Positions 1-64,000 of a DNA stretch of 64,000 bases are shown here, piece after piece. The stretch is from positions 139,548 through 203,547 of the forward strand of contig NZ_JANIAC010000001.1 in NCBI RefSeq assembly GCF_024723255.1, written 5' to 3'. Below the pieces are notes generated by a model. That model made no database searches. It was not told the DNA's origin and saw nothing but the letters and a program-made list of their open reading frames with translations. A program made the translations under genes and the position numbers. This DNA comes from Aestuariibaculum sp. M13 (lineage in GTDB: Bacteria > Bacteroidota > Bacteroidia > Flavobacteriales > Flavobacteriaceae). The first letter of the stretch is position 1, and each line of letters opens with the position of its first letter.

Positions 1-2444
1 TAATACTGGTTGGCGTACTGATTGATTTCATTCGAGCCGTCCTGAAGTCCGTAAGCAATCATCTCACTGGCAATAAAATTTCCTAAGGCTATGGGGTTTC
101 CTGTGGTATAATCTGTATCGGTATTGGAAATATCATACCCTAATCCTGCCATCACTTCGTCCAAAATACTTTGTGATAAACTCGGATTTGGTGCATGAGC
201 AAAACGTTCGCTTAATAATCGATATGCGGCATAACTTATCGTTTTCTTTCGGGCTTCAATAAGGTTTTCGGTGGTTTTAAATCCTTCAAAATTACTATTA
301 AAACCATGCAAGTTATTCCCAATTAAGTACGTTGAGGCTTTATCGTCGTATAATGCCCAAGCATCATACAGCACCACACTGGTATGAAACAGATTTCTTG
401 CATGAACCGTAGGCCGTGCATAGTCTTTTCGGATTAATGATAGTAACGTTTCATTCCATAAGCGAGCGATGGACTGTTCCTTAAAATTCACTTCTTCATC
501 CAACAAGGTTACCGATAACACAACAGGTTCACTAATACATTTTGCATTGGACGCTGTTAAAGTTATTGTTCCTGTGCTCCCTGTTCCCCATTTTACGATA
601 ATATTACCAATGCCTGGTTCTTCTATTATTTCTCCTCCGGTCACTTTCCATGTTAAAGATATATCAGTTGTCACAGGGTAACTGTAAGACTCAATACTGG
701 TTTTATGCGTTTTAATGGTTCCGGTAATTTTAGAAGTTTCCAGATAATTACAACTCCAGGTATTTACTGTCGCATCAGGATTATAATTACAGGAATTAGG
801 GTCCATACAACCATAAGGTTTTATGCTAGGCTGAACATCGAGAATCTGATAACCATTACCTTCTCTAGCTAAAATCGTTTTGTCTGCCGGAATATTGGTA
901 TGGGTCTCCACAAGACCAGATGGCCAGGTGATTTTAAGTTCAAGAATTTCGGTATCAGATCCTAACCCAAAGTGTACTGGTTTTAAGTGCTGAGACAAAA
1001 AACCTTTTCCGCTATAATAGCGATGCAACAAACCTCTGGCTGTTTTTACAGATAATGTGGTACCAATCGCATCACGATTAGACGTCGTACCTTCAAGCTT
1101 CACTTTGAACCAATGCAAATCCTTGGCAGGCTGATTAACATCGGTAAGTTTGTTTTCATAAAAATAGGACGGTCCGTCATTATTGGTTACAAATATGTCT
1201 AAATCACCATCGTTATCATAATCAAATACAGCTTCCGTAACACTGATTGTTTCTTCACCTAATCCCACTCGGGTTGAACTGTCAACCAATCGAGACACAA
1301 AATTTTCTATAGAATTTTCATAATAGGTATTCTTATATCTCCCAGAACTACCAAATTCAAAGCCATTAACAACAAACAAATCTTCATCGCGGTCTAAATC
1401 AAAATCTGAAAAAACAACATCCCAGGCCCAGCCAGTATTATAAACCCCTAAACTTCGCCCTTTATTTACAAATGAATTGTTTCCTTGATTTTCAAAAAGT
1501 TGATTATCACCAATAGCAGTGATATACATATCGAAAGCACCATCACCATTGTAATCTCCAACAGCAATACCCATATCGTCCTTAGAGAAATCTAAACCAT
1601 AAGTAGCAGCTTCTTCTGTAAAACCTAAGCCCTTGTTGTTAATGTATAAGTCATTAGATTCAGTAGCATAATCATTAGCGACATATAAATCCATCCAACC
1701 ATCTCCATTAAAGTCAAAAGGTACACTTTGGTATGAATGTTTATTAACTAAAACGCCCTGAATAATACTCGTTACATTAGTAAACGTTCCATCTCCATTA
1801 TTTTTAAAAAGTCGATTCCCTTCATCTTCTGATCCCCAATCGGAAATATAAATATCAAGAAATCCATCGTTATTGTAATCAAACCAGGTTGCCCCTGTAT
1901 TAACATTCTGATTGTATTTTTTAAAACCAGCTTCCTGAGTAACTTCTTTAAAAGTACCATCTCCCTCATTATGAAAAAGCTGAACTTTGAAAATATGTGT
2001 AAAAAATATGTCCGGGTAACCATCATTATCATAATCGCCCCAAAAAGCACCATATTTAAATCCGTTTAAAGCATCGGTATAATCACTGGCTTCATCGACA
2101 GGAAATAAATTAACCAAGCCTGTAGTATTGGTTATATCTGTAAATGTACCATCGTTATTGTTACGAAATAGCTTACTGTGTGTATTTGAGCTACCTGTAA
2201 CATCCTGAGCTTTCGCTACTACAAAAATATCCAGATCGCCATCGGCATCGTAATCGGCCAAGGCTGTTCCATTGTTTTGGGTGGCAGTACCCAATCCGGC
2301 GTAGTTTTCTATACGCTCAAAAGTTTGTGCGTTTAAGTTAGTTAAGAAACTAAAAACAATACAAATACTTAAACAGACATGACATTTAGTAGTTAACAGT
2401 TTTAGTTTCTGAGCCTTTAATTTCGATATCAATACCTCCATCAT
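1..2444 (-). CDS. FG-GAP/VCBS repeat protein with UnbV/ASPIC domain and haloperoxidase-like C-terminal region (3' partial)
   Basis: Open to the window edge, so the C-terminus is missing. Starting from the tandem ATG codons at 2444/2441, the frame gives a basic N-region, then a hydrophobic segment ending in NLNAQ, which is a plausible signal peptide. The body has many DYDxDGDLD-type calcium-binding FG-GAP/VCBS blades (DYDADGDLDIFV, DYDNDGYPDIFF, DYNGDGAFDMYI). An ASPIC/UnbV segment follows (HFGLGSDTE, then ITWPSGLVE). The last part contains ARPTVHARNLFHTSVVLYDAWALYDD, in pieces typical of DUF6851/vanadium-haloperoxidase-like secreted proteins. The start overlaps the DUF2264 gene by 59 bases. 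No ATG closer to the signal peptide is in frame: the ATG right after the upstream stop runs into a stop after 11 codons. As last gene of the locus it is probably an exported accessory protein; its enzymatic role is unknown. Confidence 0.75.
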   Translation of the reverse strand, partial: MMEVLISKLKAQKLKLLTTKCHVCLSICIVFSFLTNLNAQTFERIENYAGLGTATQNNGTALADYDADGDLDIFVVAKAQDVTGSSNTHSKLFRNNNDGTFTDITNTTGLVNLFPVDEASDYTDALNGFKYGAFWGDYDNDGYPDIFFTHIFKVQLFHNEGDGTFKEVTQEAGFKKYNQNVNTGATWFDYNNDGFLDIYISDWGSEDEGNRLFKNNGDGTFTNVTSIIQGVLVNKHSYQSVPFDFNGDGWMDLYVANDYATESNDLYINNKGLGFTEEAATYGLDFSKDDMGIAVGDYNGDGAFDMYITAIGDNQLFENQGNNSFVNKGRSLGVYNTGWAWDVVFSDFDLDRDEDLFVVNGFEFGSSGRYKNTYYENSIENFVSRLVDSSTRVGLGEETISVTEAVFDYDNDGDLDIFVTNNDGPSYFYENKLTDVNQPAKDLHWFKVKLEGTTSNRDAIGTTLSVKTARGLLHRYYSGKGFLSQHLKPVHFGLGSDTEILELKITWPSGLVETHTNIPADKTILAREGNGYQILDVQPSIKPYGCMDPNSCNYNPDATVNTWSCNYLETSKITGTIKTHKTSIESYSYPVTTDISLTWKVTGGEIIEEPGIGNIIVKWGTGSTGTITLTASNAKCISEPVVLSVTLLDEEVNFKEQSIARLWNETLLSLIRKDYARPTVHARNLFHTSVVLYDAWALYDDKASTYLIGNNLHGFNSNFEGFKTTENLIEARKKTISYAAYRLLSERFAHAPNPSLSQSILDEVMAGLGYDISNTDTDYTTGNPIALGNFIASEMIAYGLQDGSNEINQYANQY

Positions 2445-4416
2445 CTAAAAGCTTAATATTCTTAATTGGTATTAGTTGGTTGGTTGTCCATTTATGGCCG
2501 GACTTTTTCCAGAGCATCAAGGTAATATAAATTTTCGATTTAAGTGTATTAGATACACTTTCATTTTTTTCAACATTTATAACTTTACTATATTCACTTT
2601 CAGGATGTAAGTCTTTAGTTTCAATAACCTCAGTTTTATCCCATCCCATTATTGGAATCATAGCCAATTTATATCTTCCATTATCAATTATGGTAGCTTC
2701 ATAGCCTTTTACTTTTTTCTTTTTAACTATGATTTCTGATTCCAATTGCGGCAAAGCATAATGCCCCAAACGCATAGAGATAGGCTTATCACTTTCATTT
2801 CTATCTACCCTTAAAATACCATTGGCTAAAGGAATATCGGCTAAACTAAATTTAATTTTCTCGTCGGTTTCTAATACCACATCCCGATAATATACGCCAT
2901 TTTTAAACTTTTTAAAATTGTATAAACGGAAGGCTTCCCAATCGTTATTCTTATTTTTTATCACATAATTCATGGCCACTTCACCATGTTCCCCATCGGC
3001 TTGCCAAGGGAAATCACTGTTATAAGACAGTCTATTGTAATTTTCGGTAGATCGGAATTTCTGCCAGTCGTCCTTTACCTTTTCATGACACCAGGCACGT
3101 ATTTCGGAAGTACCACTATTTGGGTAATCGGTAATTAATATCTCTGAAGCTTCCTGAAATGTATTGTAAACTTTATCCTTTTTGAAGGTCTCATCCCATG
3201 CGCCATTATTCTCAGTCGCTGTCCAAAACGGATTGTCATCCGGCACTAACAATCCTAAAAAGGCTTTCCCCATCCAATACACACTGCCACGACAACTATA
3301 ATTTTGTACCGCAGGTTCAAAGGCACCATAAAAACCAAGTGTTGGCACTCGATCTTTCATAAAATCGGGATGCGTAAAAAACTGCTTAATAACCCCAGAC
3401 GAAATACGACGCATCCAGCCAAAATTAATATCTTGTTTATCATCTTCTAATCCCATCAATGGAAACGGAATAATAGATCCAATACGGTAACTAATGCTCC
3501 TTCCATACATAATCATTTTACCATCTTCACTAAACAGATATGGATAATTATTTTTTAAATCTTTAAAGTTATTAATGAATTTTGAGGCTATTTCCGGGTA
3601 ATATTGTTTTCCAACATATTCTGACCAAATCATACCATACATTTGAAACGCCCACATGCTGTAATAATCGTATGCCGGGCTATCGTTATACCAGCCTTGC
3701 CCGCGATAATGCGTCAAGGATTTTTCCAGATATTCTACCAATAAATCTTCGTTAACCTCGTAGCCTTGCTCCTTAAAAAAACTCAATACAAAAATGTTAA
3801 AAAACTTCCAGTTAGAATCTACCGTAGGTCCATCACCATAACTTAACATGATACTCGCCAAATTATCTTTAGTCTCTTGTGTTAACGGTTCCCAAAGCAC
3901 ATCCGGACTGATAAGCATCGATAATGCCAAAGCTCCAAATTCTACCAGATTCTGACTTGCCCCTCCATTTTTTGGTCTAGGTACAATATAGGATTCGCTG
4001 TTCACATCTGTTAATTTACCGATTTGATAACGGTAGTAATCTGCAACATTTATGTTGTTAACCTTTAAATCGGGATTATCCTTAAGCAATGGTGCTGCTA
4101 CAAATAAAGTTCTGCATAACCCTTCCAGTTTTTCGGTTGGTACACGACTTTCATTATGAGGATAACTTTTTCCCGGTTGCTTTGGAAACTTCATCGGGTC
4201 ATCCAAAGTTTGGATATAACTAAATGCACCTTCAAGCAAGTACAAAGCAGCATCTTTCCAGTGCTGCTTTGTCATTCCTGTGTACGGACTTAGATTATAA
4301 TCGGGGTTTTCTATCTCAAAAACATTGTTAGTGGTTTGTGAAAATCCTACAAAACTACCCAATGCAAAAAACATAAAAACCCACGATAAAGACTTTATAA
4401 AACTCATATTATTCAA
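2386..4416 (-). CDS. DUF2264 family secreted protein, candidate glycan-active enzyme
   Basis: 676 aa with an N-terminal signal peptide (hydrophobic stretch ending GFSQ near residue 27). The sequence matches the DUF2264 architecture: an alpha/alpha-toroid-like N-terminal part (LSPYTGMTKQHW, then NLVEFGALALSMLISP) and a beta-rich C-terminal part. DUF2264 proteins are frequent in polysaccharide utilization loci. From memory the family overlaps GH154, with beta-glucuronidase activity in arabinogalactan breakdown, but I cannot verify this. Its start overlaps the stop of the upstream GH43 gene by 8 bases, so the two are probably translationally coupled. In context it would act on glucuronate-bearing side chains in the periplasm or at the surface. 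The family call is fairly safe; the activity is inferred. Confidence 0.8.
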   Translation of the reverse strand: MNNMSFIKSLSWVFMFFALGSFVGFSQTTNNVFEIENPDYNLSPYTGMTKQHWKDAALYLLEGAFSYIQTLDDPMKFPKQPGKSYPHNESRVPTEKLEGLCRTLFVAAPLLKDNPDLKVNNINVADYYRYQIGKLTDVNSESYIVPRPKNGGASQNLVEFGALALSMLISPDVLWEPLTQETKDNLASIMLSYGDGPTVDSNWKFFNIFVLSFFKEQGYEVNEDLLVEYLEKSLTHYRGQGWYNDSPAYDYYSMWAFQMYGMIWSEYVGKQYYPEIASKFINNFKDLKNNYPYLFSEDGKMIMYGRSISYRIGSIIPFPLMGLEDDKQDINFGWMRRISSGVIKQFFTHPDFMKDRVPTLGFYGAFEPAVQNYSCRGSVYWMGKAFLGLLVPDDNPFWTATENNGAWDETFKKDKVYNTFQEASEILITDYPNSGTSEIRAWCHEKVKDDWQKFRSTENYNRLSYNSDFPWQADGEHGEVAMNYVIKNKNNDWEAFRLYNFKKFKNGVYYRDVVLETDEKIKFSLADIPLANGILRVDRNESDKPISMRLGHYALPQLESEIIVKKKKVKGYEATIIDNGRYKLAMIPIMGWDKTEVIETKDLHPESEYSKVINVEKNESVSNTLKSKIYITLMLWKKSGHKWTTNQLIPIKNIKLLDDGGIDIEIKGSETKTVNY

Positions 4417-5422
4417 CTAAATACTCTTTTTTTACAATTAGTTTTTCCCATGTTAAATCCACTTCAAACAAATGTGGAATTCTAACCGTTCTGTCATTTA
4501 CTTTTTTATGACTATGCGCAGACATTAAGGTTTTTCCTTCGAAAGTTTTAAACAACATACCATGCCCAAAATTAGGTGGTGTAATCGGGTCTTTTTCCTG
4601 AATCCAAGGCCCATCAAGCGTCCCGCTTTCTGAATAGGCTACGCCCTGTGTGTATACATCATAGATCCAGCTGGTCCAAATCATCCCTAAACGACCTGTG
4701 CCCGTTTTAAATAAATAAGGACCATCGGTAACTTTATTCGGCTTGTCATTACCGTATTCATCTTTTTCCCGACTCCATGGCGAATCGCTGGCTTTAAATA
4801 ATAATTGCCCTTCTCCAATCGAACCACTTAAATCAGGTTTTAATTCAATTTTTTCCATGGTACCATTCCCATTTTGTAACCACTCGTAACAATACACCAT
4901 ATATGGTTTTCCATTAGTATCTACCCAAAAAGTACCATCTAAAGTTGGTTTATTGGCTGGCAAATAAATATCATCTGCCATAGGAACGTAAGGTCCTTCG
5001 GGTTTATCGCTAACAAGAATATGGCTGGCGCGACGTTCAATTACATTTCCAGCTACAGTATCAATTTTAACATCTCGGTTGGTGAACGTTGCGAAATAGT
5101 AATATTTGTTTTTATACTGATGAAGTTCTGCTGCCCAAATCATGGGATTTGACCCCATCCATGAATCCGGGTTGGTCTTAGCCACGTGGTACGGACCTTC
5201 CCAGAATTTTAAATCTTTACTCTTCCATAACAGACCTCCCGTTCCGGTCATGTAATAGGTTTGAGACCCTTTATCAGCTAGAATCGCCGGATCGCTCAAA
5301 CGAATACTTTTTAAAGGAATATTATGCTTTACTTCTCTTTGAGCAAAAACGTTTAAACAGACGAAAAGACAAACCACTGTTATAGTGAAACCAGTCTTTT
5401 TAAAATTCAAATTTAGCAACAT
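4409..5422 (-). CDS. GH43-family beta-propeller glycosidase
   Basis: 337 aa with a signal peptide ending near NVFAQ (about residue 28). The GH43 five-bladed propeller pattern is visible: the catalytic base position in LSDPAIL (Asp44), then NPMIWAAEL, the pKa-modulating Asp in LDGTFWVD (Asp162), and VTDGPYLF where the general acid is expected. That last motif has Asp233 where most GH43 enzymes have Glu (EGP/EAP). The family includes arabinofuranosidases, galactanases and galactofuranosidases, and some subfamilies vary at these residues, so specificity is uncertain. Only 3 bases separate it from the GH27 gene upstream and it overlaps the DUF2264 gene downstream, so it lies within one operon. 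Confidence 0.85.
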   Translation of the reverse strand: MLLNLNFKKTGFTITVVCLFVCLNVFAQREVKHNIPLKSIRLSDPAILADKGSQTYYMTGTGGLLWKSKDLKFWEGPYHVAKTNPDSWMGSNPMIWAAELHQYKNKYYYFATFTNRDVKIDTVAGNVIERRASHILVSDKPEGPYVPMADDIYLPANKPTLDGTFWVDTNGKPYMVYCYEWLQNGNGTMEKIELKPDLSGSIGEGQLLFKASDSPWSREKDEYGNDKPNKVTDGPYLFKTGTGRLGMIWTSWIYDVYTQGVAYSESGTLDGPWIQEKDPITPPNFGHGMLFKTFEGKTLMSAHSHKKVNDRTVRIPHLFEVDLTWEKLIVKKEYLVE

Positions 5423-5425
5423 GTT

Positions 5426-7267
5426 TTATTTAGCTTTTGAAATTCGATACAATCCAGCGCCATGGTAATTAATGGTCGGTGCAAAATCTAAACCTGAATA
5501 GGTTCCCAAATCTTTATGATTCCATAAATCTCTGATTGTACACTCTCCATTAAAACCCAGAGCTTCCAAATCAACAGGAATCGCCGTTGGATCTTCATTC
5601 ATAATTTTGGGATCCTCAGTTGAAATCATAAACTCTACGGTTGATCCTGATTTGTCATTCGTTCCAACAATATCTAAACCTCCAAAAGCCGTAAATCGTT
5701 TACTGTTTTCAGGAAGTTTGTAGTGAATTATAGATTGAGAATGTGTCCCGATGCCGTTGTCATAAATTGTTCCTTTAACATTCAATTGACCTCCAGATAC
5801 ACTTTTATTGACACCTATGGTTCCCCAACCCGCAAAGCCTTCTTCCCAAGTTAAATCGGTTAGTTTTACCTTATCTCCATTGTCTAAATGAATGGTTGGG
5901 TTAATCCAGTTGGCATGATCCCACGAATACCCGTCGCCGCCATCATTTACAATTAAATATAAATCGGTACTTCCTTCCGGGAGTTCGACATCAATATCTT
6001 CACCAAAACCATCGGTTAAATGCGACACGGTTCCACTTCTGTACAACAAACTTTTTGTTGACACAAACCCGTCTCCCGCACTATTAAAAACCGCTACAAA
6101 CTTATCATCACTATCCGGATCATCGGCTGTCCATCCAATTATATCATCCTCATCAAACCATTGCTTGTTGTTTATTGATTTACTGTGAACTTCCAGCACT
6201 TCTTTATTGGTTAGCAGCATGTTTGTAAATTCATCGTTATCCGGCAGATTACCACCAAACATTAAAGGTGATTTGAACATGGTCCATAAGGTCATTAAAG
6301 TGTACTGTTCGTCTTTAGTAAATTTAGTATAACGGTTTGTTGCGCGTTCGCCACGAATAAATTTCCCCATGGGTAACATATCGGCATCTGGCCAGGCTCC
6401 GGGTGAAATATAAGGTGCCCATTCGGCACATTTTTCAAAAGAATAATTTAACTGTGCCCAGTTATCCCAGAAATCATCAATGGTACGCCACATATTGGCA
6501 TTTGCTGTAGCATGTTCGTGTTCATCGACAGGTGTTGCACCCGGCGACATACTTAAAACAATTGGTCTTCCTGTTTGGTCGATGGCTTTCCGAATCATCT
6601 CAATTTCATCAGTGTGATACGGACGTGATAAATCGTCCACCTTTACAAAATCCAGTCCCCAGGAAGCATACATATCGAAGATAGAATTATAATACTCCTG
6701 TGCCCCGGGTTTATCTTTTACAACTGTATAATTGTCCTGTAACCAAGTACATTCATATTCAGTTGAATAAATTTGATCGGCTGTAATACCGGTTCCTTTA
6801 ACAGGCATTTTATTGAACACCGCTTCCTTTGGTACGCCTCGCATAATATGGATTCCGAATTTTAACCCTAAACTATGAATATAATCGGCCAAAGGTTTAA
6901 AACCTGCTCCATTTACTGAGGACGGAAAACGTTTTATTGAGGGCATATATCGGCCATATTCGTCGATAATAAAATCGGTTTGATCATATTTATTATAGTG
7001 CCCTGATGTCTGGTTATCGGCATACCAACGAATATCAACCACAACATATTCCCAACCATAATCTTTAAGATGTTTAGCCATATAATCGGCATTGGCTTTT
7101 ACCTCATCTTCAACCACCGAAGGCCCGAAACAATCCCAACTGTTCCAACCCATTGGAGGGGTTAAAGCCCAGAATTTAAAATCGGTTTGTTTCTGCTGCT
7201 TACTGGTTCCGCAAGCTACTAGTAATATAGTAATAGCGAATACCTTGAATACGTTAATTAATTTCAT
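5426..7267 (-). CDS. GH27 lipoprotein with C-terminal NPCBM domain, probable beta-L-arabinopyranosidase or alpha-galactosidase
   Basis: 613 aa lipoprotein (lipobox ILLVAC, Cys19). The GH27 signature is PPMGWNSWDCFG (residues 37-48). The nucleophile is Asp211 in FVKVDD, and the acid/base is in MWRTIDDFWDNW (about Asp265). The residue pair that in alpha-galactosidases reads Asp-Asp (IDDGW) is Asp78-Ile79 here (VVVDIRWY). Ile at this position was reported for a Streptomyces GH27 beta-L-arabinopyranosidase, where it blocks the galactose 6-hydroxymethyl group; this is recalled, not checked. The C-terminal ~140 residues (FAGWGTIGVNKSV, IGTHSQSIIHY) match NPCBM/NEW2 carbohydrate-binding modules. It would remove terminal L-Arap or alpha-Gal from arabinogalactan side chains at the outer membrane or periplasm. 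Confidence 0.88.
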   Translation of the reverse strand: MKLINVFKVFAITILLVACGTSKQQKQTDFKFWALTPPMGWNSWDCFGPSVVEDEVKANADYMAKHLKDYGWEYVVVDIRWYADNQTSGHYNKYDQTDFIIDEYGRYMPSIKRFPSSVNGAGFKPLADYIHSLGLKFGIHIMRGVPKEAVFNKMPVKGTGITADQIYSTEYECTWLQDNYTVVKDKPGAQEYYNSIFDMYASWGLDFVKVDDLSRPYHTDEIEMIRKAIDQTGRPIVLSMSPGATPVDEHEHATANANMWRTIDDFWDNWAQLNYSFEKCAEWAPYISPGAWPDADMLPMGKFIRGERATNRYTKFTKDEQYTLMTLWTMFKSPLMFGGNLPDNDEFTNMLLTNKEVLEVHSKSINNKQWFDEDDIIGWTADDPDSDDKFVAVFNSAGDGFVSTKSLLYRSGTVSHLTDGFGEDIDVELPEGSTDLYLIVNDGGDGYSWDHANWINPTIHLDNGDKVKLTDLTWEEGFAGWGTIGVNKSVSGGQLNVKGTIYDNGIGTHSQSIIHYKLPENSKRFTAFGGLDIVGTNDKSGSTVEFMISTEDPKIMNEDPTAIPVDLEALGFNGECTIRDLWNHKDLGTYSGLDFAPTINYHGAGLYRISKAK

Positions 7268-7302
7268 GTGTCAATATTTATTGTTTTTTAATGGTCACAT
7301 GG

Positions 7303-7353
7303 AACACCCAAATTAACATGCTGCAGTGTGATTAAATTTTAATAATGGGTGTT
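7303..7353 (-). other. Intergenic hairpin before the GH27 gene
   Basis: AACACCCA (7303-7310) is complementary to TGGGTGTT (7346-7353), with an AT-rich loop of 35 bases. It lies in the 113-bp gap between a GH43 gene and the GH27 gene. No clear T-run follows on the minus strand, so it may be an RNA processing or stability element rather than a terminator. Confidence 0.4.
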
Positions 7354-7380
7354 TCATTTTAGTTGTTTAGTTTATATCGC

Positions 7381-8385
7381 TTAATTGCTTACGCCTTTTG
7401 TCGTCATGACCACCGGTTTAATAGTACCGTCTTTTTTATATTCCAGTTTATCAATACATATTGAACGGCTGAAACTTCCGCCATCGGTTTGAATCCCGCC
7501 GTTGTGATAAATAAAATACGATTCACCCTTAAAATCAATAATGGCCTGATGGTTGGTATTGCTATTCCCGGCAATTTCATTAATCACTTCTTTATATTGA
7601 TATGGGCCTTCAGGTTTATCACTTATGGCATAAGCGATACGCTCCGGAAACCCAACAGCAAAAGACAATAGATACTTGCCATTTCTTTTCTGAATCCATG
7701 GCGCTTCGGTGAATGGGAAATCCATGTCGCCTTGAATATCCACCATTTTAATTCCAAAATCTTTATCGTATGAAATCATATCTTCATTCAACTTGGCAAC
7801 CCAACAGGCCCCGTTGCCCCAGTAAATCCATGCTTGTCCATCATCATCAATAAACACCGTAGGGTCAATAGTTCTCCAGCTGTGTGTTTTTCCAAAGCTG
7901 TCTTCGTTAGTAAACAGAGCTTTTCCTAAAGCATCTTTAAAAGGGCCTTCCGGTCTATCGGAAACAGCTACCCCAATACCCGTTGTTTGAGAACTCGTAT
8001 ACCAATAAAATTTACCATTACGTTCTATCACCTGACTTGCCCAGGCCGCATTTTGCTCGCCCCAGGAAAAATCTGATGCTTTCAATGGCGTTTTATACTC
8101 CCAGAAATGTTTCATATCGGTAGTTGCAAATACACACCAGTTTAAAATATTATACCGTGTTTGACCGCCTTTAAAATCTTCTCCCGTATAAATAAAAAGT
8201 GTGTCGTTGTGTACCAAAGCCGCTGCATCAGCAGTATATTTATGAGTTACCACTGGGTTGCCGTTGGCTTCCCATTTATACACGACACTACTACTTTTCA
8301 ACTGTTCAGATTCCTGAGCAAATGTGTTTTGTAATAAACCAATTGTTCCTAATGTTGATACTAAAATGCTATTTATTAATTTCAT
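7381..8385 (-). CDS. GH43-family secreted glycosidase
   Basis: 334 aa with a signal peptide ending NTFAQ (about residue 23). GH43 landmarks are Asp in TADAAALV, AAWASQVIERNGKFYWY, the modulator Asp in TIDPTVFIDDDGQ, and the general-acid Glu in FTEAPWIQKRNGKYLL, followed by NTNHQAII and a conserved tail around CIDKLEYKKDGTIKPV. All three catalytic positions look intact. Arabinofuranosidase, arabinanase or galactofuranosidase are all possible for this subtype. Its ATG overlaps the stop of the upstream GH43-like gene in an ATGA junction, indicating translational coupling. A 113-bp gap with a hairpin separates it from GH27 downstream. Confidence 0.87.
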   Translation of the reverse strand: MKLINSILVSTLGTIGLLQNTFAQESEQLKSSSVVYKWEANGNPVVTHKYTADAAALVHNDTLFIYTGEDFKGGQTRYNILNWCVFATTDMKHFWEYKTPLKASDFSWGEQNAAWASQVIERNGKFYWYTSSQTTGIGVAVSDRPEGPFKDALGKALFTNEDSFGKTHSWRTIDPTVFIDDDGQAWIYWGNGACWVAKLNEDMISYDKDFGIKMVDIQGDMDFPFTEAPWIQKRNGKYLLSFAVGFPERIAYAISDKPEGPYQYKEVINEIAGNSNTNHQAIIDFKGESYFIYHNGGIQTDGGSFSRSICIDKLEYKKDGTIKPVVMTTKGVSN

Positions 8386-9452
8386 TTTTCAAAAGTTAAA
8401 TTATAATTCCAATGTTTAGCTAACTGAACTGCTTCCTTCTTAGATAAATGAATTACAGCGCCATGTTTAGGCGATGAAAAATTAGTTGTTTTCATTGCCC
8501 CTTCATTAAAATGACCTAAATCCTTAAAGTTTTTAAAATCTGATGTTTCTACAAATCCGAAATTATGCGGATTGATACTATAAATATCGTACATCAACAC
8601 CCAAGTGTCTTTATCAAAACGCTTCCAAACATTTGGGGCTTCACAAGAACCCGGTTCCTTATCAACCCATTCCGGATTGTATTCATAGCCTGAATTAATC
8701 TCGTTAGAAAAAGCCATTTTTACACCAATATGGCGTTCCTGAGCTACGTAAGTCATGCAATAACGTCCGTCTGACATTCGAGAAATATCAGCATCTAAAA
8801 TTTGAATGGTTTCATCAGGATATTCAAATAACGGTATTGGTTCGGTGATTAATTTGGTAAAATCTTCATTAGCATAGGCATAATACAATTTCGTTAACCC
8901 ATGCCCCATTCGCATGGTAAAATATACCATCATTTTTTTTTCCTTAGGATCATAAATACTTTGAGGCGCCCAGGCACAGCCAATATTTTCAAAGCCTTCA
9001 AAATGTTCATTAAATAGGAAGTTACTGTGCGTCCAATGGATTAAATCGTAGGATTTCATCAAAACAAAGCCTCGGTTATTACCCCAATCAAATTGCTCCC
9101 CGGGACGCTCCCATTGGGTATTTCGGATCCCTTTTTCTTTTCCGAAAATATGTAAATCGGTCATGACTACATAAAACGCTCCATCGGGACCTCTTGATAT
9201 ATGCGGATCGCGAATACCTTTCTGGCTGGAAATAGTATCGCCTGCAACAATGGCTTTTCCTTTATTTATATCTGTAAACGTATAACCATCAGCACTTAAA
9301 GCCATATGTAAACTATGGTCATCGTCTTTAAAATAGGTCATCAAATAAGCACTAAAATCTTCTTCTTTTATCGAGTTTTTAGAGGTTTTGCAACCGAAAA
9401 GCCCAAATATCGCCACTAAAAATAAAGTTAATATGTGTTTATAAAATTTCAT
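8382..9452 (-). CDS. GH43-like beta-propeller lipoprotein
   Basis: I prefer the ATG at 9452 because it gives MKFYKHILTLFLVAIFGLFGC, a compact lipoprotein signal; an ATG at 9479 adds nine residues without one. The propeller shows IRDPHISRGPDGAFYVVMTD in parts (Asp base), the WAPQSIYDP blade, DADISRM and the Glu of SCEAPNVW. This resembles the N-terminal half of the neighbouring double-propeller protein, including the closing SPKHGAVIHLSKKEA, suggesting duplication. It probably acts on arabinose or galactose residues at the cell surface; the exact substrate is unknown. Confidence 0.8.
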   Translation of the reverse strand: MKFYKHILTLFLVAIFGLFGCKTSKNSIKEEDFSAYLMTYFKDDDHSLHMALSADGYTFTDINKGKAIVAGDTISSQKGIRDPHISRGPDGAFYVVMTDLHIFGKEKGIRNTQWERPGEQFDWGNNRGFVLMKSYDLIHWTHSNFLFNEHFEGFENIGCAWAPQSIYDPKEKKMMVYFTMRMGHGLTKLYYAYANEDFTKLITEPIPLFEYPDETIQILDADISRMSDGRYCMTYVAQERHIGVKMAFSNEINSGYEYNPEWVDKEPGSCEAPNVWKRFDKDTWVLMYDIYSINPHNFGFVETSDFKNFKDLGHFNEGAMKTTNFSSPKHGAVIHLSKKEAVQLAKHWNYNLTFEK

Positions 9453-9514
9453 ATGCCAATTTGCTGTTATGTTATTCATTATCTAAGCATCATTCCTTTT
9501 TTTAGAACAAAACT

Positions 9515-9562
9515 CCACTTCATCTTAACTTGTTAAGTGGGAATCTGAAACAAGTTCAGATT
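9515..9562 (-). other. Two adjacent hairpins between GH43 genes
   Basis: AATCTGAA (9542-9549) pairs with TTCAGATT (9555-9562) around a 5-base loop. CCACTT (9515-9520) pairs with AAGTGG (9535-9540). On the minus strand they follow the double-GH43 gene and precede the next GH43-like gene. They could be a processing site or a partial terminator inside the operon. Confidence 0.4.
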
Positions 9563-9576
9563 GACAAATTTCAGGT

Positions 9577-11727
9577 TTAGTTTAAAGATAGAATTCCTGA
9601 AACAGTTGGTTCTACCGGTTTAATACTTCCATCTTCGTTAAACTCCAATTTATCGATACAGACCTCACGATTAAACCCTGCTGCACCACCCATAGTAATG
9701 CCTTTAGGTCGGTTAAATCTATGATAAACAATATGCCAAATATCGGTTCCTGGCGTTTGAATTACACTATTATGTCCTGTTCCGTAGATTCCTTTTTCTG
9801 GTCTTTTTTCTAAAATTAAATTGTTTTCAGGAATATTTAAAGGCCCCAAAGGCGAATCGGCAGTAGCGTATCGTATGCGATAATTCGGACTTCTTGTATC
9901 GTCTTCAGACCATAAAAAATAGTATGTTCCGTTTCTGTAAAATACTTCAGTACCTTCTCTAAACGTGCCTCCCGGATTTAAACGTTTAAAACTATTTGGT
10001 TTTACGGAAATCATATCATCGTTTAATTCAACAACGCCCATATAACCATTACCCCAATATAAATAACTCTTTCCGGAAACAGGGTCGGTAAAAATATCCG
10101 GATCAATCTCCTGACCTCTATTGATTCCTTCCGGTTTTTCTCCTATGATAGGCTGACCTGAATCGACAAAAGGTCCTTCCGGATTATCGGCTACAGCTAC
10201 CCCTATTTTTTGAGCTGCTGTGAAATAATAGAAATACTTGTACTCCCCATCTACTTTTTTCTCAATAGCACAAGGTGCCCAGGCGTTTCGGTCTGCCCAA
10301 CTCACATCTTTCTTAAGATCTAAAATCACACCTTCATCAGTCCAGTTTACTAAATCTGGTGATGAAAAGGTTTTAAAATACGTCCCAGACCAGCCGTGAA
10401 ATCCGTCGCTGGTTGGATAGATATAATACTTATTTGTTTTATGAGAAAAAATAATTTCCGGATCGGCATAGAATCCGCTTAACACCGGATTGTTATCTTC
10501 ATGAACTGAGACTTTATATGTTTTTTGCTTATCGGCAGTTTCGAAGATATAATCTACTGCTCCATTTGAAAAATCCTGAGCCCCTGTAGTTAGTATATTT
10601 ACCCAAGGAAGCGTTTCAATTTTTAAATCTAAATTAGTGATATCAGTACCAAGAACTACAGGTATATAAATGGTTTGATCTTCATCATTTACATCGACAT
10701 TGTTTTGTCTGACACCTTCACCATTAAAACTTACAAAAGCACTTTTATCTAAAGTTCCCCATTTCTCCAACAAAGCATTTTTCTCACTTTCTGTAATACG
10801 AATTACGGTTCCGTGACGTGGATGAAAATTCATTGATATGGCATCATCAACCACTGTGAAATGTTCTAAGTCGCTTGATTTTGTAAACTGATAGGTTCCC
10901 GAAGTATACATATCGTACATTAAAATATACTCATCAGAATCTATAAGTTTAAAAATCCCTGAACCTTCAACGGCTGCATCCGTTTGATCGTAAAAGCCTT
11001 CTTGTTGAACATAACCTTCAGTTAAGGTATTGGAAACGGCTTTTCTGATACCTCCGCCGTGACTTTCATTCTTAAAAAACAAATTATACACTCCATCTTT
11101 ATAGATGATATCACCATCGATACATGCACTATTGGTCGGGCTAAAGAATAATTGCTTTGGTGTTGTTGCAAGACCGGTAAAATCTTTATTGGCATACGCA
11201 TAATAAATAATATCCGGGCCTTCGGCTCCCAACATTGACCAGTAAATCATATACTGCTTTGTCTTACTATCATAAATGGTTTGTGGTGCCCAAACACGTA
11301 CAACATCACCAAATTCCTCTGGATAAGTTTTAGGAATATTGATTACCGTAGATGTCCAGTTAATTAAATCGGTTGATTTCATTAAAACCATAGCTCTATT
11401 AGAACTCCATCCGTTGGCTGAAACCATATCGGTTACTACCATGTAAAAGGTTTTTCCATCAGCTCCTCTTAAAATATGAGGGTCGCGAACGCCTCCCGTA
11501 GAACTGATATCCTTGGAATCTATAATCGGGTTATTACCATTAAGCGCATAATAATTATACCCATCCTGACTCAAAGCATATCTTATAGCTTCTTCATTTC
11601 CTGTATTCCCTGTAAAATAGGTAAACAAATAGGTGGTGTACTTTTCCTGTGTTTTACATGAAAACAAACTAACTGATAAAAAACTCATCAGTGCAAGCTT
11701 CAAGAAATTTCGTTTTTGGTTATTCAT
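9577..11727 (-). CDS. Double GH43-type protein (two beta-propellers), lipoprotein
   Basis: 716 aa lipoprotein (VSLFSC, Cys24). The first propeller (about residues 30-320) has GVRDPHILRGADGKTFYMVV, VWAPQTIYDS, an Asp in CIDGDIIY and an acidic residue in AAVEGSGIF, and ends FHPRHGTVIRITESEK. A short linker with IYIPVVLGTDITN follows. The second propeller (about 405-716) has SGFYADPEIIF, AWAPCAIEKK, EIDPDIFTDP, REGTEVFYRNGTYYF and HIVYHRFNRP, a pattern like arabinanase/xylosidase-type GH43. The two halves differ, so this is a fusion of distinct subfamilies and not an internal tandem copy. Two activities in one chain may strip neighbouring linkages in an arabinogalactan side chain. Confidence 0.85.
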   Translation of the reverse strand: MNNQKRNFLKLALMSFLSVSLFSCKTQEKYTTYLFTYFTGNTGNEEAIRYALSQDGYNYYALNGNNPIIDSKDISSTGGVRDPHILRGADGKTFYMVVTDMVSANGWSSNRAMVLMKSTDLINWTSTVINIPKTYPEEFGDVVRVWAPQTIYDSKTKQYMIYWSMLGAEGPDIIYYAYANKDFTGLATTPKQLFFSPTNSACIDGDIIYKDGVYNLFFKNESHGGGIRKAVSNTLTEGYVQQEGFYDQTDAAVEGSGIFKLIDSDEYILMYDMYTSGTYQFTKSSDLEHFTVVDDAISMNFHPRHGTVIRITESEKNALLEKWGTLDKSAFVSFNGEGVRQNNVDVNDEDQTIYIPVVLGTDITNLDLKIETLPWVNILTTGAQDFSNGAVDYIFETADKQKTYKVSVHEDNNPVLSGFYADPEIIFSHKTNKYYIYPTSDGFHGWSGTYFKTFSSPDLVNWTDEGVILDLKKDVSWADRNAWAPCAIEKKVDGEYKYFYYFTAAQKIGVAVADNPEGPFVDSGQPIIGEKPEGINRGQEIDPDIFTDPVSGKSYLYWGNGYMGVVELNDDMISVKPNSFKRLNPGGTFREGTEVFYRNGTYYFLWSEDDTRSPNYRIRYATADSPLGPLNIPENNLILEKRPEKGIYGTGHNSVIQTPGTDIWHIVYHRFNRPKGITMGGAAGFNREVCIDKLEFNEDGSIKPVEPTVSGILSLN

Positions 11728-11768
11728 TAGTTTTAAGTTTTATTTTGTTCAATAATTTATATCATGAT

Positions 11769-12983
11769 TTATTGGTTAGGTAAACCATCTGTTTTCATTC
11801 CTTGAAGAATTAAAGCATGTATTATATACAACATTTCTGAACCATCATCTTCATGCGCCCCATTAATACCATAAGGCCAAAAATGAGTATTATCTCCATA
11901 TATTTTTGCATTAGGGTCGTCTGTCATCATTTGTAATATGGCATTAGCTCTATTTCCCTGCCAAGATTCCTTCATGAGTTCCCAATATTTTCCATGAGTT
12001 CCAACTCCCACCGTGTGTGCCATTTCATGCATAGCTGTTCCCGTTCGCTGATAATCTGGATTTGCTCCAAAATTAATCCAGCCATCAAAATTGGCATCTG
12101 CGGTTGGTGTTCCTGTATTATAGTTCACATTTACATGTTTTTCAATTGAGGTGAAATTATTATAATACCAAGTTGCTTTATCAAAGGCTACTCTTAGACG
12201 GTCAAAAGCAGGATCTGAGTTATCCTCCCACCAAAAAGACCAGGTGAAATTTCCTTTCTTTATGGTACTCATGGTAATTTCATCACTATAGGTAATACCA
12301 TTTGATGTTATTGCATATGCCCTGAAATAGTATAAGGTTTGAGGATCTAATCCTGTAATTCTTTCCTTGAATGCCATTACTACATTTTCTTTTGTAACCC
12401 CATTATTATCTGTGGTTGGGTTACTTGTTTTACTGTAAACAAGCCCAATCTCTTCAATTTCCATATCTCCCTGATTTGGCACAGTTACATCCAACCATAT
12501 ATCATGAGCTCCAGCAACTTTAGTATCTCCTATCTTTAAAGTTGGGGCGATAATATCTAGAGTAGAAAAACTAACTTCATTTCCGTAACCAACTCCTTTT
12601 TCATTTATTGCATAAGCTTTAGCATAATATGTTATACCAGACATCAGGTTTTGTAAATTCACTTGAAATTCACCACTTCCCTTAACAACAGATGCCTTTT
12701 CAGAACTATTATTATATGTCGGATTTTCAGTTACACTATAGCAGATACCTCGCTCTGTAATACTACTGCCTCCATTATCTAAAACTTTACCCCATAAAGT
12801 CGCTTTAAAGGACTCCAGACTTTCAACCGTATTCGTTTCCAGAATTGGGATTTTAATTTCCTTTGTCGTTTCCTCTTGATTATTGTCTCCTCTTGTATCT
12901 TCTGAAGAGCATGACCAAATGGTTAACAGGACCAGAAATATGCTTGTAATTTTTATCAAATATTTTGGATTTAGAAATCTCAT
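11769..12983 (-). CDS. Lipoprotein with two fibronectin-like domains and an HExxH metallopeptidase-like domain
   Basis: I place the start at ATG 12983, one base after the GH16 stop, giving MRFLNPKYLIKITSIFL and the lipobox TIWSC; the longer frame from 13022 adds 13 residues without a signal. Two FN3-like repeats follow, each with a YYAKAYAINEKG or YYFRAYAITSNG strand. The C-terminal domain contains TAMHEMAHTVGVGTH: HExxH with a following Gly and a His one residue later than in canonical metzincins (HExxHxxGxxH). A secreted zinc peptidase acting on the protein core of arabinogalactan-protein would fit the locus, but the off-register third ligand means a non-catalytic or divergent fold is possible. 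The precise family is not recognised. Confidence 0.75.
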   Translation of the reverse strand: MRFLNPKYLIKITSIFLVLLTIWSCSSEDTRGDNNQEETTKEIKIPILETNTVESLESFKATLWGKVLDNGGSSITERGICYSVTENPTYNNSSEKASVVKGSGEFQVNLQNLMSGITYYAKAYAINEKGVGYGNEVSFSTLDIIAPTLKIGDTKVAGAHDIWLDVTVPNQGDMEIEEIGLVYSKTSNPTTDNNGVTKENVVMAFKERITGLDPQTLYYFRAYAITSNGITYSDEITMSTIKKGNFTWSFWWEDNSDPAFDRLRVAFDKATWYYNNFTSIEKHVNVNYNTGTPTADANFDGWINFGANPDYQRTGTAMHEMAHTVGVGTHGKYWELMKESWQGNRANAILQMMTDDPNAKIYGDNTHFWPYGINGAHEDDGSEMLYIIHALILQGMKTDGLPNQ

Positions 12984-12984
12984 T

Positions 12985-13857
12985 CTAATTACATTTATTG
13001 GGCTTTGCAGCAACGTAAACATTCTTTGCTCTAAATTTTGTTGATTGTTTCTTTATAATTGCCGTATCGTCAGTTTGGCCACTAGCTCCTTCCATTTGTA
13101 AATTCATAATTAACCAAAATGGCTTATTGGTATAATCTTTTATCTCCTCAGATTTTAGAATTCCATCAATGTACATTTTTACTTTAGAATTTGCTTCATC
13201 AATGTATTCTAGTGTCACCTTATAATTATGCCATACTAATGCCGCATCTGGTAAATTTGTTTTTTCGGTAGTCCAAATAGTATTCCTCCAATCTTTTCCT
13301 GTAACTGTATTTTGCCAACAGAAAGTATTGCCTTTAAATTCCAGCATATCAATCTCCGGAGGCCATGATTTTGCTCCTGTAATCCAAAAAGCTGGCCAGC
13401 TACCAAAAAGGGTTGGTGCCTGAAAATCTCCACTTATTTCCCAATTTGGCAATTGTTGAGAAACTGTTATTTGTCTTTTTAAATGAATAGCTCCTGAATG
13501 AAATGCGATAGGCAAATGCGGATCGGATGTGCTTTTACCTTCATCTTTACCTTTATTCCAATCAGCTGTAATTTCAAGAATCCCACCTGTTTTTAATTTT
13601 ACATTTTCAGGAAACATACTCGCTGTACCATTATGGTCTGTTCCCCAAGGATAGAACATGTTCCAGTTATCTTTAAACGTTTTATCATCTTTAAAACTTG
13701 TGGAATCGAGATAAACAATTGGTTTAATTGTATCTGTGAATTTTATGTTTTTTTGATTGATTTTGATGTTTGATTTAACGGATGTTTCGGTTACAATAGA
13801 AACAGATACTAATGATGACAAACTGATAAATAAAACCTTAATTGAAAGCATAGGCAT
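12985..13857 (-). CDS. GH16 family endo-glycosidase, candidate endo-beta-1,3-galactanase
   Basis: The catalytic GH16 signature EIDMLEF is present (E-x-D-x-x-E; nucleophile and acid/base Glu flanking the Asp), preceded by the substrate-cleft strand GSWPAFWITGAKSWPP. Total about 290 aa with an N-terminal hydrophobic segment (MPMLSIKVLFISLSSLVSVS). A longer frame using GTG at 13893 starts inside the stem of a terminator-like hairpin, so ATG 13857 (or 13851) is more credible. GH16 includes laminarinases, agarases, porphyranases and endo-beta-1,3-galactanases; the last is known as a surface enzyme for arabinogalactan-protein use in Bacteroides. The surrounding genes favour galactanase. It is first in the segment after the binding-protein genes. 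Confidence 0.85.
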   Translation of the reverse strand: MPMLSIKVLFISLSSLVSVSIVTETSVKSNIKINQKNIKFTDTIKPIVYLDSTSFKDDKTFKDNWNMFYPWGTDHNGTASMFPENVKLKTGGILEITADWNKGKDEGKSTSDPHLPIAFHSGAIHLKRQITVSQQLPNWEISGDFQAPTLFGSWPAFWITGAKSWPPEIDMLEFKGNTFCWQNTVTGKDWRNTIWTTEKTNLPDAALVWHNYKVTLEYIDEANSKVKMYIDGILKSEEIKDYTNKPFWLIMNLQMEGASGQTDDTAIIKKQSTKFRAKNVYVAAKPNKCN

Positions 13858-13863
13858 TGTTTT

Positions 13864-13905
13864 AATAAAAAAGAGAAGAAGACGAAAAAACACCCCCTTC
13901 TCTTT
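13864..13905 (-). terminator. Terminator/attenuator-like hairpin between binding-protein and GH16 genes
   Basis: On the minus strand a 15-bp stem (including G-T pairs) forms between AAAGAGAAGGGGGTG (13905-13891) and CGTCTTCTTCTCTTT (13884-13870) around a six-T loop, followed by TTTATT. This is a rho-independent-type structure. It would end or dampen transcription after the SusCD and binding-protein block and lower expression of GH16 and later genes. Confidence 0.65.
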
Positions 13906-13930
13906 AAACTAAAATATAAACAACATTAAA

Positions 13931-15139
13931 TTAATTTGCCACCTGTATTTCCCAAGACGTAATATTACAGAAGTAATCTCCATTTTGTGTTGTTATCTCA
14001 CCTACAGAAATGTCTGTAGCTTCATCAACTGTAAATGAAACTGTGTAAGTTCCTGCTGCACCAATACGTTTGTAACCAATAACTTCAGAAGCTGTTGTAA
14101 CATCTTCTACATTTGGTAAACCATTACCTCCCTTAGCTATAACAAAATATGCACCGTCCGGATTAGCATTGTGATTTGTACTTAACACCTGAACTCTTAA
14201 CATATAACTTGCTGCTTCGGCATGAACAACCTGATAGATTTTACCATTAGTAATCGATGGTGATCCCCAGCCTGATTCTAAATTGAAAACATTCCCGTTC
14301 CATTCATCCCAGCCACCATAACCACCGTGGTTTTTAGCAACATCGTTAGTTATCCATGGCCCTGCCAATGTTCCCCAACGTCCTCCATCTGTTGCAGATG
14401 CAATAAATGGCACTGCTGCATTACCCAATACTGGGGTTGGAATAGGTGTCACATCTTCAAAAGCCGTAAAAAAGTTATCGATAGAATCCTCATCAGGAAT
14501 AAATGCCGTTCTATAGCGATACGTAGACCCACTTTCAAAATCTGAAATAGTTACATTTGATTCAGCTATATCAACATAAATGGTTTTTGTTTCTCCTGAC
14601 GTAGACATATACTCAAACTCAGAACCTAAAACTCCAGAACTTAAATCCATATCTGCCAATCCAATTTCTAATACACTCTCTACAAGAACGTTTCTTTCTA
14701 AAGGTCTATTGAATAGGGAAGCTATGTAACGATCGCCATACACCTCGGCTGACTGAGAAACTGCAATAGATTTATTTCCATCAGCATCCAAGGTTCTTAC
14801 AGTGAAATTGTATACATTTTCTTCTAAACCGTCTATAATAAACGACACCTCATCTACACCTTGGGTTCTATTCACGGGAACTGAAATGGAATCTCTATTA
14901 TTATTCCAATATACACGAACCTCAGATACTTTGGGGTCTCCTATTATTAAACCTTCTACCTTAACTCTATTTTGTCCCGGATAAATTTGTAAAGAATCAA
15001 TAGCTCCTGTATATGAAATCTCTCCTCCTTCTGTGAATTTAAGATATTCTGTATCGTCGGTGCAAGAATAAATTCCCAGAACAATGCTAATAGCAAATAC
15101 TGCTATAATTATATGCTTTAATTTTTTCATTGTCTTCAT
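13931..15139 (-). CDS. Surface glycan-binding lipoprotein, DUF4998 plus C-terminal beta-sandwich (DUF5013-like)
   Basis: 402 aa lipoprotein (ISIVLGIYSC). The N-terminal part, GEISYTGAIDSLQIYPGQNR with VYWNNNRDSISVPV further on, is characteristic of DUF4998 in SusE-position proteins. An FN3-like segment (FTVRTLDADGNKS) follows, then from about residue 250 a C-terminal domain (GRWGTLAGPWITND, VFNLESGW, ITSWEIQVAN) like DUF5013. It lies 9 bases after the DUF4959 gene and is the fourth gene from susC. It most likely binds the target polysaccharide on the outer membrane next to the SusCD transporter. Confidence 0.85.
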   Translation of the reverse strand: MKTMKKLKHIIIAVFAISIVLGIYSCTDDTEYLKFTEGGEISYTGAIDSLQIYPGQNRVKVEGLIIGDPKVSEVRVYWNNNRDSISVPVNRTQGVDEVSFIIDGLEENVYNFTVRTLDADGNKSIAVSQSAEVYGDRYIASLFNRPLERNVLVESVLEIGLADMDLSSGVLGSEFEYMSTSGETKTIYVDIAESNVTISDFESGSTYRYRTAFIPDEDSIDNFFTAFEDVTPIPTPVLGNAAVPFIASATDGGRWGTLAGPWITNDVAKNHGGYGGWDEWNGNVFNLESGWGSPSITNGKIYQVVHAEAASYMLRVQVLSTNHNANPDGAYFVIAKGGNGLPNVEDVTTASEVIGYKRIGAAGTYTVSFTVDEATDISVGEITTQNGDYFCNITSWEIQVAN

Positions 15140-15148
15140 AATTTTAAA

Positions 15149-16366
15149 TTAAAGGTTTGGATTACCAAATACCTGTACCTCAGATACTGCCATATATTGG
15201 CCATTTGCCCAGTTTAACAAACATTCTATACGAAGGAAACGTACTGCTGGCTTCTCTATATCAATTTCATAATCTGCACCGTCTTGAGCAGCTATTAAGT
15301 CGTTATTATCCTCCTGACCATAAGGTAAACCTGAAGGTTTAATAATTTCATACTCCCCCATAAGTGTCCAGGTACCATCTTCTAAATTACCATCATTTAG
15401 TTCGTTAGCTCCCCAAATTCTGAACTTTCTCATTGCTCCTAAATAATAGTATAAACGCTGTCCTCCAATAGGTTCTGAGAAATTCCAGATGTGCAAACGG
15501 CTTAACTTAGTCTGGCGACCAATATCAAAAGTTACTAAATGATTACCCACATCAATGGTTCTACTCGTAAAGAAACTATCATACCACTCTAAAGTACCTC
15601 CGTTAAATAAATCTCTTACCTCGGTGTGAGCTGCAATTAACTCAGCATCGTTTGGTAAGGTAATCGGAAGCATTTCCTCTCTTGGCATCAACATTTCGAA
15701 AATAGGTGTAATTTCAGCAAATAAAGTATCTGTTGTGTTTAACCAACGGTCTCTAACCACAAAAGCAAAATCCTGTGGTACGGGATCGTATCCTCTAATA
15801 CTTCTGGAAATGGTATCAACTGATGTATAAATACTTGTAGAAAGTGGTTCCCAATCGCCTTGCACATTTTTTTGCATTACCAATAAGGCAATATCCTCTT
15901 CTGTCGGGTTTAATGCATTAATACGAACTCCGCCGAAATCAGCATTTGTTTCTAAAGATCTGAAAATTTCGTAAATAGGAGCTTCCAATGGAGCCACCGT
16001 TACCGTAACAGGATCAGATTCCGTTTCACTTCTATTAACGGCATAAATTTCCACTTCCTCTTCAGACTGCCCTGTAAAACCTTCTAAAAGCATAGAGTTT
16101 TGATAATAGGAAGCCTTTACCTCCATAGGTGTTCCATTTTCTAATGTATAACGGGCTACCACGTATAATAGATCTTTATCATCTGGTAGTGTATATTCTA
16201 ATTTTACCTTACCAGGTAAATTTTCAACTACAACATTCTCAACAATTCCTGGAGGTGTTGTATTATTTTCTAATGGTGATGGGCCTTGTTCCTCTGAACA
16301 CGCAGAAAAAACAACAATTAGAGCCAACATCGCAATCCAAGAGAATTTTATTATATTTTGTTTCAT
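15149..16366 (-). CDS. Surface glycan-binding lipoprotein, DUF4959/DUF5126/DUF5000 type
   Basis: 405 aa lipoprotein (VVFSAC). The order of domains is DUF4959 (PPGIVENVVVENLPGKVKL, residues about 38-130), DUF5126 (GGVRINALNPTEEDI, about 150-240) and a C-terminal F5/8-type-C-like DUF5000 domain (LFNGGTLEWYDSFF, FDIGRQTKLSRLHIW, ending SEVQVFGNPNL). This three-domain layout is a standard SusE/F-position protein in flavobacterial utilization loci. It starts 13 bases after the susD stop, in the same transcript, and probably presents glycan chains to the outer-membrane importer. Confidence 0.88.
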   Translation of the reverse strand: MKQNIIKFSWIAMLALIVVFSACSEEQGPSPLENNTTPPGIVENVVVENLPGKVKLEYTLPDDKDLLYVVARYTLENGTPMEVKASYYQNSMLLEGFTGQSEEEVEIYAVNRSETESDPVTVTVAPLEAPIYEIFRSLETNADFGGVRINALNPTEEDIALLVMQKNVQGDWEPLSTSIYTSVDTISRSIRGYDPVPQDFAFVVRDRWLNTTDTLFAEITPIFEMLMPREEMLPITLPNDAELIAAHTEVRDLFNGGTLEWYDSFFTSRTIDVGNHLVTFDIGRQTKLSRLHIWNFSEPIGGQRLYYYLGAMRKFRIWGANELNDGNLEDGTWTLMGEYEIIKPSGLPYGQEDNNDLIAAQDGADYEIDIEKPAVRFLRIECLLNWANGQYMAVSEVQVFGNPNL

Positions 16367-16379
16367 AATTGTTATGTTT

Positions 16380-18353
16380 TTACCAACCTGGGCTTTGTAC
16401 CAGATTAGGGTTTTGAATTAGAGTATTTTCATTAATTGGCCAGAAATAGTCTCTTGGCGACACAAAACGCTGTTGGTGAAGCGTTAAAACCTGATAGTAT
16501 GAACTCTCGGTCGTTCCAAAAACATTCCATCCTTTTATTGGATTGTTAAATTCTCTAACGGCTTTTTTCCATCGTCTAACATCCCAATAGTTTTTACCTT
16601 CATAAGCCAACTCAATAGTTCTTTCTCTATGAATTATTTCTCGCATACCTTCTTTGGTTGTGTATTTACTTGGACTCGTAGAGTAATTTTGCCAAGATGC
16701 TGCAACACCTTCAAGACCTGCACGAGCACGTATAGCATCTACATATTCTAATACTTCTGCGGTAGGGCCTGACACCTCATTTAAAGCTTCGGCGTACTGT
16801 AAATACATATCTGCTAAACGTAATTCTGGCCAAGCGTAAATTTTATAAGATCCGCCACCATCGCTGTTAAAGTTATACTCCCAGTTAACGACTTTCTTTA
16901 TAAAATATCCTGAGATGTTAAAATCGAATGCATCAAAACTACCTGCATAATCCTGAAACTTAGACTCAATATGGAATTTAGTTTCATCAGCATAACTATC
17001 TTGTTTGTAAAAAACAGCACCATCAAATCCTAAATCGGCATAAAAACGAGGTTCTCTATCGAAATTTAAAATAGAGGTTCTATAGCCTTGAAAAATATTT
17101 AGTGCATCATCCGGCCCCGCTTCTCTAAGTTTCGTGATATCTGAAAAATCTAAAGTTTTATCTTCATCAATTGGCACCCCATTTTTAGTATAAAACTTAG
17201 ATGCTGATCCTATTGTTGGAGAGAAAATCATTCTTGCTTCTCTAGCTGGCACCACATTAGATAGCGGCATCATACAAATACGTTGTAACCAATAGGTTGT
17301 ACTTTTTGTATTAGACCATATAACCTCTTCATTAAAAGGTTCACAAAGGGCCTGTCTTATTTGAACTTTCGTTTTTGAAGTCTCAGAAATATCGAAAGTA
17401 AAATCGTTTTTATAATAAATTTTATGTCCGTTAGCTTCGGCTACATCAATAGCATTTTTAATTGCTGTTGCTGCTCTTTGCCATTTAGTTGGATCATAAG
17501 TAGTATTAAATAATGGCGTCCCATCGTTATTGGTATATCCTGCCATATCCGTATTGCCATTAAATAATGGACTAGCAGCCATTAACAAAAGTTCCCCTTT
17601 AATTCCTAAAGCTGCCTGTCTGGTTACTCGTCCTAATTCATTTTGAGTATCAACAATTTGTGGCGGTAAATGTACCGAAGCTTCATCTAATAAATTGGCT
17701 AAATAATCCACACTTTCATCAATAGGATCTCTCGATACCTGAATTTCATTCTCTGGTGCATCCACCGGAATCACATTACGGATGATTGGTATTGCACCAT
17801 ACATACGCATTAAGTAATAATGATAATATGCCTTTAAAAATTTCCCTTCTGCAATCCAACGTAAACGCTCGGCTTCACTAATATCTGGCACATTGCTTCT
17901 ATCCTCCATATTTTCAATGAATACATTACAATGACGAATACCATCATATAACGGATATAAATCACCAGGTCCGGCTGCCTGAAAACGTCCTTCCCACGCA
18001 TCCATATATGGATTTGATGTGCGTTGCAAACTTCTAGCAATATCGAATGCATAACTGTTTAAAGCTGCATCGTTAGGAGCTATCCAGGTTTCATTACCGG
18101 CTAAAAAACCAATATTATAGATAGCGTCCCCATTTTGAGGTAAATATGAATAGCAGGTAAATAAATATTTTTCCGCTTCGTTTCTTAATTTAAACGCTTG
18201 ATCTATAGTCACTACGTTGTCTGGAACAACATCTAAAAATGTTTCTTCACATGATTCTAAACCAATAAGGCAAAAAACCATGATGGACATTCCTAAAGCT
18301 TTATAAAGCCTTTGAACTCCTTGTTTTAATATTTTTTTCTTTATAGTTCTCAT
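16380..18353 (-). CDS. susD: SusD/RagB-family outer-membrane nutrient-binding lipoprotein
   Basis: 657 aa lipoprotein (CLIGLESCEETFLDVVPDNV). SusD features are the early FLDVVPDNVVTIDQAF helix, TPR-like helices (RWIAEGKFLKAYYHYYLMRMYGAIP in pieces), the C-terminal RagB motif ELRLADMYLQYAEALNE and the closing segment RERTIELAYEGKNYWDVRRWK. At 657 aa it is longer than typical SusD (about 500-600), as in other complex-glycan systems. It starts 10 bases after the susC stop. It forms the lid of the SusC barrel and captures oligosaccharides. Confidence 0.95.
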   Translation of the reverse strand: MRTIKKKILKQGVQRLYKALGMSIMVFCLIGLESCEETFLDVVPDNVVTIDQAFKLRNEAEKYLFTCYSYLPQNGDAIYNIGFLAGNETWIAPNDAALNSYAFDIARSLQRTSNPYMDAWEGRFQAAGPGDLYPLYDGIRHCNVFIENMEDRSNVPDISEAERLRWIAEGKFLKAYYHYYLMRMYGAIPIIRNVIPVDAPENEIQVSRDPIDESVDYLANLLDEASVHLPPQIVDTQNELGRVTRQAALGIKGELLLMAASPLFNGNTDMAGYTNNDGTPLFNTTYDPTKWQRAATAIKNAIDVAEANGHKIYYKNDFTFDISETSKTKVQIRQALCEPFNEEVIWSNTKSTTYWLQRICMMPLSNVVPAREARMIFSPTIGSASKFYTKNGVPIDEDKTLDFSDITKLREAGPDDALNIFQGYRTSILNFDREPRFYADLGFDGAVFYKQDSYADETKFHIESKFQDYAGSFDAFDFNISGYFIKKVVNWEYNFNSDGGGSYKIYAWPELRLADMYLQYAEALNEVSGPTAEVLEYVDAIRARAGLEGVAASWQNYSTSPSKYTTKEGMREIIHRERTIELAYEGKNYWDVRRWKKAVREFNNPIKGWNVFGTTESSYYQVLTLHQQRFVSPRDYFWPINENTLIQNPNLVQSPGW

Positions 18354-18363
18354 ACCTTTTTCT

Positions 18364-21300
18364 TTAAAAATCTAATTTTAAACCTAAGTTATATACCGAC
18401 TGAATTGGGTAACCTAAGCCATTACCTCCCATCTCAGGATCCCATAATTTAAATGGACTCCACACTGCCAGGTTATTGCCACTAAAGTAAAGTCGTGCTG
18501 ATTGCATGCCTAACTTAGTAACAAACTTTTCAGGAAAATTATAACCTGCCTCAATGGTTTTTAATCTTAAAAACGAACCATCACGCATCCACCAGGTTGA
18601 AGCATACGGCGCCTGGTTTGCTCCTGGGTTACTATTGAAAACGTTATTATTCTCATTGAACTCTCCTCCTAATCTAGGCCAAAATGCGTAAGAATCTCTA
18701 TTATCTTCAGACCAGTGATCGTCCGCAATTACCTTTAATAACCCATTTTGAGCAGATCCATTAATAACAAATGGTGAAATATTCCATGGATTAATAAAGA
18801 ATGAGGTTCGAGCCACACCTTGGAAAAATATACTAAAATCGAAATTCTTGAAACCTAAAGTTCCTCCAAATCCATAAACAATTTCCGGAACTGTTGGATG
18901 CCCAATAGGTACCATGTCTAAACTAGAAATTTGACCATCTCCATTAACATCACGATATTTTATATCTCCACCTCTAACTTCTCCAAATTGTGTTGGTGAA
19001 TTAGCAACCTCCTTGTCATCAATAAATAAACGCTCTGCAATATACCCATACCATTGGCTTGCATTTTGTCCTACACGTGAGCGGTATGATAATTCTTCTG
19101 GATATGTTACTTCATCGAACTCTAAAACTTCATTGGTTGAAAACGTAAAATTACCTCTTAATTGCGTGTACCAATCCTGATTAAAAGACTTATCGTAAGT
19201 TAAAGAAGCGTCCAAACCTTTACTTTCCATTTTACCAAAATTGGTTGCTGGTATCGCCGTTAATCCCATGGTTGCTCCAATATTAGAACGCTCTTGTAAA
19301 ATATTTGTTCTATTTTGTTTAAACACATCAACTATAATATTCAGGGAATTGAATAACTCTAAATCGAAACCAACGTTGGTTTGTCTCGATTTTTCCCATC
19401 CAATATTTGGATTAGCGTAACGATCGATATAAACTCCAGGTCGGGAATTATTAAATTGCTCTCCAAACGAGGTTCCGTATCTTCCGTCATTTAAATTTAC
19501 ATTAGATAAATAAAAGAAACGGTCGTTTACATTACCAATGGCATCATTACCCACAAGACCATATGTAAAACGAAGTTTAAAATCAGATACGACATCTCTT
19601 AAACCGTCCCACCAATCTTCTTTAGATATACGATAAGCTAAACCTAAAGATGGAAAATAACCATATCGGGCGCCATTTGCAAAACGCTCAGATCCATTGT
19701 AACCGAAGTTAAATTCAAATAAATATTTATCGTCATACCCATAAGTAAAACGTCCTGATAAACTGTGGTTTCTATTTGGTAAAGAACTTTGAACTGATCC
19801 TGCATTACCCGTTTCATAACTTGATAAAAGATTTACTAACATCCCTGAAACCGCATGCTTTTCATTAAATACTCGGTTATAGTTGATAGCTGTTTCTAAA
19901 TAAATTCTGGAATCTAAATCCTTTCTACCCTCAGAATAATCCAAATATTCTGTTCCTGTTACACCTACACTACCCTGACCTCCGTCATTAAGTACATTTA
20001 GCTCCAATTCACCTGAAAACGGACTAATATATCCTTCATAATAAAATGGATTATATTGTCTGGCCACTTCATAATATGAATAACGTCTTACATACCCCAT
20101 GGCTCGTGCTGATAGACCTTCAGTTATCCCAGCCAAGTCCTGCTTAATTTCAACCTGAGCCTGAATTGTTGACGCTTTATTTGTTTGATACCCTCTAACC
20201 ATTTCGGCATAAGGATTTATTAAAATTGCTGAGCCACTATTATTTGTAGCCTGTGCTCCACCAAATAATGGGTGATCAATAAATGGTAAATAACTAGACG
20301 GATATACTTTAGGGAATTTTACTGGGTTTGACCATAACGTTAAATTAAATATACGAGCACCTCCATTTACCCAGTTACCGTTAACATCACGACCTCCAAC
20401 AGGTCCATTATAATCATCGAACTGACCATAAACACGAACAATACCTTTAGTTGTTGGAGTTAAGTTCATATCTAAATTACTACGTACTGAATAATTTCTA
20501 AGTTTGATATTATTATTAAAATTATTAATCGGGTCTACATCCAAAACACCATTATCAACATTATATGTACCTGCGATATAATACTTGGCTTTTTCTCCTC
20601 CACCCTGTGCACTAAAATTTAATCCCTGGTTTACTGTATAGTCTTTGATAAGTTCATCAATCCAGTTATTACTTGGATACAAATAGGGATCATCTCCGAT
20701 AGACGTTCTGTAAATTTTGTTTTGCGTATAAGGCAATGTTGCCTGAGGATCGCGAGTTAAAGCAGCCTCATTTGCCAATTGCATGTAAGTAATATTATCA
20801 GCAAATTTAAAATTCCTGGTATTTGATGATATTCTTGTTTCACTACGTAACTGGAATTGCGTTTTTCCTGCTTTACCCATTTTAGTGGTAATTAATACTA
20901 CTCCGTTAGCTCCACGAGCACCATAAACTGCTGCTGCTGCTGCATCTTTTAATACCGAAAAACTTTCGATATCGTCAGGTTGCAAACGCGCCATATCGGT
21001 AGTAGTAGATTCGATACCGTCAATTAAAATTAATGGATTTACCTTACCGGATCCGAAAGAACCTAAACCACGAATAAAGAAATCGGAGTTATCAGCTCCT
21101 GGCTCACCACTTCTTTGAACGGCAATCATACCTGATACACGACCAGCCATCATGGTTGTTAAGTTACTTGTAGGTCCTTTAATTTCTTTAGGTGAAATTG
21201 TAGTAATGGAACTTACCAAACTTGCCTTTTTCTGAGTACCAAAACCTACAATAACAACTTCATCTAAAGCTTCCTGACTTTCATTAAGTACAATACTAAA

Positions 21301-21654
21301 TACCGATTTTTCGCCAATTACAACTTCCTGCTCTTCGTACCCAACATAGGATACGACTAAAGTAGTAGCTGAAGCTTCTATTTCAAGTTGAAATTCACCA
21401 TCGAAATCTGTTACAACTCCATTTGTTGTTCCTTTTACGAGAACGTTAGCTCCTGGTAAAGGCATTCCTGATGCATCTTTAACCACACCAGTAATAATGC
21501 GCTTCTGGATTTCACTATTGAAATCTACTGTTTTTCCTTCGTTAGCTTGAACTTGATAAGCGGTCACACACAACAGGAGCACCACCAGTTTGAATTTAAA
21601 ATCAAATTCAGGACAAGAAAAAAAGACTTTCCTCATTTTAATTAGTTTTATCAT
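18364..21654 (-). CDS. susC: SusC/RagA-family TonB-dependent outer-membrane transporter
   Basis: 1096 aa. After the signal peptide (ends about residue 38, YQVQA) there is a carboxypeptidase-D-like regulatory domain (ITGVVKDASGMPLPGANVLV, to about 130), a TonB-box-like LDEVVIVGFG, the plug domain (DFFIRGLGSFGSGKVNPLI, VLKDAAAAAVYGARGANGVV) and a long 22-strand-type barrel ending in YNLGLKLDF. This is the standard SusC signature. The 146-bp leader between the GH2 stop and this start shows no copy of the direct-repeat operator, so it is probably cotranscribed with GH2. It imports oligosaccharides produced at the surface. Confidence 0.95.
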   Translation of the reverse strand: MIKLIKMRKVFFSCPEFDFKFKLVVLLLCVTAYQVQANEGKTVDFNSEIQKRIITGVVKDASGMPLPGANVLVKGTTNGVVTDFDGEFQLEIEASATTLVVSYVGYEEQEVVIGEKSVFSIVLNESQEALDEVVIVGFGTQKKASLVSSITTISPKEIKGPTSNLTTMMAGRVSGMIAVQRSGEPGADNSDFFIRGLGSFGSGKVNPLILIDGIESTTTDMARLQPDDIESFSVLKDAAAAAVYGARGANGVVLITTKMGKAGKTQFQLRSETRISSNTRNFKFADNITYMQLANEAALTRDPQATLPYTQNKIYRTSIGDDPYLYPSNNWIDELIKDYTVNQGLNFSAQGGGEKAKYYIAGTYNVDNGVLDVDPINNFNNNIKLRNYSVRSNLDMNLTPTTKGIVRVYGQFDDYNGPVGGRDVNGNWVNGGARIFNLTLWSNPVKFPKVYPSSYLPFIDHPLFGGAQATNNSGSAILINPYAEMVRGYQTNKASTIQAQVEIKQDLAGITEGLSARAMGYVRRYSYYEVARQYNPFYYEGYISPFSGELELNVLNDGGQGSVGVTGTEYLDYSEGRKDLDSRIYLETAINYNRVFNEKHAVSGMLVNLLSSYETGNAGSVQSSLPNRNHSLSGRFTYGYDDKYLFEFNFGYNGSERFANGARYGYFPSLGLAYRISKEDWWDGLRDVVSDFKLRFTYGLVGNDAIGNVNDRFFYLSNVNLNDGRYGTSFGEQFNNSRPGVYIDRYANPNIGWEKSRQTNVGFDLELFNSLNIIVDVFKQNRTNILQERSNIGATMGLTAIPATNFGKMESKGLDASLTYDKSFNQDWYTQLRGNFTFSTNEVLEFDEVTYPEELSYRSRVGQNASQWYGYIAERLFIDDKEVANSPTQFGEVRGGDIKYRDVNGDGQISSLDMVPIGHPTVPEIVYGFGGTLGFKNFDFSIFFQGVARTSFFINPWNISPFVINGSAQNGLLKVIADDHWSEDNRDSYAFWPRLGGEFNENNNVFNSNPGANQAPYASTWWMRDGSFLRLKTIEAGYNFPEKFVTKLGMQSARLYFSGNNLAVWSPFKLWDPEMGGNGLGYPIQSVYNLGLKLDF

Positions 21655-21800
21655 ATTAATTAGTTTTTGTTTAAGTGGTTTTAATATTCGTTATTTCTAT
21701 TAAGAAACTAGATATCAAAAAATGTTGGTTTGGTTTAGTTCTCATGTCATAATTGTTTAGTTTAGTTTTATTTTAGTTAGTTATTGGTGATTTTTTTTTC

Positions 21801-24920
<3,120 letters not shown>

Positions 24921-25010
24921 TTATTTTATATTTAGTGGTTGGCTTATTAAAATGTACAAAAGACACTTATAATAATATTACAAATCTGAACAATTAAAAA
25001 CTTTAAATAA

Positions 25011-25050
25011 GGGGATAAATTGACTAAAAAGAGGGTAATAAATGTCCAAA
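25011..25050 (-). promoter_or_regulatory. Putative HTCS operator, copy upstream of GH2-susCD
   Basis: Two direct half-sites, GGGATAAATTGACTAAA at 25012 and GGGTAATAAATGTCCAAA at 25033, have a 21-bp period. The same layout recurs at 27750 and 33740, always before genes of this locus. AraC-type HTCS domains bind such direct repeats. The enclosing 25.0-25.1 kb gap holds no ORF. Confidence 0.7.
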
Positions 25051-25118
25051 TGACAATTTATACCCTATACCTCAGACACAACAACAGATTCATAATCAAT
25101 TTATTGACTTAAAAACCC

Positions 25119-26297
25119 CTAAATCCTGTGATATTTATACCTCATCATAGCCTCGATTAAATAGTAATCGCCATAACTAAGCGGAACATCTATTTCTGTT
25201 TTCTCCGGAATATGACCAACGCCATGCTTTAAAAGAAACCCTCCATTGGTATTGTCCTTTGCTATATATTCATCAGAGGTTAATGTAGTAATCATGGTTT
25301 TGGCTGCAGAATCGTATTTTTCTACCAGGTCGCCTTCTACATAATGTTTTAATTCTAAAAGTGCCGATGCCATAATAGCACCTGCTGATGAATCTCTTAA
25401 AGCATTAGGAATATCAGGCGCATTAAAATCCCAGTAAGGCACCATATCCTTTGGCATATTTGGATGATTTAGAATAAACCCTGCAATACCATTGGCCTGA
25501 GCCAGGTATTTTTTATCCTTTGTTTCTCTATACATTACCGTGTAACCATACAAACCCCAGGCCTGACCACGGGCCCAGGCAGAATCATCAGAATACCCTT
25601 GTGCCGTGCGCTTCTTCTTTACCGAACCATCATTTTTACTGTAATTTAACACGTGGTAAGAACTATAATCATTTCTGAAATGATTTTCTATTGTAGTATT
25701 TGCATGTGTCACAGCAATATTATAATACTTAGAATCTTTACTGTATTTAGAGGCCCAGAATAATAATTCTAAATTCATCATGTTGTCTATAATCACTAAA
25801 TAGTCATCTTCTGAAGCATCCCAAGACTTAATACAGCCAACTGTATTATTAAACCTTGAAGCCAAGGATTTGGCGCTATTCATTAATATAGTTTTGTATT
25901 CTGGTGACGGATTTAAACGCTCAGCATTTCCAAAACTACAATACATCATAAATCCTAAATCATGTGTCGTAGTATTGTATTGTTCACGTTGTAAATCTGC
26001 CAAAACACGTTTTATTTCGTCTTGAAAAACCGGATTACTGGCGTTTTCATTTAAATACAATAACGATCCCGGATAAAACCCGCTACACCACCAACCAGAG
26101 CGACTGGTTTCTAACTTTTCCTGACTTACATGATATGTTTTTGGATATCTCCCCTCTGGCAAAACTTCCTTTAAATGCTCATATTGAGTTTCTGCAATTT
26201 TTAAAGTCTCATCAATTTTATTCATTAATGGATCTTCCTTTTTACACGAGTTAAAAGAACAGATAATCCCTATTACTATTAAAATCTTTTTAACCAT
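25119..26297 (-). CDS. GH88 unsaturated glucuronyl hydrolase
   Basis: 392 aa lipoprotein (FNSC, Cys18). An alpha6/alpha6-barrel enzyme of the UGL family: the two conserved Asp residues are visible as Asp113 in TTHDLGFMMYC and Asp171 in VIIDNMMNLELLFWAS. Other family marks are GYSDDSAWARGQAWGLYGY and YWDFNAP. Such enzymes hydrate and release the 4,5-unsaturated uronic acid left by polysaccharide lyases. Located 9 bases after the BNR-propeller gene, with which it surely forms an operon; this pairing hints that the propeller is a lyase generating an unsaturated glucuronate end. Confidence 0.9.
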   Translation of the reverse strand: MVKKILIVIGIICSFNSCKKEDPLMNKIDETLKIAETQYEHLKEVLPEGRYPKTYHVSQEKLETSRSGWWCSGFYPGSLLYLNENASNPVFQDEIKRVLADLQREQYNTTTHDLGFMMYCSFGNAERLNPSPEYKTILMNSAKSLASRFNNTVGCIKSWDASEDDYLVIIDNMMNLELLFWASKYSKDSKYYNIAVTHANTTIENHFRNDYSSYHVLNYSKNDGSVKKKRTAQGYSDDSAWARGQAWGLYGYTVMYRETKDKKYLAQANGIAGFILNHPNMPKDMVPYWDFNAPDIPNALRDSSAGAIMASALLELKHYVEGDLVEKYDSAAKTMITTLTSDEYIAKDNTNGGFLLKHGVGHIPEKTEIDVPLSYGDYYLIEAMMRYKYHRI

Positions 26298-26306
26298 TTT
26301 TTTTAC

Positions 26307-27638
26307 CTATTTTTTACTCTTGATGAGCTTTTTTAAATTATTTACTTCTAACATTTTTACAGGAGTTGAATTTCTATCGGCAACGCCTTCTCCATCTATT
26401 TGTGTTACATTCTGAAAGAACACATGTAGTTTCCTTTTACTGTTCCATAAATTGATATCGTAATTCGGCTCCCATTGTCCGACTGAGGTTTCGCTCAAAT
26501 CGACAACTTCCCACGACGTTTTATTTTCTAAATTCTGAGAATAAGTTAAAGACACTTTACTTCCTCTGGACGCTTCTCTAAAAAGCACAGCTACAAAATC
26601 ATCCTTAATAAGAATATCTGGTCGCGAAATAGGAATGCTTTTAGTTCCTCCTCCCCCTAAAACAAAGGATTCTGTTCTAAATCCGGTATTTACTTTTTTC
26701 CAGCTATTATCTTTTAAATACACGATTTGATATTGTGGAATATCATCAACATTCCAATACGTTACGATATAAGGATTACCTTCATGATTTGCGGTAATTG
26801 AAGTTTGATTGATGAGATTACTATTTTGAGGAATTTCCCAAGCATACTCAGCTGATAACAAGGTAATAGGAAGATTATAAGCTTCTGAAGTAGACTTCTC
26901 CCAGGTTTTTCCTCCATCCAAAGAACGCGCATAACATAAATCATGGTTTGTCTCAACATCCCAGGTTTCACGCCAAACCCAAGACAAATGAATCACACCG
27001 TGACCATCTACCGCAACCTGCCAATAGGCACTGCGCTGATTTTCTCCATCTATAAGATTACTTTGTATTTGTGTCCATTTTTCAGACTGAATATCATAAG
27101 AATTAATAACCAAATTACCGCGTCCTGATTGTCCTGAACGGTAGAAAAACAATACATTCCCATTAGGTAAATTATAAAATTCAGGATAAGTAACTTTGTC
27201 TTCCTGTTTACCTGTCATTGGTAATTCTTCACTCAATTTTAAACTTAACGGAGCTTTACTCTTTGCATATCTGAGCTTGGTATCATGATGATCCCAACTA
27301 ACATGTAAATACCCTTCACCATCAACCGCCAAACTAATATCATTATGTGCGTCTTTGGTGTTTCCTTGGTATTGGGTTTGAGCAATCTCCCAGTTTGAAG
27401 TATTAACTTTTCGTTTCCCCAACACCAAATAACTGTCTTGATTGTAATAGGCTACAAATTGATAACCCGAATGTGTAGTAATCGCATTTTTTCTGAATTT
27501 AACAGTATTTACCGAATTCTTACTCCAGCCTTCCCCGATATAACTATATGAAACGTTTTGAGCACAGGACGAAAAACACAACAAATAGCTTGTTGCTATA
27601 ATGAGCAAGTTAAACTTCAGAAAAATGCTTCTTTTCAT
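26307..27638 (-). CDS. BNR_4 seven-bladed propeller, candidate rhamnose-glucuronate lyase/rhamnosidase
   Basis: 443 aa, N-terminal lipoprotein-type signal (LLCFSSC). The sequence matches the BNR_4 repeat family that includes ulvan lyases PL24/PL25, GH145 and (from memory) PL42: DAHNDISLAVDGEGYLHVSW then DHHDTKLRY, VTYPEFYNLPNGNVLFFYR and QSGRGNLVINSYD. The His residues in the HND and DHHD segments are in the region where catalytic or ligand-contacting His residues lie in that family. GH145 and PL42 enzymes act on L-rhamnose-alpha-1,4-glucuronic acid caps of arabinogalactan; a lyase mechanism would produce the substrate for the adjacent GH88. A direct-repeat operator lies about 110 bp upstream. 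Confidence 0.8.
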   Translation of the reverse strand: MKRSIFLKFNLLIIATSYLLCFSSCAQNVSYSYIGEGWSKNSVNTVKFRKNAITTHSGYQFVAYYNQDSYLVLGKRKVNTSNWEIAQTQYQGNTKDAHNDISLAVDGEGYLHVSWDHHDTKLRYAKSKAPLSLKLSEELPMTGKQEDKVTYPEFYNLPNGNVLFFYRSGQSGRGNLVINSYDIQSEKWTQIQSNLIDGENQRSAYWQVAVDGHGVIHLSWVWRETWDVETNHDLCYARSLDGGKTWEKSTSEAYNLPITLLSAEYAWEIPQNSNLINQTSITANHEGNPYIVTYWNVDDIPQYQIVYLKDNSWKKVNTGFRTESFVLGGGGTKSIPISRPDILIKDDFVAVLFREASRGSKVSLTYSQNLENKTSWEVVDLSETSVGQWEPNYDINLWNSKRKLHVFFQNVTQIDGEGVADRNSTPVKMLEVNNLKKLIKSKK

Positions 27639-27679
27639 TTTAATAGTAAAATGTGAGTTTTAGTTTTGTTGATTTTCGC

Positions 27680-27708
27680 TTAATAAGTGTGCTAAACGCA
27701 CTTATTAA
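27680..27708. other. Perfect-loop inverted repeat in the BNR-GH88 leader
   Basis: TTAATAAGTGTG (27680-27691) faces CGCACTTATTAA (27697-27708), 12 bp with a single mismatch that becomes a G-T pair in RNA. It lies between the putative operator and the BNR gene start and has no T-run. It may be a leader hairpin or a second protein-binding palindrome. The rest of the 280-bp gap shows only the operator at 27750. Confidence 0.45.
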
Positions 27709-27748
27709 AACAGGTAGTTCAAAATTGGACAAAAAACACCTTGCAATG

Positions 27749-27790
27749 CGGGTAAAAAATGGCTAAAACAGGGATACAAAACGTCCAAAA
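27749..27790 (-). promoter_or_regulatory. Putative HTCS operator, copy upstream of BNR-GH88
   Basis: Half-sites GGGTAAAAAATGGCTAAA (27750) and GGGATACAAAACGTCCAAA (27771), 21-bp period, same order and orientation relative to the downstream genes as at 25011 and 33737. Confidence 0.7.
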
Positions 27791-27918
27791 CACAATAAAA
27801 TCGAAAGATTCCCGCTTTTAAGTGTTCATTTAACTTTTAAGTAAAATTTGTAACAATTAAATTGAATATTCTATTTCAAATTGAAATGAACAAAAGTCAA
27901 ATATGTGAAGAATGTTGT

Positions 27919-30900
27919 TTATTTATTTTTAGATAGATCCGAAGGTAATTTTTCAAACTGTTCCTTAAACAGTTTTCTAAAATACTTGACATTATTGAAA
28001 CCAACTTCGTAAGATGCCTGAGCGATGGTATAGTTTCCGCTCTCTATTAACTCTGCGGCTTTATCTAACTTTACCTTTCTAATAAACTGATTAATATTTA
28101 AGCCTGTAACCGCTTTAAGTTTTCTAAACAACGACGTACGACTCATGCCCATATGTTGAGCAACATCCCAAACATCCATTTTTTCCTGATCGAGATTATT
28201 AAGCACGACTTGAGTTAATTTATTCAAAAAGCCTTTCTCCTGATCTAATAACGAATTCTTATCTTCTAATCCTTCCAGTTTAACTTCATCTTTATTTAAA
28301 AAATAATGGCGTAATTGCTTTCTAACGTCTAATAAATTTCGAATTCTGGCTTGTAGAATCTGGCCACTAAACGGTTTCACTATATAATCGTCTGCACCAT
28401 ACTTATATCCTTCCTGAATGCTTTCCGCATTACCTTTTGCGGTAAGTAATATAATTGGAATATGTGTGGTTTCGGTGGTCTCCTTCAATATGTTACAAAG
28501 CTCAATACCATTCATTTTAGGCATCATAACATCAGACACTATCAAATCCGGAATGTAACGTTTAGCCTTTTCAAGACCCTCTTCTCCATTATTGGCATAA
28601 ATAAGATCGTATTTACCCTCCAGTAATCCATCTAAATACTTTAAAATATCAGGGTTATCATCGATTAGCAATACCAATTCCTTATTTTCAGTTACATTTA
28701 AATTAGCATTCGTTTTTGTTGTTTTGTCTAATTCTGTAAATGGCACCCAATCTTCAATTTCGTTATGTTCCTCTTTATCTGTCGTATTTGAAGTATCTAA
28801 AACCGCATTCACAAATAGAGATTTATCGCGAGGAATTATTACTGTAAAGGTACTTCCTTTTTTCTCCTCACTTTCAATTTGAATACTGCCCATGTGTAGT
28901 TCGGCAAAACTTTTAGAAAGCGCCAAGCCAATTCCAATACCCTGTTTACTCTTAACGGAATTTGACTGATAATACCTTTCAAAAACATGTTCTAATTCAG
29001 TTTTACTTATGCCATAACCTGTATCTCTAACCTTGATTTCAAAACTATCCTCATCATATACCAAAGACACATAAATTTCACCATTATCGGGAGTGTATTT
29101 AAAAGCATTTGATAACAGATTATTGAAAATAATATGGATTTTTTCCAGATCGAACCAAGCCAGTAAAGGTTCTTCCTGTAAATCGTAACTTAAAGCGATA
29201 TTTCGTTTTTTAGCCAACGGAAAATAGTTATTAACCCACTGTTCTAAACAAGCATTTAAATTATGTTCTTCAATTCTTAATTTACTCAATCCTAAATTGG
29301 CTTTTCTAAATTCTAACAGCTTATTAATAGTTTGTAATAACTGCTTTGCGTTTTTTTGAATTAAGGTTAAACTGTTTTTGTGCTTTATAGATTTCACCTC
29401 GGAAATCAAATCTTCCAACGGTGCTAAAATTAACGTTAACGGTGTCTTAAGCTCATGAGAAAAGCTTGTAAAAAAGCGCATACGTTCTTCATTAAAATTA
29501 TACTCTAACTGACGCTCTTTCTTTTCTATAGATAATGAATTGATAAGCTTTAAACGCTCGGCATAATACCTCATAAACCAATATATACCCAAAACTAAAA
29601 CAACCAGATAACCAATATACGCCCAAGATGTTCGCCAAAATGGAGGAAGAACTTTTATTTTTATTTTTTTAAAAGTTTCATCGCCTGAACCAAACTTTGC
29701 TTTAACATTTAAAGTATAATCGCCGTAAGGTAAATTAATTAGGTTGACCTTTCCATATTGATTTGTACTAATCCAATGGTTGTGATAACCATCAACACGG
29801 TAATAATAATTCACATTTTTAGCAAACGGATATTTTAAAGCCACATAATCAATAGAAAAAAAGGTTTGATCCGGTTGCAAATAAATCTGATTTTCAAAAA
29901 GGATAGACTCATCTATAACTGCATCTTTTTCATTTTCAGAAACTTCTACCTTTTCATCCAAAACTTCCAGAGTTTTAAAAATAATAGGATAAGTCTCTCG
30001 CTTGCTATGAAGATTATCAGGATTAAAAATATTTAACCCTTTATCACCTCCAAGATATATCATACCCGAGGAAGTGAATAAACTCGACCCAATATTAAAT
30101 TTCCCTTGCTGTACATTAGTATAGGTGTTTAAGTTATGAATAACATCGGTTAAAGCATTGTAATTACTGATCCCTTTATGGGTACCTAACCAAATATTCT
30201 CCTGATTTTCCATAACTATACTGGTAATTGTATTGTTACTTAAACCGTTTTTTTCAGTAAATCCTATGACTTCTCTTTTCTCTGGATTTAATCGTATTAA
30301 CCCCTCATTTTGGGTTCCCGCCAGCACATCTCCACTCGGCAGAGCCAGTATACTATAAATCACATTACTTTTAAAATCTTGAATAGTGCTGGAATTATAA
30401 AATGTCATCGTGTTTTGGGTTGGTATATATTTTAAAATACCATCGCCATAGGTTGCCATCCAAAAATGACCTTTATCGTCTTCACTGATATCTCGAATAT
30501 CAAGTTTTCCTAAAACATTTATAAACTTAAAGGCATCATTGATTTCATCATACATATATAAACCACCTCTATTGGTCCCTACCCATATCTGGTGCTTCCT
30601 ATCTTCAAAAATTACCCGAACATCACTTCCTAAGGTTATATCTCCTTGCAAATAGTGCTTACAAATGCCTGTATCCGGATCCATTTTATTTAAACCACCC
30701 TGATAAGTTCCTACCCAAAGGCGTTTTTTAGAATCTTCTAATAATGAAATAATGTAGTTATTACTAATAGAATTAGGATTATTCGGGTCATGCCTAAAAT
30801 ATTTGAACTGCCGCGTTTCTGGATCAAACAAATCTAAACCAGCACCATCCGTTCCAATCCATATGCGTTTGTCTGAACGCTCTGCTAAAGCGCCAATACG

Positions 30901-32022
30901 ATCATGACTAAGTCCTTCGCCTCCTGTTATTTTTCGCAATAATTTTATAGGTTCTCCTTGTGGATTTACATAGTTTAAACCTGTACTGGTTCCAATCCAC
31001 ATATTACCATCCTTATCCATTTTTAAGGCAGAAACCGTTCTGTTAAACACACTGGAACCATCATCGGCTGGCAAAAACCATTTTACCTGAAAATCTGTTT
31101 TTTGGTGTAAAAAATCAGATTTATTAATAATATTAAGTCCTCCGTTTCTAGTTCCAATCCATAACTGACCAGAATGATCTTCTTCAAAACAAAGAATGTT
31201 ATCGTCACTAAGTCCTTTACCTTCTTTTAAAGACGTTCCCAGATGTAGGGTGTCTTTTTTATTAGTTATCACATGAAGTCCATTATTTGCACCAATCCAT
31301 AAGTTACCTTCTTTATCATTAAATAATGACTCAATTAAAAAAGACTTCCCTTGCTCATTCCCTTGTAACGAGACACGAGTGACTTTATCGGTTTTTAGAT
31401 TAATTTTATTCAATCCGCTGCCTGCTGTTCCAACCCATAGCAAAGAATCTCCTTGAAGCGCCATACTACTGGTATAATTTGAAGACAACGACGCTTCGTC
31501 ATTTCCTTTATAACTGTAAACCTTTGTTTTTCTGTTTTTATCGAAAACCTGAATACCACGCTCTAAAACAGCTAAGTACACTTCTCCGTTGCTACCTAAC
31601 TCTAACCGTGAAATATGCTTACCCAATAAACCTTTCTCTTCATTAATAATCTCAATTTTTTCTGTTTTAGCATCGTAAACATTCAGTCCTTCTGATGTTG
31701 TTATTAGTAATTTATGGTCTTTAAAAGCTTTTATTTCATTAATAAAATCGTCGCTCAAGCTTTGATTTCCGCGATCTTCATCTCTCTCAAAAACGGTAAA
31801 CTGCGTCCCATCATATCTATTCAAACCTTCAGAAGTTCCAATCCAAATAAAGCCCAAAGAATCCTGAGCAATACTATTAATGCCATTGTTCGACAAGCCT
31901 AACTCTACATCAAGTAAATAAAAATACAACTCGTGTTCAATGGAATTAAACTGCTGCAAAGAGTTTTGAGCTGTACCCGTGGCAAAACACAAAAAGGTGA
32001 TATAAAATAAAAAGTGTTTCAT
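27919..32022 (-). CDS. Hybrid two-component system sensor/regulator (HTCS)
   Basis: 1367 aa. Signal peptide (ATGTAQ), then a periplasmic sensor of about 14 two-component-propeller repeats (IWIGTSEGLNRYDG type) to about residue 700, a Y_Y_Y domain (FFSIDYVALKYPF, GDYTLNVKAKFG), one membrane segment (WAYIGYLVVLVLGIYWFM), a HisKA box with SHELKTPL, HATPase motifs (NNLLSNAFKYTP, DTGYGIS, GIGIGLALSKS), a receiver with the phospho-Asp in DLIVSDVMMPKMNG, and a C-terminal AraC-type helix-turn-helix. It senses a glycan breakdown product in the periplasm and activates the locus. Target sites are probably the three direct repeats at 25.0, 27.75 and 33.75 kb. Confidence 0.95.
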   Translation of the reverse strand: MKHFLFYITFLCFATGTAQNSLQQFNSIEHELYFYLLDVELGLSNNGINSIAQDSLGFIWIGTSEGLNRYDGTQFTVFERDEDRGNQSLSDDFINEIKAFKDHKLLITTSEGLNVYDAKTEKIEIINEEKGLLGKHISRLELGSNGEVYLAVLERGIQVFDKNRKTKVYSYKGNDEASLSSNYTSSMALQGDSLLWVGTAGSGLNKINLKTDKVTRVSLQGNEQGKSFLIESLFNDKEGNLWIGANNGLHVITNKKDTLHLGTSLKEGKGLSDDNILCFEEDHSGQLWIGTRNGGLNIINKSDFLHQKTDFQVKWFLPADDGSSVFNRTVSALKMDKDGNMWIGTSTGLNYVNPQGEPIKLLRKITGGEGLSHDRIGALAERSDKRIWIGTDGAGLDLFDPETRQFKYFRHDPNNPNSISNNYIISLLEDSKKRLWVGTYQGGLNKMDPDTGICKHYLQGDITLGSDVRVIFEDRKHQIWVGTNRGGLYMYDEINDAFKFINVLGKLDIRDISEDDKGHFWMATYGDGILKYIPTQNTMTFYNSSTIQDFKSNVIYSILALPSGDVLAGTQNEGLIRLNPEKREVIGFTEKNGLSNNTITSIVMENQENIWLGTHKGISNYNALTDVIHNLNTYTNVQQGKFNIGSSLFTSSGMIYLGGDKGLNIFNPDNLHSKRETYPIIFKTLEVLDEKVEVSENEKDAVIDESILFENQIYLQPDQTFFSIDYVALKYPFAKNVNYYYRVDGYHNHWISTNQYGKVNLINLPYGDYTLNVKAKFGSGDETFKKIKIKVLPPFWRTSWAYIGYLVVLVLGIYWFMRYYAERLKLINSLSIEKKERQLEYNFNEERMRFFTSFSHELKTPLTLILAPLEDLISEVKSIKHKNSLTLIQKNAKQLLQTINKLLEFRKANLGLSKLRIEEHNLNACLEQWVNNYFPLAKKRNIALSYDLQEEPLLAWFDLEKIHIIFNNLLSNAFKYTPDNGEIYVSLVYDEDSFEIKVRDTGYGISKTELEHVFERYYQSNSVKSKQGIGIGLALSKSFAELHMGSIQIESEEKKGSTFTVIIPRDKSLFVNAVLDTSNTTDKEEHNEIEDWVPFTELDKTTKTNANLNVTENKELVLLIDDNPDILKYLDGLLEGKYDLIYANNGEEGLEKAKRYIPDLIVSDVMMPKMNGIELCNILKETTETTHIPIILLTAKGNAESIQEGYKYGADDYIVKPFSGQILQARIRNLLDVRKQLRHYFLNKDEVKLEGLEDKNSLLDQEKGFLNKLTQVVLNNLDQEKMDVWDVAQHMGMSRTSLFRKLKAVTGLNINQFIRKVKLDKAAELIESGNYTIAQASYEVGFNNVKYFRKLFKEQFEKLPSDLSKNK

Positions 32023-32098
32023 TAAAAAAACGCTGCTAAAATTAGGAATCCAGAGATTATTGCTACTAATTTATAATTAAAGATACTAAAACCAAATT

Positions 32099-33703
32099 TT
32101 AGGATTTATTCTTTTGAAGAATACAAGTCACCAAGGACCTTTGAGGTAATTGAATGTTATTTATTGTTTTTGAAGTCTTTATTTTTTTTAGATTAAAATC
32201 AACCTCTGTATTAGTTAAATACATTTCTGAAACTATATAACCTTTTGGCAATCCTGATAATTTAACCGTTTTATTCGTGTGAAGTTGATTCACAAAAACA
32301 ATAACCAATTCATCATCTGACTTATACACCGAATGTAACACTTCTGAAATAGTTTCTTCATCTGATTTATTATCCACTCTGCGGGAAGCAATACGTTGCA
32401 TTCCTGGTTTTATAAATCTGGAATAATGCCCTAATGCCCATAACATCTTCGATTCGTAAAAACGACCTCCATATTGATTCTTATCAATATATATCAAACC
32501 GTCCTTATAGTTATACGGACTTATGGCCAGCCACCAATGCCAGGCCGAAGCATTCGCAAACACTAAGTCTGAATGGATAACCTTAGCCACATATAATGCT
32601 GCATCAATACCCAAATCTCTGCCACCACCTTTTATTTCAGAATTATCTTCTAATACACAATATTCGGTCATCCAATATTCCAAATCTGTTTGGCTCAACT
32701 TATCATTTAAAGATTTTCTGGTATTCATCAAAGTTTTGGAATTCCAGGTTGTAAAATAACTGTGCCCGGCCACTTTCTTGGCTACCGATTTTAAATCACC
32801 AACATAGCCTTTACTTTTCATATCGAAAAAATAATTGATTTGATTTCCTCTATGAGGTTTATCTGCTGTAGTATATAAATAATTGATTTTCGCGGCTTCT
32901 GTAAGTTCTATTTGACTTGAAATGCGATTAGCTTCAAAAGAACTATCGATAGCTTTAATAGCCTGAAACATTTCTTCGTTAGTCCATGGCGAACCTTCTT
33001 GCTTACAACACTCCCACTCCCACTGCGGTTCGTTAAAAGGACTTATATAATCAAACATAACCCCTGTTTTATCATAAACTCCCTTTACAACTTCAGACAA
33101 GAAATCGGCATATGCTTTATAATTATACTCTAAAAGATTTGAACGCATACCGTTATCTGACCAGGCGCTTTGATTTTCGGTATAGAATACTGGAGGACTG
33201 TTAACAAAACCAATAAATGTCTTTACCCCAAATTGTTTAGCCGCTTTTAAAAACCACTGCTGCCCCTCCTGCTTATTAAAATTGAAAGTCCCATCTGCAG
33301 TAACAAAACATTCTGCTTGTCTCCATTCATCTCTAATTTTACCAATTTTAATTCCTTGTTCTGTACTTCCTGCTCCTATATTAAACCGCCATGCTGTTAA
33401 CCCAATTCCTTCAGGACTTCCATCTTCCTTATTTTCTGTGCTAAACAGTAATTTTACTATCGCTTTTTTAGAGTCTTCAGGCCAATACTTGCCCACAAAC
33501 TGAGTAGACCAGGCATCTGAAGCTCCGAAATTATGAATGGTTTGAAACTTAGTTTCAGGATGAATCCGTATTTCAATAACGTCCGTCGCTGAAGAACTTT
33601 TTTGAGCAAAAGATATAGTGACGCACAATAAGCAGTAAAAAGCAATTTGCTTTTTTGTCTTTAGAAAATAATTCAATTTAAACAGTCTTTTTAGTTGGTT
33701 CAA
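32099..33703 (-). CDS. GH30 family endo-beta-1,6-galactanase candidate
   Basis: 534 aa. Clan GH-A barrel with acid/base Glu225 in YISPFNEPQWEW and nucleophile Glu347 in LEYWMTEYCVLED, then a small beta domain at the C-terminus (LVTCILQ). The motif context (FGASDAWSTQFVGKYW, RFNIGAGS, GFVNSPPVFYT) fits GH30, whose subfamily 5 contains endo-beta-1,6-galactanases. The frame opens with TTG at 33703; no ATG is available before the signal peptide (FYCLLCVTISFAQ), and a TTG at 33676 is an alternative. A perfect TAACTTTG (-7 type) at 33718-33711 would make the 33703 start nearly leaderless. It cuts beta-1,6-galactan side chains. Confidence 0.85.
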   Translation of the reverse strand: MNQLKRLFKLNYFLKTKKQIAFYCLLCVTISFAQKSSSATDVIEIRIHPETKFQTIHNFGASDAWSTQFVGKYWPEDSKKAIVKLLFSTENKEDGSPEGIGLTAWRFNIGAGSTEQGIKIGKIRDEWRQAECFVTADGTFNFNKQEGQQWFLKAAKQFGVKTFIGFVNSPPVFYTENQSAWSDNGMRSNLLEYNYKAYADFLSEVVKGVYDKTGVMFDYISPFNEPQWEWECCKQEGSPWTNEEMFQAIKAIDSSFEANRISSQIELTEAAKINYLYTTADKPHRGNQINYFFDMKSKGYVGDLKSVAKKVAGHSYFTTWNSKTLMNTRKSLNDKLSQTDLEYWMTEYCVLEDNSEIKGGGRDLGIDAALYVAKVIHSDLVFANASAWHWWLAISPYNYKDGLIYIDKNQYGGRFYESKMLWALGHYSRFIKPGMQRIASRRVDNKSDEETISEVLHSVYKSDDELVIVFVNQLHTNKTVKLSGLPKGYIVSEMYLTNTEVDFNLKKIKTSKTINNIQLPQRSLVTCILQKNKS

Positions 33704-33727
33704 GGAGTTTCAAAGTTAATTATTATA

Positions 33728-33743
33728 ACCCCTTTCGAGGGGT
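33728..33743 (-). other. UUCG-type tetraloop hairpin near the GH30 promoter
   Basis: ACCCCT (33728-33733), TTCG, AGGGGT (33738-33743). It overlaps the promoter-distal... proximal edge of the putative operator. If transcribed it would be very stable, but it could equally be part of the binding site. Confidence 0.35.
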
Positions 33744-33782
33744 AAGTATTGTCTAAAGAAGGGTTATATTATGTTCCTAAAC
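33737..33782 (-). promoter_or_regulatory. Putative HTCS operator, copy upstream of GH30
   Basis: Half-sites GGGTAAGTATTGTCTAAA (33740) and GGGTTATATTATGTTCCTAA (33761), again at a 21-bp period. The second half-site is more degenerate than in the other two copies. The 281-bp gap between GH30 and the divergent nitroreductase gene contains this site and a -7-like TAACTTTG at 33711-33718. Confidence 0.6.
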
Positions 33783-33984
33783 CAAATAATTGCTAAGGTT
33801 TTTTAATAATAATCATAAACACCAATTACTAGTATTAAATGTTTAGGAGTAATAAAAAAATGTCTTGGGGTAAAACTTAGTCAATCACCATTGTAGTTTT
33901 GAAGCTCCCCACATCTATTCTTATTTAGCCCTCAAAAAGTAGTATCTGAAATCAACTAAAAGCAAAGAATATCTAAATCAAAAT

Positions 33985-34584
33985 ATGAACCAACTGGAAT
34001 TAAATCAAACACTGCAATCAAATTCAAAAAATGACAAATCTTTAACACCTGATGAAAAAATTGAAGAACTTAAACGCATTCTTCACCTGGCTCCTTCCTC
34101 AATGAATATGCAACCCTGGCAGTTTACTTTTGTTAAAAATAAAAGTGTTAAACATAAACTGGCATTATCTTCTCTTGATCATGCTGAAAATATTAATCAA
34201 GCCGATGTTTTAATCGTTTTTAGTGTTGTTGATAATTTAGATTCCTTTCAATTAGTCATCGAAAAAGAACTTCCTGAAGGCCTGCAAGAACTTTACAATA
34301 ACATTAAAAACTTCACTTCGGAGTCTGATTTGAAAATTTGGTTTTCTAAACAAGTTTACATCGCATTTAGCATTGCTTTAGGCACAGCTGTTTCTCTGGG
34401 TTTGCATCCTACGCCTCTAGAAGATATTAAACCTGAGAAATACACTGAAATTTTAAACATGGTTGATTATAAACCAATTTTAACACTAGCTATAAATTTT
34501 GAAACCGAAAATGACTTTTTCGAATCTACAGACAAACCCAAAACGCGACGATGCATTGAAGATGTGATTATTAATATCGATTAA
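33985..34584 (+). CDS. Nitroreductase-family protein
   Basis: 199 aa, no signal peptide, cytoplasmic. The FMN-binding nitroreductase pattern is seen in RILHLAPSSMNMQPWQFTFV and in the later helix VYIAFSIALGTAVSLGLHPTPLE, with PILTLAINF near the end. Likely an NAD(P)H-dependent flavin oxidoreductase; the substrate cannot be told. It is transcribed away from the utilization locus and followed by a terminator-like hairpin. Confidence 0.85.
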   Translation: MNQLELNQTLQSNSKNDKSLTPDEKIEELKRILHLAPSSMNMQPWQFTFVKNKSVKHKLALSSLDHAENINQADVLIVFSVVDNLDSFQLVIEKELPEGLQELYNNIKNFTSESDLKIWFSKQVYIAFSIALGTAVSLGLHPTPLEDIKPEKYTEILNMVDYKPILTLAINFETENDFFESTDKPKTRRCIEDVIINID

Positions 34585-34697
34585 GCTCTTCATCATTTAC
34601 TTGCGACCCAAGGTGATTAATAGCAAACACACCTTTCATTAATAATGTTTTAACCATTATTATTCTCAAATTTACCAAAACATCAAGCTTGTTATTT

Positions 34698-34729
34698 AAA
34701 TCCTCCTAAGTCATTCTTTTGGAGGATTT
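34698..34729 (+). terminator. Terminator-like hairpin after the nitroreductase gene
   Basis: AAATCCTCC (34698-34706) pairs with GGAGGATTT (34721-34729), and TTTAAATT overlaps the end. It lies 114 bases after the stop. The rest of the 352-bp gap up to the AraC gene is AT-rich with no ORF and presumably holds that gene's promoter. Confidence 0.6.
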
Positions 34730-34936
34730 TAAATTAAATAACACTCTAAATCCATTTCAAACAGTTTTCAAAAGCTTTAAAGATTAGCTGCTATCCTCTA
34801 ATTTTTTATAAAAATTTATCTAAATTAGGATTCATCAACTAAGCCTGAATTCTGAAAAATATTTACTCATAATTTATTTATTTTAACAAAATTCAGCCTC
34901 TATTTTACTTAATTCTATTAATCGTTTTTTTCTCTC

Positions 34937-35893
34937 ATGACGTTTAAAAAAATACAATTTCGGTTAACAACACCGAGTAAATGGTATACCCATATAAATA
35001 GTTTAGTTCCATCAACCATAAACGACACACAACTTTTATTAAACCCTGAATTTGGACAGGGAAAACTAAAATACCTTGAAGTTCAAAATGGTCTGTGGGC
35101 CCAGTCAACCAACGTAATATTAAACGAGGATTTGATTTTAGAAAGGCTCGCCAGCGATCATAATGATATGTATTTAATAAATTTTTACCTCTCTAAAGCG
35201 GAAATTAAACAAACCGTTAAAAAGAAAACTATAAGCCAGACCATTGAAAATGTAAATATGATATTTTACTCTTCAATGACTTCGTCGCAAACCTGTGTTC
35301 CTGCCAACGAAACTATCTTGATTTTTAATTTACTTCTTTCCAAAGAATGGTTATTTAAAAACGTTATTCCAGATTATGAGCATTTGAGCAGTTTTTTTAA
35401 TACTAACCACCCTATTTGCCTTTCAGAAAATCTGGATTATAATTTAAAAAAACTCCTTAATCACATTAATTTTGATGAAAACAACAGACTGACATCGATT
35501 TCAGGGATATTACAAATTATAAACTATCTTTTTTTAAAGTTCGGAAAAAGAGAACTGGAATCAAGTAAAAACAATATCCACCCTGACGATTTAAATCAGT
35601 TATTAAAAATTCGTGAAATCTTAGACACCAATCCTCACAGAGAAATACAATTGGTAAATCTGTCTGAACAAGCCAGTATGAGCCTTTCTAAATTTAATCG
35701 CATTTTCAAACAAGTGTTTGGCACCACACCATATCAATACCATTTAAAACAGAAAATGGAAAAAGCGATGGAAACTTTACAGGAAAACAAACATTCGGTT
35801 TCCGAAACAGGGTTTTTAATGGGCTATTCTAATTTAAGTCAGTTTTCCAAGGCCTTTAAAAATCATTTTGGGATTTTACCAAGTGAAGTTTAA
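34937..35893 (+). CDS. AraC-family transcriptional regulator
   Basis: 318 aa. The C-terminal third carries two helix-turn-helix motifs typical of AraC/XylS: LVNLSEQASMSLSKFNRIFKQVFG and the second helix pair ending SETGFLMGYSNLSQFSKAFK, then HFGILPSEV. The N-terminal ~210 residues are an unrecognised sensor-like domain without membrane segments. Likely a cytoplasmic activator, possibly of the preceding nitroreductase gene; no binding site could be identified. Confidence 0.9.
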   Translation: MTFKKIQFRLTTPSKWYTHINSLVPSTINDTQLLLNPEFGQGKLKYLEVQNGLWAQSTNVILNEDLILERLASDHNDMYLINFYLSKAEIKQTVKKKTISQTIENVNMIFYSSMTSSQTCVPANETILIFNLLLSKEWLFKNVIPDYEHLSSFFNTNHPICLSENLDYNLKKLLNHINFDENNRLTSISGILQIINYLFLKFGKRELESSKNNIHPDDLNQLLKIREILDTNPHREIQLVNLSEQASMSLSKFNRIFKQVFGTTPYQYHLKQKMEKAMETLQENKHSVSETGFLMGYSNLSQFSKAFKNHFGILPSEV

Positions 35894-35939
35894 TTCACTG
35901 GCTTTTGGTAGTCTATTTAAATAGAGAATATCATAAATT

Positions 35940-35973
35940 AAAAAAGCTCCACTATTTCTAGTGAAGCTTTTTT
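35940..35973. terminator. Strong bidirectional terminator
   Basis: AAAAAAGCTCCACTA (35940-35954), TTTC loop, TAGTGAAGCTTTTTT (35959-35973): near-perfect stem with A and T runs on the two sides, 47 bases after the AraC stop. It would work on both strands. Confidence 0.85.
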
Positions 35974-36020
35974 AGTGACCACGCCAGGATTCAAACCTAT
36001 GACCTGTACTAGTGACTTCT
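35974..36020 (-). pseudogene. tRNA 3'-end-like fragment
   Basis: Read on the minus strand this contains a T-arm-like AGGTTTGAATCCT followed by GGCGTGGTCACT, as in a tRNA T-arm and acceptor 3' strand. No matching 5' acceptor strand (GTGACCAC) occurs upstream, and the loop reads TTTGAAT instead of TTCGAAT, so it is not an intact tRNA. Such fragments mark integration of a mobile element into a tRNA gene. The 272-bp gap 35894-36165 holds otherwise only the terminator. Confidence 0.45.
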
Positions 36021-36165
36021 AAAAGGATTAACCGTGTTTTAATTTTCAAGGTATCCTATTAGCAGACATATATTTTAAAATAGAATAGTATTTCTTAACT
36101 AACATTCTATTACAAAAATACTAATTCCATTTGATATTACATTGATACAAAACGTATTAAATAGA

Positions 36166-36474
36166 CTATAAATATTCTAATACAATGCTTTCTTCAATAC
36201 CGGTGTATTCTGAGAATTCCTGGACCGTGATAAACTGATGAGAGCTTTTGCCTAAGTAGGCTCTTATGTCATTAAGAAGTTTGCGGCCATAGCGCTCACT
36301 GCGGCCGGTGATGCGCTGAATGTCTTTCGGGTATATGCAAGCTCGTTCTACTTTCATTTTGGGGATTGTGACACTATATCCATACTTTATGAATACCTCA
36401 TCTTTACTTAAAAGTACTAAAAAGGCATAAGTTATCCAATTCGGAATAAGTGACTTATGACATTTTTCAGCCAT
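36166..36474 (-). CDS. Small uncharacterised protein, possibly DNA-binding
   Basis: 102 aa, no signal peptide. The C-terminal half (IYPKDIQRITGRSERYGRKL, then ITVQEFSEYTGIEESIV) looks like two short helix-turn-helix-like units, as seen in small regulators or excisionase-like proteins, but I do not recognise a named family. It is transcribed divergently from the 251-aa gene with only 45 bases between starts, an arrangement typical of a regulator beside its target. Confidence 0.6.
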   Translation of the reverse strand: MAEKCHKSLIPNWITYAFLVLLSKDEVFIKYGYSVTIPKMKVERACIYPKDIQRITGRSERYGRKLLNDIRAYLGKSSHQFITVQEFSEYTGIEESIVLEYL

Positions 36475-36519
36475 GACAAATATCGCTTGATTTGTTGAAA
36501 ATCAAAAAAACGAATAATT

Positions 36520-37275
36520 ATGGCTAGACAGACTGGTATTATTAAACTGAAAGGAACTATTGGTGATATTTCCTTTTACAAATCGAGTGACGGACACTTA
36601 GCACGAATTAAAGGTGGTCCGGATGCGAATAGAATTGCCAATGATCCAGCGTTCCAGAGAACACGTGAAAACGGTTCTGAATTTGGACGTGCAGGTAAAG
36701 GTGGTAAAGTGATTAGAAACGCCATTCGTGTGTTACTGCAGAATGCTAAAGACAAAAAGGTGGTTAGCCGATTAACCAAAACCTTAGTTGCAATTACTAA
36801 AACCGACCCGGTTAATGAGCGTGGTTCGAGAACCATCCAAGATGGAGATATGGGGTTATTGAGTAACTTTGAATTTAACACCAACGGAAAGTTAGGTGCT
36901 ACCCTATTTGCTCCGTTTGATGTGGCTTTTGATCGTGTTACCGGTGATGCTTCTTTATCCCTTGCTCCTTTTGCACCAACGATTAGAATTGCGGCACCGG
37001 CTGGCGCCACGCATTTTAAAATTGTAACTGGTGCTGCCGAACTGGATTTCCCGAATGAAGCTTCGGTGTTTGAGAGTGACGAAACCGGTATTTTACCTTA
37101 TGATGCTGCCGACACCGCTGCTATTGATTTAACAGTAACCGTTACACCTAACAGTTTACTTCCTGTGATTCAAGTTGTGGGTGTTGAGTTTTACCAAGAG
37201 GTAAACGGGCAAATGTACCCACTTAAAAATGGGGCTTACAATGCCTTAATGGTTGCGACTGTTGATACGGTGTAG
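36520..37275 (+). CDS. Conserved protein of a phage-like cassette, function unknown
   Basis: 251 aa, no signal peptide or membrane segment. The N-terminal half is basic and Gly/Arg-rich (MARQTGIIKLKGTIGDISFY, RTRENGSEFGRAGKGGKVIR). The C-terminal half is a beta-rich, Ala/Thr-rich domain (APAGATHFKIVTGAAEL, DLTVTVTPNSLLPVIQV). I recall similar proteins as multi-copy hypotheticals in Flavobacteriaceae but know no function. The gene is visibly richer in G+C than its surroundings. It starts a four-gene run with the DUF5675 and two holin-like genes, 1 base before the DUF5675 start. A DNA-binding or structural role is possible; neither is shown. Confidence 0.75.
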   Translation: MARQTGIIKLKGTIGDISFYKSSDGHLARIKGGPDANRIANDPAFQRTRENGSEFGRAGKGGKVIRNAIRVLLQNAKDKKVVSRLTKTLVAITKTDPVNERGSRTIQDGDMGLLSNFEFNTNGKLGATLFAPFDVAFDRVTGDASLSLAPFAPTIRIAAPAGATHFKIVTGAAELDFPNEASVFESDETGILPYDAADTAAIDLTVTVTPNSLLPVIQVVGVEFYQEVNGQMYPLKNGAYNALMVATVDTV

Positions 37276-37276
37276 T

Positions 37277-37672
37277 ATGGATCTGGTGATACACAGAACT
37301 TATTTTGAGGAGGGCACCAACGGTGTCCTCTTTATTAATGGTTCTTTCTTTGGGTTTACCATTGAACTGCCCTGGCAGGATAACACTAAAAACCTATCTT
37401 GTATACCGGAAGGTATTTACGAAGTAAAACCGAGGTATTCTAAACGGTTTAAACACCATTTACAGTTAATTGATGTCCCGAACCGAAGTCTTATTTTACT
37501 GCATGGTGGTAATGATGCCAAACGTGATTTACGGGGTTGTATTGCTCCGGTAACGCAGTTAACCGGGCTTGGTAAAGGTTTACAATCTCAGCCCTTATTA
37601 CAACAACTGGTTTCGCTTTGTTACCAAAGCCATGACCTCAACATTCCTGTTTTAATAACTATTAAATCTTAA
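37277..37672 (+). CDS. DUF5675 family protein
   Basis: 131 aa from ATG 37277, which begins one base after the stop of the previous gene; the longer frame from 37253 overlaps that gene and is less likely. The DUF5675 pattern is clear: FINGSFFGFTIELPWQDNTK, then SCIPEGIYEVKPRYS, LIDVPNRSLILLHGGNDAKR and RGCIAP. The family is common in phage and phage-like clusters; its biochemical activity is not established to my knowledge. Followed 4 bases later by the first holin-like gene. Confidence 0.85.
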   Translation: MDLVIHRTYFEEGTNGVLFINGSFFGFTIELPWQDNTKNLSCIPEGIYEVKPRYSKRFKHHLQLIDVPNRSLILLHGGNDAKRDLRGCIAPVTQLTGLGKGLQSQPLLQQLVSLCYQSHDLNIPVLITIKS

Positions 37673-37676
37673 ACTT

Positions 37677-37889
37677 ATGACCCTTATTGAACGCTATAAA
37701 TCTCCAACTCCCAAATTCTTTAGAACCTTAAGAAACATAGGCATTGCTTTAGCAACTGCCGGAGGCGCTATTATTGCCGCTCCAGTGGCTTTACCTGGCA
37801 TTGTTATAAGTATTGCGACCTATGTAAGTCTGGTCGGTACTGTCGCTACGGCTGTAAGCCAAGCAGTAGTTACCGATGAAACCAATTAA
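37677..37889 (+). CDS. Small holin-like membrane protein
   Basis: 70 aa. A short basic N-terminus (LIERYKSPTPKFFRTLR) is followed by two hydrophobic segments rich in Gly and Ala (NIGIALATAGGAIIAAPVAL; VISIATYVSLVGTVATAVSQ), the topology of small phage holins. It starts 4 bases after the DUF5675 stop. Function as a membrane pore is inferred from shape and context only. Confidence 0.65.
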   Translation: MTLIERYKSPTPKFFRTLRNIGIALATAGGAIIAAPVALPGIVISIATYVSLVGTVATAVSQAVVTDETN

Positions 37890-37894
37890 TACCA

Positions 37895-38083
37895 ATGAAC
37901 TACCCTGAAGCACATACTAAATACTCTATTATAGGTGGCACCTTCTTTTCTGCTTTACCCAGTATTGGGACTGAAGATTTTTTAACTACTGGTGTAATGG
38001 CTATTTTTGGTGCTCTGGTTAGTTATTTTGCTTCTTTGGCAATAAAATATGTACATCGTTATATAAAAAATAAACGCCCGTAA
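37895..38083 (+). CDS. Small holin-like membrane protein ending inside a terminator
   Basis: 62 aa with two hydrophobic segments (YSIIGGTFFSALPSI; GVMAIFGALVSYFASLAI) and a basic tail HRYIKNKRP. It follows the other small membrane protein by 5 bases. The last codons (KRP and stop) lie in the stem of the transcription terminator. A decayed copy of this tail with its terminator occurs at 44155-44195. Confidence 0.65.
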   Translation: MNYPEAHTKYSIIGGTFFSALPSIGTEDFLTTGVMAIFGALVSYFASLAIKYVHRYIKNKRP

Positions 38084-38100
38084 TTGGGCGTTAAGTTTTT
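38073..38100 (+). terminator. Rho-independent terminator of the phage-like cassette
   Basis: AACGCCC (38073-38079) pairs with GGGCGTT (38086-38092), followed by AAGTTTTT. The stop codon TAA (38081-38083) of the upstream gene is in the loop. Confidence 0.85.
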
Positions 38101-38186
38101 ATATGCTTTAGTAAAATAACATCTATACTAAGTACTAACATTAGTGATTAACTCCAGGTTTTTGTTGCAAGTCCAGTTTACTTCTT

Positions 38187-38609
38187 TTAATCATTATCAC
38201 ATCCAGAATAAGGTTCACCCCAACTAGTATCATCAAATTTTATTTTATTAATACTAAAATTCAGTTTATCAGAATTACTATCAACATAATAATATTGGGT
38301 AAATGTATCTCCTGCTTTAACAGTAAACCGCCCGTAATCAACTTTTGTTCCAATATTCCCTTTCACCTTAACATCCATAGAAACACTCTGCTTATATTTG
38401 TTTATAAAACGAATATACCATTTACCTGGATATTTATCCTTTTTAAATTGATATTGCATTAGTTTTAAACAGCTTGTTGTTTGTATAAAACTCCAATCAT
38501 TTTGAACAATAATTTCACTTTTAATATTCTTATTAAAAGAAGTTAAAACAAAAACTAAAATGATGCTAATTATAAAATAAGAATTAGTAATATTAATTTT
38601 CATTACCAC
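38187..38609 (-). CDS. Small secreted protein of unknown function
   Basis: 140 aa with an N-terminal hydrophobic segment (YFIISIILVFVLTSF), probably a signal peptide or anchor. The rest looks like a small beta-sandwich (WYIRFINKYKQSVSMDVKVK, FTVKAGDTFTQYYYVDS) ending in SGCDND. Two Cys residues could pair. No family recognised. It lies 27 bases after the 481-aa gene on the same strand, so the two are probably cotranscribed. Confidence 0.6.
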   Translation of the reverse strand: MVMKINITNSYFIISIILVFVLTSFNKNIKSEIIVQNDWSFIQTTSCLKLMQYQFKKDKYPGKWYIRFINKYKQSVSMDVKVKGNIGTKVDYGRFTVKAGDTFTQYYYVDSNSDKLNFSINKIKFDDTSWGEPYSGCDND

Positions 38610-38636
38610 AAAGTATATAATGTGTATTCATCTTAA

Positions 38637-40082
38637 TTAAAAAATAACAAAAGCTCCAAAATAAAGACCTCCAAGGTCATCAAATTCAGCATCTACTAAT
38701 TCTTCACTATAACTATAAGAAATAGGATAACTGTAACCAATTTTAAAAAACCAAAGTCTGGCAGATATACCCAAGCTTATAAAGCTTCCTGAATATTGAG
38801 AATAATTATCATTAAAATCTTTATCAACACCTTCAAATTCAGAATAAAATGTATTTAATTCAAGGCCTATTCCATCTATCCTTTTATTTTTGTTTCTAGC
38901 CAAATCAAATTCAAACCCAAAACCTAATTCAAAAGCATCATACTCTTCATACAATACCGAATTATCAGTTAATAATCCACCATAAATACTCATGCCAAAA
39001 TTGTCATTTATCATATATATTATTTCTGGACCATAACTATATACTTCTGCTAACTTAGCTATAAAACCGAGGCCAAAACGACTTTCTTCATCTTTACTTA
39101 CATCTGCTATCATTAATCCTGCAACGGTTGCCATTCCGAGAGCTACCCCTGCTTTATGATTAGCATAATCCGGAGAATCTGGTTTTTGATTTGTGACATT
39201 TGTACTTTTTGAACTAGAATTCAAATTTTCTTTTTCCTGTGGATCGTTACTTCGTTGTGTAATTTCACTTGAATCTGAGTTAGATTCTTCTACAATTATA
39301 GTAGCTTTATTATTAGAATCTGTCCCTTCAGACTTTTCAGATTTTAAAATTTCATTCTCACCGTCAGTATTAAATTCATTTTCATTTTGTTTATCTTCTA
39401 AATTTCTACTTAACCAATCTTCTGTGTCTCGTATATAATCGTCATAATTTCCCTTAGTATCCAGGCGTTTTAATTCTTTAAATAAAACCAACCTTTCCTC
39501 CATATCAGCCTGATTTTTCTCTCCCAAAGATCTTATTTTGTCTTTTATACCATTTATTTCGTCCTCTTTTGCTTTTCTCTTATCCATTTCTGCAATAATA
39601 CTTGAAAGATTATCATTACAATTCACATCCATATATTCACTCCAAAATGGATACTTTGCTTGAATCTCGCTACTAAAAACGATAGCCACACTTTCAATCA
39701 GAATACTTAAATCTTGTGAAGCATACTCAATTTCCCTTTTTTCAGAAGATCCAGCCCCTATCGCGGTTTTTCCTCCAATGCTACTGCCTAAAAAATATCT
39801 TGAAAAAGCAACATTAAAATCACTATTGTTCGTAATTGTTACACGATATGTATATTTCTTATCTTTAGTGTTTGATGCTTTTATTTCAACCAAAACATCT
39901 AAAAATTTAAAACAACTCTGTCCCTTAGTCCTTACATTAATAAAATCATTGACGTCGAAAACAGATTCTCCATCTACTAATGTTCGCCCAATACGAAATA
40001 CTTCTATTGTTGTAGAATTTTGACTAAATGTATAACTAGAAATGATAAACAATAGACTTGTTAGAATAGATTTCAATTTCAT
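38637..40082 (-). CDS. Secreted protein with coiled-coil middle and outer-membrane-barrel-like C-terminus
   Basis: 481 aa, signal peptide ending SYTFSQ. The N-terminal domain (residues about 25-165) is a beta-rich module. Residues about 165-215 are a charged coiled coil (MDKRKAKEDEINGIKDKIRS), followed by a Ser/Asn/Glu-rich linker. From about 310 there are alternating strands ending in aromatic residues (FGLGFIAKLAEVYSYGPEII, LWFFKIGYSYPISYSY, GLYFGAFVIF), like a small outer-membrane barrel with a C-terminal Phe. Function unknown. A plausible guess is an envelope-associated protein; no family is recognised. Confidence 0.6.
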   Translation of the reverse strand: MKLKSILTSLLFIISSYTFSQNSTTIEVFRIGRTLVDGESVFDVNDFINVRTKGQSCFKFLDVLVEIKASNTKDKKYTYRVTITNNSDFNVAFSRYFLGSSIGGKTAIGAGSSEKREIEYASQDLSILIESVAIVFSSEIQAKYPFWSEYMDVNCNDNLSSIIAEMDKRKAKEDEINGIKDKIRSLGEKNQADMEERLVLFKELKRLDTKGNYDDYIRDTEDWLSRNLEDKQNENEFNTDGENEILKSEKSEGTDSNNKATIIVEESNSDSSEITQRSNDPQEKENLNSSSKSTNVTNQKPDSPDYANHKAGVALGMATVAGLMIADVSKDEESRFGLGFIAKLAEVYSYGPEIIYMINDNFGMSIYGGLLTDNSVLYEEYDAFELGFGFEFDLARNKNKRIDGIGLELNTFYSEFEGVDKDFNDNYSQYSGSFISLGISARLWFFKIGYSYPISYSYSEELVDAEFDDLGGLYFGAFVIF

Positions 40083-40217
40083 AAGTTAAAAATTTATTGG
40101 TTGGTTACTTTTCAAAATAAAAACAATATATCACACCAATAAATACCCCTAAATAGGTATTTTCAAAAACAGCTTCCCTTTATAATTTTAACATGCTAAT
40201 AATTAACATATTAAAAA

Positions 40218-41513
40218 ATGAGAAATTTAAGAATCTATTTTATTGTGTGCCTTCTTTGCTTCACTTCCTGTGAGAAAGAAAATAATGAAGTGAAGTTTGA
40301 CCAAGATTATGCTATAGCTTTTACCGGCAATACTGAATGGCCTCTTGTTGCAAACCATAAAAACGGAGAACATATTGGTATTAAAGTAAATGAACAAACT
40401 AATATAATAGAAGGGGTTACTTATGTATTTCAAGATTTGAAAGTTTATCTAGAACTGACACCTGAAGGTATTCCTATTTCCGGCTACGCAAATGATAACA
40501 TATTACTATTTGAAAATTACAATGGTACCTCCATCGATATAGGGATTATTACTCCTAATGGAGAAACTCGTATTTTTAGAGACTTAGAAATTGAGCAAGA
40601 TCAAATTTCACAAAGTAAATTATCATATAGTAAAAATCAAATCTCACAAAGTTTATTAATAAATAGCAATAATCAAGATTTAAGCAAAGCTCTTAGTGCA
40701 GCAAGTGTTGGGATTGGTATTTTTGCATGTGCCCTTAGTGCAACATCAATTATTCCTAGTTTGGGGCTCACTAGCTCTTTAGCTTTATTAACATGTGGAA
40801 GTGCTTTAACATCTACACTTGCGCTTATTTATGACCTAGATAAGGATTTAGACACTGGAGCGACAGGATTTGGCTTATACTCAAATAGTATAGGATGCGC
40901 AACCGCAGGAATAGGAGGAGCATCTGGTTTAGTTACCGGAGTTTCCTCTTGTATAGGTTTCTTTCTTGATATTGCTACTTTAATTGAAGATTCCTATGAT
41001 AATCAATTAAATAAATATAATTCTGAATTTAACAGTACTCAAGCTTCATTAATAGATGGGATTGGTGCTGCATCATTAAAAAATTACATAAAAATTTTAA
41101 ATACGGAAGAATATATACATTTTAATTTTAAATCAGCATTTAGGGACGAAATTGCTAATTGCAATACATCCTATGACTCAAATGACTATTATGTTTTTCA
41201 ATTTGCCGCCATTGAAGGTCAAAATGATTCTGATAGCCAAATAGATATTATTTTAGTACAGCAAAATGAAATTATTGACGGCACTTATTCTACAGTAAAA
41301 GATACTGATCCCGGAATTATAAACACTTGTAACTGGTATGAGGTTTCTTTTGACATCCCTAGTCTTATTTATAACGATAGAACTGATCACATTTTACTCC
41401 CTGGTGTTATAGATATTTCTAGCAACAAAACACTTATTAAAATCTCGGGAGACCTAAGAAAATATGATGGTACTTTTGTAAGTAAAATTGAAGGACAAGT
41501 TGTTCTGGAATAG
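40218..41513 (+). CDS. Lipoprotein with a long hydrophobic Gly/Ala/Ser-rich central region
   Basis: 431 aa lipoprotein (CLLCFTSCEKE, Cys19). After a beta-rich N-terminal domain and a Gln/Ser-rich stretch (QISQSKLSYSKNQISQSLLI) comes a strongly hydrophobic region, about residues 155-255, with several helices (VGIGIFACALSATSIIPSLG, SLALLTCGSALTSTLALIYD, GLVTGVSSCIGFFLDIATLI). The C-terminal ~150 residues are again hydrophilic. Transcribed divergently from the 481-aa gene across a 135-bp gap. I recognise no family; the layout resembles membrane-inserting proteins, but that is only an analogy. Confidence 0.6.
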   Translation: MRNLRIYFIVCLLCFTSCEKENNEVKFDQDYAIAFTGNTEWPLVANHKNGEHIGIKVNEQTNIIEGVTYVFQDLKVYLELTPEGIPISGYANDNILLFENYNGTSIDIGIITPNGETRIFRDLEIEQDQISQSKLSYSKNQISQSLLINSNNQDLSKALSAASVGIGIFACALSATSIIPSLGLTSSLALLTCGSALTSTLALIYDLDKDLDTGATGFGLYSNSIGCATAGIGGASGLVTGVSSCIGFFLDIATLIEDSYDNQLNKYNSEFNSTQASLIDGIGAASLKNYIKILNTEEYIHFNFKSAFRDEIANCNTSYDSNDYYVFQFAAIEGQNDSDSQIDIILVQQNEIIDGTYSTVKDTDPGIINTCNWYEVSFDIPSLIYNDRTDHILLPGVIDISSNKTLIKISGDLRKYDGTFVSKIEGQVVLE

Positions 41514-41536
41514 ATATCCATTTAATGCTTATGATA

Positions 41537-42334
41537 CTAAAAAATTACCCCAGCATTAATACACAAAGAAATTAATTCGGCTGTATTGTTGGAACCAACC
41601 TTTGCTAAGATATTTTTCCTATGTGTTTTAACTGTTTCTATTGAGATGCTTAAGATATCGGCTATAATTTTTGTACTATGTCCTTTGGCTAGGTAAAAGA
41701 TAATTTCCTTTTCTCGCTTAGTAATTGATGAAATCCACTTATCCTTGCTTACATTATAACTCTTTAATGAAAAAATATCATGGTCTATACTTATATTATA
41801 ATAAGACTGTCCGCCTCTTAAATGAATAAAGGAAACCGAATCTAAAACAGGAGATTTTAGATGGCTTATATCTGTATGAATACTTAGGACATGTTTTGGA
41901 AACATATCCTCAGTAAAACCTATAGCTACAGCCTGTAATACCATCGTTTTTAAGTTACCAGATAAAGATTGCGCCTTATATGTATAAATTGATTTATATA
42001 AAGGAATTTCTTTTAGAGATAAAAATTTAAAGAAAAAGTCTTTGACAGTTTTCTCCTTTTTCAGTACAAAATCCAAATCATTTTCTGAAACCGTTGCTAA
42101 AAGTTTATCTAAACTAACTTCATCACGATTTAATCCTACTATAGATTCAATACTAGATGATACATAATCAAAAGTTAAATCACTAAAATTTAGAATATAA
42201 AAGAAATTCTCTCCTAGACTGAAAAGTCCAGCCATCTGCTCAATAATGTTTGTTTTATCATAAGGATTATATTCCTTTACATACTTTGAATAATTTTCAT
42301 TCCAAAAATTAATTATATCATTTTTACCCCCCAT
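41537..42334 (-). CDS. PAS-like sensor with LuxR-type helix-turn-helix
   Basis: 265 aa, cytoplasmic. The N-terminal 170 residues resemble a PAS fold (NFFYILNFSDLTFDYVSSSI, GLNRDEVSLDKLL). The C-terminal LuxR/GerE motif is clear: ISSITKREKEIIFYLAKGHS, then TKIIADILSISIETVKTHRK and NILAKVGSNNTAEL. Single-protein regulators of this form are common in Flavobacteriaceae. It converges with the lipoprotein gene and lies next to an outer-membrane protein gene; its targets are unknown. Confidence 0.88.
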   Translation of the reverse strand: MGGKNDIINFWNENYSKYVKEYNPYDKTNIIEQMAGLFSLGENFFYILNFSDLTFDYVSSSIESIVGLNRDEVSLDKLLATVSENDLDFVLKKEKTVKDFFFKFLSLKEIPLYKSIYTYKAQSLSGNLKTMVLQAVAIGFTEDMFPKHVLSIHTDISHLKSPVLDSVSFIHLRGGQSYYNISIDHDIFSLKSYNVSKDKWISSITKREKEIIFYLAKGHSTKIIADILSISIETVKTHRKNILAKVGSNNTAELISLCINAGVIF

Positions 42335-42408
42335 TTAGTATACTTTAATTAAAATTTTAAGTTGAAAAACCAAAATAGATGTTACTCTGATCTATTATTT
42401 AAATTAAG

Positions 42409-43878
42409 TTAGGCTTCTATTTTGCTCTTCTTTTTAGAATATATATTAAAAGGAATCCCTACTCTTATTCTACCTGTAAAGTCATCTGAAACTCTTGTAT
42501 TATAAATGGCATTTGACCATCCTAAATCAATTCCAAAAGTTAATTTAGTTTCTCCATCTTTTTCCTTTCGGAATACAGGGCCAAAAAGCGTAGTAAAATT
42601 ATTTTTGTAAAACGTACCATTTGGCTTATCAATCAGATAATTATGACCAATAGTTACATTAAATCCGAAATTCTTTTTTTCAGTAAAGAATATGGCGCCG
42701 TAAGCATTAAAAGCTCCTGTTTTAAAATTTTCTTTAACGTTAACAAAATCACCAATCACCTGATTGTCTTCATCCTGAAAAACAAACTCTTGGCTTTCAT
42801 TCCGGATTATCTTTGGAGTTCCATTAATTAATACATTTTCTAAAAAAGAACTCGAAGTTGTTGATAACCCTATTTGATAAAACCATATCGTTTTATCTGC
42901 ATTATGTGAATGATTAAAATTTAATGCTAATACCGACTTTAATTTATTTATATCTTTTGTTAAATCATATACATTACCAAATTCTTCTAATATACTTTCA
43001 TCAACATTGCTTTCTGAAAATTTGTAGGTACTGTTACCCAAATTCAAATTGATGTCAAACCACATTAAACTATAACCATAGGTTAAGTCATTGGCTTTAT
43101 CAAATGTGTATAGAATATCATTCTTTAAGTAATCTTCCATTTCCTTCTGCGATTTATGAGCATCTATATAGTCCTGAATCTTTTTCTCTTCTCTAATTAG
43201 GCTAGAATAGGCCTCTTCATATTTTTTCCCTTCAATGAGTTTTTTTATATCTGGAAATTGAACTAATAAACCTGAGTATTTACTTTGTATTAAACCACCA
43301 TCTTTAATATCCAAAATATCCTTTTTAAGAGCATCAATAGTATCAATTGTTTGTTGAGTATATTTTTCTGTTTTGTATAGAGGTTCGCTAGCATTTATTT
43401 TACGTCTATCGTTAATTTCCTTAAACTTTTTCACCTCTTTTTTGCCTCCTTTAAAAAACACACTCGCGTTTCCTATTTTAAGTATTAATCCCAAATTAAA
43501 ACTCACATTATTACTCCATGAACCTTCAGAATAAAATTCAAACACATTCTTACTACCTGATGCATTCGCTCCTATTCTAGTATAAAGAGGCGATAACTCT
43601 TTACCCAATCGTAAATTAGAACTTACTGAAACATTCGTTTTTTCTTCATTTTGTGAATATCCAAAAGCTGAAGAATTACTAACTAAATCGGAACCTGAAA
43701 ATATCACATAATTAAAAGCCGTAGCAATATTTTCATTCAACAAAGTATCCTGAATAACATGATTTTTGATATTATATTCTTCTAAAAAGCTATTTAAAGT
43801 TGTGTTATAATCGGGTTTTTGTGCAATACAATTAATTGAAACAATAAGACTTAAGACTATAAATAAAAGAGCTTTCAT
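42409..43878 (-). CDS. Outer-membrane beta-barrel-like protein of unknown function
   Basis: 489 aa with signal peptide (LIVSINCIAQ). Alternating aromatic/hydrophobic strands occur at both ends (YSEGSWSNNVSFNLGLILKI; GAFNAYGAIFFTEKKNFGFN; LTFGIDLGWSNAIY), consistent with a barrel, with a helical insert of about residues 160-260 rich in Lys/Glu (KKDILDIKDGG, EKKIQDYIDAHKSQKEMEDY). No family recognised. The upstream 398-bp gap probably contains its promoter. Confidence 0.6.
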   Translation of the reverse strand: MKALLFIVLSLIVSINCIAQKPDYNTTLNSFLEEYNIKNHVIQDTLLNENIATAFNYVIFSGSDLVSNSSAFGYSQNEEKTNVSVSSNLRLGKELSPLYTRIGANASGSKNVFEFYSEGSWSNNVSFNLGLILKIGNASVFFKGGKKEVKKFKEINDRRKINASEPLYKTEKYTQQTIDTIDALKKDILDIKDGGLIQSKYSGLLVQFPDIKKLIEGKKYEEAYSSLIREEKKIQDYIDAHKSQKEMEDYLKNDILYTFDKANDLTYGYSLMWFDINLNLGNSTYKFSESNVDESILEEFGNVYDLTKDINKLKSVLALNFNHSHNADKTIWFYQIGLSTTSSSFLENVLINGTPKIIRNESQEFVFQDEDNQVIGDFVNVKENFKTGAFNAYGAIFFTEKKNFGFNVTIGHNYLIDKPNGTFYKNNFTTLFGPVFRKEKDGETKLTFGIDLGWSNAIYNTRVSDDFTGRIRVGIPFNIYSKKKSKIEA

Positions 43879-44154
43879 ATTGGCTGGCTTTAGGTTAACA
43901 TACTATTCTTAACGGGAATACAACATTATTTGTGATATCGGATACAAAAAGTAGTCTTTTATGCATAAACACATAAAGAATTTTCGACAAAACACAAGAA
44001 ACTTAGATTAAAATACTCATAACTAATACATTACAAACAACATAGAATCTATTAATCAATTATGTTTCAATAAAAATAATATGTAGAGGCTGGTATATAT
44101 ATATGCATCCCTTAAGGAATGAGAATTCCTTAAGTATTTCCAAATTCATGCTGA

Positions 44155-44184
44155 AGATTTTACTTAAAAAGTAAACGCCCATAA
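44155..44184 (+). pseudogene. Relic 3' end of a holin-like gene
   Basis: The plus-strand frame reads RFYLKSKRP then stop, close to HRYIKNKRP at the end of the gene at 37895-38083. An in-frame stop precedes it, so only the tail remains. The adjoining hairpin is also conserved. Confidence 0.55.
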
Positions 44185-44205
44185 ATCGGGCGTTTAACTT
44201 TTATA
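44173..44205 (+). terminator. Terminator-like hairpin, second copy
   Basis: AAACGCCC (44173-44180) pairs with GGGCGTTT (44188-44195), followed by AACTTTTA. The sequence and position relative to the relic stop codon match the terminator at 38073-38100. Confidence 0.7.
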
Positions 44206-44276
44206 CTTTAGATTACTTAACTTATTTAAAAACATAAAATTGAGATAGTTACAACAATTAACATTAAGAGACTAGA

Positions 44277-44834
44277 CTAGTCCTTTTCATAGGATACGCT
44301 GTTAGCAATAGTTTCGTATGATTCGTTATACTTTTCAATAATATAAAAGATGTTTTTCGCACTTCCTTTGAGTTTGTCAAATTCTATTAATATTTGTGGG
44401 TTATCCTTTATTAAATCTCTAATTTGAGAATGTGCTTTTTTTCTAGATCCAAAACCACCAAAATCTGCTATTGTTATTTGTCCGTTGTCTTTAGATGTAT
44501 AAAAAAACGCATTATCCACTAATTGATATACTTTTATTCTACCATTAATAATTTCTTTAATGAAGAACTTATCAAATACTGTTCTGATTGTACAATCTCC
44601 ATCAAGCCCATCAATAGAACGTATAGTATTTACTTCTGAAGGGTTAATTAATAATTTGTTATCGTTTTCATCAATAAGTTTAAAAGTTACTATAGAGGGA
44701 TTTAAGTAGTTTGTTCCCCTAATAACTTTGCCATAAATTGTATCATTACTGTTTGTGACTATGTATTCATTGTTTTGAGAATTTGCATTTATAAATAATG
44801 ATAAAGTAATATACAGGGGAATATAAAATTTCAT
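44277..44834 (-). CDS. Secreted protein of unknown function
   Basis: 185 aa with a signal peptide (LSLFINANSQ). The body begins IVTNSNDTIYGKVIRGTNYL, a pattern common in small flavobacterial secreted proteins that carry a ...DTIYGKV... strand. No catalytic motif is visible. It lies downstream of the alpha/beta hydrolase but is separated from it by a 155-bp region containing palindromes, so it probably has its own promoter. Confidence 0.6.
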   Translation of the reverse strand: MKFYIPLYITLSLFINANSQNNEYIVTNSNDTIYGKVIRGTNYLNPSIVTFKLIDENDNKLLINPSEVNTIRSIDGLDGDCTIRTVFDKFFIKEIINGRIKVYQLVDNAFFYTSKDNGQITIADFGGFGSRKKAHSQIRDLIKDNPQILIEFDKLKGSAKNIFYIIEKYNESYETIANSVSYEKD

Positions 44835-44881
44835 TAAAGCTTTTAGGATTTAAATATTATTGCCGAGTGTTGGTATAAGAA

Positions 44882-44942
44882 TAGTGCGGTTTTGTGTCCG
44901 AGGATTTTCCGCAGGAAAATCAAAGATACCAAATGGGCACTA
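44882..44942. repeat. Nested palindrome, attC-like or REP-like
   Basis: Outer arms TAGTGC (44882-44887) and GCACTA (44937-44942) enclose inner arms GATTTTCC (44903-44910) and GGAAAATC (44914-44921). It lies between two minus-strand genes. From memory, similar sequence is frequent between genes in Flavobacteriaceae. Confidence 0.5.
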
Positions 44943-44989
44943 ACTTTTGATTAAGGACTAAACTAAGTATTATTTTAATACGGCTATAG

Positions 44990-45841
44990 TTATTTTCTTT
45001 GTGTATAATCAAATTGTTCTGTTAAAAATCTATTTGCAATCTCATTAAATATTATAGGGTTATTCCTCGGAGCTCCATGATTTATCCCAGGCATAATACA
45101 AAGTTGTCCTTTAGGCAGATTATTAAAAATTTCAACTGCGTGTTCGTTTTTAATAATGTCTCTATCTCCAACCATTATCAAAACGGAAGCGGTTATTTTC
45201 TTTAAATCCGAGTGGCTTATATTCGGTTGATTGAGTAAAAGTCCATCGAGTTGTATTTCGAGATTCCAATCTTGGGAAGTATCTCCTTTAGCTAACATTT
45301 CTTTTGCCTGAGCCTGGTCTCTTCTAACTTTTTCTGGAGCCCAACTGTTTACTGCTGTGGTATCTGGCTTTAAGTTAGCTCCCATTGCAACTATTTTTTT
45401 AATTCTAGTTTTTCTACTAATACCCATTTTAAGTCCAATTATACCTCCATCACTCCATCCAAGAATATTAATGGAATCCAATTTTAGATGCCTAACTAAA
45501 CCTTCCCAATCTTTTGTAATTTGTGAATAAGTCAACGAGTCCGTTTTTAATTCAGATTTCCCTTGTCCTCTGCTATCGGCAACAATAACTCTATATTTGC
45601 TTTTAAAATAGTCTATTTGATATTCCATAGACTTAATGTCAGCACCACAACCATGAATTAATAATAAAGGTTCTCCTTTACCATACTCTTCATAATATAT
45701 TTTTGCTCCATTTATTTTAACAAACTTTCCAGCCGATTCATTACTTCCGTAAGGTATGTCAAAATTATTTTGAGCGTTTATAAAGCAAAATTTTAGTGTA
45801 AGAAGTAAGAGAATAATTTGGAACTTTGTTTGATATCTCAT
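44990..45841 (-). CDS. Secreted alpha/beta hydrolase
   Basis: 283 aa with a signal peptide (LKFCFINAQ). Alpha/beta-hydrolase motifs: oxyanion strand PLLLIHGCGAD, nucleophile Ser130 in ILGWSDGGIIGL, acid Asp in VLIMVGDRDII and the catalytic His in MPGINHGAPRN. Substrate unknown; the closest general type is a periplasmic haloalkane-dehalogenase/epoxide-hydrolase-like or esterase family member. It is flanked on both sides by palindromic intergenic repeats, like a gene cassette. Confidence 0.85.
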   Translation of the reverse strand: MRYQTKFQIILLLLTLKFCFINAQNNFDIPYGSNESAGKFVKINGAKIYYEEYGKGEPLLLIHGCGADIKSMEYQIDYFKSKYRVIVADSRGQGKSELKTDSLTYSQITKDWEGLVRHLKLDSINILGWSDGGIIGLKMGISRKTRIKKIVAMGANLKPDTTAVNSWAPEKVRRDQAQAKEMLAKGDTSQDWNLEIQLDGLLLNQPNISHSDLKKITASVLIMVGDRDIIKNEHAVEIFNNLPKGQLCIMPGINHGAPRNNPIIFNEIANRFLTEQFDYTQRK

Positions 45842-45857
45842 TTAGTAAGTTTTAATT

Positions 45858-45945
45858 GTAGCCAACGACGGTTGTCGTGCTAAGAAAAATAGGGCACAAT
45901 TGTATTCTAGAAAAGCCCTACTTTTCTTAGCAAGTGTTATGTAGA
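45858..45945. repeat. Long imperfect palindrome resembling an integron attC site
   Basis: Arms GCTAAGAAAAATAGGGC (45879-45895) and GCCCTACTTTTCTTAGC (45915-45931) match at 16 of 17 positions around a 19-base loop. Outside them lie GCCAAC (45861-45866) and GTTATG (about 45936-45941), reminiscent of but not identical to attC core sites. It fills the 108-bp gap between the nuclease-NTPase stop and the hydrolase start. Confidence 0.55.
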
Positions 45946-45949
45946 TTAA

Positions 45950-48415
45950 TTAGTTCATACGTTCGATTATTTTATCGAGACGTTCTAAGTCTTTTTCAAC
46001 TGATTCCTGAATTATCTTACCAATATCAAGCATTATAATATTGTCTGAGAAATTACTTTCAAATTTTTTGTCTTTTGCCGCTTCACTTATTAGGTAGTTT
46101 ACAAATTCTTCAACTGTATCTTTTCGAGCCTTTAAATTTCTATTCCCGTGTTCATCTGAATCAGGAAAGACATGTGCTATTTTATTGTAGTAATCATCGT
46201 TATAGATTGGAGTGTCCTGAACAACAAGGTCTAAATAATAAAACCTTCCTAGTAATCGATTTAGATAATACACACCAACAGAAGTAATTGATATCATAGA
46301 AGTAGAATCAATTTCAACCTGTTCTTCAATATCTTCTGTATAATCGGATGTAGAAATTAACTTGCGATCAAATAATTCTTGTAATTCTTCTTCAACAATA
46401 TCAATTGTGTAACCAGCTTTCAAGAATAAATCTGTAAGTTCCTTCACAGAAAAATATTCCTTTCTTTTTGATGAAGCGGATAGCCTTGAATTAAGATAGT
46501 TGAGTATGCGAATCTTTGTAAAATGATTTTTATTTGACTTACTCGGGTAGAATAAATTAACAACATTACTCTTGTTTGTCTCATAATAGTAGTTCGATTC
46601 AAGAGCAATGGATTTAAAAAACTCCCAAATAGGAATTCCTTCTCCATTGCCATAAGAAAAGGACATATATTCCGTGATTTTTGAGTGACCCGATAACAAA
46701 AAATTCTTAAATAATTCGAGACCTTCTCTAGTATTTGGATATGAAGTCTCTTCTAAAAAATCCATCACTTCATTGGTCTTTGAATTGAAAAGTGTGTCGT
46801 ATAGATTTTTAAAAAGATGTTTCAAGTTTCCTTCTCGGAATTTTACAACTTTATTCGATGCTTGGAGATCCATTTCTTGAAATTCGAAATTGTCCATAAC
46901 ATATTTAATTCGTTTCTCAAGTACCTTTTTATAGGGTGGAGCTGTAATGTGGTATACCACCGATTGATATGCATTGAATGGAGGTTTATTTCTCCATTTG
47001 TAAAAATATCCTTCACGTAGTGATATTATCACCAGTGAATTTAAGTTCCTATTAATCCCATTACCCAATAAAAAGACTTCTTTTTGATCACTGTCATCTA
47101 ATTGGTCGGCATTATCGAAAAGAACACATATTCGCTTATTGCACCTATGAAGAAGGTAATCTGTAATACTCTTTAAATGAATAATAGGGTCTTTTTGTTT
47201 CTCTTCAATCAATTGCGCAATGGCATTATTTAATTTACTTTCATCGCCATCGAAGATTGTCCAGGCACCTTCTTTTTTCTTTTTAATCGAATCACTATAA
47301 ATAGTTTTAAGAATGTTAAACTTTGTCAAATTTAACTCTGGGTAGTTATTTTCCAGTTGTTCAATTATTGCATTATAAATAAACCTTGTATCCTTTATTG
47401 TTTGACTTGTATAAAGTCTGAAATCTAAATAAACTAAAGGTCGGTTTTTCTTATTCTTCTTATTTAGTAGAATATCTGAAAAGTACTTTATGAAGGTTGT
47501 TTTTCCTGCTCCAGCGGTGCCAATAAGAATGATTGGGTCAGGCAGATTCGACCCTGAATCGAAGATGTTCGATTTTAATTGAGACTGTGTCTCTCTTGTA
47601 TTTTGTACTGGAACAATTCTAGTATCAAATGTTGGAGGGTCATCTGAGAAAATAGAACCAAGTTCGCTATTATATTTTTTTACATCCTCATTTTGAACAT
47701 AACAGTACTTTAATATTTTTTGCCCTTCTAGGGATTCTGTGTTATAGATTTCTTCAAACACCTTATTTATTATAGGAATTAGGTGTTGACTTATTTGATT
47801 ACGTACTAGCTCTTGGTTTCGTCTGCGAAGAGTATGATCCTTTACAATTGTTTTTCCTGTGTTCGACGTTTGAACAATTTTGATTTTCCCATATTTACTG
47901 ACAGATTCACGAGAGATTAAGTCATAAAAAAGATCAAAATTCGTTTTTAAATCATTGAAATCTTTAAAGAAAACAGCCTTCTCTTCGAGCCAATCAAGTC
48001 CTTGAGTATTAACAAATCTACTGATGATAAATTGAGAACCATTAGTGATTACTCCGAATGAAAGTCCTTTTTGAAAGAGGTAATTTCTAACCTGATCAAT
48101 TACATCCTTATTTCCTTGGTAGATAGACTTCAACTTAACTTCATTACCTGACTTGGGTAATTTGAATTCTACTAAGTTTTTCTTTGCCTCTACTACATAT
48201 CTGAAATTTGCTGTACCTACTTCATAATCAAAGTAGCCTACTCGAACCCAGCCTTCTCTTTCAATGTCAAATTCAGTCCAACCTAAAACGGAAATTAAAA
48301 TCTTGTCAAGAATTTTACTTCTAGTATCAGATTCTGTTAGATCGGAAGTCTTATAGCTCTGGTATTCGGTTTCAAATTCAAGTAGATTTTGATATCCTTT
48401 GTCGTATTCTGTCAT
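45950..48415 (-). CDS. PD-(D/E)xK nuclease fused to a P-loop NTPase, candidate defence protein
   Basis: 821 aa, cytoplasmic. The N-terminal domain resembles HsdR-type restriction nuclease N-termini: TRSKILDKILISVLGW, then Asp63 in YFDYEV and Glu76-x-Lys78 in YVVEAKK, which form a PD-(D/E)xK site, then VITNGSQFIISRF. A P-loop NTPase follows with Walker A GTAGAGKTT (residues 299-307) and Walker B ICVLFDNAD (Asp434), in a STAND/KAP-like context. The C-terminal ~350 residues are helical with no named domain (winged-helix-like FSVKELTDLFLKAG). Nuclease-NTPase fusions of this form occur in antiphage defence; this exact architecture I do not recognise. The promoter region carries the GTAAGAATA element and an 8-bp palindrome. 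Confidence 0.8.
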   Translation of the reverse strand: MTEYDKGYQNLLEFETEYQSYKTSDLTESDTRSKILDKILISVLGWTEFDIEREGWVRVGYFDYEVGTANFRYVVEAKKNLVEFKLPKSGNEVKLKSIYQGNKDVIDQVRNYLFQKGLSFGVITNGSQFIISRFVNTQGLDWLEEKAVFFKDFNDLKTNFDLFYDLISRESVSKYGKIKIVQTSNTGKTIVKDHTLRRRNQELVRNQISQHLIPIINKVFEEIYNTESLEGQKILKYCYVQNEDVKKYNSELGSIFSDDPPTFDTRIVPVQNTRETQSQLKSNIFDSGSNLPDPIILIGTAGAGKTTFIKYFSDILLNKKNKKNRPLVYLDFRLYTSQTIKDTRFIYNAIIEQLENNYPELNLTKFNILKTIYSDSIKKKKEGAWTIFDGDESKLNNAIAQLIEEKQKDPIIHLKSITDYLLHRCNKRICVLFDNADQLDDSDQKEVFLLGNGINRNLNSLVIISLREGYFYKWRNKPPFNAYQSVVYHITAPPYKKVLEKRIKYVMDNFEFQEMDLQASNKVVKFREGNLKHLFKNLYDTLFNSKTNEVMDFLEETSYPNTREGLELFKNFLLSGHSKITEYMSFSYGNGEGIPIWEFFKSIALESNYYYETNKSNVVNLFYPSKSNKNHFTKIRILNYLNSRLSASSKRKEYFSVKELTDLFLKAGYTIDIVEEELQELFDRKLISTSDYTEDIEEQVEIDSTSMISITSVGVYYLNRLLGRFYYLDLVVQDTPIYNDDYYNKIAHVFPDSDEHGNRNLKARKDTVEEFVNYLISEAAKDKKFESNFSDNIIMLDIGKIIQESVEKDLERLDKIIERMN

Positions 48416-48429
48416 ATAGTGGGTTTAAT

Positions 48430-48506
48430 TCTGCATAACAATTGAATAAACACTATTGTGTTTATCTACATTATATTTATGTAGTAAATATAAGTTATAT
48501 TCTTAC
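48430..48506 (-). promoter_or_regulatory. Recurrent upstream element with operator-like palindrome, copy A
   Basis: On the minus strand: GTAAGAATA (48506-48498), TATATTTA shortly after, then ATAAACAC and GTGTTTAT (48465-48446) around 4 bases. It shares the blocks GTAGATAAAYACAAT and GTGTTTATTCAATT with the copy at 63658. Positioned about 83 bases before the start of the nuclease-NTPase gene. Confidence 0.6.
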
Positions 48507-48575
48507 AAAATAACCATATTTGTAATACAAATTATCATAATATGATATGAAAAATGATTCGAAATTTCAGGAGAA

Positions 48576-48941
48576 TTAATAATAGCCCTTTCCTTCCACA
48601 CAATGTCTTATTCCACCACGAGGATTATCCATATCGCCATGATATCTAGGAATGACGTGGCAATGAAAATGCATCACAGTTTGGCCAGCTACTTCCCCAC
48701 AGTTCATACCTATGTTATAACCATCTGGCTTATGCTCCTTTTCTATGATGTTTTTTGCGACATCTATTAGGGTTGTTAGCTCTGCCTTTTCCTCATTATT
48801 TAAAGCGAAGTAATCTAATTTTTCAGTGTTGGAAATGATTAGAATATGGCCCGGAGATACCGGGTAGATATCGTAAATCAGGAAAAAGTTTTTTCCTTTA
48901 TGAATTATTCTGTCTTCGGGAATGGTTAAAAATACACTCAT
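48576..48941 (-). CDS. HIT-family protein
   Basis: 121 aa from the ATG at 48941, whose A is the last base of the HNH gene's TAA (TAATG overlap); a longer frame from 48977 is less likely. The histidine triad is HFHCHVIPRY (His91, His93, His95) after IYPVSPGHILIIS and GYNIGMNCGEVAGQ, typical for nucleotide hydrolases/transferases of the Hint/Fhit superfamily. Translational coupling to the HNH nuclease implies the two proteins work together or are needed in equal amounts. Confidence 0.9.
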   Translation of the reverse strand: MSVFLTIPEDRIIHKGKNFFLIYDIYPVSPGHILIISNTEKLDYFALNNEEKAELTTLIDVAKNIIEKEHKPDGYNIGMNCGEVAGQTVMHFHCHVIPRYHGDMDNPRGGIRHCVEGKGYY

Positions 48942-49966
48942 TAAAAATTTCCTATTAATTCGATACTGGGCGACCAAGTTTGAATAGCGTTTGCTTTGGC
49001 GATGTCGTATTGCTTTTGCAAAAATGCTTTCCTTTTTTCTTTGGTGCGACCGGTTTGATTGATTATTGTTTCTGCCAAAGGATGCTTACTACTAATGTAA
49101 AACTCATTTCGGTTATACAAGCGGTGTAAAAACTTTATGTCTGGCACCTTGACTCTTTTTTCGTTGTTTATAGATGCATCAGCTAACACCAGATTCCAAA
49201 CGCCGTTAATATTGGCTCCGGCATTACTGTGGTTGATTTTGTTGGTATGGGGTAAAAAGTGATCTACTTCACAGATGTTGGCACTCCCCTTTTTAACTGA
49301 AATATCCTGAAAGCTATAGAAGCATTTTCCTTTTTGATATCCGTTAAGTGAGTCTCTTACTGAAGTGATGTCTTTTCGGCGCATGAAATCACTTTCCAAG
49401 AAAAACAAGGATGCTGTTTCATCATATTTCACTTCCAAGAGGTTGGGATTAATATTAAGATTCCAGGCGGTTTCGACCAGGTTCCATCGCGCTTCTGTTT
49501 CCTGTTCGAAATTCTGAAAATGGAAGCTTTCTTTCAGCTTTAATAAATCGTCTTTAATTACGATTTGTTTTTTTCCGTTAGCATAATCTTTCTCGTAAAA
49601 TAGGTTTGGTATCTGTCCCCCGTTTACATTTTGAAAAGCATCTACCACATTAACAAAACCCAGTTTTTCTGTTTGTAATAACAGCTGCGATTCTTCTATT
49701 AGTCCGTTATTAAAATCTCGACAATAATTTAAAAATCTACTGGAGCTTGAATTCCCTTGCTTATCGCTTTGCTTTAAGTGTTCAGTAATATTTCTGGAGA
49801 ATGGCTTTGCTAAATCGGCCAATGATACCATCGTTACTTCTTCATCGATTAGTTCCAACAGGCTTTTAGCAAACGCAAACTTATATGTGGCTGAGTTTTT
49901 ACCGAATAATATAAGCGCTCTCCATTGAGATTCGAGACTTGGATCGTTTATTTGGAATTCGGTCAT
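48941..49966 (-). CDS. HNH endonuclease
   Basis: 341 aa, cytoplasmic. The C-terminal HNH region has CEVDHFLPHTN (Asp-His pair), GVWNLVLADASINNEKRVKV (Asn) and a preceding GKCFYSFQDI, where one Cys of the usual CxxC is replaced by Ser. The N-terminal ~200 residues are helical and unrecognised (FAKSLLELIDEE, SLADLAKPFSRNITEHL); they are a likely recognition or sensor domain. Coupled to a HIT protein and lying next to a nuclease-NTPase gene. Likely a DNA nuclease in defence; target unknown. Confidence 0.88.
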   Translation of the reverse strand: MTEFQINDPSLESQWRALILFGKNSATYKFAFAKSLLELIDEEVTMVSLADLAKPFSRNITEHLKQSDKQGNSSSSRFLNYCRDFNNGLIEESQLLLQTEKLGFVNVVDAFQNVNGGQIPNLFYEKDYANGKKQIVIKDDLLKLKESFHFQNFEQETEARWNLVETAWNLNINPNLLEVKYDETASLFFLESDFMRRKDITSVRDSLNGYQKGKCFYSFQDISVKKGSANICEVDHFLPHTNKINHSNAGANINGVWNLVLADASINNEKRVKVPDIKFLHRLYNRNEFYISSKHPLAETIINQTGRTKEKRKAFLQKQYDIAKANAIQTWSPSIELIGNF

Positions 49967-50112
49967 GGATTGGGTGTTGTGGTATTACTGGTTAAAAATA
50001 CCAAAAACTGGTGGATGGCTAAGCTAATTAATCTAATCTTATCGCTAATTACTAAAAAACCTTCTGTCATATATCTTGAGATATTTAGGCTACCTCACAC
50101 TACTCATTTACT

Positions 50113-51138
50113 TTAATCAACAGGATACAATTCATCTGCCTTCTCCTTTAATGCTGTTGAATAAGCTTTCTTATCTTTCATAAAATGATCGATAAAACCA
50201 GCATAGCCTCTTAAAAATCTTTCTGAAGGAAGAATTTGATAACCTAATTTTTCGGATAACATTTTAAAATGATTAACAATGTATTGCACTAAATCTTTAG
50301 GTGATTTTTCTAAAAACACTGCTAATTCTTCATTGTTGACAGGATAAAAATAAAACAGGTTTACAATTGCATCGGAAATTGCCATCGGAACCATACTCAC
50401 ATGATTACTATTCGGATAGTAAAAAAATTGTTTTTCTAAACCTGTATCGTTTACATCGAATAATTTTTCAGTCTTTTTGATATACAGGGAATCTGGCAAT
50501 GTTTCTAAAGTCCTATACCTATATTCCTCAGAATTAAATGGATTCTCATACGAATGAATTAGATGTTTATTTTTTAAGTTTATCTTATCTAATTTAGATT
50601 CCATATTACTAATCATGTAGTCATCACCCCAAAAGAATGAAGGAGAAATTGCTACATAATTAGTAAACACATTGGGGTTATCTATCATAACAAAGTATGT
50701 AAATAGACCTCCTAAAGAATGTCCTATTAAAGTTCTATTATATGTTAACTGATATTTCTTTTCCAAATAAGGAATTAATTCTTCATCCAAAAACTTTAGA
50801 AAAGCCGGGGCTCCTCCACCCATTGATTCCTTCGAACCATATGGATTATAAGGTATTGGAGTGAAATCAATTTCCCTTGGGGCTCCCTTTAAACCAATAA
50901 TAGTTACATGGGGCATTTGATCATTGGCAGTTAAATAGTCGACATTAGTTTTTACTAGATCGAACAGATTATGACCATCTAAAACTATAACTAATGGAGT
51001 TGGGTGACTTACTTCAGGATGATAAACTTGAAAAGTTCTTTTGTTACCAAAAACCTCAGAATTGAGTGAATCTTTTGAGACTTGTGATATGGCAATTGAA
51101 TGAATGGATAAAAAAATTAAGAAATATAATAACCTCAT
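50113..51138 (-). CDS. Secreted putative esterase (alpha/beta hydrolase)
   Basis: About 341 aa from ATG 51138, which gives a proper signal peptide (MRLLYFLIFLSIHSIAISQ); the ATG at 51162 adds eight residues. Features are LVIVLDGHNLFDL, the nucleophile Ser in TLIGHSLGGLFTYFVM, PHVTIIGLKGAPREIDFTP and a His in SNHVSMVPMAI. It resembles esterase-D/Fes-type enzymes that deacylate sugars or peptides. GTAAGAATA occurs 77 bases before the chosen start, similar to its distance at other genes here. Confidence 0.85.
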   Translation of the reverse strand: MRLLYFLIFLSIHSIAISQVSKDSLNSEVFGNKRTFQVYHPEVSHPTPLVIVLDGHNLFDLVKTNVDYLTANDQMPHVTIIGLKGAPREIDFTPIPYNPYGSKESMGGGAPAFLKFLDEELIPYLEKKYQLTYNRTLIGHSLGGLFTYFVMIDNPNVFTNYVAISPSFFWGDDYMISNMESKLDKINLKNKHLIHSYENPFNSEEYRYRTLETLPDSLYIKKTEKLFDVNDTGLEKQFFYYPNSNHVSMVPMAISDAIVNLFYFYPVNNEELAVFLEKSPKDLVQYIVNHFKMLSEKLGYQILPSERFLRGYAGFIDHFMKDKKAYSTALKEKADELYPVD

Positions 51139-51189
51139 ATCTAACCGTTTTACATTGAACAATTTTGAAACATTAGATGTATTTTACCA

Positions 51190-51223
51190 TTAAAAGGTTA
51201 ATAAAGATACATAATATTCTTAC
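51190..51223 (-). promoter_or_regulatory. Recurrent upstream element, core copy F
   Basis: GTAAGAATA (51223-51215) is followed by TATCTTTA, giving the GTAAGAATA-TAnnTTTA core. No ATAAAYRC/GTGTTTAT palindrome follows it. Confidence 0.45.
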
Positions 51224-51279
51224 ATAATTACATATCTTTTCAGTATCAACATAGTATGTATTAAACAAAACATTTGTTT

Positions 51280-51705
51280 TTAACGCCATGTTTTAGATTT
51301 CAAACTAGCATTTATAAACGCCTGTTTTAATTGTTTTAACTTCATTATGTTTTGTTTTAAAGCTTCTTCCTTTTGAGTGATTAACCGGATTGCTTTAATC
51401 GTCTTTTTAAGGTTTTCCGGATTATGATTACTCAAGCTTAACATCGTGCGTTTACAATCATTAATCGTTATAAATGGGATGACACTACCTTTTAGGTAAT
51501 ATGCAAAGTATTGGCCCTGTTGCAAGATCATGGTTAAATAGAATAAGGTCGTTTTATCTTCTTCGGTTTTAGTGGTAATCACAAAGCAATTCGGGCAAGG
51601 TATGCACATAGGTCTTCCGCTGTTCTGGCCTTTGTTTAAAATAAAGAAATGAGGTCTCACATAAGTGATTCCTGGGCGGTGGGTTTTGATTTCAAAATAA
51701 AGCAT
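51280..51705 (-). CDS. DUF6943-like protein
   Basis: 141 aa, no signal peptide. The segment YFEIKTHRPGITYVRPHFFI, SGRPMCIPCPNCFVI (CxxC) and a basic C-terminal helix region fit what I remember as DUF6943 of Flavobacteriaceae. The CPNC pair could bind metal. Function unknown. It sits near the SRAP gene, an association I recall from related genomes. Confidence 0.65.
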   Translation of the reverse strand: MLYFEIKTHRPGITYVRPHFFILNKGQNSGRPMCIPCPNCFVITTKTEEDKTTLFYLTMILQQGQYFAYYLKGSVIPFITINDCKRTMLSLSNHNPENLKKTIKAIRLITQKEEALKQNIMKLKQLKQAFINASLKSKTWR

Positions 51706-52078
51706 AGCTATCCAATTTAAAGTTGCTTCGCTACGCTTCGCGCCTATAATTTTTCAAAAGAAAAACAATAAAAAAGAAAGCTACTTTATTTTGTAGCGTG
51801 GGTAAGGCTGTCAAGTTTTTTTTGGGAAATACGACCTGAATATTGGCTGCGATTAGAAAAAAGATCCCTCAACACTTCGACAAGCTCAGTGCAGGCTTGT
51901 ACAGATTGACACAGTAGGATTTCCAAGTTTTTACCGCAAACCATGTTTGCTCCTCTTAATATCAAAGGTGGAGATTTTTCAAAAAACCCGAAGGGCTTGA
52001 ACTTTATAGCCTTAAAGCTCTGGCGGTAGGGAGCGACATACCTTTGCCTGGTTTTTTATTATTTTAAGAGAATATACT
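51706..52078. other. 373-bp non-coding region with dispersed repeats
   Basis: No ORF of note. Contains ACTTCGACAAGCTCAGTGCA (51874-51893), a widespread REP-like motif, and the 34-bp direct repeat at 51933-51966. A Gly/Cys-free, G+C-richer tract (AAAAAACCCGAAGGGCTT, about 51980-51997) forms a small hairpin. Confidence 0.5.
51933..51966. repeat. 34-bp direct repeat, copy 1
   Basis: Identical over 34 bases to 59844-59877. It contains a perfect short palindrome GCAAAC-CAT-GTTTGC. Confidence 0.9.
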
Positions 52079-52810
52079 TTAAATAGCTACACCTTCATAC
52101 TTAACCTCATCTATAATAGATTCGGTATCTGAATTTACTCTTGGACTAAACAGATCTCGGCTTACGGTATAGGTACTTAAATTTTCTTCATTGAAATTAA
52201 GGTTGATCAATTCGGTAATACCGTTTTGGTTTAAGTCGTCTTTTAACCAATCTTGTTCAAAGTCCTTTTGTAGAATAACAGGCTGTCTATTCTTCTTGTT
52301 ATGAATTTTTGCAAACAAAGGAGAAGCGGCTTTTGTTAGTATAGTAAAGGTTACAACATTACCCACAATAGTATAGAGACCTGCTAAAGACAAGACCTCA
52401 TCATTTTTCTGTTTAATGTGGAAGGGGTACTTTTTACCTTTGTACTCGTGAGGTTCAAAGAAACCGGTTACTGGTATAATACAACGTCTGGTGAATGCGG
52501 AGTTTTTATATAGAAAATGATCGAAGAGTTTTTCAGATTGTGCATTTAACCCTCCACCAAATTTTACAGATTCCTTATAATAGTCGCTAAGCTGTTCTGG
52601 CTTTTTATTTCCTGGAACAATACCCCATAATGCCGGCGCTAAAGCAGCTGGTCCTTCCTGTGGAATGATAAGCATATCGGGATGTGAAAAACCGTTGATA
52701 TGGTAACGCGGAATATCGTAAACATCGCGAGCGTCACTTTTAGTTAGTTCTGCATCGTATCGTTTTTCTAATGCTGCTACAGATTTTGTTTGGGCTGTAT
52801 GGAAACACAT
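52079..52810 (-). CDS. SOS response-associated peptidase (SRAP/YedK/HMCES)
   Basis: 243 aa starting Met-Cys; the second residue is the catalytic Cys that cross-links abasic sites in single-stranded DNA. Other family marks are PRYHINGFSHPDMLII, ALWGIVP, the FFEPHEYKG segment (Glu) and NRQPVIL before the C-terminal strand. It protects abasic sites and removes the adduct by self-reversal. No LexA box was found in the 178-bp upstream gap. Confidence 0.93.
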   Translation of the reverse strand: MCFHTAQTKSVAALEKRYDAELTKSDARDVYDIPRYHINGFSHPDMLIIPQEGPAALAPALWGIVPGNKKPEQLSDYYKESVKFGGGLNAQSEKLFDHFLYKNSAFTRRCIIPVTGFFEPHEYKGKKYPFHIKQKNDEVLSLAGLYTIVGNVVTFTILTKAASPLFAKIHNKKNRQPVILQKDFEQDWLKDDLNQNGITELINLNFNEENLSTYTVSRDLFSPRVNSDTESIIDEVKYEGVAI

Positions 52811-52988
52811 CAGCTTAAAATTAAAACACTTAAATATAATTAATTATGTTTTAAATTCTATTAAATCGTCGACTCATACAAAATAACTAACTCATTAATA
52901 CTACATAAAAACAGCTATACCAATCCATATAATAGTTTAAATTGTTTTACCGGAATCGGTTTAAGATAAAGATACGCATGACCCTTAA

Positions 52989-53942
52989 TTAAAATACTTG
53001 AACTTTAATGCTTCTGTATTTTTCGATAATATTATTGATCCCTTCTTTCCATTTATTGTAGTATGCATCATCGTTATCTAATATTGCATCCCAGTCAAAT
53101 GAATCATTATCTTTATATAATAACAAATTTGATTTATGGTAATTCCAATAATATTTAAAAGCATTAAACTCAAAACCATCATGGGATGCCATCCAACAAG
53201 CGTGTAACTCTTCTAGCTCAGTTTCCTCTAAATTAAAGACAAACTCAACACGACGATGAGAAAATAGGACATCTACTTTGTCAAAAAAATTATCACAACG
53301 TGACATCCATTTGTTTTTAGAGATTTCAAACACCTTAAATTTTTTATTCAAGAAATAGGAATTCAGTTCATCACATGTATCTTGTTCTAAATCTTCATCG
53401 GTCTTTAAAACGTCGATTACAAAATTTGAATCTTGTGTTTCGGTGCATATAGATTCTAAACTGGCCCCATTAATAATTTCTTTTATTTCGAGTAACATAT
53501 CATCGAAAACTTCCTTGGGACCACCTGCAATTTCAGGCCTAGACATTCTTCCAAAACTTTTAGTTGGTGCTTCTGAGAAAATAGAATTTCTAACATACAG
53601 AGTCCCCATTTCACGGTTGTTTTTTTCTGAATACTCGTAAAGATTCATGGAACCTATTACTAAAGCTTCTCCATTATAATAACATTTACAATGTATATTA
53701 GGATGATGTAACAGGTTTACCTTATTAAGCTTCTTCAATTTCTCTTTCTCGGAGAGCGAAAGTTTGTTTTCTCTATAAACTATTGTAATTATTACACCAT
53801 TATTGTTTGCAACCTTCAAGGCTTCAAAAATATTTGCTGATATTTTAATGTAAGGAACTACCAAAACTAATTCGTTTTCAGCTTCCTGAATTAATTTAGG
53901 TATCCACAGGTTAAGGCCTTGGGTATTTAGAAATTTGGGCAT
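52989..53942 (-). CDS. PLD-family (HKD-like) protein, putative nuclease
   Basis: 317 aa, cytoplasmic. One HKD-like motif: NIHCKCYYNGEALVIGSMNL, with His and Lys in place and Gly-Ser-x-Asn following, but the usual Asp/Glu is shifted by one. The start LNTQGLNLWIPKLIQEAENE is like that of the partial protein at 63765. The C-terminal ~150 residues have no recognised domain. Homodimeric PLD nucleases of this form resemble BfiI-type DNA cutting domains. A defence role is likely but inferred. A weak GTAAGAA element lies upstream (about 54031-54035). Confidence 0.75.
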   Translation of the reverse strand: MPKFLNTQGLNLWIPKLIQEAENELVLVVPYIKISANIFEALKVANNNGVIITIVYRENKLSLSEKEKLKKLNKVNLLHHPNIHCKCYYNGEALVIGSMNLYEYSEKNNREMGTLYVRNSIFSEAPTKSFGRMSRPEIAGGPKEVFDDMLLEIKEIINGASLESICTETQDSNFVIDVLKTDEDLEQDTCDELNSYFLNKKFKVFEISKNKWMSRCDNFFDKVDVLFSHRRVEFVFNLEETELEELHACWMASHDGFEFNAFKYYWNYHKSNLLLYKDNDSFDWDAILDNDDAYYNKWKEGINNIIEKYRSIKVQVF

Positions 53943-54134
53943 TATTGTTTAAAATTAAATTGAATAGAATACACTATATGAGGACTAATGTAAAAAAATA
54001 ATGCATTTTAATTTATTATAAATGAAATTTCTTACTATACAATTTGTAACTGTTAAATCAACAGAGTATTATAATTTCTTTTACATTAAAAAGTTAGAAG
54101 AGTTTATCATATAAAATAAAGGTATCAATTAAGA

Positions 54135-55187
54135 TCAATCTTTGACAAACCTGATATGCTCTAATTGACCTTGATCCACGAGCTCCAGAATATAAAGACC
54201 ACTTGACAACTTAGATACATCCAATTGATTGTTTTCTACTGGTATTAAAACCTTTAAACCATTCAGAGTATAAACCATTGTTTCCATGACCTGATTTGTT
54301 GGATTTGAAATATACAAAGTTTCTTGCACTGGATTTGGGTATACTTCTAACTTTGGTTGCTCTTCCTTTTCGATACTTAAAAGGCTCCAGGTATCAGTTG
54401 CTGTCGCTCCACCCCAGAACAATGTTGCCAGGTAAGGATTATCTATAAAAGGATTACGGTTGCCCTGAATGCCTTCCAATACTTGGTTACGTTGCAATTC
54501 GACATTAGATACTGGGTCTTCTTTATTCCATTTTAGGAATATATCCGGCATTTCCTGACTATAAGTGTTATCGCTTGACGCCGCATTATTAGCCGGACAT
54601 TGTGTTGGATAACGCAAGTTCATATACATAATGATACGTGCCACATCGCCTTTCCATTCGTCGCCAGGATACCATTCACCACTATTGGTAATATGTGCAT
54701 TACCACTACCCTCTTCGAATAAACGATTGTTTCTTGAAGAATTCATGTCGCCATCACAAGCTCTTAGATTATGAACATCGGTACCAGAACCTGGTTCTGA
54801 AGTTGACAATGCCGGTGATGCCTGTGATTTAGCATAAACATGTTCGCGATTCCAAAGGCCACTACACCCGCTCACATGACAAGATAAATCTTTTGATCTT
54901 GTGTAATCGGTTTGATTGTCGTTATCGGTATTATCATAGCCATAAAACAGGTAAACATTGCTTGTATTCGTTTCCACCTCATCAGTTTGTTTTACTGCAT
55001 CCCAAGTGTCTAATTGACTTGAAGTATAAGGTAATTCGGTTGAATGTGTTGTTTGAATTAATGTTGCTATCTGGTCTTTTATTTCTGAAGGTGTGCCGTT
55101 AAAATCTATTGAGCTATAATACGTTGGGATTTGGGCCTGAATGGCAGACACAAAAAACAGAAATAAGTAAATGTAGATTTGTTTCAT
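54135..55187 (-). CDS. Secreted endonuclease I family nuclease with T9SS sorting domain
   Basis: 350 aa, signal peptide (VSAIQAQ). Endonuclease I features: NREHVYAKSQASP, DVHNLRACDGDMNSSRNNR and WYPGDEWKGDVARIIMYMNL. The C-terminal ~75 residues (LEVYPNPVQETLYISNPTNQ, ending LSSGLYILELVDQ) are a type A type-IX-secretion sorting domain, so the enzyme is exported to the surface or medium, where it probably degrades DNA as nutrient. Confidence 0.93.
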   Translation of the reverse strand: MKQIYIYLFLFFVSAIQAQIPTYYSSIDFNGTPSEIKDQIATLIQTTHSTELPYTSSQLDTWDAVKQTDEVETNTSNVYLFYGYDNTDNDNQTDYTRSKDLSCHVSGCSGLWNREHVYAKSQASPALSTSEPGSGTDVHNLRACDGDMNSSRNNRLFEEGSGNAHITNSGEWYPGDEWKGDVARIIMYMNLRYPTQCPANNAASSDNTYSQEMPDIFLKWNKEDPVSNVELQRNQVLEGIQGNRNPFIDNPYLATLFWGGATATDTWSLLSIEKEEQPKLEVYPNPVQETLYISNPTNQVMETMVYTLNGLKVLIPVENNQLDVSKLSSGLYILELVDQGQLEHIRFVKD

Positions 55188-55301
55188 TTGAAGGGCTTTC
55201 TACAAATATAATGTAAAACACATCTTACTCATGTAAAATAAAAGCTAGTAAATTGTATTACTTGTTTTTGGTAAATTATAGTTAACTTAAAAGCAACCGT
55301 T

Positions 55302-55901
55302 ATGACACGTAGAATACCTCCAAAAAAAATTATATTTTCCCTACTGAGTATTATCAATGATTTAGACTCACAATATGGAACGCATCCTGATTACGCAGCC
55401 ATTATAACCTATTTATCAAGCAAGGATTTTTATTATGACGATAAACTTCCAATACCCAGTTTTAAAAGTATCAGCCTCGCTACTGGTATAAATGACTATC
55501 AAGTTAAGAAACGAATTAACCAATTATACGAAGACGTATTTGACTTTTATGCTAAACCATTTATTGATTTTAGAGACTCCGAATACTACATATACGCCAG
55601 TGACGGTAAAAAAAGTGCTCAAATAAAAGTCAAGGGTTTAGGCACCATACCTAAAATTGGAGAGGATGTTACTTTTGACTTATTCGAAGGCAGAATCGGG
55701 GCTTCCTCATTTTATGTTAAAGATGTATGGCATTGCTATGAGCAAGGTAAACACATCATTTTTATCATTTTAAACTCTGGACGATATAGTCTTTTCTGGC
55801 ACTTTCGAAAAGGCGAAGCTGAAGCGAAACGAGAACTCAGCTTTAATGATCTTATTAATATGGATGACTATGAATTGAAACGTAAACTAGGGTTGAGATA
55901 G
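55302..55901 (+). CDS. Uncharacterised cytoplasmic protein
   Basis: 199 aa, no signal peptide. The N-terminal half (FSLLSIINDLDSQYGTHPDY, FKSISLATGINDYQVKKRIN) may contain a winged-helix-like DNA-binding module. The C-terminal half (VKGLGTIPKIGEDVTFDLFE, FYVKDVWHCYEQGKHIIFII) is beta-rich. No named family. It is followed by the 55.9-56.6 kb structured region. Confidence 0.6.
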   Translation: MTRRIPPKKIIFSLLSIINDLDSQYGTHPDYAAIITYLSSKDFYYDDKLPIPSFKSISLATGINDYQVKKRINQLYEDVFDFYAKPFIDFRDSEYYIYASDGKKSAQIKVKGLGTIPKIGEDVTFDLFEGRIGASSFYVKDVWHCYEQGKHIIFIILNSGRYSLFWHFRKGEAEAKRELSFNDLINMDDYELKRKLGLR

Positions 55902-56279
55902 AAACTATTAGCAGGTAAACAAGCGCAGCGTTGGAGCGAAGCGGAAACAGCGAGCCGCCAGCGAGTTGAGCCAGGGTGTTTTGGCCAATAGCTTGGAACA
56001 CCGTGGAAAGCTGCCAGAACTATGTTATCACCTGATGGCGCTATTTTTGATCTGCGTTGGAAAAAGCAAGGGTTGCAAATACATGGAAGTGTGCATATGC
56101 GATAGCGTATTGCAGCCTGTAGTGTATTTGTAACTCTTGTACACGTTGCAAGAAGAGGCTTTGTTTTATGTTGAGGTACGAAACTAAAATATAGCTTCTG
56201 GATGCGGATGGCCATCAAAAATTGTGACAGCTGAACGGCCCGCAGCGATCCGCAGGCGAGCCAAATTGTTAAGTAGCGG

Positions 56280-56340
56280 TTGTACCCCAATAAAATTAGA
56301 CATGCGCATTAAGCGCATACTTTATGGGCTTGGGGTACAA
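56280..56340. repeat. Nested palindrome, cruciform/attC-like
   Basis: TTGTACCCCAA (56280-56290) and TTGGGGTACAA (56330-56340) are perfectly complementary over 11 bp. Inside are ATGCGC (56302-56307) and GCGCAT (56313-56318). Confidence 0.7.
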
Positions 56341-56460
56341 AAGTAGCTACGAGTGAACTTTTGGCGTATTGTGTGAAATAAAACAAATAGACATTGCCAA
56401 CGAAGGCGTGCCGCCGTAGTGGTACTGAATATGGTATATGCAAGTTTAATGTAATGGGCT

Positions 56461-56519
56461 TGCAGATATGTTTTATGGAACTAAATGAAGCCATAAGTGA
56501 ACACCGCTTTACCTGCGTA
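56461..56519. repeat. 59-bp direct repeat, copy 1
   Basis: Matches 59909-59967 with one mismatch. The unit is itself an imperfect palindrome: GCAG...CTGC, TGTT...AACA and TATGG...CCATA with unpaired spacers, like single-strand attC folding. Confidence 0.9.
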
Positions 56520-56574
56520 AACGGAAACACAAAAACCATAAACACATACAAATCAAATAATTACACGTAAAATC

Positions 56575-56600
56575 GTAAGAATATTTATTATATTTAGTAC
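56575..56600 (+). promoter_or_regulatory. Recurrent upstream element, copy D
   Basis: GTAAGAATA (56575-56583), then TATATTTA. The downstream GTGTTTAT palindrome of copies A-C is absent. About 119 bases before the S9 peptidase start. Confidence 0.5.
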
Positions 56601-56701
56601 AATAAATCTGAATTGAGTAACTGAATTGCTTTTATACAAACCTTAACCTCTATTCAAGAATAACTTAATTAACCGATCACAGAAATAAATAAAAACTTAA
56701 A

Positions 56702-58735
56702 ATGATGAAACATTTATTTTTCACAGTCCTCCTCTTGTTTACCAGTGTACCACTCAGTCATAGTCAAATAAAATCGAACTTAGAACTTATTGACATATTT
56801 AATATGGAATATGTGTCTGATCCACAAATTTCTCCTGATGGTTCAAAAATTGTCTATGTTCGAAATTTTAAAGATGTCATGACAGATAGAAACTTATCAA
56901 ATCTATGGATTGTGAATTTTGACGGTTCCAATAATAGACCACTTACAACCGGAAATCACAACGACTTATACCCAAGGTGGTCACATGATGGAGAAAAATT
57001 AATTTTTAAATCGAATAAAGCCGATGAGAAAATGAAGGTTTATATGATGTGGGTGGATACAAAAGAATCTGTCCCGCTGACCAATACAACTGAGGTACCA
57101 AATGATATTACATGGTCATATGACGACAAGACTTTAGCATTTAACATGTTTGTACCTAAAAAGCACGTGTCAATTGTAAAAATGCCAGACAAACCTGAAG
57201 GTGCCAAATGGAACACACCTCCTATTTACATTGACGATATTAGATATCGTGGCGATGGACAAGGGTATTTAAAAAGTGGTAATGTGCAATTATTTACTTT
57301 GCCAATTGAAGGGGGTACCCCAAGACAATTGACTTTTACTAATTTTAATCATAGTGGACCGATTTGGTCTAAGGACAACACAATTCTTTATTTCAGTGCT
57401 AATTATCATAAACCAGAAGAAATAGAACCCCTAGATGGAGAAATTCATCAAATTACCATAAATGATGGAACTATTAAACCATTAACCAAACGTTATGGAC
57501 CTGATTATCACCCTGTGTTATCACCAGACGGAACAAAAATAGCTTATTTAGGATTTGACGACACATACCAAGGGTATCAAATTGTTAACCTTCATGTAAT
57601 GAATATAGATGGAACCGATTCTGAATTGATTTCTAAAGATTTTGATAGAGATATTCAAAATATTAGTTGGAGAAATGATGGTAAAGGGCTTTATTTTCAA
57701 TATGATGATAAAGGAGATACTAAATTAGCATACATTACATTAGCCGGAAAAGTATCGATAATCACTGAAAATTTAGGTGGCCTTACACTCGGTAGGCCAT
57801 ATAATGCTGCTAGTTATACATCTTCAAATTCAAACAAATTTGCCTATACACTTGGTGGAACAAATCATCCAGCTGATTTGGGTGTTGCAGACTCAAAATC
57901 AAGTAAGCGCTTAACCGCACTTAATAATGACCTTTTCTCCTATAGAAATCTTGGAAATGTAGAAGAAATATGGTGGGAATCTTCATTCGATCAACGCAAA
58001 ATACAAGGATGGATAGTTACGCCTCCAGATTTTGACAGTACTAAAAAGTATCCACTGATTTTGGAAATACATGGAGGTCCATTCGCTAGTTATGGCTCTG
58101 TATATTCTGCCGAAATACAGGCATTTGCTGCCGCCGGCTATGTGGTACTTTATTCTAATCCAAGAGGTAGTACAGGCTATGGTCAGGAATTTGGCAACTT
58201 GATACATCACGATTACCCAAATCATGACTATGATGATCTCATGTCTGGTGTAGACGCTGTTATTAAAAAAGGATTTGTTGATGCTGAAAATTTATTTGTT
58301 ACTGGTGGCAGCGGAGGTGGTGTACTTACAGCCTGGATAGTAGGTAAGACCGACCGGTTTAAAGCTGCAGTTGTAGCCAAACCTGTTATTAACTGGTATA
58401 GTTTTGTATTGTATGCAGATCACATTCAATACTTTTCAAAATATTGGTTTGCTAAAAAACCATGGGAAGATCCGGAGAGCTATTTAAAACGTTCACCTTT
58501 GTCCTATGTTGGTAATATAACTACACCAACTATGCTACTAACCGGTGAACAGGATTTCAGAACACCTATCGCGGAATCAGAACAATTTTTTGCTGCATTG
58601 AAGTTGGAAAACGTTGAAACTGCCATGGTAAGAATACCAGATGCTTCACATGGTATTGCTAATAAGCCAAGTAACTTGATAGCTAAAATAGCAAGTATTT
58701 TGGCTTGGTTTGAAAAGTATAAAAAGAAGGAGTAG
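56702..58735 (+). CDS. Secreted S9 family (prolyl oligopeptidase-type) peptidase
   Basis: 677 aa, signal peptide ending about SHSQ. The N-terminal half has WD40/PD40-like blades (DPQISPDGSKIVYVRN, PRWSHDGEKLIFKS, HPVLSPDGTKIAYLG). The C-terminal alpha/beta-hydrolase has the nucleophile Ser in LFVTGGSGGGVLTAW (about residue 537), Asp in GEQDFRTP and His in DASHGIAN. The motif GGSGGG in place of GGSYGG is slightly atypical. It likely releases dipeptides from oligopeptides in the periplasm. It is bracketed, with the next gene, by the 59-bp repeats. Confidence 0.92.
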   Translation: MMKHLFFTVLLLFTSVPLSHSQIKSNLELIDIFNMEYVSDPQISPDGSKIVYVRNFKDVMTDRNLSNLWIVNFDGSNNRPLTTGNHNDLYPRWSHDGEKLIFKSNKADEKMKVYMMWVDTKESVPLTNTTEVPNDITWSYDDKTLAFNMFVPKKHVSIVKMPDKPEGAKWNTPPIYIDDIRYRGDGQGYLKSGNVQLFTLPIEGGTPRQLTFTNFNHSGPIWSKDNTILYFSANYHKPEEIEPLDGEIHQITINDGTIKPLTKRYGPDYHPVLSPDGTKIAYLGFDDTYQGYQIVNLHVMNIDGTDSELISKDFDRDIQNISWRNDGKGLYFQYDDKGDTKLAYITLAGKVSIITENLGGLTLGRPYNAASYTSSNSNKFAYTLGGTNHPADLGVADSKSSKRLTALNNDLFSYRNLGNVEEIWWESSFDQRKIQGWIVTPPDFDSTKKYPLILEIHGGPFASYGSVYSAEIQAFAAAGYVVLYSNPRGSTGYGQEFGNLIHHDYPNHDYDDLMSGVDAVIKKGFVDAENLFVTGGSGGGVLTAWIVGKTDRFKAAVVAKPVINWYSFVLYADHIQYFSKYWFAKKPWEDPESYLKRSPLSYVGNITTPTMLLTGEQDFRTPIAESEQFFAALKLENVETAMVRIPDASHGIANKPSNLIAKIASILAWFEKYKKKE

Positions 58736-58877
58736 TCCGTTTTTAAAAAAATCGTAGATAAAAATAATTATACTGTATCGTGGCATCAAAAAAAACTAAC
58801 TATAAATAAACGGTATTAAAACGTCTGTTTACTCCAACCGTATACTACAATTATTATTAGTAATAAACCATAAAATC

Positions 58878-59825
58878 ATGACGGCTTCATTCACTTTTAA
58901 CGGCTTTAAGTATTGGATAGTAATCGTTGGTTTCCAACTTTTCAACTATTCTATAAACGCACAGGACAGTTCAACTAAGCCTACTTATCAATTTGTAGAA
59001 ATTGACGGATATAAATATCATGTTAGAATTGGTGGACAGGAACATTTGGAGCATGGTATTCCAGTGGTTGTACTGGAAGCCGGGTTTGGCAACTGGAATT
59101 GGGGTACCATTTTCGATGATATTGCAAAAACTGCCCCTGTTATAGCTTATGAGCGATCTGGAATAGGACAATCTGAATGGAATGAGATGGAGTATACAAC
59201 GCTCAATGTCGTACATATTTTACGTAAAATACTCCAAAAACTTGAACTTCCACCACCCTATATCTTAGCTGGACATAGTTGGGGTGGTGTCCTTATAAGA
59301 ACCTATGCCGGACATTTTCCGGATGAAATAAAAGCACTTGTATACATCGATTCTACAGATTTCACGACACCCAGAGATCATGCTATATTAGTGGAAATGG
59401 GTGTAGATACAACAGGAATCGCAGCATTTGCAAAAAAGTATAAGGAAAATGATATAAAAAAGGCACAAAGTTTTCCTCCGGGATACAGAGAGGAATGGAT
59501 ATACATTAGTGAACTTTTTTTTGACTTTCAAGGCGACGATATAGGATTTGGTAGTACCCCTAAAATTCCCATCGCGGTATTTGTTGGTACAAAAACACCA
59601 GAACCAGAGCTAATTCCAACCGTTACATCGGAAAACCCACTTGAAAAAGCCATTTATTCTATTGAATACCATGAAGCAGGCCAGAAAGAAAGAATCCAAG
59701 CTTGTACTGAATGGATTAGTGAATCTCCTGAGGGATATTTAATAGTGTCTCCAAAAGCCGGACATTATTTTCATCTTGATGAACCCCAATTAGTTGTTGA
59801 GATGATAAAAAGACTCATTGAGTAA
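58878..59825 (+). CDS. Secreted alpha/beta hydrolase
   Basis: 315 aa with an N-terminal hydrophobic segment (IVIVGFQLFNYSINAQ). Motifs are VVVLEAGFGNWNW, nucleophile Ser in ILAGHSWGGVLIRTY, an Asp in the GTKTPEPE region less clear, and His in SPKAGHYFHLDEPQ. Related to proline-iminopeptidase-like or haloperoxidase-like hydrolases; substrate unknown. It lies 142 bases after the peptidase, between the two copies of the 59-bp repeat. Confidence 0.83.
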   Translation: MTASFTFNGFKYWIVIVGFQLFNYSINAQDSSTKPTYQFVEIDGYKYHVRIGGQEHLEHGIPVVVLEAGFGNWNWGTIFDDIAKTAPVIAYERSGIGQSEWNEMEYTTLNVVHILRKILQKLELPPPYILAGHSWGGVLIRTYAGHFPDEIKALVYIDSTDFTTPRDHAILVEMGVDTTGIAAFAKKYKENDIKKAQSFPPGYREEWIYISELFFDFQGDDIGFGSTPKIPIAVFVGTKTPEPELIPTVTSENPLEKAIYSIEYHEAGQKERIQACTEWISESPEGYLIVSPKAGHYFHLDEPQLVVEMIKRLIE

Positions 59826-59843
59826 TTACAGGTTCTAAATATC

Positions 59844-59877
59844 ACCGCAAACCATGTTTGCTCCTCTTAATATCAAA
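59844..59877. repeat. 34-bp direct repeat, copy 2
   Basis: Identical to 51933-51966, including the GCAAAC-CAT-GTTTGC palindrome. Confidence 0.9.
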
Positions 59878-59908
59878 TGCTCGAAATGACAATAGTTTTA
59901 ACTTGGCA

Positions 59909-59967
59909 TGCAGATATGTTTTATGGAACTAAATGGAGCCATAAGTGAACACCGCTTTACCTGCGTA
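59909..59967. repeat. 59-bp direct repeat, copy 2
   Basis: Matches 56461-56519 with a single A/G difference at 59936. Confidence 0.9.
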
Positions 59968-60058
59968 CTCAGTAACTTCTCACTATCAAAACCTTACAAA
60001 AAAATTCCAAGAAAAGACTATAACTATTGTTATAAATCTCTACAAAAAACATCATTTT

Positions 60059-60120
60059 GTAAGAATAAAATCTATATTTATCGAAATGAATTTAATGCTG
60101 ATAAATGCTATTGTGTTTAT
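60059..60120 (+). promoter_or_regulatory. Recurrent upstream element, copy B
   Basis: GTAAGAATA (60059-60067), TATATTTA, then ATAAATGC (60101-60108) and GTGTTTAT (60113-60120). About 84 bases before the retropepsin-like gene. Confidence 0.6.
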
Positions 60121-60150
60121 CTATATGCTACTGTATACTACTAATTACCT

Positions 60151-61500
60151 ATGACAAAAAAATTACTTTTTAACTTAATTCTTTTAGTTTTAAGCCAAAA
60201 CATTTTTTCCCAAACTTTCGTACAAATGGAAAAAGTCAATGATGTTTACCAAATCCCTTGTAAAGTGAATGGGATTGATATGAAATTTATACTTGACACT
60301 GGTGCATCGGACATTTCTATTTCAAAAACTGAGGCTAACTTTTTAGCCAAACAAGGGCTTTTAAATGAAAATGATATTCTAGGAACACAAAAATATAGAC
60401 TCGCAAATGGATCAATCACTGAAGGAACTAAAATAATAATTCGAGAAATTAAAATTAGTGATGTCTTTATAAAAAACGTTAATGCTACAGTTATTGAAAA
60501 TGAAAATGCTCCTTTACTTTTCGGACAGTCTGCATTATCAAAATTTGGAAGTTTTGAAATTGAAAATGATATTTTAAAAATCTATCCAAAGGAAAGCATT
60601 AACAAGTTGCAGTTTTTAGGTATAGACCTTACCAAAACTATCGATGACTTTGGTTTTGATAGACAAAATCTCGATAATGACAATCCTTTACTTGGTGTTA
60701 CATTTGATGACTGTAAAATTTCAAAGGAACATGAACTTAAAGAATTCCTTTTTGAAAGACAGAGTATTGTTTTCGATAATGAAGGCCAAATTGCAATGGT
60801 GGGTCTTGGTAAATCAATAAAAGGCAAAAATAGTTCTCAAAAAGCAGAAAACTCAAAAGTTTATTTTGAAAAACTCTATGATAAAATCAGTGCTAAATAT
60901 GGTTCTAGTAACACTAAGATGACAAGGTCTGCCATTTGGGAAACCAGAGATTTTAATCTTACCATAAGCATTGATTCTGATTATCATGTTTTACTTATAT
61001 ATATGCCTAAAATATTAATCAAACACGAAAAATTTGTGACCAGTATAGAATCTGAGGAAGAATTAATAAAAAAAGAAAAACCTAACCTAGAACAAACTAG
61101 AAAATATACCATAGAAAATTTAAATATATTATTTAAAGAAATGAGTGAAAAATTAAAAACAAAGGGATTACCCGGTTTAAACATATTTGCGCGATATGAT
61201 AATGATGAACTATCCATATTCTATGAACAAAGCTTTGAAAGTTATGATTTATCGTCCTCTGAAATTAAAAAAGAAATGGAGCATGAACGTAATAGTTTAA
61301 TAAGTTTTATAAACCACTTTTTCTCCCCTAAAAATACGTCTTGGTTAAATGATAATGAATTTGTTTTAGTAAAAATTAATGGAGAATTCATCTACAAAAA
61401 TAAACCTATTAGAAAAACAAAATTAAAATTTGAAGTTAGTGATTTATTAAACTTAGAATCTCCTTACACTAAAAGTGAATTAGAACATATTTTAAACTAA
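60151..61500 (+). CDS. Secreted retropepsin-like aspartyl protease
   Basis: 449 aa with signal peptide (LILLVLSQNIFSQ). A single clan-AA aspartyl protease domain occupies about residues 30-150: FILDTGASDISIS (Asp49), then ILGTQKYRLANGS and LLFGQSALSKFGSFEIENDI. Such domains act as dimers. The C-terminal ~300 residues (KGKNSSQKAENSKVYFEKLY, LNIFARYDNDELSIFYEQ) are unrecognised. Followed by two small membrane-protein genes spaced 17 and 6 bases, so it is probably an operon of three. Confidence 0.8.
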   Translation: MTKKLLFNLILLVLSQNIFSQTFVQMEKVNDVYQIPCKVNGIDMKFILDTGASDISISKTEANFLAKQGLLNENDILGTQKYRLANGSITEGTKIIIREIKISDVFIKNVNATVIENENAPLLFGQSALSKFGSFEIENDILKIYPKESINKLQFLGIDLTKTIDDFGFDRQNLDNDNPLLGVTFDDCKISKEHELKEFLFERQSIVFDNEGQIAMVGLGKSIKGKNSSQKAENSKVYFEKLYDKISAKYGSSNTKMTRSAIWETRDFNLTISIDSDYHVLLIYMPKILIKHEKFVTSIESEEELIKKEKPNLEQTRKYTIENLNILFKEMSEKLKTKGLPGLNIFARYDNDELSIFYEQSFESYDLSSSEIKKEMEHERNSLISFINHFFSPKNTSWLNDNEFVLVKINGEFIYKNKPIRKTKLKFEVSDLLNLESPYTKSELEHILN

Positions 61501-61517
61501 AACATTATAATACATCA

Positions 61518-61787
61518 ATGAAAATACATCCCATTTTTTCTAAAGAATATAGCCTTTGGTGGTTTTTACTGACTGTTGCTATTTTTTTAAAAGCTATAAT
61601 TTTTGGGTTTAAAACTAGTGTAGATAGAGGGTTAATGTTTTGGATTATTGGGACTTTATTTTGCGCTATAATATTTGCATCTCCTTTTTATTTAATATCC
61701 AGACTAATCCTAAAAAAATGGAATCATAAAATATATATGATCCTTATATCCATCATTGTAGGCCTATTTCTAATCTTTAATCAATAA
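61518..61787 (+). CDS. Small membrane protein
   Basis: 89 aa with three hydrophobic segments (WWFLLTVAIFLKAIIFGF; MFWIIGTLFCAIIFASPFYL; IYMILISIIVGLFLIF). No family recognised. It lies 17 bases after the retropepsin-like gene and probably shares its transcript. Confidence 0.6.
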   Translation: MKIHPIFSKEYSLWWFLLTVAIFLKAIIFGFKTSVDRGLMFWIIGTLFCAIIFASPFYLISRLILKKWNHKIYMILISIIVGLFLIFNQ

Positions 61788-61793
61788 TATATT

Positions 61794-62033
61794 ATGTTGG
61801 AATTTACAAAAGAAAACAAAAATATGATCGGTATAATTTTGGCAATTAGTTATACCCTCTATTTCAATTGGCAAAACACTCAATATCCTATATCCAGTAC
61901 AATAGCGTACTCACTACCCTTTTTAGTGTTTTCAGCTTTAACTGGTTTTGGAATTTCAAAAATGAGAAAGGACAATAATTTTGGCATTTACACCGCTGTC
62001 ATCTCTTTAATTTTTGTAATTGCAAATATGTAA
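61794..62033 (+). CDS. Small membrane protein
   Basis: 79 aa, three predicted membrane segments (MIGIILAISYTLYFNW; IAYSLPFLVFSALTGFGI; GIYTAVISLIFVIANM). No family recognised. It starts 6 bases after the preceding small gene. Confidence 0.55.
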   Translation: MLEFTKENKNMIGIILAISYTLYFNWQNTQYPISSTIAYSLPFLVFSALTGFGISKMRKDNNFGIYTAVISLIFVIANM

Positions 62034-62153
62034 ATGCCTAATTAATTTTCTATAAAGACCCCATGAACTTTATATTTTTTTTATACAATGTAAGCACTCT
62101 AAACCTCCTTAAATATTAACTTTAATTACCCAAAACCAACTGAAAAATAACGC

Positions 62154-62780
62154 ATGAAGCTATCACAATTTGAAAATGAGCTTAGAGATAAATTGAAAAA
62201 GTATGAAAAGCCACGTCCTTTTATTTGTGACGGAAATCCTTTAGACTGTGATATATTTATTGTAGGGATAAATGCCGCTACTGAAATGGATAGCGATTTT
62301 TGGGAATTTTGGTCAACAGAAAATGGTTTTAAAAAAAAGGAATGGCTCGAGAATTATATCCTTGAGAGAAAGCTAAAACCTTTGAAACAAAACAAAACAA
62401 GGCGAAATAAATTAAGTAACACCAGGCAAAGAATTGAATGGATTATTGAAGCTAGTAGGCCTATTGAAACTTTAGAAACTAATTTATTTGTAAAAGCAAC
62501 GCCTTCAGCATATGAGTTACAAAGTGAGGATAGGGAAAGTTCTATTTTTGAATATTTATTAGAAACCATAAAACCAAAAATCCTTTTTATACATGGAAAT
62601 GAAGTGCTAGAATATTTTGAAAAACTTTATGGCGTTAAAATTGAAAAAGGTAAAATTGAAACCATAGAAATTTTGGGGACAAAAACCAACATTTTAGCGA
62701 TGCATCATCTTTCCAGAGGTTGGTCAAAAAAAAAGTCTATTGAATTAGGAGAACTTTTAAAATCTATAATACTAAGCTAA
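62154..62780 (+). CDS. Uracil-DNA-glycosylase-like protein
   Basis: 208 aa, no signal peptide. The segment RPFICDGNPLDCDIFIVGIN, AATEMDSDFWEFW (about residues 21-53) resembles the N-terminal active-site strand of the UDG superfamily, and MHHLSRGW (about 186-193) is at the place of the second, His-containing motif. The core is shorter than typical UDGs and the canonical water-activating residue is not obvious. Likely binds or processes modified bases. Followed 12 bases later by an OGG-like gene. Confidence 0.6.
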   Translation: MKLSQFENELRDKLKKYEKPRPFICDGNPLDCDIFIVGINAATEMDSDFWEFWSTENGFKKKEWLENYILERKLKPLKQNKTRRNKLSNTRQRIEWIIEASRPIETLETNLFVKATPSAYELQSEDRESSIFEYLLETIKPKILFIHGNEVLEYFEKLYGVKIEKGKIETIEILGTKTNILAMHHLSRGWSKKKSIELGELLKSIILS

Positions 62781-62792
62781 ATAATTAAACAT

Positions 62793-63545
62793 ATGCAGAA
62801 CGTCATCCTAAAATTAAAAGCATTTAGTGAACAAGTAGACCTAAGAAAACGTTTCGACTATAACTTTGATGTTACCGATAGTATATTTTCACAAAATGAA
62901 TCAGAGCTTCTTTCTAATGAAAACAATCCATTTGATCAAAACGTAAAGTTAAAATGGATTTTAAGTGAAAAATATAAACAACATACTGAACAGAACTTTA
63001 TTGACTTTTGGATCATTAATAATTGGGGAGGAATACGTGGGTTTAAACCCAATGAAAGGAATATTGACAAAGTACAACGGTTTAAAAAACAATTAGAAAA
63101 ACAGAAATTATCATTAGACTGTTTTACAACGATTTCTTCACTTTCGAAATTAGCTTCTTTTATTTATCCTGATCATTTTGTCATATATGACTCTAGAGTT
63201 ATTTATACGCTTAACTGGCTTATTTTAACCTGTGAAAATGAAAATGGTTTTAAACAACCGTACTTTCCAATGCCAAGTGGACGAAATAGAATTATTGCTG
63301 ATTTTGATATGAATACCATAATCAATATTTCACATGTTAATGAATACATAGACAATAAGCCATTGTATGTAACACCCCAAGAGGCGTATTTTAACTTCTG
63401 TGATTTTATAAGAACAAATGCTCCGTTGATTTATGGTCCTGATGCTAAACCCTATGAGTTAGAAATGCTATTATTTACCCTGGCTGACAAAGAAATTTTC
63501 AACGAATTAAAAGAACAAATTCAAATTACAACCGTAAATAAATAG
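62793..63545 (+). CDS. Uncharacterised protein, possibly OGG-like DNA glycosylase
   Basis: 250 aa, no signal peptide. A helical protein with TTISSLSKLASFIYPDHFVI, YDSRVIYTLNWLIL, which is reminiscent of helix-hairpin-helix glycosylase-like proteins found beside defence genes; no firm family. Probably cotranscribed with the UDG-like gene. Whether it acts on DNA is inference. Confidence 0.5.
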   Translation: MQNVILKLKAFSEQVDLRKRFDYNFDVTDSIFSQNESELLSNENNPFDQNVKLKWILSEKYKQHTEQNFIDFWIINNWGGIRGFKPNERNIDKVQRFKKQLEKQKLSLDCFTTISSLSKLASFIYPDHFVIYDSRVIYTLNWLILTCENENGFKQPYFPMPSGRNRIIADFDMNTIINISHVNEYIDNKPLYVTPQEAYFNFCDFIRTNAPLIYGPDAKPYELEMLLFTLADKEIFNELKEQIQITTVNK

Positions 63546-63657
63546 AATTAAGGCTAGAGCGCAAAGGCTTTAGGCAAATGAAGTATTTTGTTATACCTAT
63601 GCGCGCTTTGTTTTGAATCAAACAATGAATAAAATTTAGTAAGAATCCCCGACATTT

Positions 63658-63718
63658 GTAAGAATAATGATTACATTTAGCATATAAATTTTATGTAGAT
63701 AAATACAATTGTGTTTAT
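63658..63718 (+). promoter_or_regulatory. Recurrent upstream element, copy C
   Basis: GTAAGAATA (63658-63666), TACATTTA, then ATAAATAC (63699-63706) and GTGTTTAT (63711-63718), followed by TCAATT. About 99 bases before the PLD-family gene. The preceding 63546-63657 stretch has an imperfect palindrome rich in GCGC. Confidence 0.6.
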
Positions 63719-63764
63719 TCAATTATTGTAATCAATTTACGAAAATCGACAAACAGAAATAAAA

Positions 63765-64000
63765 ATGGCAAAATTTTTAAACACGACGGGGGTTTCATAT
63801 CATTTAGAAGAACTAATTAAAAACACAAAAGACCGATTGATTTTAATTAGCCCATATCTTCAATTTCATAAACGAGTGAAAGACCATTTAGAAAGTCTAA
63901 ATATTCAAAAAAGAGACATCAGAATTATTTATCGAGAGAATAAATTACAGGTTGAGGAAAGTAATTGGTTGGAAAGTCAGATTGGAATTCGAACGAGTCT
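63765..64000 (+). CDS. PLD-family protein, 5' part only
   Basis: Open at the window end; ATG 63765. The first 78 residues (MAKFLNTTGVSYHLEELIKN, LILISPYLQFHKRVKDHL, IRIIYRENKLQVEE) parallel the start of the protein at 52989-53942 (MPKFLNTQGLN, LVLVVPYIKISANIFEAL, ITIVYRENKLSLSE). The HKD motif would be beyond the window. Likely a second, more distant paralogue of that nuclease-like protein. Confidence 0.7.
   Translation, partial: MAKFLNTTGVSYHLEELIKNTKDRLILISPYLQFHKRVKDHLESLNIQKRDIRIIYRENKLQVEESNWLESQIGIRTS

Follow-up and report, generated by a model that had tools for sequence, protein, structure and literature searches.

The locus described here raises the question of which regulator reads three copies of a direct repeat, situated upstream of the GH2, GH145-like and GH30 genes of a PUL of Aestuariibaculum sp. 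M13. The repeats were found in a window of 64,000 nucleotides (the whole stretch of DNA that was analysed), in which all the genes concerned lie on the minus strand. The first encodes a GH2 beta-galactosidase (21801-24908) and is followed by susC (18364-21654) and susD (16380-18353); the second encodes a BNR_4 protein, a GH145-like alpha-L-rhamnosidase (26307-27638), with a GH88-type gene (25119-26297) next to it; and the third is a GH30_2 gene (32099-33703), with the HTCS gene (27919-32022) 76 bp further on. The BNR_4 protein gave 625.6 bits with the NCBIfam BT3686 model (alpha-L-rhamnosidase), under the model cut-off of 700, and the GH88-type protein gave 25.0 bits with Pfam GH88, just under the cut-off of 26.6. 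The same locus also encodes three GH43 proteins and an alpha-galactosidase, and this set of enzymes, judged from what is known of their families, suggests a substrate of the arabinogalactan type.

The HTCS of 1367 aa (domains Reg_prop, Y_Y_Y, HisKA, HATPase_c, Response_reg and HTH_18) combines in one polypeptide a periplasmic sensor propeller, HisKA, HATPase_c, a receiver and an AraC-type HTH, the make-up by which the class is recognized. The phospho-acceptor His and Asp are both present in its translation, within SHELKTPLT and SDVMMPK, respectively (positions by eye). A search of the translation for the S/CHIP receiver motif gave none, the sequence reading THIP; this motif is carried by most, not all, of the B. 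thetaiotaomicron HTCSs, and does not define the class (PMC11253607).

HTCS regulons of B. thetaiotaomicron, for instance that of HTCS_Aga-1 (BT0267), have been predicted by comparative genomics, and the type of motif given in the available text of that study is a direct repeat of two copies, spaced 21 bp on average, in front of PUL operons (PMC3878776). Repeats of this layout were claimed for the present locus by the original prediction, and all six half-sites are indeed present, at 25011-25050 before GH2-susCD (operator 1), at 27749-27789 before the GH145-like (BNR_4) and GH88-type genes (operator 2), and at 33739-33779 before GH30 and perhaps the HTCS gene (operator 3), each predicted operator being directed toward the minus-strand genes. 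The GGG boxes start at 25012/25033, 27750/27771 and 33740/33761, confirming the period of 21 bp, and the three repeats share one orientation, being read on the plus strand with all downstream genes on the minus strand. The period can be refined for the second box of each half-site, TGNCYAAA, which is best fitted at 22 bp. Read in gene orientation, a half-site is composed of a TTTRGNCA box, a gap of 4-5 bp and a TNCCC box, the best-fitting period of the TTTRGNCA box being 22 bp in all three pairs and that of the CCC box 21 bp. Since the two half-sites thus differ by one base in the inner gap, a rigid 44-bp matrix performed poorly (leave-one-out ranks only 156, 3 and 6), and it was replaced by a two-box model with a flexible gap, which worked. 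An inverted, half-site-like extra copy lies beside operator 1 at 25052-25066 (plus strand), 80% complementary to 25032-25046, and single half-sites of moderate score are scattered throughout the window.

Whether the sites exceed chance was examined with a held-out two-box profile, to which three other genomes contributed five sites and which was scored on both strands of the 64-kb window. The three window sites took ranks 1-3 with scores of 31.3, 30.2 and 23.2, the next-best position scoring 16.6, and in 200 first-order Markov windows the best score reached 30.2 in none and 23.2 in four. The score of 23.2 belongs to the GH30 site, which is therefore the weakest of the three. When either the GH30 sites or the GH145 sites were left out of the profile, the omitted window site still ranked third; when the GH2 sites were left out, three positions scored above the window GH2 site.

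A scan of the whole genome and a comparison with orthologous loci had both been proposed along with the original prediction. For the former we used model R1, consisting of 11 sites (three from the window and eight from four other genomes, with the L106 sites, 99% identical and hence redundant, and the half-site L001_GH145 omitted). On the 4.16-Mb genome the window sites, which are among the R1 training sites, gave E-values of 4.2e-10, 5.3e-9 and 5.6e-6, and the next match had 0.62, so that every match below E 0.6 falls at the own locus. With model R2, for which the window sites were held out and only five sites from G003, G065 and Tamlana nanhaiensis were used, two window sites were the top two of the genome (E 1.4e-6 and 4.0e-4), and the GH30 site was absent from the matches up to E 10. 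In a sample of 397 genomes of the family, scanned with R1 under stricter filters by which weak sites are lost, matches at E<=0.001 were found in five (the own genome, G004, G002, G065 and G382).

Orthologues of the HTCS were identified in another genome of the same species (99% identity), G004 (91%), G003 (74%) and Tamlana nanhaiensis (64%), and also in G065, there in two pieces 59% and 71% identical. The comparison bore out the proposal, with the sites kept upstream of the orthologous genes: GH2 has a tandem site before it in each of the five other loci with an orthologous HTCS (L106, L107, L108, L109 and L001), a complete site precedes GH145 in three of the four other loci having this gene (L106-L108), only the proximal half being clear in Tamlana, and a site precedes GH30 in two of three (L106 and L107). 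The G065 stretch carries a second tandem site upstream of GH2, and a search of it for GH145 gave no match. In G003 no site was found before GH30, which there follows other genes, or before the longer operon to which it seems to belong. Two sites of G004 that were not used for training lie in the same PUL, at its far end, where a gene with a glycosyl-hydrolase core domain follows the one and a gene with a secretion-tail domain the other; a further G004 match (C54, E 0.0028) was rejected as an operator, as it sits inside an ORF. One more untrained site was found in G002 before GH2, in a genome that gave no orthologous HTCS at E<=1e-200 and has only a 45% identical one elsewhere. The proximal box of this site is degenerate, as would be expected of a decaying site, and a related HTCS may have taken over there. 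The G002 site without a nearby orthologous HTCS, and the GH30 site not kept in G003, count against reading the repeats as HTCS operators.

We also examined 15 loci (L110-L124) with a related HTCS of 44-55% identity. Sites of a weaker form were detected by R1 at E<=0.1 in ten of these, the gene downstream being in every case a SusC, GH30 or GH145 gene, and L111 (at a contig end), L119, L121, L123 and L124 gave no R1 match up to E 0.5; the control stretch L125 contained no R1 site. The HTH domain is 78-97% identical to that of the window HTCS in the orthologues and 44-58% identical in the other HTCSs, in line with sites that are related and non-identical.

The sites occur only at their own locus in their own genome, and follow the orthologous HTCS in five other loci, both of which favour the local HTCS as the regulator. 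Together with the HTH_18 domain and the 21-bp repeats published for HTCSs in the available text of PMC3878776, a direct repeat of about this period upstream of PUL operons being the mark of an HTCS operator, these results support the role originally claimed for the repeats, and we consider them very probably to be operators of the local HTCS. That the sites are bound, with or without participation of the local HTCS, by a different HTCS or AraC-type regulator whose gene lies elsewhere in the genome would agree with the similar sites of related HTCSs, with the G002 site kept without an HTCS orthologue and with the finding of two or more further long Reg_prop proteins in the genome; the confinement of the own-genome sites to this locus and their company with the orthologous HTCS in five others make it quite improbable. 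Slightly more improbable still is binding by the stand-alone AraC-family protein encoded at 34937-35893 instead of the HTCS. This gene adjoins the locus, as it does in G002, where a site is kept at a locus lacking the HTCS, but among the 11 stretches checked its close matches were found only in the same-species locus and G002, so that it is missing from the stretches flanking the conserved sites of G003, G004, G065 and Tamlana nanhaiensis, and sites of a related kind are found again next to related HTCSs. Chance resemblance in AT-rich DNA, to which the moderate-scoring single half-sites and the poor leave-one-out ranks of the rigid matrix might point, has a negligible probability in view of the held-out ranking against shuffled windows, the genome E-values, the conservation in diverged species and the constant spacing to the -7 box described below.

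If the local HTCS binds these operators, their position in the promoters should indicate how it acts. A box of the Bacteroidota type (nAnnTTTG) is located 20-22 bp downstream of the proximal half-site at all three operators of the window: CAGATTTG in the GH2 promoter (24981-24988, minus strand) and CAATTTTG in the GH145 promoter (27720-27727, minus strand), each 22 bp from the proximal CCC box, and TAACTTTG in the GH30 promoter (33711-33718, minus strand), 20 bp from the proximal box, all three being putative -7 boxes. TTTG keeps its column to within one base throughout the 12 tabulated orthologue sites, with the Tamlana GH145 row placed by its proximal half, and has a background frequency of 0.8% of positions. 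At the corresponding place in nine sites of related HTCS loci, ATTG was found by eye in eight and TTTG in one. The consensus TAnnTTTG for the -7 element was found in Flavobacterium johnsoniae, as stated in the available text of PMC7366714. Being 20-22 bp ahead of the -7 box, the proximal CCC box would occupy the -33 position, and the proximal half-site would thus take the place of the -33 element, with the HTCS as its stand-in. Such an arrangement recalls araI1-I2 of Escherichia coli, where AraC recognizes half-sites in head-to-tail order, spaced by about 21 bp; two HTH motifs read each of them, and the proximal one lies by the -35 region. Unlike AraC, which binds arabinose, the HTCS is expected to respond through phosphorylation, and here a Bacteroidota -7 box is involved. 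The original prediction, supported in its proposal of HTCS operators, had missed both this geometry and the probable AraR layer that follows.

Just past the -7 boxes of the first two promoters, the leaders contain 25-bp palindromes of 9-7-9 structure on the minus strand, at 24947-24971 for GH2 (9 bp after the -7 box; probable AraR operator) and at 27682-27706 for GH145 (13 bp after the -7 box; possible AraR operator). Both are of the AAGTGTN7ACACTT type and resemble the AraR operator; no such palindrome was found in the GH30 leader. Similar palindromes occur in the genus in the space separating araR from araB, and also ahead of transketolase and GH51-type genes. The genome encodes an AraR orthologue of 225 aa (L189:5147-5824, minus strand) with NUDIX, NrtR_WHD and AraR_C domains, matching PDB 5bs6 with E 1.7e-70; by our own reading, three of the six DNA-contact residues listed in the available text of PMC4666351 are identical and three are Lys/Arg swaps. 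Model R3, built solely from arabinose-related palindromes, matched the GH2 leader in a 245-kb search in Tamlana (E 5.8e-4), in G065 (0.0016) and weakly in the window (0.12), and also an untrained PUL promoter of G004 (E 0.03). Genome-wide, the window GH2 palindrome had E 2.1 and was outranked by a match lying within an ORF; R3 matched the GH145 palindrome in neither the 245-kb nor the genome-wide search. An R3 match at window 2540-2563 was discarded as an AraR site, being inside an ORF and probably due to chance. A leader element distributed over the whole genome was not supported: strict matching gave 3 forward and 3 reverse hits, and the control gave 4 and 4; with a TTTG prefix, five genomes gave 15 forward and 18 reverse matches against 14 and 9, the excess coming mainly from G004.

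The leader palindromes could instead work as 5' RNA stem-loops, for example in mRNA stability. The leaders are foldable, with a folding z-score of -2.6 for the window GH145 leader (-1.3 for the GH2 leader, and a mean of -1.2 over 24 leaders), and changes on both sides were counted at five of nine pairs in 12 chosen leaders, a count conditional on the choice, as leaders were admitted to this alignment (A3) only if a 9-7-9 palindrome was seen by eye, leaving out the GH30 leaders, L001_GH145, L109_GH2far and eight of the nine leaders of related HTCS loci. Such covariation is equally expected of a DNA palindrome. Against RNA stem-loops speak also the constancy of the arm sequence and of the 7-bp spacer, the similar palindromes before araB, transketolase and GH51 genes, and the oligo used with BtAraR for BT0365, which carries AAAGTGTAAAAAAGACACTT with the same arms and spacing (available text of PMC4666351). 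We regard the RNA reading as unlikely, and on the sequence evidence AraR is the probable regulator of GH2 through its leader palindrome, the case for GH145 being evenly balanced.

In the mechanism that we infer from these elements, the HTCS would sense in the periplasm a glycan fragment, of the arabinogalactan type to judge from the enzymes, and in the ligand-bound state would phosphorylate its own receiver. Two copies of the AraC-type domain would then bind the half-sites head-to-tail, on the same side of the double helix and with some two helical turns between them, substitute for the -33 contact and recruit RNA polymerase, thereby switching on GH2-susCD, the GH145-like and GH88-type genes and GH30, and probably, through the GH30 promoter, the HTCS gene itself. 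AraR would probably act as a repressor on the GH2 and GH145 palindromes just past the -7 box and be released by L-arabinose, so that HTCS activation and AraR release would form a two-input switch on the first two promoters. More tentatively, with somewhat less than even confidence, we propose a fixed promoter grammar of flavobacterial PULs of this kind, in which a tandem HTCS site replaces the -33 element, a -7 box follows 20-22 bp on, and an AraR palindrome covers the start site; GH2-susCD and GH145, as genes of bulk degradation, would need both glycan and free arabinose, GH30 and the HTCS gene glycan only, and the operator letters would be a subfamily-wide code readable across Flavobacteriaceae.

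Both the 21-bp HTCS repeats and dual control by HTCS and AraR have already been published for Bacteroides, and the arrangement is therefore not a new kind. It shares with the B. thetaiotaomicron regulons, as they appear in the available text of PMC3878776, an HTCS with an AraC-type domain and direct repeats of about 21 bp before PUL operons; the organism and the HTCS are different, the likeness concerns the repeat layout, and a constant gap to the -7 box does not appear in the available text. Dual control was described for three PULs of B. thetaiotaomicron (PMC4666351), among them BT0365-60 under HTCS_Ara-1 and AraR (BT0365-60 in PMC3878776), and as far as the available text goes the present locus resembles this system in having a PUL with an HTCS, an NrtR-family AraR and the palindrome AAGTGTN7ACACTT, the AraR part being a prediction here. 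It differs in that the genes are GH2, GH145-like, GH30 and GH43 genes, and in that the palindrome is present on two of the three HTCS promoters of one locus.

In the open-access literature searched, as far as the available text goes, the HTCS DNA motifs described were those of Bacteroides. The present locus offers a testable regulon outside that genus, in which the operators, the putative -7 boxes and a second site, probably for a repressor, can be placed to the single base. That the distance between operator and -7 box is nearly constant suggests the mode of activation by the HTCS, and would aid sequence-based searches for further HTCS targets. A layout under both HTCS and AraR, if true, would explain how the organism commits itself to a costly system only during the release of arabinose.

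In G065, a relative with an orthologous HTCS locus, the promoter of the GH2 gene carries three tandem half-sites instead of two (L109:11280-11342). The HTCS orthologue of the same genome (L109:11734-15842) is divided into two open frames with a break at about residue 364; either the gene is disrupted or the assembly is wrong at this point. The locus of G002 (L161:7253-19001), a relative keeping a site, is shorter and adjoins the same nitroreductase and AraC genes as the window locus; the GH145, GH2 and GH43 genes come directly after, with HTCS, GH30 and susCD missing between them.

Operator 1, located before GH2-susCD, is adjoined by an inverted half-site-like copy (window 25052-25066), which is 80% complementary to 25032-25046, and a stretch partly resembling this copy was observed in L107, an orthologous HTCS locus of another relative. 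The intergenic region containing operator 3 harbors an additional repeat of 21-bp period (AAATGTTTAGGAGTAA / AAATGTCTTGGGGTAA, 81%) at window 33837-33873, facing the nitroreductase gene at 33985. The start listed for GH30, TTG at window 33703, lies only 8 bp downstream of the -7 box (33711-33718), and therefore the translation start is probably more internal.

Downstream of their -7 boxes, the GH2 and GH145 leaders carry palindromes of the AAGTGTN7ACACTT type (window 24947-24971 and 27682-27706, respectively), which are probable (GH2) and possible (GH145) operators of the arabinose repressor AraR.
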